Below are positions 1-32,257 of a DNA stretch of 32,257 nt, piece after piece (the first letter of the stretch is position 1; each line of letters opens with the position of its first letter). The notes beneath the pieces are model-generated. The model was not told the DNA's origin. It made no database searches and saw only the letters and a list, made by a program, of their open reading frames with translations. Origin of the DNA: Tannerella sp. GTDB lineage: Bacteria; Bacteroidota; Bacteroidia; Bacteroidales; Tannerellaceae. A program made the translations under genes and the position numbers. The stretch covers positions 1 to 32,257 of the forward strand of contig JAISXP010000168.1 of assembly GCA_031270465.1 (NCBI GenBank). The letters are read 5' to 3'.

Positions 1-1985
1 TTGCGTTCGATGTCCGCTTCGAGTTCGGGCAGTATTTCGTCGACGCGCGCCTTGTAGGCAGCCGTGCCGGTGGTGCGCCACAGTTCGAGGGCTGCAAGCA
101 GTTCGGTTTGCACGCCGAATCCGCGCACAAAGAAGGGCTGGTTCGCTTCCGATTCCGCCGGACGGCTGTGTTCGTCTTTCCAGATATACTGCGCCACGTC
201 GAGACATTCGGCGGCAAAGGCGGGGTTATAATCCTTCAATACGCGGGCGGCGGCGGCCAGCGAGATAGTCGTATTGTAATTCAGGTAAGCCGACCGGTTG
301 GTGAATGCCCAGCGGTCGTCGGGCGTTCCGCTGGTGCGCCCGTCGGTTTGCAGGCTGTCTAAACGCGGATTGTACACTAAATTGTCGGTTTTCGTTACGG
401 CGTCGCCCAAGTGCCGGTACTGGTACAGGTGCGATTCGTTGATGCCGGCGATGGCATAGCCTATGGCTCTTACCTGCGCCGCCAACTGTAGCGCGCCGTG
501 TTCAATTTGCTGGAGGATGTCGAGTTTACCGTCGGGGACGTGTATATCGACATAGCGCGTTTGCTGGCTTACGGTGGTTTCGTCGCGGTCGATGCCGAAG
601 GTTTCGTAAACCTTGACTAAGGACTGCACGGTGCTTTGCTGCGACGGCGTTTGGATGTCGAAATCGCCGGCATCAAACCATCCGCCGACGTTCAAGCCCG
701 GAATATGCTGCAGCGGCTCATACTTGTTGCCGGTGCTGCTTCCCTGCCGCCACCCGTCCCAGTGCACGCGGTTGAGCGGGGCTTGCAGGGCGTCGTCCAA
801 ATGCGCCGCGCCGTGCCATACGCGGTAGGCTTCGCGCACAAACATGTGATCCATCTGCACGGGCATAAACACGTCGAGCGTGGGGAACCATGCCCTTGCG
901 AACACATCTGCGGCTATCGGGAACGGGGCGGTGCGCTGTGTGCCGTATTCAAGTTCGTAAATGCCCGGTTCTTTTACTTGCGAGAAGTCGAATTGCAGGT
1001 AGTTATACCGTAAATACCTTCCCCATGCTTCCGGCTTTCCCGAAAGCGCTTTGGCACGGCTGCCGTCGTCGTTAATTTTCCACAGCGACACGGCGGACAG
1101 CGGCTTGTCGTTTTGGTCAAGTTCAATGACGGCGAGTTTTTCCTGCGCGGGATGGTAGCCCACCTGCGAATAGGAAACGACCGGCGGGCGTATCCAGTCC
1201 GAGACCGATTCGCCGGTGATAAACCATTCGGCTATTTTCCCGGTCTTGCCGGCCGGCAATAAAGTCCGCAGGACGAAGGTGCCGTTTTGTTGCTTGTTGC
1301 GTCCGTCGAGCAGCAGCAACTCGTCGCCTTCGACAAGGCGGACGGTTAGATGCTTCAAGGGGTCGTCGGGCGCGATTTCAATTTTTTTGCCGGTAGCTAT
1401 AGGCGTCGGCTCCACCTGTCCGTTGATGAAGGTCATAAAGTCGGCGGGCGAGGTGGGGAAAAGCCCGTACTTGTTGTCAATGATATAGGACGTGCCCCAG
1501 AATACCGGCGGGAAAAATTCAAGGTTTAACCCCGCAATGCCTTTCAGGGCTTCGGGCAAGGGTTTATCTACATTCACGCTAAGATGCAGCCCGTCGCCCT
1601 GCGCTTCGGCTACGAGGGCATACTGGAAATCGTAAGCTGTGAAGTTCATGGTTACCGTTATGCGCCGGTTTTCCCTGTCCACTTTCCTGTCCACGAATTT
1701 GGCGATGGGATCCCATTGCCCGGGCGTCGGGTTCAGGCGCACGTCTCCGTTGGTGGCGGTGCGGATACCGTGATGAATGATTTCTACCGCGCTGATTTTT
1801 GAATCGTCAAACAGGTTATCGTACATATTACTAAAGACAAGGATATTGAATCCGTGTTTTTCAAAGTACAGCGAATCGTTGAGTGTTAACGCTTGTGATA
1901 CGCCTGCGCCGCTTTGGCAGTTCGACAGCCACAGGCCGCCTGATACAATCGCAAGGGCGATGATGAGTAGTTTCAATCTTTTCAT
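1..1985 (-). CDS. Glycoside hydrolase family 9 lipoprotein (partial, C-terminus beyond window)
   Basis: The frame is open from the ATG at 1985 to the left edge, giving 661 codons with no stop. The N-terminus is a signal peptide with a lipobox-like LSNC (Cys about residue 23), so the product is probably a surface or periplasmic lipoprotein. Residues about 265-350 resemble the Ig-like domain that precedes GH9 catalytic modules (SYSQVGYHP). The catalytic module follows with the hallmark GGWFDAGDFD; D438 and D441 match the paired Asp residues that activate water in GH9. The catalytic acid Glu near the C-terminus lies outside the window. The roughly 240 residues between signal and Ig domain are not a family I recognise. 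GH9 enzymes are inverting beta-glucanases or exo-acting glucosidases and glucosaminidases; specificity cannot be read here. It is the last visible gene of PUL1, 196 bp after the GH43 gene. The family call is confident, the substrate unknown. Confidence 0.88.
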   Translation of the reverse strand, partial: MKRLKLLIIALAIVSGGLWLSNCQSGAGVSQALTLNDSLYFEKHGFNILVFSNMYDNLFDDSKISAVEIIHHGIRTATNGDVRLNPTPGQWDPIAKFVDRKVDRENRRITVTMNFTAYDFQYALVAEAQGDGLHLSVNVDKPLPEALKGIAGLNLEFFPPVFWGTSYIIDNKYGLFPTSPADFMTFINGQVEPTPIATGKKIEIAPDDPLKHLTVRLVEGDELLLLDGRNKQQNGTFVLRTLLPAGKTGKIAEWFITGESVSDWIRPPVVSYSQVGYHPAQEKLAVIELDQNDKPLSAVSLWKINDDGSRAKALSGKPEAWGRYLRYNYLQFDFSQVKEPGIYELEYGTQRTAPFPIAADVFARAWFPTLDVFMPVQMDHMFVREAYRVWHGAAHLDDALQAPLNRVHWDGWRQGSSTGNKYEPLQHIPGLNVGGWFDAGDFDIQTPSQQSTVQSLVKVYETFGIDRDETTVSQQTRYVDIHVPDGKLDILQQIEHGALQLAAQVRAIGYAIAGINESHLYQYRHLGDAVTKTDNLVYNPRLDSLQTDGRTSGTPDDRWAFTNRSAYLNYNTTISLAAAARVLKDYNPAFAAECLDVAQYIWKDEHSRPAESEANQPFFVRGFGVQTELLAALELWRTTGTAAYKARVDEILPELEADIER

Positions 1986-2181
1986 GTCGTTTTATTTTAA
2001 TTCTGTTTTTTTCTGCGTTTGTCGGCAGATTCCTCCATTCCATTCGCTCTCTCCGGTCGGAATGACGGCGCCGTTAGTTGGGAGAGGGTGGTATGCGACG
2101 GCTACGCCGCCGCATACCGCCTTTTTATTCCCGGTTATCCCCGTCATTCCGAGCTTGTCGAGGAATCTGTTATTCATATTA
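1986..2181. repeat. Intergenic palindromic repeat element between GH43 and GH9 genes
   Basis: The 196-bp spacer contains nested inverted repeats. The outer arms are TCGGAATGACGG (2057-2068) and CCGTCATTCCGA (2141-2152), a perfect 12-bp match. Inside, 2091-2117 folds as GTATGCG and CGGC pairing with GCCG and CGCATAC around a TAC loop, with one A-C mismatch. The right flank (CATTCCGAGCTTGTCGAGG) looks like a dispersed intergenic repeat often seen in Bacteroidota and other genomes, which is recognition from memory. On the minus strand, the direction of transcription, no T-run follows the hairpin, so it is not a canonical terminator. It could still stabilise mRNA or reduce GH9 expression. Confidence 0.6.
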
Positions 2182-3525
2182 TCAAAACTTTATCCAGTCT
2201 ATTTCCACACTGCCTTTGCCTTCGAGCGAGACGAACAGGTCGTGTACCCCCGCTGGCGCGTTCTTGAGCGATACGCCGGTTTCTTTCCACTGTGCGCCTT
2301 TCGGCACTTTGATTTCGGCAATCACCGTTCCTTTTGCGCCGCCTGTCCGCACTAACAGTCTGGCTCCGGTCGGCGAAAGAGCGTTTACCTTGACGGCTTT
2401 CGGTTTGTCGTTTCCGAAGTCCACCTTATTGTACTGCACATACGCGCCGGCGGTGTTCAGGATGGTTTTCCATCCCTTAAAGGTGTTTGCCGTGTCGAGA
2501 AATTCAATGCTTGCGCCCGTATCGCTCAGGCGGCTGTAGCGGTCGAGCTGTATTTCTTTACGGGCGTCGGTGATGCCAACGCCTCGCAGGGTGGGAATCA
2601 CTTTCCGGATGGTGCCGTCGGGATTGAAGAACAGCGAATCCACGCGGATGGAACGGTTCTTGTCGAACCCGGGCGAGAGGTCGTTGTGATGATAGAACAG
2701 ATACCATTGCCCGTTATATTCGATGATGGAATGATGGTTTGTCCAGCAGCCTGTGGGCGATTCGTCCATTATCTCTCCTTTCATTTCGAAAGGGCCAAGC
2801 GGGTTGTCGCCCATGGCGTAGGCCAGCAGTTCCGTAGTATTGTTTTTTACCCACGGGAAAGTGAAATAATATATGCCGTTGCGTTCGAAAACAAAGGGGC
2901 CTTCCTTCAGACCCTTGTCGACTGCGGGCAATTCCTGTATGACAACCGGCTCGGAGGCCAATTCCAGCATGTTGTCTTTCAACTTTGCGCCGAGCAGGCC
3001 GCCGAAGCCCGCCCAATAGATGTAAGCCTGTCCGTCTTTATCAATCAGCGTGCAGGGGTCGATACCGGAAGTGCCTTTTATCGGTTCGGCTTGAGGTATG
3101 AAGGGGCCGTATGGCCTGTCGGATATTGCTACGCCTGTCATCATGCCTCTTCCCACGAGCGTATCTTTTGCGGGCGCAGGAAAGTAAAAGTAATATTTGC
3201 CGTCGCGCTCAATGCAGTCGGGCGCCCACAGGCTGTAGCCTTCGGGATTAACCCAGGGGATGTTGTCCTGACTTACGATTACGCCGTGGTCAGTCCAGTC
3301 GGTAAGGTTTTCCGATGAAAACACGTGGTAATCCGCCATGCAGAACCATTCCCTGAGCCGTTCGACGGGGCTGGGAATATCGTGCGAAGGATATACATAC
3401 ACTTTGCCTTCAAAGACCCTTGCCGTCGGGTCGGCGGTGAACTGGTCTCTGACAAAGGGATTCTGAGCAAACAATGCGCCGGTTACCAGCGTCATTGACA
3501 GCAATAACAGGACGTTTCTTTTCAT
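2182..3525 (-). CDS. Glycoside hydrolase family 43 enzyme with C-terminal CBM6-like domain
   Basis: This is a 447-residue exported protein with a Sec signal peptide ending near ALFAQ (residues 17-21). The five-bladed propeller of GH43 spans about 25-325. The three expected carboxylates are visible: D32 (FTADPTARV, general base), D156 (SGIDPCTLID, pKa modulator) and E208 (KGLKEGPFVF, general acid). Residues about 330-447 look like a CBM6 beta-sandwich, ending EIDWIKF with an AGAYVQYNKVDFG segment. The family includes alpha-L-arabinofuranosidases, beta-xylosidases, arabinanases and exo-galactanases, so the bond cleaved is not determined. It lies 26 bp after the oxidoreductase-like lipoprotein gene and 196 bp before the GH9 gene, in the same orientation. 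With GH9 it is the conventional hydrolytic part of PUL1. Confidence 0.9.
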   Translation of the reverse strand: MKRNVLLLLSMTLVTGALFAQNPFVRDQFTADPTARVFEGKVYVYPSHDIPSPVERLREWFCMADYHVFSSENLTDWTDHGVIVSQDNIPWVNPEGYSLWAPDCIERDGKYYFYFPAPAKDTLVGRGMMTGVAISDRPYGPFIPQAEPIKGTSGIDPCTLIDKDGQAYIYWAGFGGLLGAKLKDNMLELASEPVVIQELPAVDKGLKEGPFVFERNGIYYFTFPWVKNNTTELLAYAMGDNPLGPFEMKGEIMDESPTGCWTNHHSIIEYNGQWYLFYHHNDLSPGFDKNRSIRVDSLFFNPDGTIRKVIPTLRGVGITDARKEIQLDRYSRLSDTGASIEFLDTANTFKGWKTILNTAGAYVQYNKVDFGNDKPKAVKVNALSPTGARLLVRTGGAKGTVIAEIKVPKGAQWKETGVSLKNAPAGVHDLFVSLEGKGSVEIDWIKF

Positions 3526-3551
3526 GATGGAATATTTGTCGGATCAATGAT

Positions 3552-4946
3552 TCATTTTGTTTTTGCTTTCGCCATTTCCAGCGCGTGTGTTGTGACGTAG
3601 TATTTTGCAATCATGCAGGGTATTTCCCACGGGGGCAGGCCTCCTTCCCGGAAGTATTTCAGGAAATGCTCCGTGACCTGTCCGAAGTGAGCTTCGTGTC
3701 CGTTATGATAGTGTTCGGGTATGTCTACCTGCCACACACCCTTGCCGGACGGACGAACAGTAACGCCCGGATATTTGGCCTGTATGGCGGGCAGCGAGGC
3801 TTGCAGGGCTTTTTCGTATGCCGCCGGATCGCCCGCCGTATCCGTCGCCCTGATGGTTAAGACCGGCTTGTAGTTCTGCGCTTCCCCCTGTTCGATTATC
3901 AGATGCGCCCTGCTTCCCTTCATGATGGAATAATGCGTATCGCCTCCTCCTTCGGGACAGGCATAGTTCCAGATGACGGTGACCTTCGCATACACGTCTT
4001 TGATTTTGTAGAGGATGTCGCCGTTGGCATATACTTTCAGCGTGTCGCCGTCCACGTCTTTATGCAGAGAAGGCGGGTAGGATGTCAGTCCTGTCACTTC
4101 GGCAAACTGAGCCGGCGTCAGTGACGTAGTCCAGTGGCCGGCGTCTATCAGTTCGATGTCGCGGCGGCAGTCAATCGCCTGTTCGGGAAAAAGCTCCCAC
4201 TGCACCAGGTCGACCAGATGCACGGCCACATCCACAATGCCTTCGCCCTGAATCTCCGTGTCGAAAAACCAGGCGGGGCGCAAGAGAGGAGAGCCGGATA
4301 CGGTTTTGAGAAAATGATGCACACTCTCCATGACGACGGCCGGGTCGTCGGCGCTGCCCTGTGTCTGGTGTCCGTAGACGTCGGGCAGAAGCGAAAATTC
4401 CTTTTGAAGAATCGAGGTGATTTCAAAACGCTCGGTCATGATGTCGTAGAGCAGTACGTCCTTTTCGGCCGACGTGCGGAAGCATTTTTCCAGCAGTTCA
4501 AAACCGTCCGTATCAATTACCATCGGTTTGTCGGCCAGCACATGAAATCCGTTCGCAATGGCTTTTTCGATATAACCCGTTTTCAGTCCGTTGTTGCCGG
4601 CCGCCACTACCACGTTTCCTTTCTTTTCCGTCAACATTCGTTCCAGATAGTCTTCTCCGGTGTAGATGTGTTCGTCCCACTGTGTCGGACTGTCGGCGCG
4701 GGTGTTGTAGCTTTCTATCCGTTTCAGGTGTTCAGTCAGTTCATTTCCCTGGGGGGCATATACATGCACGGAGGGGCTGACTTGCGGATAGGCTGTTTTC
4801 TGTACCAGCGCCGCGTGGAAATGTCCGGGGTCGAGTGTGATCAGCCGGACTTCGTCCGTGCCCGGCGACTGTTTTTCCGTTTTCATCTGGCAGGAAATTA
4901 ATATCAGTGAGAATAAACATGCAGGGGCAAGGTGTAAATATTTCAT
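3552..4946 (-). CDS. Gfo/Idh/MocA-like lipoprotein with Bacteroides-type oxidoreductase C-terminal domain
   Basis: This 464-residue protein has a lipobox LISC (Cys19), so it should be a lipoprotein exported unfolded by Sec. The N-terminal half has a Rossmann-like layout. NVVVAAGNNGLKTGYIEKAI (111-130) matches the strand and helix before the active-site motif, and FHVLADKP (134-141) corresponds to the family EKP motif with Asp for Glu; K140 is kept. GIVDVAVHLVDLVQW (236-250) matches the family's active-site His/Asp helix. The first strand reads VRLITLDPGHFHAALVQK, with no GxGxxG dinucleotide loop, so NAD(P) binding is doubtful or altered. The C-terminal half resembles the putative oxidoreductase C-terminal domain of Bacteroides proteins. 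It starts 12 bp after the DUF6807 gene. The fold call is good, the reaction unknown. Confidence 0.82.
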   Translation of the reverse strand: MKYLHLAPACLFSLILISCQMKTEKQSPGTDEVRLITLDPGHFHAALVQKTAYPQVSPSVHVYAPQGNELTEHLKRIESYNTRADSPTQWDEHIYTGEDYLERMLTEKKGNVVVAAGNNGLKTGYIEKAIANGFHVLADKPMVIDTDGFELLEKCFRTSAEKDVLLYDIMTERFEITSILQKEFSLLPDVYGHQTQGSADDPAVVMESVHHFLKTVSGSPLLRPAWFFDTEIQGEGIVDVAVHLVDLVQWELFPEQAIDCRRDIELIDAGHWTTSLTPAQFAEVTGLTSYPPSLHKDVDGDTLKVYANGDILYKIKDVYAKVTVIWNYACPEGGGDTHYSIMKGSRAHLIIEQGEAQNYKPVLTIRATDTAGDPAAYEKALQASLPAIQAKYPGVTVRPSGKGVWQVDIPEHYHNGHEAHFGQVTEHFLKYFREGGLPPWEIPCMIAKYYVTTHALEMAKAKTK

Positions 4947-4958
4947 CTCAATGGAATT

Positions 4959-6191
4959 TTATTTGATTACTGTACTGGGAGGATAAGCGAAGTCGTTCCA
5001 GAGCCGGTCGGCCTGTTCGGGCGTCATGTTGCCTTCGAACGCCAGCACGCGATACTTTAATATGTAATGTCCATCCGGCAGAAGTTCCCAGTCCCGGTTT
5101 TTGGTGGGGGCGAAGTTGATAAAGGTGTCGCCCCGTCCGCCGTTCGCGTTCTGGTCCCAGATGCGCAGCGGTTCGGGGAAGCTGTAGTTGTCGGGATGTC
5201 CCATGAAGAGCAGCCCCGACCGTCCCGTCTGCGTATCGCCTGCGACGTATATCCAGCGGGCGTTCGTGCCGTCGATTTCCGGGCGTGTCTTGCCTTCGGA
5301 CGTCAGCATCTCGCTGTTCTCCTTTGTCCATTCGGCCGTGCCGCGCCAGCCGAAGCCGGCGTAGCGATAGGCTTCCAGCAGTATCGGCAGCGGAGTGGAC
5401 GGATGCAGGTGCGATTCGAAGTCCCAGAGGAATCCGTCCGGCACGTTCCAGGTTTTCACTTTCCAATATTCGTTCATAATCACCTTCTCTCCGCCTTCGT
5501 TAAAGATGTAATGGTCGAGGAGCGCCGTGAATCCCGCGAAGACGTCTCCTCCGGATGTCTCTTCGACGCTGCGTGCGCGAACCGTACCCGTTTTGCCGCC
5601 GATGTTCCAGAGGTCATACAGTTTGCCGTCGTACACCACGTGCGTCCACGGATTCCAGATGCCGAAGTGGTGGTAGTGGTCGGGCGGCTGGATGCGTGTC
5701 AGCACGTTTCCTTCGGGCGACCATGCGGGATGGATGTATCCGCCGCGGCGTTCGTAGGCCGGGTCGGCGCCGTCAGGCGGGGCGAGGCGGGCGTAGTTGT
5801 ACTGCAGGACGGGGCGCCCGTCTTTCTTCAGGACGAGCGCCTTTTGCGTGTCGTCCACTTCCATGACGGTTCCGGCCGGTGCGGTTTCTCCGGATTTGGC
5901 GACGAACGTGCGGACTGTTCCGGCAGGCGTTCGGCCGTCGAGTATCCAGTACAGGATGAGTTTTCCGTCGTCTGTCCGGTACAGTTGCGAAGCCGTTTCC
6001 TTCAGACCGGACGGCGTCTGTTCATACAGTGCGACGACGGACGACGCCGACGGGTTCAGTCGTGAGACGTCGGCCGATACTACGCAGTTCTCGCGCACGT
6101 AGTCGCCGCTTCGAACCGTTACTGTCATTTCTCCGGCACAGCAGGAGAGCGTCGTACAGATGGCTGCAAACAGGAATATCTTTTTCATCAT
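4959..6191 (-). CDS. DUF6807 (PmoA-like) exported protein
   Basis: This 410-residue protein has a signal peptide. An LSCC at 15-18 may be a lipobox, but that is uncertain. Residues 150-180 carry the family signature YIHPAWSPEG followed by PPDHYHHFGIWN, with clustered His (172, 174, 175) and H184, suggesting a metal or sugar site. The family was named after a supposed methane-oxygenase-like PmoA, but these soluble beta-rich proteins are not membrane methane monooxygenase subunits. No reaction is established that I can name. The family often sits beside Gfo/Idh/MocA oxidoreductases and sugar-related genes, as here: it lies between two of them, 33 bp after one and 12 bp before the next. Translation could begin at either of the two adjacent Met codons. 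I am confident of the family and have no evidence for the function. Confidence 0.8.
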   Translation of the reverse strand: MMKKIFLFAAICTTLSCCAGEMTVTVRSGDYVRENCVVSADVSRLNPSASSVVALYEQTPSGLKETASQLYRTDDGKLILYWILDGRTPAGTVRTFVAKSGETAPAGTVMEVDDTQKALVLKKDGRPVLQYNYARLAPPDGADPAYERRGGYIHPAWSPEGNVLTRIQPPDHYHHFGIWNPWTHVVYDGKLYDLWNIGGKTGTVRARSVEETSGGDVFAGFTALLDHYIFNEGGEKVIMNEYWKVKTWNVPDGFLWDFESHLHPSTPLPILLEAYRYAGFGWRGTAEWTKENSEMLTSEGKTRPEIDGTNARWIYVAGDTQTGRSGLLFMGHPDNYSFPEPLRIWDQNANGGRGDTFINFAPTKNRDWELLPDGHYILKYRVLAFEGNMTPEQADRLWNDFAYPPSTVIK

Positions 6192-6224
6192 GTCATATTG
6201 AATTTATCGTGTTTATACAGTGTG

Positions 6225-7589
6225 TCAGAAATTATACGGATACCGGTGCGGTCTTGCAATCATCGAATTGGCTTCGTCGTCGTTGAGGAAACGTTCCAGC
6301 ACGGGGTCCCAGTAGAGTTTGCGTCCGAGCTTCATGGCGATGTGCTGAAGGAGGCAGACCGTATTCGAGCGATGCGCCACTTCGGCCGGCGTGATGTTTG
6401 CCGCGCCCGTGCGGATGCTTTCCAGCCAGTTGCCGTGATGGTTGGTGCTGACTGCGAGTCGGACGGGGTCGTTGCCGGTCAGTGGCGAGAGGATTTTGGC
6501 ATCCGAAGCCTGGAGCGCTTTCGAGGTCGTGCTGATCGGGTCGCTGGGCGAGGCGGTGTATGCGCCGCGGCTGACGAAGATCCATCCTTCCGAGCCTGTA
6601 AGCAGCAGTCCATTGGGTTTCTCCGGGCTTTCCGTGATGCCGGCCACGACGACGTCGCCGGCGTAGCGCATCTCCGTTTCGTAGCGTCCGTGCACATCCC
6701 ACAGGCCGGAAGCGGGAAATTCGGCTGTGCCTGATATTTCAACGGGGCCTGAGTATTCCGTGTCCATCGCCCAGTGCGCGATGTCGAAATGGTGTGCGCC
6801 CCATCCGGTAATCATGCCGGCGCCAAACTGTTCGCAGCGCAGCCATCCCGGACGGTCGTAGCCTGTTTGCGGGTGGACGCGGTCGACGGTGTAGGGCACG
6901 TAGGGCGTCTGTCCGAGCCATGCGTCGTAGTTGAAGCCTTCGGGGACGGGCATTTCTTCGGGATTGCCGCCCGGAGGGTCGCCGGGGAGACGCACCTCGA
7001 TGCGCTGCAGTTGTCCGATACGTCCGTTGCGCACCAGTTCGCAAGCGACGCGAAACTGTGTCATCGACCGCTGCTGGCTGCCGATTTGCAGGACGATGCC
7101 GTTTGCATTAACGGCATTGCTCATCTTGCGTCCTTCCTCGATGGTGAGCGAGGTAGGTTTCTGCAGGTAGATGTGTTTGCGTGCCCGTGCGGCGTCGATG
7201 GCGATTTTGGCGTGCCAGTGGTCGGGCGTGCTGACCAGTACGGCGTCGACGTCCTTGTCGGCCAGCAGGTCGCGATAGTCCTGGTAGATGCGGACACCGC
7301 TGTACGGTTGCCCGGACTGCTTCGCGTAGTAGCTTTCCACCAACTGTTTGCCTTCTTCCGCACGGTGCATATCCAGGTCGGACACGGCCATGATACGGAC
7401 ATAATCGTATTTAATCGTATCCGGTATGTCGTGCACGCGCGAGATACGACCTGTTCCTATTGCACCTACGTTGATGCGGTTGGATGGCGCATTTTTTCCC
7501 ATTACGGACGAGGGAACAACCGTCGGAGCCACCAACAGACCGGCTCCTGCCACAAGGGACTTTTTGATAAAACTTCTTCGTGTTTCCAT
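6225..7589 (-). CDS. Gfo/Idh/MocA family oxidoreductase with Tat-type signal
   Basis: This 454-residue protein begins METRRSFIKKSLVAGAG, a twin-arginine (RRSFIKK) signal, which implies export folded with bound cofactor. The Rossmann domain starts INVGAIGTGRIS (39-50), a GxGxxG loop with Ser at the last Gly. STPDHWHAKIA (120-130) is the typical cofactor-binding strand. YLQKPTSLT (141-149) is the EKP-type motif with Gln for Glu; K144 is kept. GWGAHHFDIAHWAMD (262-276) holds the conserved His pair and Asp of the catalytic face. Family members oxidise or reduce sugar hydroxyls or aldehydes with NAD(P); some catalyse redox-assisted glycoside cleavage. It is the first gene after the gap behind SusD1 and heads the DUF6807, lipoprotein, GH43, GH9 run. 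Substrate is unknown, but periplasmic glycan chemistry is likely. Confidence 0.9.
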   Translation of the reverse strand: METRRSFIKKSLVAGAGLLVAPTVVPSSVMGKNAPSNRINVGAIGTGRISRVHDIPDTIKYDYVRIMAVSDLDMHRAEEGKQLVESYYAKQSGQPYSGVRIYQDYRDLLADKDVDAVLVSTPDHWHAKIAIDAARARKHIYLQKPTSLTIEEGRKMSNAVNANGIVLQIGSQQRSMTQFRVACELVRNGRIGQLQRIEVRLPGDPPGGNPEEMPVPEGFNYDAWLGQTPYVPYTVDRVHPQTGYDRPGWLRCEQFGAGMITGWGAHHFDIAHWAMDTEYSGPVEISGTAEFPASGLWDVHGRYETEMRYAGDVVVAGITESPEKPNGLLLTGSEGWIFVSRGAYTASPSDPISTTSKALQASDAKILSPLTGNDPVRLAVSTNHHGNWLESIRTGAANITPAEVAHRSNTVCLLQHIAMKLGRKLYWDPVLERFLNDDEANSMIARPHRYPYNF

Positions 7590-7916
7590 TATATGAATAA
7601 ATTATTAATAGTGTCTGAATATCTTGTATGCCTCACTCCTCACTCCCCTCTCCTGTCCCGTCGGGGACGGAATGCGGATGCTGTTCTGCAACACATTCCG
7701 CCCCTGCGTGACGGTACATAAGGGGATGATGGCCTGTTTCTGCCGTCATGCGGTCTCTGCGGGGCAAACGGCCCAGGTACTGCAGGAGCGGCGCTCCATT
7801 AACTGTCATATCCTGTTTATTTTTCATTCCAAATTAATTGCCGGTCAAATTTACATGAAATAATTTAAACTGCGCATGATGTGGATAAAAATTACATATT
7901 TTAAGATGTGAGCATG
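7590..7916. other. 327-bp palindrome-rich gap between susD1 and the Tat oxidoreductase gene
   Basis: No convincing gene is present; a 64-codon minus-strand frame (7633-7827) has arginine- and histidine-rich, repeat-like composition. The gap holds several inverted repeats. CCGTC-GGG-GACGG lies at 7658-7670. CGGAATG (7668-7674) pairs with CATTCCG (7694-7700). GGAGC-GGC-GCTCC lies just before ATTAACTG near 7787. A minus-strand TAAATTTG (7846-7853) fits the Bacteroides -7 pattern but has no good -33 partner. The stretch could be a repetitive element that separates strong SusCD expression from the downstream enzymes, or a leader with its own weak promoter. Confidence 0.5.
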
Positions 7917-9641
7917 TCAATATCCGGGATTCTGATAGGCCGCTTTGTCCACGTCTTCGTGCATGCGGTCCATCTGGTCGCCTTGCGGGATGGGGCGCAG
8001 TACGTAGTGAGACTTGATGTCGCGGACGTATTCTCTTCCACCCAGATGATAGACCGAAGAGCGTTCGACCCATTTCCCGGTGCGGATGAGGTCGAGCCAG
8101 CGGTGCTGTTCGCCGCAGAGTTCGCGCGAGCGTTCGTCGAGGACATAGTCGATCGTGATCGTGGCCGGCGTGGCGGCTACCATGGCGTCTTCATGTCCGG
8201 GGAAGGCTGCGCGTCGGCGCAGCGTGAGGATGTGCTCGCGTGCACGGGCGTTGTCGCCCAATTGTACGGCGGCTTCGGCGGCGATCAGGTAGGTCTCCGA
8301 CAGTTTGGCGGTCAGCCACGTGCGTCCCGACGCATCGTTCACGTCCTTGCGTTTCGTATCGAAGAATTTGTGAATCGAAGGAAAGAACCCGCGCGTATGC
8401 TGGCTTGGCGTCCAGATGCGGTAGTTTTTGGACGCTCTGTACTCGTCGCTCACTTCATGTCCGGGGAAAACGAAAGCGGTATCGCCCACATTAATCGGTT
8501 CGCCCAGCAAACCGGTATAGGTTGCCGCCGCGCCGCCGCCGCGTTCCACGTTACTCAGCCATACGGTCTGGAAGGTAGAAAAATAGCGGCTGTCGTTCGT
8601 CTTGTCGGCAAAGATGACGGTGATGAGTTCGTCCGTCGGCGCGAGGCGTATCCACGGGCGCGAGTAAGAGATCGAACGTCCTACGGGCGAACCTGAACCG
8701 ACGACAAAGGTCGGATAGTTGGGCGTGTAATAGGAAATGGAGCGATCATCGCCTCCTACACCGCCGCTAGAGGAGTTGCTCAGGCCTGGGAAACCGTTGA
8801 AGGTATAGGAGTCGTTCGTGCGCTCGCAAGTGAAGAGCACTTCGCTGCTGTGCTCGTTGCCCTCCTTTACGACGTCGGCGTATGTCGACAGCAGGGCGAC
8901 GCCATAAGCGCTCAGGTTGTTAAGCAGCGTCTCGGCTGTCGACAGCGCCTGCTGATGGTTGCCCATCGTGAGATGTACTTTTGCCAGATAATGCAGGGCA
9001 GCCTTCTTGGACGCTGTTCCGAGCAGTCGCGATTCGACCGGCAGGTTTTCGACGGAGTAGTTCAAGTCGGTCAGGATGGCGGCATAGACTTCCGCTACGG
9101 AGTTGCGCGTAGACATGCGGTTCGGCACGGTGTTGAACTTCAGTTCGCCCGAACCCAGATCCAGCGGACATCCGCCGAACATTTGCACCAGGTTGAAATA
9201 GAAATAGGCGCGCAGGAAGCGTGCTTCGGCAATCAGAGCGGGAGAGAGACCAGCCCCTTCGCCGTATTCCACGATTCCGTTACACGTATTGATGTACTGG
9301 TACGAACTGTTCCAGAAGTTGCTGAAGTCTCCCGTCTGCGAAGTGATGGGCGTCGTACCGGTCACTTCGGGTGTCATGTCCAAAGGCGCGTTGGTAAATG
9401 AGTCTCCAGCGGTAAATTCGTCTGTTCCCGCTTCCATGCAGAAGATGGGGCCTTGTGAGCCGGTAACGAAGCGCAGGCCCTGATAGGCGGCCGTCAATCC
9501 GGACTGCAATCCGGCGGACGTACGGAACAAATCGGGCGTCAGCACGGCGCGCGGCTGTTCTTCCAGAATGTCGTTGCAGGAAGAGAAAAGGCCTGCGAAC
9601 ATGGCGCCTGTCAAAAGGATACTGAATATTTTCCGTTTCAT
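7917..9641 (-). CDS. SusD-like (RagB/SusD) surface glycan-binding lipoprotein, PUL1
   Basis: This 574-residue lipoprotein has its lipobox at LFSSC (Cys22), and the mature protein starts CNDILEEQP, the usual SusD-type N-terminus. EARFLRAYFYFNLVQMFGG (about 139-157) is the conserved helix of the family. SETYLIAAEAAVQLGDNARA and LDERSRELCGEQHRWLDLIRTG are the C-terminal SusD motifs, and the protein ends in the usual YQNPGY. It should sit on the outer face of the outer membrane and cap the SusC barrel, delivering oligosaccharide. It starts 26 bp after the SusC1 stop, so the pair is co-transcribed and co-translated. Specificity cannot be inferred. The call is very secure because motifs, length and partner all agree. 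Confidence 0.96.
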   Translation of the reverse strand: MKRKIFSILLTGAMFAGLFSSCNDILEEQPRAVLTPDLFRTSAGLQSGLTAAYQGLRFVTGSQGPIFCMEAGTDEFTAGDSFTNAPLDMTPEVTGTTPITSQTGDFSNFWNSSYQYINTCNGIVEYGEGAGLSPALIAEARFLRAYFYFNLVQMFGGCPLDLGSGELKFNTVPNRMSTRNSVAEVYAAILTDLNYSVENLPVESRLLGTASKKAALHYLAKVHLTMGNHQQALSTAETLLNNLSAYGVALLSTYADVVKEGNEHSSEVLFTCERTNDSYTFNGFPGLSNSSSGGVGGDDRSISYYTPNYPTFVVGSGSPVGRSISYSRPWIRLAPTDELITVIFADKTNDSRYFSTFQTVWLSNVERGGGAAATYTGLLGEPINVGDTAFVFPGHEVSDEYRASKNYRIWTPSQHTRGFFPSIHKFFDTKRKDVNDASGRTWLTAKLSETYLIAAEAAVQLGDNARAREHILTLRRRAAFPGHEDAMVAATPATITIDYVLDERSRELCGEQHRWLDLIRTGKWVERSSVYHLGGREYVRDIKSHYVLRPIPQGDQMDRMHEDVDKAAYQNPGY

Positions 9642-9667
9642 ATCTTTTTACTTTTAATATTAATAAA

Positions 9668-12600
9668 TCAGAAACTTACATTTAACCCCAGCAGGAAGTT
9701 GCGGCTCACGGGCACGCCGAAGCCTACCCAGAGCTGGCGTTCCAGATTCGTGGTCGTACTGTATTGCGTCGGTTCGGGGTCTACGCCTGCGCCTTCTTTC
9801 ATGTAGGGCGAGAAGAAGGCCGGGAACGGATTCTGGCAGGTCACGTAGAGACGTGCCGACCGTGCGCCGACGTGGTTCAGGATGTTCTTCTGGAACGTAT
9901 ATCCGAGCGAGAGGGTACGCACCTTGAGGAACGTGGCGTCGAAATATCGCAGAGTGGAGGCAAAGTCGATCGTTTCGCCGCTCTGGTTACCCGGCTGCGG
10001 ATATTTGTTGACCGGATTGGTGGGCGTCCAATAGTCTACTTTCGTCGAGTTGCGGCGTCCGGTATGCGTGATGTTGTAATCGTAGTGGCGCATACTCATC
10101 AGATGACCGCCCATGCGGAAGAAACTGACGGCCGAAAAGTCGAAGTTCCTGTATCCGAAACGCAGGGTGAGACCGCCGGAAAAGTCGGGTTCGAACGTGC
10201 CCACGATCTTGCGATCGCCGTCGGCCGTGATTGTGCTGCTGTTGTCGAGGTCGGCCACCTTGATCTGGCCGGGTTTATATCCGTACTTGGCGGCTTCTGC
10301 CTCTTCGCCCAGCTGCCAGATGCCGGAATGGACGTAGTCGTACATCACGTTGATGGGATAGCCTACAAACCAGCCGTTGTCGATATTACGTTCTTCGCCG
10401 CTGGCCAGCGCCGTAATCTTGTTGCGGTTGAAGTAGATATTGAAGTCGGCGTTGAAACTGAAATCTCCCGCTGTCTGAGGTTTGATTATTTGTCCATTTA
10501 TTGCAAATTCCAGTCCCTTGTTTTCGGTCGACCCCACGTTTTGCATGATAGGTCTGTCCACGCCGCTCGACGACGGCAGTCTGACTGAGAGCAACAGGTC
10601 GCTGGTCTTTTGCAGATAGACGTCGAGGTAGCCGCTGATGCGTCCGTTGAACAGGTTGTAGTCGACGCCCAGGTTGTAGTTCTGGGTATACTCCCATCCC
10701 AGGTTGGAATTGGGCAGGTCGGTGACGTAATACCCGTATTGTCCGGTGGCGCCGGGGCCGTAGTTGTAGTAAGCCATGCCCAGTCCTCCCAGCGTCTGAT
10801 AAGGACTGACAGCCTGATTGGAAGTCTGTCCGTAACCCAGACGGAGTTTCAATTGCGAAATGGATTCGATGTCCTTCATAAACGCCTCGCGGTTGGCGTT
10901 CCAGCCCAGCGAGAAGGCGGGATAGCTGTGCCATTTTTTACCGGGCGACAGTACCGACGAACCGTCCGAGCGGAAGGTGGCGGTCAGCATGTAGCGGTCG
11001 TCGTACGAATACTGTACGCGTGCCATAAGCGACTGCAAGCCCCGCTGCCAGTAATTCTGGTTGCTGGTGCCCGAGTTGATGTTTTTCTCGCCGTTGGCCA
11101 TGCTCAGGTTGTAGTACAGCAGGTAGTCGGCGGCAATGTCGGTAGCCTGCATCGACGAGCGCTGGAATTGCGACTGCTCGGCCGAATACATAGCCGTGGC
11201 GTTCAGGCGGTGTTTCTCGGCGAGTACCTTATTATAATATAACAGGTTTTCGACCGTCCACTGCTGCCATTGAGTGTTCCGTACCGTAGCCGAAGATACA
11301 CTGGGTGGATTACCCGGATAATCGGCGCCGTTGCTGAATAAGCCGTAGTTCTCCTGCGAATAACTCAAACCCACGTTGAAACGGTACGTCAGTCCGTCGT
11401 AGAGTTTCACTTCGCCATAGAGCGAGTTGAACGAGGCAATACGCTTGCTCTGCTCTGCCCGTGCGTTTTCCGTTACCAGCGTATAAAGCGGATTGGTAAA
11501 CGTGGCGTCGATGGTGCCGTCGAGCGGGAAGGTGACAATCGACCCGTCTGCGTTGTGCGAGGGGGAGATGGGCGTCATGTTGGTCAGGATGTCCCCCATG
11601 GGCGACCATCCGAGGTTGTCGCCGACGCCGAACGTCGTGTTGGTGGTCAAACCCACTTTGACGTATTTGCCGATTTCCTGGTCGACCGTCGTACGCAACG
11701 TGAAGCGGGTGTATTCCTGCAGGGGAACAACGGCCGTTTCGTTGAAATAGCCGCCGCTGAACGAGTAGGCGCCCCGCTGGCTGCCGGAACTTACGGACAG
11801 CTCATGGTTGGTGACATGCCCCGGCTGATAGAACAGATCCTGCCAGTCGGTGTAGTTGCCCGAAGCAATTACTTCCTGCTGCAGGACGGAATAGGGATAT
11901 GTCCCCGCCTTGAGCGAAGCGTCGTGAAAGGCGACGAATTCGGGGCCGCTGTACGCGTTGTAGCGTTTCAGTACGTTCTTCACGCCGTAGTAACCGCTGT
12001 AGTTCACCGCCGGAGTCTGTCCCAAACTGCCGCGGTTGGTAGTGATCAGGATTACGCCGTTGGCGCCGCGCGAACCGTAGATGGCCGTCGACGAAGCATC
12101 CTTGAGGATGTCGATGGTCTTGATGTCGTTCGGCGAGATGTCGGAGAGCGAGCCGTTGAACGGGATACCGTCGAGGACGATCAGCGGGTTGTTGTCGGCG
12201 CTGAGCGAACGCTCGCCGCGGATACGTATCTGCATGGCAGAACCCGGAGCGGTACCTGTTTGCAGGATTTCGATACCCGGCATGCGTCCCTGCAGGGCAG
12301 CCGAAGCGTCGACGGCGGGGATTTCCTGTATAATCCGCGCATCGGCCGAGGCGATGGCGCCCGAAATGTCGGCCTTTCGCGCCGTGCCGTAGCCCACGAC
12401 CACTACCTCTTCAAGGCTTTGCGTGTCTTCTTCCAGGGTAATGGTTAACGCTGTTTTTCCACGTACGCTGACGGCTTGCGTCATAAATCCTACATACGAT
12501 ATATTTAATGTAGCATTTTCCGCCACGCGCAGCGAAAAACTTCCATCCATATCGGTCACAGTTCCGTTCGTGGTACCCACCTCGAGTATACTGGCGCCGA

Positions 12601-12736
12601 TAATCGTTTCACCAAGGGCGTCTTTTACGACACCCGTCACGGTCTTTGTCTGCCCCCATGCGAAGACGGGGATGAAAAAGATCAGGCACAGCCCGATCAC
12701 TCTTCTTAGTTTAGTGTTCGTCATACAATCATACAT
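9668..12736 (-). CDS. SusC/RagA-type TonB-dependent transporter, PUL1
   Basis: This 1022-residue outer-membrane receptor has a signal peptide ending at FAWGQ (residues 25-29). A carboxypeptidase-regulatory-like domain (about 31-103) includes the common TTNGTVTDMDGSFSLRV. Next is the SLEEVVVVGYGT segment (107-118) typical of the TonB-interaction region, then the plug with IRIRGERSLS, LIVLDGIPFNG and IYGSRGANGVILITT (219-233), and a long C-terminal barrel ending in VSF. There is no STN domain, so unlike SusC2 it should not signal to a FecR. The start could be Met1 (12736) or Met5 (12724), the latter giving a more standard signal peptide. It is the first gene of PUL1, followed by its SusD, and imports oligosaccharides through the outer membrane with TonB energy. 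Confidence 0.96.
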   Translation of the reverse strand: MYDCMTNTKLRRVIGLCLIFFIPVFAWGQTKTVTGVVKDALGETIIGASILEVGTTNGTVTDMDGSFSLRVAENATLNISYVGFMTQAVSVRGKTALTITLEEDTQSLEEVVVVGYGTARKADISGAIASADARIIQEIPAVDASAALQGRMPGIEILQTGTAPGSAMQIRIRGERSLSADNNPLIVLDGIPFNGSLSDISPNDIKTIDILKDASSTAIYGSRGANGVILITTNRGSLGQTPAVNYSGYYGVKNVLKRYNAYSGPEFVAFHDASLKAGTYPYSVLQQEVIASGNYTDWQDLFYQPGHVTNHELSVSSGSQRGAYSFSGGYFNETAVVPLQEYTRFTLRTTVDQEIGKYVKVGLTTNTTFGVGDNLGWSPMGDILTNMTPISPSHNADGSIVTFPLDGTIDATFTNPLYTLVTENARAEQSKRIASFNSLYGEVKLYDGLTYRFNVGLSYSQENYGLFSNGADYPGNPPSVSSATVRNTQWQQWTVENLLYYNKVLAEKHRLNATAMYSAEQSQFQRSSMQATDIAADYLLYYNLSMANGEKNINSGTSNQNYWQRGLQSLMARVQYSYDDRYMLTATFRSDGSSVLSPGKKWHSYPAFSLGWNANREAFMKDIESISQLKLRLGYGQTSNQAVSPYQTLGGLGMAYYNYGPGATGQYGYYVTDLPNSNLGWEYTQNYNLGVDYNLFNGRISGYLDVYLQKTSDLLLSVRLPSSSGVDRPIMQNVGSTENKGLEFAINGQIIKPQTAGDFSFNADFNIYFNRNKITALASGEERNIDNGWFVGYPINVMYDYVHSGIWQLGEEAEAAKYGYKPGQIKVADLDNSSTITADGDRKIVGTFEPDFSGGLTLRFGYRNFDFSAVSFFRMGGHLMSMRHYDYNITHTGRRNSTKVDYWTPTNPVNKYPQPGNQSGETIDFASTLRYFDATFLKVRTLSLGYTFQKNILNHVGARSARLYVTCQNPFPAFFSPYMKEGAGVDPEPTQYSTTTNLERQLWVGFGVPVSRNFLLGLNVSF

Positions 12737-12801
12737 TAATCAAATATTAAATTCATAAAAAATACTTTTGTCTTATCAGAAAATTCAATATTTCCTGTTT
12801 G

Positions 12802-12809
12802 CAAATGTA
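12802..12809 (-). promoter_or_regulatory. Candidate -7 box for the susC1 operon
   Basis: On the minus strand this reads TACATTTG, matching the Bacteroides sigma-ABfr -7 consensus TAnnTTTG. It lies 65 bp upstream of the SusC1 Met1 codon, a normal leader length. No TTTG or TTG is found about 19-20 bases further upstream, so the promoter looks weak without an activator. That agrees with the operator-like repeats beginning about 28 bp upstream of it. Confidence 0.5.
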
Positions 12810-12837
12810 TTCAATCATTTTAGAGTGGCGGATACGG

Positions 12838-12912
12838 ATTTGTAACAAACATTTTGGTGCTCGTTACATCACTGTGCGAATTTGTAACAAACTTTATGCT
12901 GTACGTTACATC
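12838..12912. promoter_or_regulatory. Duplicated inverted-repeat operator candidate upstream of susC1
   Basis: Two 33-bp copies (12838-12870 and 12880-12912) match at 28 of 33 positions. They are offset by 42 bp, close to four helical turns. Each starts ATTTGTAACAAAC and ends CGTTACATC, and each contains TGTAAC-N16-GTTACA (half-sites at 12841-12846 and 12863-12868, then 12883-12888 and 12905-12910). Differences fall only in the middle of the copies, as expected if the outer half-sites are bound by protein. The position upstream of the -7 box suggests an activator, for example a hybrid two-component regulator encoded elsewhere. The regulator itself is not in this window. Confidence 0.6.
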
Positions 12913-12918
12913 GTGCCG

Positions 12919-12941
12919 AAAATGCCATTTTATGGCATTTT
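12919..12941. terminator. AT-rich hairpin, possible bidirectional terminator
   Basis: AAAATGCCAT (12919-12928) pairs perfectly with ATGGCATTTT (12932-12941) around a TTT loop. On the plus strand a T-rich run (TTC TATTTTTT) follows. On the minus strand the stem itself ends in TTTT. It may end read-through from the upstream GH78 transcript before the susC1 promoter. The stem is AT-rich, so strength is uncertain. Confidence 0.4.
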
Positions 12942-13130
12942 TTCTATTTTTTGACGAAGACTGCCGGATTCATGCCGGCGCACTTTTTCAAGCGCGGCAA
13001 GCGGCACATACACCGTCACCGGCAACGGCATGGAAACCTGTTACCGCATTACGGTAAACCCCAACGCGCAGGCAGGGAATTACATGATTTGCAGAATTGC
13101 AAAAACTGTGAGACTGTCTTTTTTGTAATT

Positions 13131-15923
13131 TTATTGCAGAGATTTAAAACTGTAAATACCTTGCCCGACTTTTACCGTACGGTATCCGTTCTCAAAGCCG
13201 ATTGCTTCTATACCGGGCGTCTGTCCAATATCATTCCCGCTTTCGGTAACGGTTGCATTTTCGCCGGCAGGAATATATATGGTTGCATGACTGCCGACAG
13301 GGACAGTTACATTCATTTCCAGATGCGCGCCCTTTCGTTTGATGTCGGAAATCACTTTCCCGTAAGGTGTCATGCCGGAATAATATACTTCATCCAGTTT
13401 TTCGGGCAGCAAAGGCTTAATGATAATGTGCCTGTAACCGGGTTCATTTTCGTCGGCATTCACTCCGGCAAGCGTACGGTAAAACCAGGTAAGTCCGCCG
13501 CCAAACATGGGGTGGTTACGTGAACTTTGTCCGTTCCAGTGTTCCCATGTCACAGTAGCGCCCTGCTCAATCCAGTGGCCGAAGCCGGGAAAATCGTGTT
13601 TGTTCATTGCTTCATAAGCCACATCATTCATTCCGTTTGCCGCGAGCGTTTCGAAGAAAAATTGAGTGCCGAATATGCCGGTGTTCAGATGTCCGTCGTA
13701 TTTCTCTACAATTTCTCTGTACAAGGTTTTCACAACCTTGTCGCGACGTTCCTGCGGCATCCCGATGACGAGTGCAAAAATATTGCTTCCGAAATCGCCG
13801 AATGTTTCGTTTTCGCTGTCATAGAATTTACTGTTGAACGCCTGTTTTACATTGTCGGCAATCGCGGAATATTTTTCATAATCTGCCGTTTGATTCAATG
13901 CTTTGGCTGCTTTTGCGGTGAAGTCGGCGCAGCGCCACAGGAAAAACGTATGAACCAGTTCTTCGGAGGGGACGCTGTAGGCCGGCGCCCAGTCGCCCAG
14001 ATTCAGCCAGTAATTGGGTGTGGTTGCATTCAGATTGGCTCTTTGCGAAAACATGGTGCCGTCTTCCGTCAGCCAGGTGAGCATGTATCGTACCTGTTCC
14101 TTCATGGCGTGATAATTATCCGCGAGTATCTTTTTGTCACCGTAATGGATGTAAAATTCCCACGGCATGATGTTCATCGCCGCACCCCAGGGCACACCGC
14201 CGCCGCAACCGGGTTGCCACGGCGCTCCGTTGGGCACATAACCCGTTTCCACATCCTGCGCATCCCGGATGTCGCGAATCCATTTCCGATAGAATGCGGC
14301 GGCATCAAAGTTGTGCATCACTGTGACGCAGGCCACTTGTCCGTCGCCCGTATAGGGTGAACGTTCGCGATGCGGACAGTCGCTCATAATCCCGCCATGT
14401 ATGTTGTCGAGCAGGCTGCGACGCCATATTGTGTTGATTTGATTGAACAGATCGCTGGATGTGCGGAAGCCGGCCGATATTTTCATATCCGTATTGACGG
14501 CCTCGGCTACGAGCATTTCCGGCTTTAACTCGTCTACACCGCCGATTATTGCCTTACTGAACACGTACCATGTGAAACGGGGTGCACAGGATTCTTTTTC
14601 GTCTCCTTTAAATACATATTTCTGAACGCCGAGAGGCGATTCGCAAATATATTTCACGTTCAGCGTATCTCCTCTGCGTCCTTTAATATCTTTGAAATGT
14701 ATCCAGCCGGATATTTCCACTCCGAAATCTACTTCATAAGTCCCGTCCGCATTTCTGGAGAGGGATACCGGTTCCAGACGCTCCGTCACTTTGTCCGTGG
14801 GCGCCGTGTGAGCAGTCAGTACGCCTGCGGGCGCTTCGCGCAAAACGGCCTGCTGCCATGCCGCATCGTCGCAGTCGACTGTCGCCCACCCTTCCGTTTC
14901 AAGGGTTGCATCATATATTTCACCATCATACACTCCATTCATTACGATGGGAGATTCCTTCACTTTCCATGTCCCGTCCGAACAGACGGTATCTTCGGTG
15001 CCGTCTTCATAAACAATCTCGATCCGGCACAGGAAACGGGGAGAACCGAAAGATGCGACCCAGTGGGAAGTACAATCATAGAAACCGTCGCCCACAATCG
15101 CCCCTACCACATTCTCCTGTTCCCGAAGCATGTCGCCGATGTCATAGGCAAGATACATCACCCGGTGGTCGCGAAAATTATTGTTGATGGCGATATAGGT
15201 ATATTTTATGCCTTCGCGGGCGGTATAGTTTGTAAAGTTGGGAACCAGACAGTCATTGCCCACCTTCTCTCCGTTCATGTACAGTTCGAAGTAACCGAGA
15301 CCCGTCACAAAAGCCTTTGCCGAAGCCACCTTTTTGGTCACATCAAATTTTTTGCGAAACATGGGCGCCGGATAATGAGGGTATTCCTGTCTTTCGCGGC
15401 TGCCTTCGGACGCCGGCTTTATTACCTTGCGAGGCTCTTCTCCCTGCCAGGGGGCGCCTATCCAGCGAGCCTGCCATTCGTCGGGAGACAGAATCCCCAT
15501 TCCCCAACGTGCCGGCCTGCTCCATTCCGATGCGCGGTCGCGGCTGTCCCATACCATCACCTGCCACCAGTAATCCTTGCCGGATTGCAGCGTCTCTCCC
15601 TCATAAGGTATCAGCCAGGAATCCGATGACCGTATTTTCCCACTGTCCCAGATATCGGCCTCGCCTTTCCGCAGGTTTTCTTCGGACGACGCGACGCAAA
15701 TTCTGTACGCCTGCTGATACTCTCCGCGGATATCACCGGAAACCGCTTCGTTTATCCATGACAGGCGGGGCGACATTTCATCAACAGTCGACGGGTTTTC
15801 CATATTCTCGCAGGTTAATGCGCCCGGCTGTATGTTGCTTTTTTCCGTACACGATGCCAGTGCCGAGGCTATCATGCAGCACAGGACGGCAATCCTGTTT
15901 TTCAATAACATTTTCGTTCTCAT
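13131..15923 (-). CDS. GH78 alpha-L-rhamnosidase lipoprotein, PUL2
   Basis: This 930-residue protein has a lipobox LASC (Cys25). Domain order follows bacterial GH78: an N-terminal Fn3-like module with YWWQVMVWDS (118-127), a beta-sandwich rhamnosidase N domain (about 185-360), a linking beta domain (about 370-480), the (alpha/alpha)6 barrel (about 485-830) and a C-terminal beta domain. The active site is recognisable: DCPHRERSPYTGD (515-527) contains the general-acid Glu E520 with D515 and D527, and TWEHWNG (792-798) contains E794 in the place of the catalytic base. It removes terminal alpha-L-rhamnose by inversion. It lies 216 bp after SusD2 in the same direction, separated by two palindromes. 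It is the only hydrolase of PUL2 in view, suggesting a rhamnose-capped glycan or glycoside as target. Confidence 0.95.
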   Translation of the reverse strand: MRTKMLLKNRIAVLCCMIASALASCTEKSNIQPGALTCENMENPSTVDEMSPRLSWINEAVSGDIRGEYQQAYRICVASSEENLRKGEADIWDSGKIRSSDSWLIPYEGETLQSGKDYWWQVMVWDSRDRASEWSRPARWGMGILSPDEWQARWIGAPWQGEEPRKVIKPASEGSRERQEYPHYPAPMFRKKFDVTKKVASAKAFVTGLGYFELYMNGEKVGNDCLVPNFTNYTAREGIKYTYIAINNNFRDHRVMYLAYDIGDMLREQENVVGAIVGDGFYDCTSHWVASFGSPRFLCRIEIVYEDGTEDTVCSDGTWKVKESPIVMNGVYDGEIYDATLETEGWATVDCDDAAWQQAVLREAPAGVLTAHTAPTDKVTERLEPVSLSRNADGTYEVDFGVEISGWIHFKDIKGRRGDTLNVKYICESPLGVQKYVFKGDEKESCAPRFTWYVFSKAIIGGVDELKPEMLVAEAVNTDMKISAGFRTSSDLFNQINTIWRRSLLDNIHGGIMSDCPHRERSPYTGDGQVACVTVMHNFDAAAFYRKWIRDIRDAQDVETGYVPNGAPWQPGCGGGVPWGAAMNIMPWEFYIHYGDKKILADNYHAMKEQVRYMLTWLTEDGTMFSQRANLNATTPNYWLNLGDWAPAYSVPSEELVHTFFLWRCADFTAKAAKALNQTADYEKYSAIADNVKQAFNSKFYDSENETFGDFGSNIFALVIGMPQERRDKVVKTLYREIVEKYDGHLNTGIFGTQFFFETLAANGMNDVAYEAMNKHDFPGFGHWIEQGATVTWEHWNGQSSRNHPMFGGGLTWFYRTLAGVNADENEPGYRHIIIKPLLPEKLDEVYYSGMTPYGKVISDIKRKGAHLEMNVTVPVGSHATIYIPAGENATVTESGNDIGQTPGIEAIGFENGYRTVKVGQGIYSFKSLQ

Positions 15924-15998
15924 TACCGTAATGATTTTATAATATAAATTTTACATATTCCGTTTCGCTCATCTCCTGTCCGGATGAAGTTCCAACCT

Positions 15999-16077
15999 CG
16001 TCCTGCAGGACGGCAAAAAACGCGTTTTTTATTCTCCTGCAAATTGCAGAACGACAAAAAACGCGTTTTTTATTCTC
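15999..16077. repeat. Tandem A6-CGCG-T6 palindromic repeats between susD2 and the GH78 gene
   Basis: The identical 23-bp string C-A6-CGCG-T6-ATTCTC occurs at 16014-16036 and 16055-16077, a period of 41 bp. Each has a perfect 16-bp palindrome core. Flanking them are CGTCCTGCAGGACG (15999-16012, perfect palindrome) and CTGCAAATTGCAG (16037-16049). GCAGGA before copy 1 can also pair with TCCTGC after it, giving a larger hairpin. On the minus strand each core ends in a T-run, so the pair could act as intrinsic terminators after SusD2. They could instead be protein-binding sites or a dispersed repeat. Confidence 0.65.
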
Positions 16078-16139
16078 AATTCTTTGTTAGTATAAAGTTG
16101 TATTTACTAATTGAACTTACGCTGTCCGCTCTTCACCGA

Positions 16140-17699
16140 TTAATAGTCCTTGTAACCCGGATTCTGCACCAGGTTCTCGTTCACTTCCAGTTCGCGTTTC
16201 TGGAAGGCGTAGACCAGACGTTCCTGCGTCACCTGGAAGGCGCCGGGGAGGATCTGCGGGTCGAGCACCTTCATCCGTTCGCCGAAAGCGTTCATTACGC
16301 TTATTGCCTGTCCGGTGCGTATCAGGTCTGTCCAGCGGTGATTCTCGAATGCCAGTTCGTGGCGCATTTCGTCGGAAACCTTCTGCTTGTCGACCGACGT
16401 CAGGGCAGGCAGTCCGGCGCGTGTGCGCACCTGGTTGATCCAGGGCAGCGCTTCCGCGTTCTTGCCCTGTTCCACCAGACATTCGGCCAGCAGCAGCAGT
16501 GCTCCACCATAGCGATAAACAGGGAAGTTGTCGCCCGTCCGCAACCCATAGTTATAGGGCGGATGGTAGTATTTCCTTACGAAATACCGGAAGACTTTCC
16601 CTTCGGGGACGGCATATCCCTTCGGCTCGGCAAGATTCTCGAACGTAAACTGTTCGCCGTCTGCAATTCCTTCGGCCACGGCAATGGACACCGACAGACG
16701 CAAATCGCCCTCTTCGTAGGAATCAATCATTTCCTGCGTGGGCACGCTCCAGCCACCGGAGGTGTAGGCATAGTTGTTGGCGCTGATACCCATCAGCAGC
16801 TCGTTGTTGTTGCATTTGGGAATCTGGCGCCATGTCAAGTCGTTGTGCAGGCCGCCGTCGCCGTCGAGATACTGGATTTCAAAAATGGATTCCTTTCCGT
16901 TTTTGTTCCCTAAGCTGTAGATGTCGGCGTAATCGTCTTCGAGCGCATAGTTCATGCGGGTGACGTCGAGCAGATCCTGCTCTGCCTTGGCGTATTCGCG
17001 GGACGGCTTGGACATGTAGGCGTAAGCCCTCAAGACTTTTGCCGCGCCCATCGTAGCCCTGCCCGACTGCGGGAAGGAAGTGGCGACCGGTATGCCGAGC
17101 GTGATGGATTCGCTCACGTCGGCGATGATCTGGTCGTACACCGCTTCCACCGTGGAATTGGGGAGGAACGACTCCGCTTCGTTAGTCACTTCGTGAAGCA
17201 TCAGCGGCACAGGCCCCCAGTGGGTGGCCAGGTCAAAATAGAAGAACGCGCGCAGGAAGAGCGCTTCGGCGCGTACCTTCGCCTTTTCGGCGTCGGTCAG
17301 TTCCGAAGCATCCAGGCGATCGAGCGCGGTATTGACCCGCGAGATACCTGAATAAAGCTCGTTATAACGGGTGTTGATCCAGTTGCCGGTCGTTTCGTCA
17401 TCGAGAAACAGGCCGATTACTTCGGTGCTCAGGTACGGCCCGCGGTCGCCCGAGTAGCGGGTGAAGTGGGCATTGTCCGAACGCATCTCGTCCATGATCA
17501 TACCGTTTGCGGTCAAAGTACGCACTCGTTGGTAGGCGCCTATCAGAGCCTGGTCGAAATGCGTCGACGTTTTATAAAACGTGTTCGACGTGACGGATGT
17601 TTCGGGATAGATTTCCAGGAAACTGTCCGAACAGGAAGCGAGGGAGAAAATCCCTGCAATGGCAATGAATAATATTGTCTTTTTCATATTTCTAATCAT
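16140..17699 (-). CDS. SusD-like (RagB/SusD) surface glycan-binding lipoprotein, PUL2
   Basis: This 519-residue lipoprotein has a lipobox SLASC (Cys23), and the mature N-terminus CSDSFLEIYPET is typical. EALFLRAFFYFDLATHWGPVP (about 144-164) and the C-terminal ENHRWTDLIRTGQA are the characteristic SusD segments, and it ends VQNPGYKDY. Translation may start at Met1 (17699), 6 bp after the SusC2 stop, or at Met5 (17687), which gives the standard MKKTILF signal start. It pairs with SusC2 to capture and hand over ligand at the cell surface. It is followed by the palindromic repeats and then the rhamnosidase gene. The call is secure; ligand unknown. Confidence 0.96.
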   Translation of the reverse strand: MIRNMKKTILFIAIAGIFSLASCSDSFLEIYPETSVTSNTFYKTSTHFDQALIGAYQRVRTLTANGMIMDEMRSDNAHFTRYSGDRGPYLSTEVIGLFLDDETTGNWINTRYNELYSGISRVNTALDRLDASELTDAEKAKVRAEALFLRAFFYFDLATHWGPVPLMLHEVTNEAESFLPNSTVEAVYDQIIADVSESITLGIPVATSFPQSGRATMGAAKVLRAYAYMSKPSREYAKAEQDLLDVTRMNYALEDDYADIYSLGNKNGKESIFEIQYLDGDGGLHNDLTWRQIPKCNNNELLMGISANNYAYTSGGWSVPTQEMIDSYEEGDLRLSVSIAVAEGIADGEQFTFENLAEPKGYAVPEGKVFRYFVRKYYHPPYNYGLRTGDNFPVYRYGGALLLLAECLVEQGKNAEALPWINQVRTRAGLPALTSVDKQKVSDEMRHELAFENHRWTDLIRTGQAISVMNAFGERMKVLDPQILPGAFQVTQERLVYAFQKRELEVNENLVQNPGYKDY

Positions 17700-17705
17700 T
17701 TTAAA

Positions 17706-20700
17706 TTAAAACTTTAAGTTTACGCCCACACTGAAAACCCTCGCTGTGGGATAGGAACTGCTGTCTATACCCTGGCGCAGTCCGTCGGAACCGTTGTTGT
17801 TCACTTCCGGATTCATGCCGGAATAGTTGGTCAGTGTCAAGATATTCTGTCCGCTTAGGAATACACGCAGGCTGTTGATGTACGGATTCACCTTGAACGG
17901 GACGGTATAGCCGACGGTGAGGTTTTTCACCATCAGATACGAGCCGTCGAACACCCAGCGGGTGTTGTTGTAGCGGAACAGTTCGGTCGTTCCTGCGCGG
18001 GTGCGCGGGATGTTGCCCTGTCCGGGATTGCTTTCCGAACGCCAGCGCTCGGCTACTTCCTTGGTCACGTTGAACACGCCGTCGATATTTTCCGTCCACT
18101 CCAGCTGGCCGTCGATGATGTCGCCGCCCACGGCTCCGGCTATCACGATGCCGGCATCGAACTGTTTGTACGAGAATTCGTTGGTGATGCCGTAGAGGAA
18201 GTCGGGATTCGGGTTGCCGATAAACGTGCGGTCACTCATGTCGATGATATTGTCGCCGTTCAGGTCTTTCATTCGCGCGGTGCCGACCATCGAAGAGGCA
18301 TGTTTCGGCCCGGCTTCGTATTCGGCCTGCGTCATGAACACGCCGTCGTAGATGTATCCGTAGAACAGTCCCAGCGGCTGGCCTACTTCCGTACGGTTAT
18401 AGTCACCCTGGTTTGCATTTCCGCCGATGGGCGTATCGTTCGTGCCCAGTTTGACGGCCTTGTTGCGGTTGAACGTAATGTTGACGTTGGTATTCCACTT
18501 GAATTCACCTACCATATTGCGTGTTTCCAGTCCAAATTCGTGTCCCCAGAAATGGAACTCGCCGATATTGGAACGGATGGTGCTGAAACCGGCCTGATTG
18601 GGGATGTCGATATTGTAGAGGAATCCGTCGGTTTTCTTCCAGTAATAATCGTACACAAAGAAGATGCGGTCGTTGAACAGTCCCAGATCCAGTCCGAGGT
18701 CGTACTGTTCGGTCGTTTCCCACGTCAGTCCGCTGTTTCCGATGCGGCTGGGTGCACGTCCGGCGGCAATGGAGTTGTTGATGATGTAATTGGCAGATGT
18801 GACTTCCGGAATCCATTCGTAGTTACCTATTTCATAGTTCCCCAACTTGCCGTAGCTGCCCCTGACTTTCAGATAGCTCAGCTTGTCAATATTCGACAGG
18901 AACTCTTCGTCGGAAGCAATCCATCCGAGCGAGACGGAAGGGAAGTTCGCCCATTTGCTCAAAGGCCCGAAACGGGAGCAGCCGTCGCGTCTGAACGATG
19001 CCGAGAGCAGGTATTTCCCCATGTAATCGTAATTGAACCGCGCCAGATACGAAATCATCGACCATTCGCCTTTCCCGCTGTCGGAGCCGGCGTCGGCTAC
19101 CCGACTGGATGCGGCCGTAAACCAGGAAACTTCATCGTCGGGATAGTTCGAGGCATTGATTCGCGCCCTTTCATCCGCCGTTTTCTGCGTGGTATATCCC
19201 AGCAGCACGTCGAAGTGATGTTTGTCGGCAAAGGTTTTGTCGTAGTTCAGCGTGTTTTCCACCAGCCAGTTCAAATGTTTCCGGGTGTCGTAGCGTCCGG
19301 TTGCAGGCTTGGGCGGAGCAGAGAACATGCCGCCGTTGACTTCGGAAGGTACCCATTCCTGATAGGTGCGGTTGAAAATTTCCATGTTGCCGCTCAGGCG
19401 GTATTTCAGGCCGTCGATCAGTTTGATTTCCGTATAGAGATTGTTCCGGCTGATGGCCATTGTCGAAGGCGTTTTCCGTTCCTGCAGCACAAGATAGTAA
19501 TTCGCATTGGCAAACATGCCCGGAGGCGAATACGAAATCGGATAGGTGCCGTCGTCGTTTTTGTATTTCAGCTGCGGGTCCATCAGGAACGACGAGCCGA
19601 TGATATTGCGTCCGTTGCCGATACCCGGCGTAATCTGTCCCTTCATGTACGAAGCCGAGACGTTCAGCCCGAAAGTGATGCGTTCCGTAGCGTCGAAGCG
19701 GTTGTTCGCGCGAGCGTTGAAGCGCTCGGAATAGGTGTTCAGCACTACGCCTTCGGTCTTGTTGTAGCCTACACTGACCGACGATTTGACTTTTTCGGTG
19801 CCGGAGGTAAGCGACAGGTTGTAGTTTTGTGTTTTGGCCGTTCTCAGCAGCACGTCGAACCAGTCCGTTCCTTCCTGCACGCTTTCGGGATTCCGGTACA
19901 CGTCGGGCACGCCGCCGGTGTAGCCTTCATAGAGTGCGGCATCTTCGTAATATTCTTTCTTGAACTGCGCAAATTCCTGTGCGTTCATCACGTCCGGCCG
20001 TCCTCTTTCGCCCGTATTCTGCCATCCGACATTGGCGCTGAATTCGATATTCGTCTTTCCGGCTTTGGCGGATTTGGTCGTGATCAGGATGACGCCGTTA
20101 GCTGCACGCGACCCGTACAGCGCCGCCGATGCTGCATCTTTCAGGATGGTGATGTTCTCGATTTCGTCGGGGCTTAGCGTCTCCATTCCGGTTGTGGACG
20201 GGAAGCCGTCGATGACTACGAGCGGCGAGTTGCCGCCGTTGGGCGAAGCCTGTCCGCGAATACGGAACGTCAGACCGGCGTTAGGCTCTCCGTTGGCCTG
20301 ATAGATCTGTACGCCGGAGAATTTCCCCTGTAACTTTTGCCCGATATTGGAAACCGGCATGTCCGAAAGTTCGTCGGTATTCAACTTGCTCATGGCGCCG
20401 GTGACGGAACGGGCTTTCTGCGTACCGTAGGCTACGACGATGACTTCATCCAATGCTTTCGCATCCTCTACGAGCTTGATTATAAGAGATTTGCCCCCCC
20501 CCGTGGATAATACGCTGATTTCCTGGGTGATGTATCCAACGAAGGATACCTGCAGCACGGCATTGTCGGCCACGGTCAGCGAGAAGTTTCCGTCCAGATC
20601 GGTCACTGCGCCGTTGGTTGTGCCTTTTTCGATGACGTTCGCACCGATAATGGTTTCGCCCCGGACGTCGGTGACCGTGCCGGTGATTCGCTTGCCGGAC

Positions 20701-21107
20701 TGCTGCAGCCCGGTTACGTCGTACGGCGCGGCATGCTGCTGTTTCGAAAGAACAATGTACTTGTTCTGAAATTCATAGTTGACGTCCGTATTCAGGAAAG
20801 TTTCGTCGAGGAATGCAAGCAGATTCCCGGATTTGTTTTTCAGATGGACGACGCGCTCCACATCGACATCGTTATTGCGGAACAGTACCAGAAAATCCGT
20901 TTGATTTTCTATGACCGAAATAAGTTGTCGTACACTAATGTCGTTCGTTGCCAGCCGTATATTGACGGTCTGTGCATCCAGATTTTCTGCAATCAACTGC
21001 AACGAACACGCAAATAATAGAAAAACCGATGTTTTCATGACTCTGAATAATTCTTTAAGATAAAGATTTTTAATGATAAAGAATCGCAATAATTTTTTAA
21101 AATTCAT
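17706..21107 (-). CDS. SusC-type TonB-dependent transducer with N-terminal STN domain, PUL2
   Basis: This 1133-residue protein is a receptor of the signalling type. A signal anchor around MKTSVFLLFACSLQLIAENL (24-43) is followed by an STN domain (about 48-119), a carboxypeptidase-regulatory-like domain (about 140-212), the ALDEVIVVAYGTQKA segment (218-232), the plug with LVVIDGFPS and LYGSRAANGVILITT (330-344), and the barrel ending VNLKF. The STN domain is the part that contacts a FecR-type anti-sigma factor, and fecR is the next gene upstream. The start may be 21107 or the internal Met24 at 21038; related Bacteroides proteins often carry a similar extension ending in a VMK-type start. A G9 tract lies in the linker at about residues 202-205. 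It imports, and signals the presence of, the PUL2 substrate. Confidence 0.95.
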   Translation of the reverse strand: MNFKKLLRFFIIKNLYLKELFRVMKTSVFLLFACSLQLIAENLDAQTVNIRLATNDISVRQLISVIENQTDFLVLFRNNDVDVERVVHLKNKSGNLLAFLDETFLNTDVNYEFQNKYIVLSKQQHAAPYDVTGLQQSGKRITGTVTDVRGETIIGANVIEKGTTNGAVTDLDGNFSLTVADNAVLQVSFVGYITQEISVLSTGGGKSLIIKLVEDAKALDEVIVVAYGTQKARSVTGAMSKLNTDELSDMPVSNIGQKLQGKFSGVQIYQANGEPNAGLTFRIRGQASPNGGNSPLVVIDGFPSTTGMETLSPDEIENITILKDAASAALYGSRAANGVILITTKSAKAGKTNIEFSANVGWQNTGERGRPDVMNAQEFAQFKKEYYEDAALYEGYTGGVPDVYRNPESVQEGTDWFDVLLRTAKTQNYNLSLTSGTEKVKSSVSVGYNKTEGVVLNTYSERFNARANNRFDATERITFGLNVSASYMKGQITPGIGNGRNIIGSSFLMDPQLKYKNDDGTYPISYSPPGMFANANYYLVLQERKTPSTMAISRNNLYTEIKLIDGLKYRLSGNMEIFNRTYQEWVPSEVNGGMFSAPPKPATGRYDTRKHLNWLVENTLNYDKTFADKHHFDVLLGYTTQKTADERARINASNYPDDEVSWFTAASSRVADAGSDSGKGEWSMISYLARFNYDYMGKYLLSASFRRDGCSRFGPLSKWANFPSVSLGWIASDEEFLSNIDKLSYLKVRGSYGKLGNYEIGNYEWIPEVTSANYIINNSIAAGRAPSRIGNSGLTWETTEQYDLGLDLGLFNDRIFFVYDYYWKKTDGFLYNIDIPNQAGFSTIRSNIGEFHFWGHEFGLETRNMVGEFKWNTNVNITFNRNKAVKLGTNDTPIGGNANQGDYNRTEVGQPLGLFYGYIYDGVFMTQAEYEAGPKHASSMVGTARMKDLNGDNIIDMSDRTFIGNPNPDFLYGITNEFSYKQFDAGIVIAGAVGGDIIDGQLEWTENIDGVFNVTKEVAERWRSESNPGQGNIPRTRAGTTELFRYNNTRWVFDGSYLMVKNLTVGYTVPFKVNPYINSLRVFLSGQNILTLTNYSGMNPEVNNNGSDGLRQGIDSSSYPTARVFSVGVNLKF
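20494..20502 (-). repeat. G9 homopolymer tract inside the susC2 coding sequence
   Basis: Nine consecutive C on the plus strand are nine G on the coding strand, encoding the Thr-Gly-Gly-Gly of VLSTGGGKSL (about residues 199-208). The tract lies at the end of the carboxypeptidase-regulatory-like domain, before the plug. Loss or gain of one base would shift the frame and remove plug and barrel. The frame as given is intact. Confidence 0.9.
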
Positions 21108-21252
21108 ACTTTTGTTTGTTTTAAGTGAATACTAATTTATAAACTACTGTGTTTGTTTGGTTTGGCTGCGGCAAGGCGCTTTCACTGCCTGTCGTGGCAT
21201 TTTGTTTTACAATGTTTTTTCTCATAGGCGTTAATGTTTAAAATTTGACATG

Positions 21253-22230
21253 TTATTTGATAATTGTTATGGTATTGTTTTCTTCGTCGATCATCATTCT
21301 GAATCTGTGGATTTGCTGCATGAGGCGGAGTATTTCGCGGAGGCCGTCGCGCTGACGGAATTTCACGGTGTAGCGCCATTGCAGCATGGCGGCGTCTTTC
21401 ATGTCGATGCGTATGTCGTAATACAGTTCCAGTTTTTTCAGTATGTTTTCGAACGTTTCGTTTTCGAAGCTGTATATGCCTTTTATCCAGAGGAAATAGT
21501 TGTGGTCGGGAATTTCCGTTACCGATATGTTGCTTCCTCTGACGGTGGCTTCGTCGTTTGGCTGGAGGATGGCGGTCGAGGTGTCGTTTCCGCGGGCAGA
21601 CACTTGCAGGCTGCCTTCCACGAGGCTGATGCGGCTGAAGGCTTCGCCCGGATAGCTGTACATGTTGAACGACGTGCCCAGCACCTTGACTTCCATGTTG
21701 CCGGAGGATACGATAAACGGTTTTTCGGTGTCCCGCGCCACGTCGAACCATGCTTCGCCTTCGAGGGCGACGCGCCTTTCGCCGCGGCGGAATGTGGTGG
21801 GATAGGTGAGTGTCGTGCGGGCGTTCATCCAGACGACGGTGCCGTCGGCCAGCGTCAGGCTTATCCGCTGTCCGGCCGGGACATGGAGAGTCTGCACGGT
21901 TTCGTCCGCGGCGTTATCCGCCGAAAAATAAAGGTATGCGGCAGTCCACGTCCCGAGCGTCAGGCAAAGGATGGCGGCGGCGTAGCGAAGCGTGTGACTC
22001 CGCCGCCGGGCAACCGACTTGCGCCTGCGTTCGCCGACGAATGCGTCATAGCCGGCGCGCGTCTTCCCGGCGTCGCCCTCGACCGGAGCAAGTGCAAGCA
22101 GCGCAAGCAAATGCTGATGACGGATGAACGTCGCTTTCAATGCCGCATCCTCTTCAGCCCTGCGCAGCAACTCCAGTCGCTCGCCGAGGGACAGTTCGCC
22201 CTGAAAATATTTTCGTACCGATTCTTCCAT
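21253..22230 (-). CDS. FecR-family anti-sigma factor with C-terminal DUF4974
   Basis: This 325-residue inner-membrane protein has a cytoplasmic N-terminus (about 1-80), which should hold the sigma factor, and one transmembrane helix (about 82-103, LRYAAAILCLTLGTWTAAYLY less its ends). A periplasmic FecR domain (about 113-205) includes VPAGQRISLTLADGTVVWMNA and LEGEAWFDVARD. DUF4974 (about 250-324), which is expected to meet the STN domain of the receptor, includes YSFENETFENILKKLELYY. It lies between the sigma gene (201 bp upstream) and susC2 (145 bp downstream), the standard order of this signalling cassette. It should transmit ligand occupancy of SusC2 to the sigma factor, possibly by regulated proteolysis. 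Confidence 0.95.
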   Translation of the reverse strand: MEESVRKYFQGELSLGERLELLRRAEEDAALKATFIRHQHLLALLALAPVEGDAGKTRAGYDAFVGERRRKSVARRRSHTLRYAAAILCLTLGTWTAAYLYFSADNAADETVQTLHVPAGQRISLTLADGTVVWMNARTTLTYPTTFRRGERRVALEGEAWFDVARDTEKPFIVSSGNMEVKVLGTSFNMYSYPGEAFSRISLVEGSLQVSARGNDTSTAILQPNDEATVRGSNISVTEIPDHNYFLWIKGIYSFENETFENILKKLELYYDIRIDMKDAAMLQWRYTVKFRQRDGLREILRLMQQIHRFRMMIDEENNTITIIK

Positions 22231-22431
22231 TCAGAAATTCAAAATTCAAGATTCAAAAGTTCAAAGATTCAAGAGTTTTCTGCAGGAACGCCTCATGTAT
22301 CGATAGAACAGTTTATCCCGTGCATAGTATATATACGTATGAGGAGCAGAAATCCGCCAAAAGAGAGTGAAAAAAAATGCATAAATCTTTTTTGAAGTGT
22401 TCCGGGCTTCAAGCGCGTGTGTTTTTTGCGC
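22231..22431. other. 201-bp sigma-fecR spacer with short TTCAA-type repeats
   Basis: No gene is visible. Positions 22236-22274 are a run of imperfect ATTCAAR units on the plus strand. Its 13-mer TTCAAAGATTCAA (22260-22272) recurs in inverse orientation at 26907-26919 over the M14 stop codon. The rest is AT-rich and includes TATATATACGTAT near 22327. No -7 box for fecR is evident. The spacer may have arisen from simple-repeat expansion. Confidence 0.45.
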
Positions 22432-23022
22432 CTACAGATAAAACGCGAACAGCAGCAGGGGCAGGCAGTCTTTCAGTTCCTGTTTCAGTTTGCGGTAGGC
22501 GATGCTCATCTGCGTTTCGACGGTGTTGACGGAGATGTTCATTTCGAGGGCAATGTCTTTCTGTCTTTTTCCTTCGAACTTGTTTTTCAAGAAGATATCC
22601 CTGCACTTTTCGGGTAGCGTATTGATGGCGCGCATAACCAGTTCTTCGATGTCCGTTTCGGGCGGCAGGAGGTCATGGTCGAACGCTTCGAGCGAATCGA
22701 ATTTCATCTGCATTTCGCGGCGAAACGTTTCCTGTATGGCGTCTTCCGCTTCACGCACAACAATCTGATGGCGGATGAAGTCGATGCACCTGTTCTTGAT
22801 ACTCGTGAAAAGAATCGCCAGCAGATGATTCCGCCTGTAAAGGGAATGGCTCCGCGTTTCCCATATTTCGGCAAAAGCATCCTGTACAATGTTTTCCGCA
22901 TCTTCGCGGGAAACAATGTATTCGCACGCAAAGCGAACCATCCCGGGATAGTGAGACCGATAGATATTCTCGAAATTATCCCGGAAAAGCTGTTCCGTAT
23001 TTTTCACTTCGTCCTTTTCCAT
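22432..23022 (-). CDS. ECF RNA polymerase sigma factor (Bacteroides expansion family type)
   Basis: I take the ATG at 23022 (MEKDEVKNTEQLFRDNF), giving 196 residues, the usual length. The frame is open 165 bp further upstream, but that extension is AT-rich and unlike the family. Region 2 (about 13-84) includes ENIVQDAFAEIWE (43-55), the -10 recognition helix. Region 4 (about 127-181) includes LPEKCRDIFLKNKFEG and the HTH QKDIALEMNISVNTVETQM. The hydrophobic C-terminus LLLFAFYL is common in this Bacteroidota group. It is the first gene of PUL2, with FecR, STN-SusC, SusD and GH78 downstream, and should activate that operon when released by FecR. Confidence 0.95.
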   Translation of the reverse strand: MEKDEVKNTEQLFRDNFENIYRSHYPGMVRFACEYIVSREDAENIVQDAFAEIWETRSHSLYRRNHLLAILFTSIKNRCIDFIRHQIVVREAEDAIQETFRREMQMKFDSLEAFDHDLLPPETDIEELVMRAINTLPEKCRDIFLKNKFEGKRQKDIALEMNISVNTVETQMSIAYRKLKQELKDCLPLLLFAFYL

Positions 23023-23039
23023 TCTGTCATTTGATTTTG

Positions 23040-23047
23040 CAAAGTTA
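23040..23047 (-). promoter_or_regulatory. Candidate -7 box for the sigma factor gene
   Basis: The minus strand reads TAACTTTG, matching TAnnTTTG. It lies only 17 bp upstream of the chosen ATG, so transcription would start about 10 bases before translation, an unusually short leader. No clear TTTG is present at the -33 position. A sequence match this short may be chance. Confidence 0.4.
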
Positions 23048-23194
23048 GAATTTTCCGCTGTAAAATGAAAATTCGGGAATAAGAAATCTTTTTTCCGTAT
23101 ATTTATTGTACGTGAGACAAAGATGTTCACTGACACACGGAACGCCTTCTCCCCTACCCGCCCGAACAGGAAATAAAAATCCCACAAAAATGGT

Positions 23195-23226
23195 ATTGCA
23201 GGATATAAAGCGCACCTCTACCTTTG
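23195..23226 (+). promoter_or_regulatory. Candidate promoter for the PstS-like gene
   Basis: TACCTTTG at 23219-23226 matches the Bacteroides -7 consensus. ATTG at 23195-23198 gives a -33 element with a 20-base spacer. Transcription would begin near 23233, leaving a leader of about 80 nt before the ATG at 23313. The sigma factor gene is divergent, so the 290-bp space serves both directions. Confidence 0.5.
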
Positions 23227-23312
23227 CTGCCGAAAAAAACAGTGACAAATTATGACGGCTTGTGCATACATAGTTATAATAATACAAATAAAGTTATGTA
23301 AATAGATTAAAT

Positions 23313-24242
23313 ATGAAAACAGTAAACTTATTTTTAGTGGCAGCGCTCGCAGGCGCAGCAGCAATCAATCCGGCAAAAGCCGATGGCGGCGATGAAAATC
23401 GCCAAGTGATATACATCGAAAGTGCAAAGTATACTTTGCCGCTGGTCGAAAAGTGGATCACGGAATATAACAGGACGAACCCCGACGTGCAGGTCAAACA
23501 GGCCGGAAAAGACGCTAAAACCGTCGACCTCCGCATTGTCGCCAATGCAGAAGCCGACAACACCGGTGAGGACGGGAAAGCAATTACCTACGTGGGACGC
23601 AGCGCCCTCCTGCCCGTAACGGCGAAGGACAATCCCCTGCACGAACAGATCAGCAGGCGCAAATTCGGAAAAAAGGAACTGAAAAAACTCTTCTTCAGCG
23701 ACGATCTGTTCGAAGAGGAAAACGACAAAAAAGACCCGTTGCAGGAACAGCTGACCGTCTATTCGGGCAACAGCACAACGTCGGTCGCGCCTTTCTTCGC
23801 CTTGCACTTCGGCCAGACGATTGCCGGTTTCCGCGGTAAAAAAATCCTCGGCGACGACATCTACCTCCTCCAGGCCATCAGCAGAGATTCGACAGGCGTC
23901 ACGTTCAACAATCTGAGCTACATCTACGACCTGAAAGACCGGCAGCTCAAGGACGAAATCGCACTGCTTCCGCTGAATGTCAAGAAGGATCAGTTCGAAA
24001 TAATCCGGTCGGAAAACCTCGACGAGACGCTGTCGCTGCTCGAAAACGAGAAGGTCGAACTCGTACCCGTCCACCACATCGGATTTGCCTACGACGAACA
24101 GCCCGGCACGAAAGATTTCCTGAAATGGATTCTCACGGAAGGACAAAAATTCAACCACGAGTTCGGGTTCCTCCAACTGGACGAAAAGACATTGTCGTAC
24201 CAGAAAAAATATTTTGGCGGCAATCTGCTAACAACCAAATAA
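23313..24242 (+). CDS. PstS-like periplasmic substrate-binding protein
   Basis: This 309-residue exported protein has a signal peptide ending near NPAKA (residues 19-23). The remainder has the layout of the phosphate-binding-like (PBP) superfamily: a first lobe with QVIYIESAKYTLPLVEKWIT (31-50), a crossover with VYSGNSTTSVAPFFALHFG, and a late stretch DFLKWILTEGQKFNHEFGF (about 268-286) typical of PstS-like C-terminal helices. The exact PstS ligand motif is not obvious, so the ligand may be phosphate, another oxyanion or something else. No ABC permease or ATPase lies nearby. The next gene, on the same strand after a hairpin, is an M14 peptidase. The fold call is moderately secure, the role open. 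Confidence 0.72.
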   Translation: MKTVNLFLVAALAGAAAINPAKADGGDENRQVIYIESAKYTLPLVEKWITEYNRTNPDVQVKQAGKDAKTVDLRIVANAEADNTGEDGKAITYVGRSALLPVTAKDNPLHEQISRRKFGKKELKKLFFSDDLFEEENDKKDPLQEQLTVYSGNSTTSVAPFFALHFGQTIAGFRGKKILGDDIYLLQAISRDSTGVTFNNLSYIYDLKDRQLKDEIALLPLNVKKDQFEIIRSENLDETLSLLENEKVELVPVHHIGFAYDEQPGTKDFLKWILTEGQKFNHEFGFLQLDEKTLSYQKKYFGGNLLTTK

Positions 24243-24262
24243 ATTTTATACAATAAACAAAA

Positions 24263-24307
24263 GCGCCCTCCTCCGGCCCACGGGAATGGATTGCGGAGGA
24301 GGGGCGC
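24263..24307 (+). other. GC-rich hairpin between the PstS-like and M14 genes
   Basis: GCGCCCTCCTCCG (24263-24275) pairs with CGGAGGAGGGGCGC (24294-24307), one bulged G, around an 18-base loop. On the plus strand no T-run follows; on the minus strand TTTTGTTT does. It could attenuate transcription into the M14 gene, stabilise the upstream mRNA end, or be a repeat. The loop contains an upstream in-frame ATG (24286), which argues that translation of the peptidase starts after the hairpin. Confidence 0.6.
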
Positions 24308-24327
24308 AGACATTAAACAAATGTGAT

Positions 24328-26910
24328 ATGACAAAGATACAAAGAAAATCTTCGGGAGAATCATATCTTCCCGAAAAAAATTATCACATCCTTTTTGAAC
24401 GGACACTCCTGTTGCTATTCGTTTTTCTGTCCGTCAATACTTTAAAAGCCGAGAAACTGGAGTATTTTTTCGACAGAACCATTGTCTTCGACCCGAAAAT
24501 TCCGACGCCCGAACAGTTTCTGGGCTACGAAATCGGGACAAGAATCACGGAACATCACCGGATCAACGCCTATCTGGAGAAGCTGGCCGAAGTGTCGGAA
24601 CGCGCGAAGATTGTCGAAGCAGGACGCACGCACGAGCAGCGGGCAATCAAAATACTGATTGTCTCGTCGCCCGCAAACATTTCGAAGCTGGAAACCGTCC
24701 GGCAGGAACGGCAAAAGGCGAGAACGGGCGAAACCGTCCGCACGCCTCTGATCGTCTTCCTCGGATACAGCGTACACGGCAACGAGACTTCGGGCGCGGA
24801 AGCCTCGCTCCTCTCCGCATACTATCTGGTAGCGGCTCAGAACGACTTTGTGCAGAAGCAACTCGACGGCGGCATCTACTTCATCGACCCGGTGCGCAAT
24901 CCCGACGGGCAGGAACGCTTTGCCTCGTGGATCAACTCCAACGCAGGCGTGAATACCGTCAACAGCAGTCCGTTCGACCGCGAACACAACGAAGGCTGGC
25001 CGCGCGGACGCGGAAACCACTACTGGTTCGACTTGAACAGAGACTGGGTGAATATCGTCCACCCCGAAAGTCAGGCGCGGGTTGCGCTCTACCAGGACTG
25101 GTTGCCGCACGTCCAGGCCGACCATCACGAAATGGGCGCCGGCAGCACCTTCTTCTTCGAACCGACAGACCCCAACGGCAACGAGAGCCGGTTTGTCCCA
25201 CAGTCGACATACCGGCTGAACGGAAAATTTGCCGTAAACTACGCAAATGCTCTGGACAAAATAGGTGCCTTTTACTATACGAAAGAATCCTACGACAACA
25301 AGAATCCCAACTTCGGCTCGACATATCCCGATTATAATGGTGGCGTAGGCATTCTGTTCGAACAGGGTTCTTCGAGAGGAATACAGCAGACGACGGACAA
25401 CGGACTGCTGACATTCGCCTACACCCTCCGTAACCAGTTGATATCAAGCCTTGCAACTGTCGATGCTGCTAATGAAAACCGCGACGCTCTGTTCGACCTG
25501 CAAAAGGAATTTTTCACAGCCGGATTGAAAAACGGCAAGGCGTTCATCGTCGGAGACCCCCACGATGCCGGACGCCTGAACAAATTTGTCAATCTGCTGC
25601 TGGCGCATCATCTCGATGTGTATGAAAACGACCGTGAAGTTACGGCCGGAGGCTTCAGGTTCGAAAAAGGAAAATCATACATCATCCCCGCCGGACAGCC
25701 CAACAGCGCGCTGGTGCAAATCATTTTCGACGACAAAAAGGACTACGACGACGCAGGCAAGCTGGGTTACGGAGCCGGTTTTTCGGTCGCATACTCGTCC
25801 GGACTGCCGTATGCCGTGCTGACAAATCCCGCAAAAGGCGCCAGAGTGGAATCGCCCAGGCAGTCTGTCGCCGCGCCTCTGCAGAAGTCGAATTACGCCT
25901 ATCTGATCGACTATCGCGATTCGCGAAGCCAGCGCCTGCTGTTTCGCCTGCTCGAAAAGGACATTCTGGTCAAGTCGGCCTTTCAGCCCTTCTCGGTCAG
26001 CACGGCCGGCGGCGTGAAGGACTTCACATACGGCACGCTGCTCGTCCCCGTCCACAATCAGTCCGTCGCATCCGGCGAACTGTTCAAACTGCTGCAGGAA
26101 CTCGGCGAGCAGGAAGGCGTGAGCATCGATGCCGTATCCACGGGCTACAGCGTCCGGGGCGTAGACCTCGGCAGCAGCGCCTTCCGCAGGATAAACAGGC
26201 CGAACGTACTGCTCGTCACGGGAGGAGATATTTCATCGACCGAAGCAGGCGAAGTATGGCACCTGTTCGACCGGAAGCTCGGCTATCCGCTTGTCCGCGT
26301 GGAATCCGGCAGTTTCGGCCGCGTACCTCTGCACGAATTTAACCGCATCGTACTCGTAAGCGGAAGCTATTCGTTTCTCACACCGCAGGCGTTGCAGGCG
26401 CTCCGAAGCTGGATAAGCGCCGGCGGCACGCTTGTCACGGTCAACTCCGCCGGACGATGGGCACTCTCCAGCCTGCTACGTAGCAGCGACGAAGCCAAAA
26501 GCAGCGAAAACTCCGACGGCGCGCGCACCGCCTTCGGACGAAGATTGCCCACTTCCATCTTCGACACGCGCATCAACCTGAAACATCCGCTTGCCTTCGG
26601 ACTGACAAGCGAAATACTGCCCGTAATAAAGGAAAACTTCCCCTTCATCCCCATCGCGGACGATTCGCTCAATCTCATCTCGCGTTATGCCGAAACACCG
26701 CTGCTCAACGGCTATCTGAACCCTGCCGACAAAAAGAATTTCAGCCGGTTTACGCCGATAAAAGTACGCAGTTCAGGCGCAGGCAATATCGTGATATTCG
26801 ACGAAGATCCTCTGTTCCGCGGAATATGGGATGCTACCGAAAGAACATTTATTAACGCCATCCTTCTGGGTGACCGCATCGGCGGGGCACAAAACGCTCG
26901 GGGAATTTGA
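24328..26910 (+). CDS. M14 family zinc carboxypeptidase, large exported form
   Basis: I use the ATG at 24328 (860 residues). The in-frame ATG 42 bp upstream lies in a hairpin loop and encodes an implausible Gly/Cys-rich start. A hydrophobic stretch LLLLFVFLSVNTLKAEK (about 27-43) is the signal. The catalytic domain carries VHGNE (149-153; H150 and E153 as zinc ligands), DPVRNPDGQERF (187-198), DLNRDW (235-240), ADHHEMG (H266 or H267 as third ligand) and ILFEQGSSRG, where E345 should be the catalytic Glu. Residues about 624-706 (VLLVTGGDISSTEAGEVW and onwards) look like a class I glutamine-amidotransferase-like fold, known at the end of similar large M14 proteins. It likely trims peptides or peptidoglycan stems in the periplasm; substrate unknown. 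Confidence 0.9.
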   Translation: MTKIQRKSSGESYLPEKNYHILFERTLLLLFVFLSVNTLKAEKLEYFFDRTIVFDPKIPTPEQFLGYEIGTRITEHHRINAYLEKLAEVSERAKIVEAGRTHEQRAIKILIVSSPANISKLETVRQERQKARTGETVRTPLIVFLGYSVHGNETSGAEASLLSAYYLVAAQNDFVQKQLDGGIYFIDPVRNPDGQERFASWINSNAGVNTVNSSPFDREHNEGWPRGRGNHYWFDLNRDWVNIVHPESQARVALYQDWLPHVQADHHEMGAGSTFFFEPTDPNGNESRFVPQSTYRLNGKFAVNYANALDKIGAFYYTKESYDNKNPNFGSTYPDYNGGVGILFEQGSSRGIQQTTDNGLLTFAYTLRNQLISSLATVDAANENRDALFDLQKEFFTAGLKNGKAFIVGDPHDAGRLNKFVNLLLAHHLDVYENDREVTAGGFRFEKGKSYIIPAGQPNSALVQIIFDDKKDYDDAGKLGYGAGFSVAYSSGLPYAVLTNPAKGARVESPRQSVAAPLQKSNYAYLIDYRDSRSQRLLFRLLEKDILVKSAFQPFSVSTAGGVKDFTYGTLLVPVHNQSVASGELFKLLQELGEQEGVSIDAVSTGYSVRGVDLGSSAFRRINRPNVLLVTGGDISSTEAGEVWHLFDRKLGYPLVRVESGSFGRVPLHEFNRIVLVSGSYSFLTPQALQALRSWISAGGTLVTVNSAGRWALSSLLRSSDEAKSSENSDGARTAFGRRLPTSIFDTRINLKHPLAFGLTSEILPVIKENFPFIPIADDSLNLISRYAETPLLNGYLNPADKKNFSRFTPIKVRSSGAGNIVIFDEDPLFRGIWDATERTFINAILLGDRIGGAQNARGI

Positions 26911-26971
26911 ATCTTTGAAGCCTGAATTTCGAATTGTTTTACTCGAAAATGATGCAAACTCTGTAAAAATG

Positions 26972-26998
26972 AAAAAAGCCGCTGATATGGCGGCTTTT
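26972..26998 (-). terminator. Intrinsic terminator of tRNA-Ser
   Basis: On the minus strand AAAAGCCGC and GCGGCTTTT pair around a 7-base loop and are followed by further T (GGCTTTTTTC). It begins 5 bases after the tRNA 3' end. On the plus strand it also has four T after the stem and may serve the convergent M14 gene. Confidence 0.85.
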
Positions 26999-27003
26999 GG
27001 GAG

Positions 27004-27090
27004 CGGAAAGCGAGGGATTCGAACCCCCGGTACAGTTACCCGTACACCGCATTTCGAGTGCGGCCCGATCGACCACTCTGGCAGCTTTCC
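27004..27090 (-). tRNA. tRNA-Ser(CGA)
   Basis: The minus-strand sequence begins GGAAAGC and ends GCTTTCC plus discriminator G, a perfect 7-bp acceptor stem. The anticodon stem CCGCA/TGCGG encloses the loop CTCGAAA, so the anticodon is CGA, reading UCG (serine). The T arm GGGGGTTCGAATCCC and a long variable arm (about GTACGGGTAACTGTAC) are as expected for a class II tRNA of 87 nt. CCA is not encoded. No duplication of the tRNA end that would suggest an integrated element was seen. Confidence 0.96.
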
Positions 27091-27105
27091 TTCCTTAAGA
27101 GCGCC

Positions 27106-27113
27106 CAAAGGTA
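27106..27113 (-). promoter_or_regulatory. Candidate -7 box of tRNA-Ser
   Basis: The minus strand reads TACCTTTG, a match to TAnnTTTG, 15 bp upstream of the tRNA 5' end. No clear -33 TTTG is present. The position is right for a stable RNA promoter, but the motif is short. Confidence 0.45.
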
Positions 27114-27180
27114 TAAACTTTTTTCGAATATCGGCACCTGTCGGACGGTTTTTCTGTCCGGAAAGTCGAAAAAAGGAACA

Positions 27181-28050
27181 TCATATCCTTTCGAGCGTTT
27201 TTTCGATCAGTCCCGCAAGACTGTCTTTGTACGACGTATTCATACGGTGGTCTATGCGCCCGGCGATGATGCAGCAAACCGTCAGGGCGCGGTGTCCCAT
27301 CAGTGCGGACAGGCCTGTCAATGCCGAACTTTCCATCTCGAAGTTGGTAATCCTGCTGCCTTCGTATTCGAATGTCCCTATTTTGGCATTGAGCGCCGGG
27401 TCGTGGAGCGGAAGGCGCAGTGCGCGTCCCTGCGGACCGTAGAAACCATTTGCCGCGATTGTTACGCCGCGATGGATGTCGTCGCACGCAATCTGTTCGA
27501 CCAGCGAGGCATCGGCGCGCACGACGTATGGCCGCAGGCCGTCGCACTGCCATTCAAGTTGTTGCAGCAACGCCTCCTCGAAGCGAATGTCGCGTATTTC
27601 TTCATTGCGATCGTAGAAATAGATGACGCCGTCCAGCCCGATGGCGCATTCGGCGGCGACGTACGACCCGACCGGGACGTACGGTTGCAGTCCGCCCGAC
27701 GTGCCGACACGCACCATCGTCAGCCGGCGGAAAACCGGCTTGACGGTGCGCTGTTCGAGGTCGATATTGGCCAGAGCATCCAGCTCGTTGACGACGATAT
27801 CCATATTGTCGCAACCGATTCCGTTCGACACAACGGTGATACGCTTTCCGCGATAGCTACCCGTGATGGAATGAAATTCGCGGTTTGCAACGTCACACTC
27901 CCTGTTTTCCAGATACTCGCCGATAAGCGGGACACGCGCCGGATCGCCCGTGAGAATCACCCGATCGGCCAGATGTTCGGGCTTGAGATGCAGATGGAAG
28001 ATACTCCCGTCGGCATTCACGATCAGTTCGGACGGCGGAATAACTGCCAT
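27181..28050 (-). CDS. Nucleoside phosphorylase, uridine phosphorylase-like
   Basis: This 289-residue cytosolic enzyme is of the PNP/UDP phosphorylase (NP-I) family. ILTGDPARV (32-40) holds the phosphate-binding Gly and Arg, VVSNGIGCDN (73-82) is the central strand, MVRVGTSGGLQ (112-122) is the second phosphate and ribose site, and TNFEMESSAL (235-244) is the ribose-binding EMES-type motif. It should reversibly split a nucleoside (uridine by similarity) with phosphate to base and ribose-1-phosphate. Length is a little above the 250 residues of typical Udp. It is the last gene of a four-gene operon, 10 bp after floA. Base specificity is inferred from overall likeness only. Confidence 0.88.
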   Translation of the reverse strand: MAVIPPSELIVNADGSIFHLHLKPEHLADRVILTGDPARVPLIGEYLENRECDVANREFHSITGSYRGKRITVVSNGIGCDNMDIVVNELDALANIDLEQRTVKPVFRRLTMVRVGTSGGLQPYVPVGSYVAAECAIGLDGVIYFYDRNEEIRDIRFEEALLQQLEWQCDGLRPYVVRADASLVEQIACDDIHRGVTIAANGFYGPQGRALRLPLHDPALNAKIGTFEYEGSRITNFEMESSALTGLSALMGHRALTVCCIIAGRIDHRMNTSYKDSLAGLIEKTLERI

Positions 28051-28060
28051 GGTTGCGGCG

Positions 28061-29050
28061 TCAGTCCTTAATAGGTTTGCTCGGAGCGCCGGAAGGTTTG
28101 GCGATGGCGTCGCGCATGGATGTGTCGGCTTCGATATTCTTCATCCGGTAGTAGTCCATGATGCCGAGGTTGCCGTTGCGGAAGGCTTCGGCCATGGCTT
28201 TGGGCACTTCGGCTTCGGCTTCGATTACCTTGGCGCGCGCTTCCTGGGCTTTGGCTTTCATTTCCTGTTCGGTGGCCACGGCCATGGCGCGCCGTTCTTC
28301 GGCTTTTGCCTGGGCGATGTTTTTGTCGGCCTGTGCCTGATCCATCTGCAGGGCTGCTCCGATGTTTTTGCCGATGTCGATATCGGCGATGTCGATGGAG
28401 AGTATCTCGAATGCCGTTCCTGCATCCAGTCCCTTGCGGAGTACCAGTTTGGAGATGGAGTCGGGGTTTTCGAGCACGCTCTTGTGGTTTTCGGACGAGC
28501 CGATGGAGGAGACGATGCCTTCGCCCACACGTGCCAGCACGGTTTCTTCGCCTGCGCCACCGACCAGTTGCTTGATGCTGGCACGAACGGTTACGCGCGC
28601 TTTTGCGATCAGCTGAATACCGTCTTTTGCCACGGCTGTGACGGGCGGCGTGTCAATCACTTTCGGGTTTACCGACATTTGTACGGCCTGAAACACGTCT
28701 CGCCCGGCCAGGTCGATGGCGGTTGCCATCTGGAACGTGAGGTCGATGTTGGCTTTCGATGCCGAAACGAGGGCATGCACGACGCGTTCGACGTGTCCGC
28801 CTGCCAGGTAGTGTGCTTCGAGTTCGTCGCGCGTGAGGGTGCTCAGTCCCGCTTTGTGCGCTTCGATCATTGCCCGTGCGATGACGCCGGGCGGCACTTT
28901 GCGGATGCGCATCAGAAACAGCTGTATCAGCGAAATGCTTACGCCGGATACTTTTGCAGATATCCACAGTAAAAACGGCACATAGTACCAGAATACGAAG
29001 AACAGGATAACTACAGCGAAAATCAATAGATAAAAAACAAATTCTGTCAT
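28061..29050 (-). CDS. floA: Flotillin-like protein FloA
   Basis: This 329-residue protein has an N-terminal hydrophobic hairpin (about 5-30), then [19 protein letters not shown] (51-69) and an SPFH/band-7-like core with [21 protein letters not shown] helical, Ala/Glu-rich region (about 235-300, [18 protein letters not shown]) is predicted to be coiled coil. These features and the length match the bacterial FloA family (formerly UPF0365). FloA oligomerises at the inner membrane and organises microdomains. The NfeD-like gene lies immediately upstream (12 bp), the usual pairing. Its coupling to a nucleoside phosphorylase gene 10 bp downstream is less usual. Confidence 0.95.
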
Positions 29051-29062
29051 AGTGTTATAATA

Positions 29063-29539
29063 TTAATTTGGGATAGATTTTACAATAATCTGGTAGCCTT
29101 CGATCTGTATGATGACGACCGGCGTATGTTCGTCGACAAAATTTTCCATTGCCCTGGCTTCGACGGTGGTGTTGCCAAAGCGTGCTTTGCCGGCGGGGGC
29201 AAGGCGCGAGAGGGTGATGCCTTCGTCGCCGGGTTTGAGACCCAGATCGCGCGTGGAGGTGACACGCGATTCGATGTTTGTGTTGAGTGCGATACGTCGC
29301 AGGGATTTTGAGCGGAGTATCCAGTAAAAGAACGTGCCGTAGACGACGGTCGAAGCGGCAAGTGTGGTATGTCCGCCGACTGTTCCCAAAGCATAGTAGC
29401 CGTATATCACACCACCGATGGCGAACAGCGCTCCGCCGATGCCGGCCAGCGTGACGCCGGGGAAGAGGAATATTTCCAGCAGGAACAGGATGAGGGCAAT
29501 GACTGCAAAGGCAATGATGATAGTGACGTTTAGTATCAT
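29063..29539 (-). CDS. NfeD-like membrane protein
   Basis: This 158-residue protein has three N-terminal hydrophobic segments (about 4-26, 30-52, 58-76) and a soluble C-terminal domain (about 92-157) of the NfeD OB-fold type: LGLKPGDEGITLSRLAPAGKARFGNTTVEAR, given here in abridged sense as residues 99-129. It is the short form without the N-terminal ClpP-like protease domain. NfeD proteins partner SPFH proteins in the same operon, and floA follows at 12 bp. It starts 10 bp after the TPR protein gene. Confidence 0.9.
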   Translation of the reverse strand: MILNVTIIIAFAVIALILFLLEIFLFPGVTLAGIGGALFAIGGVIYGYYALGTVGGHTTLAASTVVYGTFFYWILRSKSLRRIALNTNIESRVTSTRDLGLKPGDEGITLSRLAPAGKARFGNTTVEARAMENFVDEHTPVVIIQIEGYQIIVKSIPN

Positions 29540-29549
29540 GTCTGTTAAT

Positions 29550-30983
29550 TTAGTGTTTGTTTTCGATGTTGCGTGTTTTCTTTACCCACTCGTTCATTTG
29601 AGCGTAGAGCGTGGTCAGTTCTTCTTCCGATTTGAGGATGGAGGATTTCAGCCGTGTGCGTGCCGCTTCGTTGCCGGCGGTATATTTACCTCGCGATTCG
29701 TCGAGTTTTTGTTTGAGGTCTTCGATTTGTTTTCGGATGTTTTCGACTTTCCGGTAGGCGTTTTCGGCTTCGGGGCTTTTGAAGTCTGTCCACGTGTGAT
29801 ATGTGTTGAGGTCATTGACGACAAAGGCGAAGTCGTGCGGCCGTTTCGGGGCGGCCATAGCCATTTCGTCGGTTCTTGCCCGGCTGATGCGTTCGGAGTA
29901 GTCGTTTCCGGCTACCCATGTGTCGTGTATGGAGGCGAGCAGCGCACGCCGGCAGAGTTGGAGGTCATCGGCGGAGCTGTCGATTCGTTTGCGCGATTCG
30001 TCGGGGATGAAGAGGTAGACGCAAACTTTGCCTTCGGGCTGGTTGCGGTCGGAGACGAACCATCCGGTTTCTTTTGTTTCGTCGATGACCATGAGATAGT
30101 CGTTGGCTGTGGAGTTGAACGGCATTCCCATCTGCTCGGGGGCGAGGAAGGCGTTGTTTTTGTATCGTGTGACGAAGAGGTCGTATCCGCCGATGGAGCC
30201 GTTGCCTTTCGAGGCGAAGTAGAGCGTCACGCCGTCACCCCGCACGAACGGGTAGTTGTTGTCTGCCGTGTCTGCCGCGAAGACGGGGCTTTCGTCCGCC
30301 CACGTGTCCATAAGTTTCGACTGGGTGTAGAGCGTGTAGCGGCCATTTTCGTCGGGGCGTCCGTAGTATGCCTGGTCACCTTTGGGATTGATGTAGACGG
30401 AGGTTTGCACGTCGGTCAGTTCAAAAAAGTCGCTGCCGGATGCGTGCAGCAGCGTGCCGCAGTCGCTGCTCAGGAAGTAGGCCGTGAGGATTTCGTCCCT
30501 GTCGACGACGATGCTGTCGATGACCTGCACGTCTTCCATTCTTTCTTTCATCCGGAGCAGTTTTTCGACGCCGGCCAGCTGTGCTTCAACGGCTTCGGTG
30601 TCTTCTTTCTTTTTCTTCAGGTGTTCGATGTATCCCTTCCACATGTCGACAGCTTCGGCGAAGCGGTACGAGGCGGTGTAGATGTCGGCCAGATAGTGGT
30701 ACGATTCGCCCAAGTCGCGGCTGACGGCTACGGACAGATGTTTTTCGGCGGAGACAAAATCGTCCGTCTCGAAGCAGCAGACGCCGTACCACAAGTTGTA
30801 CGACGGGTTCGAGGGTGATTGCCTGACTAATTTCTCGAAAGCCGGCTTTGCCTCGGCGTATGCTCCTTCGTTGTAGAGTTTCTTTGCCTGGTCGAGGCTT
30901 TGCGCATGTCCTGCCGCCACGAGAGTGACGAGCAGCACCGCACATACAATCATTTTTCCGGACAGAGTTTTCATCGAAATCAT
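29550..30983 (-). CDS. Exported TPR and beta-propeller (PD40-like) protein, function unknown
   Basis: This 477-residue protein has a signal peptide ending GHAQ (25-28); Met4 (30974) gives the cleaner start. TPR-like helices follow (about 29-120), including LYNEGAYAEAKPAFEKLVRQ and ESYHYLADIYTASYRFAEA. A middle region (about 160-330) has WD40-like PD40 repeats, for example GVTLYFASKGNGSIGGYDLF. A Glu/Lys-rich helix pair (about 404-470) is probably coiled coil. The architecture recalls TPR-PD40-OmpA proteins of Bacteroidota such as those of the type IX secretion apparatus, but no OmpA domain is present and I do not assign it there. It is the first gene of the nfeD-floA-phosphorylase operon, suggesting envelope scaffolding. 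Confidence 0.78.
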   Translation of the reverse strand: MISMKTLSGKMIVCAVLLVTLVAAGHAQSLDQAKKLYNEGAYAEAKPAFEKLVRQSPSNPSYNLWYGVCCFETDDFVSAEKHLSVAVSRDLGESYHYLADIYTASYRFAEAVDMWKGYIEHLKKKKEDTEAVEAQLAGVEKLLRMKERMEDVQVIDSIVVDRDEILTAYFLSSDCGTLLHASGSDFFELTDVQTSVYINPKGDQAYYGRPDENGRYTLYTQSKLMDTWADESPVFAADTADNNYPFVRGDGVTLYFASKGNGSIGGYDLFVTRYKNNAFLAPEQMGMPFNSTANDYLMVIDETKETGWFVSDRNQPEGKVCVYLFIPDESRKRIDSSADDLQLCRRALLASIHDTWVAGNDYSERISRARTDEMAMAAPKRPHDFAFVVNDLNTYHTWTDFKSPEAENAYRKVENIRKQIEDLKQKLDESRGKYTAGNEAARTRLKSSILKSEEELTTLYAQMNEWVKKTRNIENKH

Positions 30984-31003
30984 CTATAAACAGAATTTGC
31001 CCC

Positions 31004-31011
31004 CAAAGGTA
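31004..31011 (-). promoter_or_regulatory. Candidate -7 box of the TPR-nfeD-floA-phosphorylase operon
   Basis: The minus strand reads TACCTTTG, 20 bp upstream of Met1 (29 bp from Met4). No convincing TTTG lies at -33. The 152-bp space between this operon and the Spy-like gene contains no other promoter-like motif that I can see. Confidence 0.4.
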
Positions 31012-31135
31012 TGAAAAAAACGATAATCATACGTGATATGCAGAAAAAAAATTGGCGGACATGAAAAATCTCTGTTCCGGCATCGGGCGGCGGTGCGTTG
31101 CGAGACCGTCTGCCTGACGTATGCGCGGGACGCCG

Positions 31136-31504
31136 TCATCGCCTTCTGCGGCTGTTCGCCATCTCGGCCGATTTCTTTTTGTACGTTTCCAACTGTTCGT
31201 CCGTAAGCACTGTCGACAACGCTTTTTCTTTTTCCTGATTGAGAGCGGTCATTGCTTCGCGGATTTTTTCGCGATCGCCGTCGACCGACTGGAAAAGAAT
31301 CTGCTGCGCACGGACAAAAAGCGTATTAATCGAATCTACGGGATTCTTCTGTTCGGCGGTCAGGTTCAGTTCCCGTGTCATCCATTCATTCTGGCGCTGT
31401 ACCATTTCTTCGGCCGTAAGGCGCTGACCTCCACCCTGGCGTCCCTGCGCCTGCAGGGAGATGCATGTAAACATGCCTGCGATAATTAAAATAAAAGTTT
31501 TCAT
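31136..31504 (-). CDS. Small Spy/CpxP-like periplasmic protein
   Basis: I choose the ATG at 31504 (122 residues), which gives a normal signal peptide MKTFILIIAGMFTCISLQAQ. The frame extends 13 codons upstream with basic, non-signal-like sequence. The mature protein is almost entirely helical and charged, with two LTAEQ-type motifs: ELNLTAEQKNPVDSI and STVLTDEQLETYKKK, plus LTAEEMVQRQ near the N-terminus. Such LTxxQ helices are typical of Spy-like chaperones and of DUF4890-type proteins in Bacteroides. It ends with RRRR. It is monocistronic as far as visible, 152 bp before the TPR operon on the same strand. Confidence 0.75.
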   Translation of the reverse strand: MKTFILIIAGMFTCISLQAQGRQGGGQRLTAEEMVQRQNEWMTRELNLTAEQKNPVDSINTLFVRAQQILFQSVDGDREKIREAMTALNQEKEKALSTVLTDEQLETYKKKSAEMANSRRRR

Positions 31505-31585
31505 AGTGATGTTATATTTAAATGTTCGTATCGTCTTTCTCAAGCGGGACGTGCAGGCTTTCCGGGTCGCCTAACGTTCCGAGTA

Positions 31586-31593
31586 CAAATGTA
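31586..31593 (-). promoter_or_regulatory. Candidate -7 box of the Spy-like gene
   Basis: The minus strand reads TACATTTG, 81 bp upstream of the chosen ATG. A TTTG occurs upstream, but with a spacer of 15, shorter than the usual 19-20. A run of A and T lies between them. Confidence 0.4.
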
Positions 31594-31675
31594 CGTTTTT
31601 TTTTAAAACAAAAACTGTTTTCGCGAAAAAAAAACGGCGCCGAACATGCAGTCATCAAGTCGGGGAGTATTTTAA

Positions 31676-31800
31676 ACACGGGGACACAAAGAACACGGAG
31701 ATTTTTCGCCCGGCATCCTCTTTGTGCAACTCTGTGTTTTCTCCGTGTAACTTTTTTTCTTACACAGAGTTCCGCAGAGAAGACACGGATGGATACAGAG
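31676..31800. repeat. Composite inverted repeat of the CACGGAG/CACAGAG type
   Basis: AACTCTGTGT (31728-31737) is the exact inverse of ACACAGAGTT (31762-31771). CTCCGTGT (31741-31748) is the inverse of ACACGGAG (31693-31700), and of ACACGGA (31783-31789) for seven bases. The stretch can form alternative hairpins. It resembles a dispersed repeat found between genes in many environmental and Bacteroidota genomes, which is recognition from memory. It occupies much of the 480-bp space between the Spy-like and TetR genes; the rest is AT-rich with two homopolymer runs and no gene. Confidence 0.6.
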
Positions 31801-31909
31801 AAACATCTCCGTCGATATTTTTTGCCGGCAATCCGTCCATGCTGCGGATAGGTTTTTGTATAAAACCGCCGATGAGGAGTTTCTATTAAAATGCGCGACA
31901 GACATTTTT

Positions 31910-31940
31910 TTTGCAGTTCAAAAAAAATACTTTATCTTTG
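31910..31940 (+). promoter_or_regulatory. Consensus Bacteroides promoter of the TetR gene
   Basis: TTTG (31910-31913), a 19-base spacer and TATCTTTG (31933-31940) match the Bacteroides -33/-7 consensus exactly. Transcription should begin near 31947, within the palindrome described next, and give a leader of about 40 nt before the ATG at 31985. Confidence 0.85.
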
Positions 31941-31945
31941 CATCG

Positions 31946-31970
31946 ACAATATTGTTGAGCAAAATTGTTT
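31946..31970. promoter_or_regulatory. Possible TetR autoregulatory operator
   Basis: The perfect palindrome ACAATATTGT (31946-31955) overlaps the predicted transcription start. A second ATTGTT follows at 31964-31969, 13 bases after the first (31951). Placement over the start site suits a repressor that controls its own gene. AT-rich context makes chance palindromes likely, so this is tentative. Confidence 0.4.
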
Positions 31971-31984
31971 AATAACAAAACAAC

Positions 31985-32257
31985 ATGAATAATAACGAAT
32001 TAAGTACAGAGCAAATCATTCTTGAAGCCGCCGAAGCGGAATTTCTCGAAAAAGGATATGGCAATGCGAAAACGGTTTCCATCGCTAAAAGAGCGGGCGT
32101 AGGTCATTCCATGCTACATTATTATTTCCGCACCAAAGAACAACTGTTTCAAAAGATTTTCAAGGAAAAAGTTCATACCCTTGCTCAAATGTTTGTCGGT
32201 ATATTTGAAAAAAACAGACCGTTTACGGAAACCGTCCGCCTTTTCGTAGAAACGCAA
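31985..32257 (+). CDS. TetR/AcrR family transcriptional regulator (partial, N-terminal 91 residues)
   Basis: The frame runs from the ATG at 31985 to the right edge, exactly 91 codons. The N-terminal DNA-binding domain is clear: IILEAAEAEFLEKGYGNAKT (11-30) is helix 1 and turn, VSIAKRAGVGHSMLHYYFRT (31-50) is the helix-turn-helix with the family's YYF(R/K)xK signature, followed by KEQLFQKIFKE. The ligand-binding half is outside the window, so the effector cannot be guessed. Such genes often precede efflux pump genes. Promoter and possible operator are immediately upstream. Confidence 0.93.
   Translation, partial: MNNNELSTEQIILEAAEAEFLEKGYGNAKTVSIAKRAGVGHSMLHYYFRTKEQLFQKIFKEKVHTLAQMFVGIFEKNRPFTETVRLFVETQ

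What the first reader, a model, noticed from the sequence alone, without database searches (positions are those of the whole stretch)
2182..7589. Two exported Gfo/Idh/MocA-type proteins and a DUF6807 protein embedded in a PUL
The sequence shows a tight same-strand run of Tat oxidoreductase, DUF6807, lipoprotein oxidoreductase and GH43, with GH9 beyond, directly behind a SusCD pair. Gfo/Idh/MocA enzymes usually act in the cytosol on free sugars; here both carry export signals. Work on gut and soil Bacteroidota has shown that such enzymes can oxidise glycosides at C3 so that the bond is broken by elimination rather than hydrolysis. The usual DUF1080 partner is absent in view, and DUF6807, whose function is unknown, sits between the two oxidoreductases. 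The inference is that this locus may run a variant keto-glycoside pathway in which DUF6807 supplies the missing lyase, hydratase or isomerase step.
Basis: partly seen in the sequence, partly recalled or inferred. Interest (0 to 1): 0.72.

Follow-up and report, generated by a model that had tools for sequence, protein, structure and literature searches.

The report
Exported enzyme set linked to glucuronoxylan
A bacterium carries a conserved set of exported enzymes of unknown chemistry which, in some relatives, sits beside the enzymes that remove and degrade the glucuronic acid side chains of plant xylan, making it a testable candidate for a missing step in plant-fibre breakdown.

Summary
In detail: window 2182-7589 encodes, behind a SusCD pair, a Tat-type Gfo dehydrogenase, DUF6807, a PF16490 lipoprotein and GH43-CBM6, then GH9. 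The set is real: all 20 of 296 phylum genomes with PF16490 also have DUF6807 (p=1e-20), and Gfo is about 16 times denser next to DUF6807 than five or more genes away. DUF6807 is fused elsewhere to ThuA, DUF1080 or PF16490, so keto-sugar chemistry is likely. Some related operons add UxaC, mannonate oxidoreductase or UxuA, and GH67, GH115, CE15 or GH10; in a sister operon a 76% identical GH43-CBM6 is fused to GH115. The substrate is therefore probably (4-O-methyl)glucuronic acid of glucuronoxylan. PF16490 lacks the canonical nucleotide-loop glycine in 70 of 70 sequences, so 'two oxidoreductases' is doubtful. DUF6807 is predicted to have a galactose-mutarotase/PL26-like fold. My preferred, unproven reading: a periplasmic keto-sugar module that readies (methyl)glucuronate for the fructuronate-mannonate route, possibly by removing the methyl ether. 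Against it: this 91% complete genome shows no GH67 or GH115.

The parts
6225..7589 (-). Tat-exported Gfo/Idh/MocA dehydrogenase; likely the NAD-carrying redox enzyme
   Evidence: PF01408, PF19051 and TAT_signal_seq hits; best NCBIfam NF058561 glycoside 3-dehydrogenase, 134 bits, below its cut-off of 750; in 106 aligned relatives R4 102, R5 98, G45 103, K144 105, H266 106, D269 101
7449..7457 (-). nucleotide loop G45-T46-G47 of the Gfo
   Evidence: hhalign against PF16490; G45 in 103 of 106, G47 in 91 of 106
4959..6191 (-). DUF6807 protein with signal-type N-terminus; predicted galactose-mutarotase-like supersandwich
   Evidence: PF14100 213 bits; model pLDDT 93.3, pTM 0.91; fold matches
5667..5681 (-). 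D171-H-Y-H-H175 motif of DUF6807; H174 99%, H175 92%, H172 82% over 197 domains
3552..4946 (-). PF16490 lipoprotein related to Gfo; retains K140, H243, D246 (70 of 70)
   Evidence: PF16490 400 bits; closest solved chain 4oo3, E 1.4e-191; C19 93% in 70 relatives
4812..4832 (-). D39-P-G-H-F-H-A45 in place of the GxG nucleotide loop; position 39 is D 61, N 6, A 2, E 1 and never G; P40, H42, F43, H44, A45 in 70 of 70, G41 in 69
2182..3525 (-). GH43+CBM6, beta-xylosidase/arabinofuranosidase type; 76% identical over 447 aa to the N-terminal half of a GH43-CBM6-GH115 fusion in L176
3..1985 (-). GH9 (CelD_N + GH9), cut by the contig end
7917..9641 (-). SusD
9668..12736 (-). SusC

Best explanation
The run is a periplasmic keto-sugar module tied to glucuronoxylan. 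SusCD imports oligosaccharides; hydrolases trim them; the Tat-exported Gfo, carried out folded with its NAD, oxidises a ring carbon of (4-O-methyl)glucuronic acid or its glycoside; DUF6807, the PF16490 lipoprotein and, in relatives, ThuA act on the keto sugar (elimination, water addition or isomerisation); reduction gives a glucuronate that enters the cell and runs through UxaC and a mannonate oxidoreductase to UxuA, or to a LarA-like/PfkB/6PGD route. Shown: gene order, co-occurrence, export-type N-termini, loss of the nucleotide-loop glycine in PF16490, linked GH67/GH115/CE15/UxaC/UxuA in some relatives, predicted DUF6807 fold. Inferred: substrate, redox position, NAD carriage, each enzyme's step. 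The job I think most likely is removal of the 4-O-methyl group, because some of these operons hold both the enzymes that release methylglucuronate and those that degrade unmethylated glucuronate, and something must join the two.
For: PF16490 in 20 of 296 genomes, all 20 with DUF6807 (p=1e-20). GH67 in 14 of those 20 against 39 of 276 others (p=1.2e-7), and within 15 kb of PF16490 in 3 of the 14 (G033, G227, G286; expected 0.09). Among 80 named loci GH67 lies in 4 (expected 0.05). Locus L282: GH67, SDR of the mannonate-oxidoreductase cluster, GH115, Gfo, Gfo, PF16490, SASA esterase, polysaccharide deacetylase, GH10 with glucuronoyl esterase, GH3. Genome G227: UxaC, SusCD, glucuronoyl esterase, DUF6807-ThuA, Gfo, PF16490, GH115, GH67, GH10. 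UxuA and mannonate oxidoreductase in operon with the set. Sister operon L176 holds GH43-CBM6-GH115; its Gfo is 91% and PF16490 71% identical to the window's. Compartments: signal-type N-terminus in DUF6807a 130/144, PF16490 62/79, ThuA 29/31; Tat motif in Gfo 102/131; SDR 4/46, UxuA 1/19. This genome has an SDR/PfkB/6PGD/LarA-like set, 63-78% identical to one beside DUF6807 in L080.
Against: No GH67 or GH115 match in the window's genome (90.7% complete), and only a 33%-identical UxuA-like stretch of about 124 residues. In the window the neighbours are GH43, GH9 and, further on, GH78; no uronate enzyme was found among the 19 ORFs scanned. Within DUF6807-positive genomes the GH67 link of PF16490 is weak (14 of 20 against 8 of 19, p=0.08). 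Three of the 20 PF16490 genomes have neither GH67 nor GH115 (G000, G134, G171), and G182 counts only through a weak partial GH115 match. Five of 20 have PF16490 away from DUF6807. Most trio loci show no GH67 or GH115 in view. Nothing shows demethylation.
Confidence: 0.55

Rival explanations
1. Keto-assisted glycoside cleavage: Gfo oxidises C3 of a bound sugar (here perhaps glucuronic acid), the bond leaves by elimination, and DUF6807 (with or without PF16490) replaces DUF1080 as eliminase or hydratase. No demethylation.
For: DUF6807 fused to DUF1080 and ThuA; best NCBIfam model for the Gfo is a glycoside 3-dehydrogenase; DUF1080 nearly absent from the clade; oxidation-elimination-hydration-reduction operons are established elsewhere (PMC10628242, section 7).
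Against: A few of these operons already hold the hydrolases GH67 or GH115 for this bond; DUF6807 is predicted mainly beta, whereas AtOGE is a TIM barrel. The fold of DUF1080 was not compared.
Confidence: 0.25
2. The Gfo is a GH109-like self-contained NAD-dependent glycosidase, and DUF6807 is a mutarotase that equilibrates the released sugar; PF16490 is a binding protein.
Against: Many Gfo enzymes match far better than GH109; a mutarotase would not readily explain fusion to ThuA, DUF1080 and PF16490 or the near-perfect co-occurrence.
Confidence: 0.12
3. The trio acts on another uronic-acid or neutral glycan in this genome; the glucuronoxylan link applies only to other members.
For: No GH67 or GH115 in the genome; GH78 and GH9 nearby; DUF6807 occurs in many contexts.
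Against: Sister operon L176 carries GH43-CBM6-GH115 with a 91% identical Gfo; the window's GH43 matches xylosidases.
Confidence: 0.2

Closest known systems
BT_2158-type 3-keto-glycoside pathway (Gfo 3-dehydrogenase with DUF1080)
   Same: Tat-type Gfo as best family match, PUL setting, exported partners
   Different: 134 bits against a cut-off of 750; no DUF1080 in the operon; DUF6807 and PF16490 instead. The main paper on this pathway is recalled; it is not held
ThuAB trehalose/maltitol operon
   Same: Gfo plus ThuA; DUF6807 is fused to or beside ThuA in relatives
   Different: No ThuA in the window; exported rather than, as recalled, cytosolic; hexuronate context
Agrobacterium GlycDH/AtOGE and levoglucosan operons (PMC10628242, abstract and sections 7 and 8 read; PMC7676230, search listing only)
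   Same: Logic of oxidation, elimination, hydration, reduction
   Different: AtOGE is a TIM barrel; DUF6807 is predicted mainly beta
Galactose mutarotase and PL26 exo-rhamnogalacturonan lyase folds
   Different: About 10% identity; active-site equivalence not tested
UxaC-mannonate oxidoreductase-UxuA glucuronate pathway
   Same: These genes sit in or beside the operon in some relatives
   Different: The exported Gfo, DUF6807, PF16490 and ThuA are not part of the known pathway (recalled)

Membership tests
BT_2158-type keto-glycoside pathway | Gfo reaches the curated cut-off of NF058561 | tested here: not met
   133.9 bits against 750
BT_2158-type keto-glycoside pathway | DUF1080 in the same operon | tested here: not met
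   none among the 19 window ORFs scanned; 1 of 76 related loci. The operon may continue beyond the contig end
BT_2158-type keto-glycoside pathway | C3 oxidation of glycosides | not testable with these tools
   needs enzyme assay
ThuAB | ThuA next to Gfo | tested here: not met
   absent among the window ORFs scanned; as a separate gene near DUF6807 in 16 of 76 related loci, fused in five more
DUF6807 (PF14100) | score over the gathering cut-off | tested here: met
   212.6 against 27
Gfo/Idh/MocA dehydrogenase, gene 6225-7589 | Rossmann domain with nucleotide-loop glycine and catalytic Lys/His/Asp | tested here: met
   PF01408 61.2 against 24; G45, K144, H266, D269; their roles are recalled
Gfo/Idh/MocA dehydrogenase, gene 3552-4946 | first glycine of the nucleotide loop | tested here: not met
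   position 39 is D, N, A or E in 70 of 70; PF01408 23.6, under 24
PF16490 | score over the gathering cut-off | tested here: met
   400 against 27
Polysaccharide utilisation locus | SusCD pair with glycoside hydrolases on one strand | tested here: met
Glucuronoxylan locus | alpha-glucuronidase GH67 or GH115 in operon or genome | tested here: not met
   no match in this 90.7% complete genome; GH115 present in sister operon L176
Galactose mutarotase | supersandwich fold | tested here: met
Galactose mutarotase | catalytic residues at the same place and activity | not tested
   no coordinates at hand
GH109 | sequence membership | tested here: inconclusive
   6t2b E 2.3e-5, far weaker than other Gfo chains

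The most novel reading that the evidence does not exclude
Gfo, DUF6807, PF16490 and ThuA are the missing route by which Bacteroidota remove the 4-O-methyl group from methylglucuronic acid of xylan: a ketone made next to or two carbons from the ether (C3 or C2) lets methanol leave by enol-ether hydrolysis or beta-elimination, after which water addition and reduction give plain glucuronate. DUF6807 would be a new fold for this kind of keto-sugar step.
Probability: 0.33. Interest if true: 0.85.

Novelty: new variant of a known kind. Interest (0 to 1): 0.6.

Why it matters
Methylglucuronic acid is an abundant side chain of hardwood xylan (abstract of PMC11636049, seen in a listing), and none of the papers listed by five searches appeared, from title and abstract start, to deal with how bacteria remove its methyl ether (listings of 1, 0, 15, 20 and 12 papers). 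Two uncharacterised Pfam families, DUF6807 and PF16490, would gain a substrate class and a pathway, and the question becomes testable with a few purified proteins or a deletion in a cultured relative.

Tried and rejected
One search covered the wrong family (PF20613) by my mistake; repeated with PF14100. Chance neighbours rejected. DUF6807 as a methane oxygenase, a label met in PMC5342196, was set aside: no supporting evidence turned up and the neighbours are sugar genes. Sequence search of DUF6807 against solved structures gave nothing useful (best E 0.43). A metal site in the His cluster could not be tested, because no coordinates are laid out. A carboxylate-driven lyase removing the methyl group and yielding an unsaturated uronate was judged less likely, because the SDR of L197 scores as mannonate oxidoreductase (354 bits, over its cut-off of 281) far above KduD (133-142). 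The PF16490-GH67 link is partly explained by DUF6807 presence (p=0.08 within DUF6807 genomes).

Limits of the counts. The GH67 locus counts leave out L346, fetched because GH67 was already known to lie there, and L282, fetched as an unlinked PF16490 locus. Named and unnamed sets overlap: L073, L074, L111 and L114 hold DUF6807 proteins identical to ones in the named set; of 197 DUF6807 domains 192 are distinct. My ORF caller was crude: it lost the DUF6807 gene in L172 and L207; no core was recognised in L118 and L157, nor a DUF6807a core in L223 and L246. One search does not count ThuA in fused proteins. Signal and lipobox counts come from simple patterns, not a trained predictor. In one search genome size is a mean of listed sizes, and the 3-of-14 linkage count was made by hand.
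Full report
What is there. The window is one whole contig of a 3.03 Mb draft genome in 183 contigs, 90.7% complete. On the minus strand it reads SusC, SusD, Tat-type Gfo, DUF6807, PF16490 lipoprotein, GH43-CBM6, GH9, the last cut by the contig end. A second SusCD pair with GH78, FecR and an ECF sigma factor lies upstream. Named relatives with the most similar DUF6807 (up to 86%) are draft genomes labelled Tannerella sp. or Prevotellaceae; their isolate codes look like termite-gut samples, which is recall and not from a call.

Is the set real? DUF6807 (PF14100) is in 39 of 296 phylum genomes with 81 matches. I fetched 68 stretches around these matches and added the window and two own-genome stretches; a DUF6807 core was recognised in 69 of 71. 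Gfo genes make up 26 of 137 immediate neighbours and 5 of 416 genes at five or more places (p=1.4e-12). PF16490 is in 20 of 296 genomes and every one also has DUF6807, against 19 of 276 others. By coordinates, 15 of the 20 have the two on one contig within about 10 kb; G249, G190, G150, G033 and G171 do not. In 80 named loci, the best 80 of 578 confirmed and so biased to close kin, many cut by contig ends, a DUF6807a core was recognised in 76: same-strand Gfo within three genes in 58, PF16490 in 42, ThuA as a separate gene in 16, SDR in 12, UxuA in 10; SusC anywhere in 22, DUF1080 anywhere in 1. Five further named loci have a DUF6807-ThuA fusion. The named and unnamed sets overlap slightly.

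Fusions. DUF6807 is fused to ThuA (L108) and to DUF1080 (L100), to PF16490 (L246), and to a DUF7133-HEAT-cytochrome c protein (L146). ThuA and DUF1080 are tied in print to 3-keto sugars: PMC9007349 (passages read) calls BT2157, a DUF1080 protein, a 3-ketotrehalose hydrolase; PMC4765114 (passages read) links a thuAB-like operon to 3-keto-maltose. In a tree of 197 DUF6807 domains the clade of 110 that holds the window has PF16490 within four genes in 71, Gfo in 83 and DUF1080 in 1; a second paralogue clade of 29 has another DUF6807 within four genes in 25. The near absence of DUF1080 is thus a trait of the clade.

Substrate. In L197 the operon includes an SDR that passes the NCBIfam cut-off for D-mannonate oxidoreductase (354 against 281) and UxuA, mannonate dehydratase. 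SDR and UxuA of the same clusters stand with the set in L195, L197 and L201 among others. UxaC sits in L281, L108 and, as a fragment, L078. About 0.05 are expected in each set. L122 also has a glucuronoyl esterase (PF22244; I call this family CE15 from recall). L282, a PF16490 locus without linked DUF6807, holds GH67, SDR, GH115, two Gfo, PF16490, a SASA esterase, a polysaccharide deacetylase, GH10 with PF22244, and GH3. Genome G227 holds UxaC, SusCD, PF22244, DUF6807-ThuA, Gfo, PF16490, then GH115, GH67, GH10 and GH3. Sister operon L176, the closest relative with a long stretch, reads SASA esterase, Gfo, DUF6807, PF16490, GH9, GH9, GH43-CBM6-GH115; its GH115 is cut by the end of the fetched stretch (200 of 335 profile positions). 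Its Gfo is 91%, PF16490 71% and GH43-CBM6 76% identical to the window's. Across 296 genomes PF16490 goes with GH67 (14 of 20 against 39 of 276) and GH115 (10 of 20 against 36 of 276, weak partial matches included).

Against. The window's own genome has no GH67 and no GH115 match. Its best UxuA-like stretch is 33% identical. It does have an SDR, PfkB, 6PGD and LarA-like set on contig 163, 63-78% identical to the set directly upstream of DUF6807 in L080; that this set carries mannonate through gluconate to 6-phosphogluconate is my inference from recalled LarA-like epimerases. Within DUF6807-positive genomes PF16490 does not significantly predict GH67 (14 of 20 against 8 of 19, p=0.08). Three of 20 PF16490 genomes have neither alpha-glucuronidase, and G182 counts only by a weak partial GH115 match. 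Most trio loci show no GH67 or GH115 in the stretch at hand.

Mechanism. My reading is a periplasmic keto-sugar module for the (methyl)glucuronic acid of xylan. Free glucuronate needs only UxaC, the oxidoreductase and UxuA to reach 2-keto-3-deoxygluconate (established pathway, recalled), so further exported proteins in the same operons call for another task. Removing the 4-O-methyl ether is the obvious gap. A C2 ketone would let methoxide leave C4 by beta-elimination; a C3 ketone could do so through an enol ether. This is chemistry reasoned here and not shown.

Literature seen. DUF6807 appears in one held paper, and there only as the DUF number reached by a Pfam release. PF14100 occurs in two listed papers: PMC5342196, where it lies between beta-galactosidase genes (passages), and PMC10291797, not read. 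PMC10628242 was read in abstract and sections 7 and 8; PMC6353982 and PMC5306329 in passages. No listed paper, by title and abstract start, addressed bacterial 4-O-demethylation of methylglucuronate; most subscription papers are not held, and searches listed only 15 of 25, 20 of 47 and 12 of 52 papers.

Noticed in passing
L146:7023-10808 and, by length, L139, L145, L148, L149, L150, L152, L153: DUF6807 at the start of 1,260-1,337-aa proteins; in L146, the only one scanned with Pfam, followed by DUF7133, HEAT repeats and cytochrome c, suggesting a version that passes electrons to a haem.
   Followed up: no
L197:10190-11089 and similar: A second, distant DUF6807 paralogue (tree clade of 29) stands close behind the first in many operons.
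   Followed up: partly
L236:14316-16920, L346:620-3344: A pair of an unknown 372-375-aa protein and a 492-531-aa protein (weakly DUF7133-like in L236) follows PF16490 in Fodinibius salsisoli and in G227.
   Followed up: no
L284 (own contig 163): 6PGD, LarA-like, PfkB and SDR genes together; possible UxuA-free route from mannonate through gluconate.
   Followed up: partly
L090 (own contig 171, bases 6-167): C-terminal fragment of another DUF6807 at a contig end, followed by two unlabelled genes and a Gfo.
   Followed up: no
L161 and L163 (own contigs 176 and 147): Gfo next to DUF1080, so the same genome probably also holds the usual keto-glycoside arrangement.
   Followed up: no
window 13131-23187: Second SusCD pair with GH78 rhamnosidase, FecR and ECF sigma factor upstream; looks like a separate PUL.
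   Followed up: no
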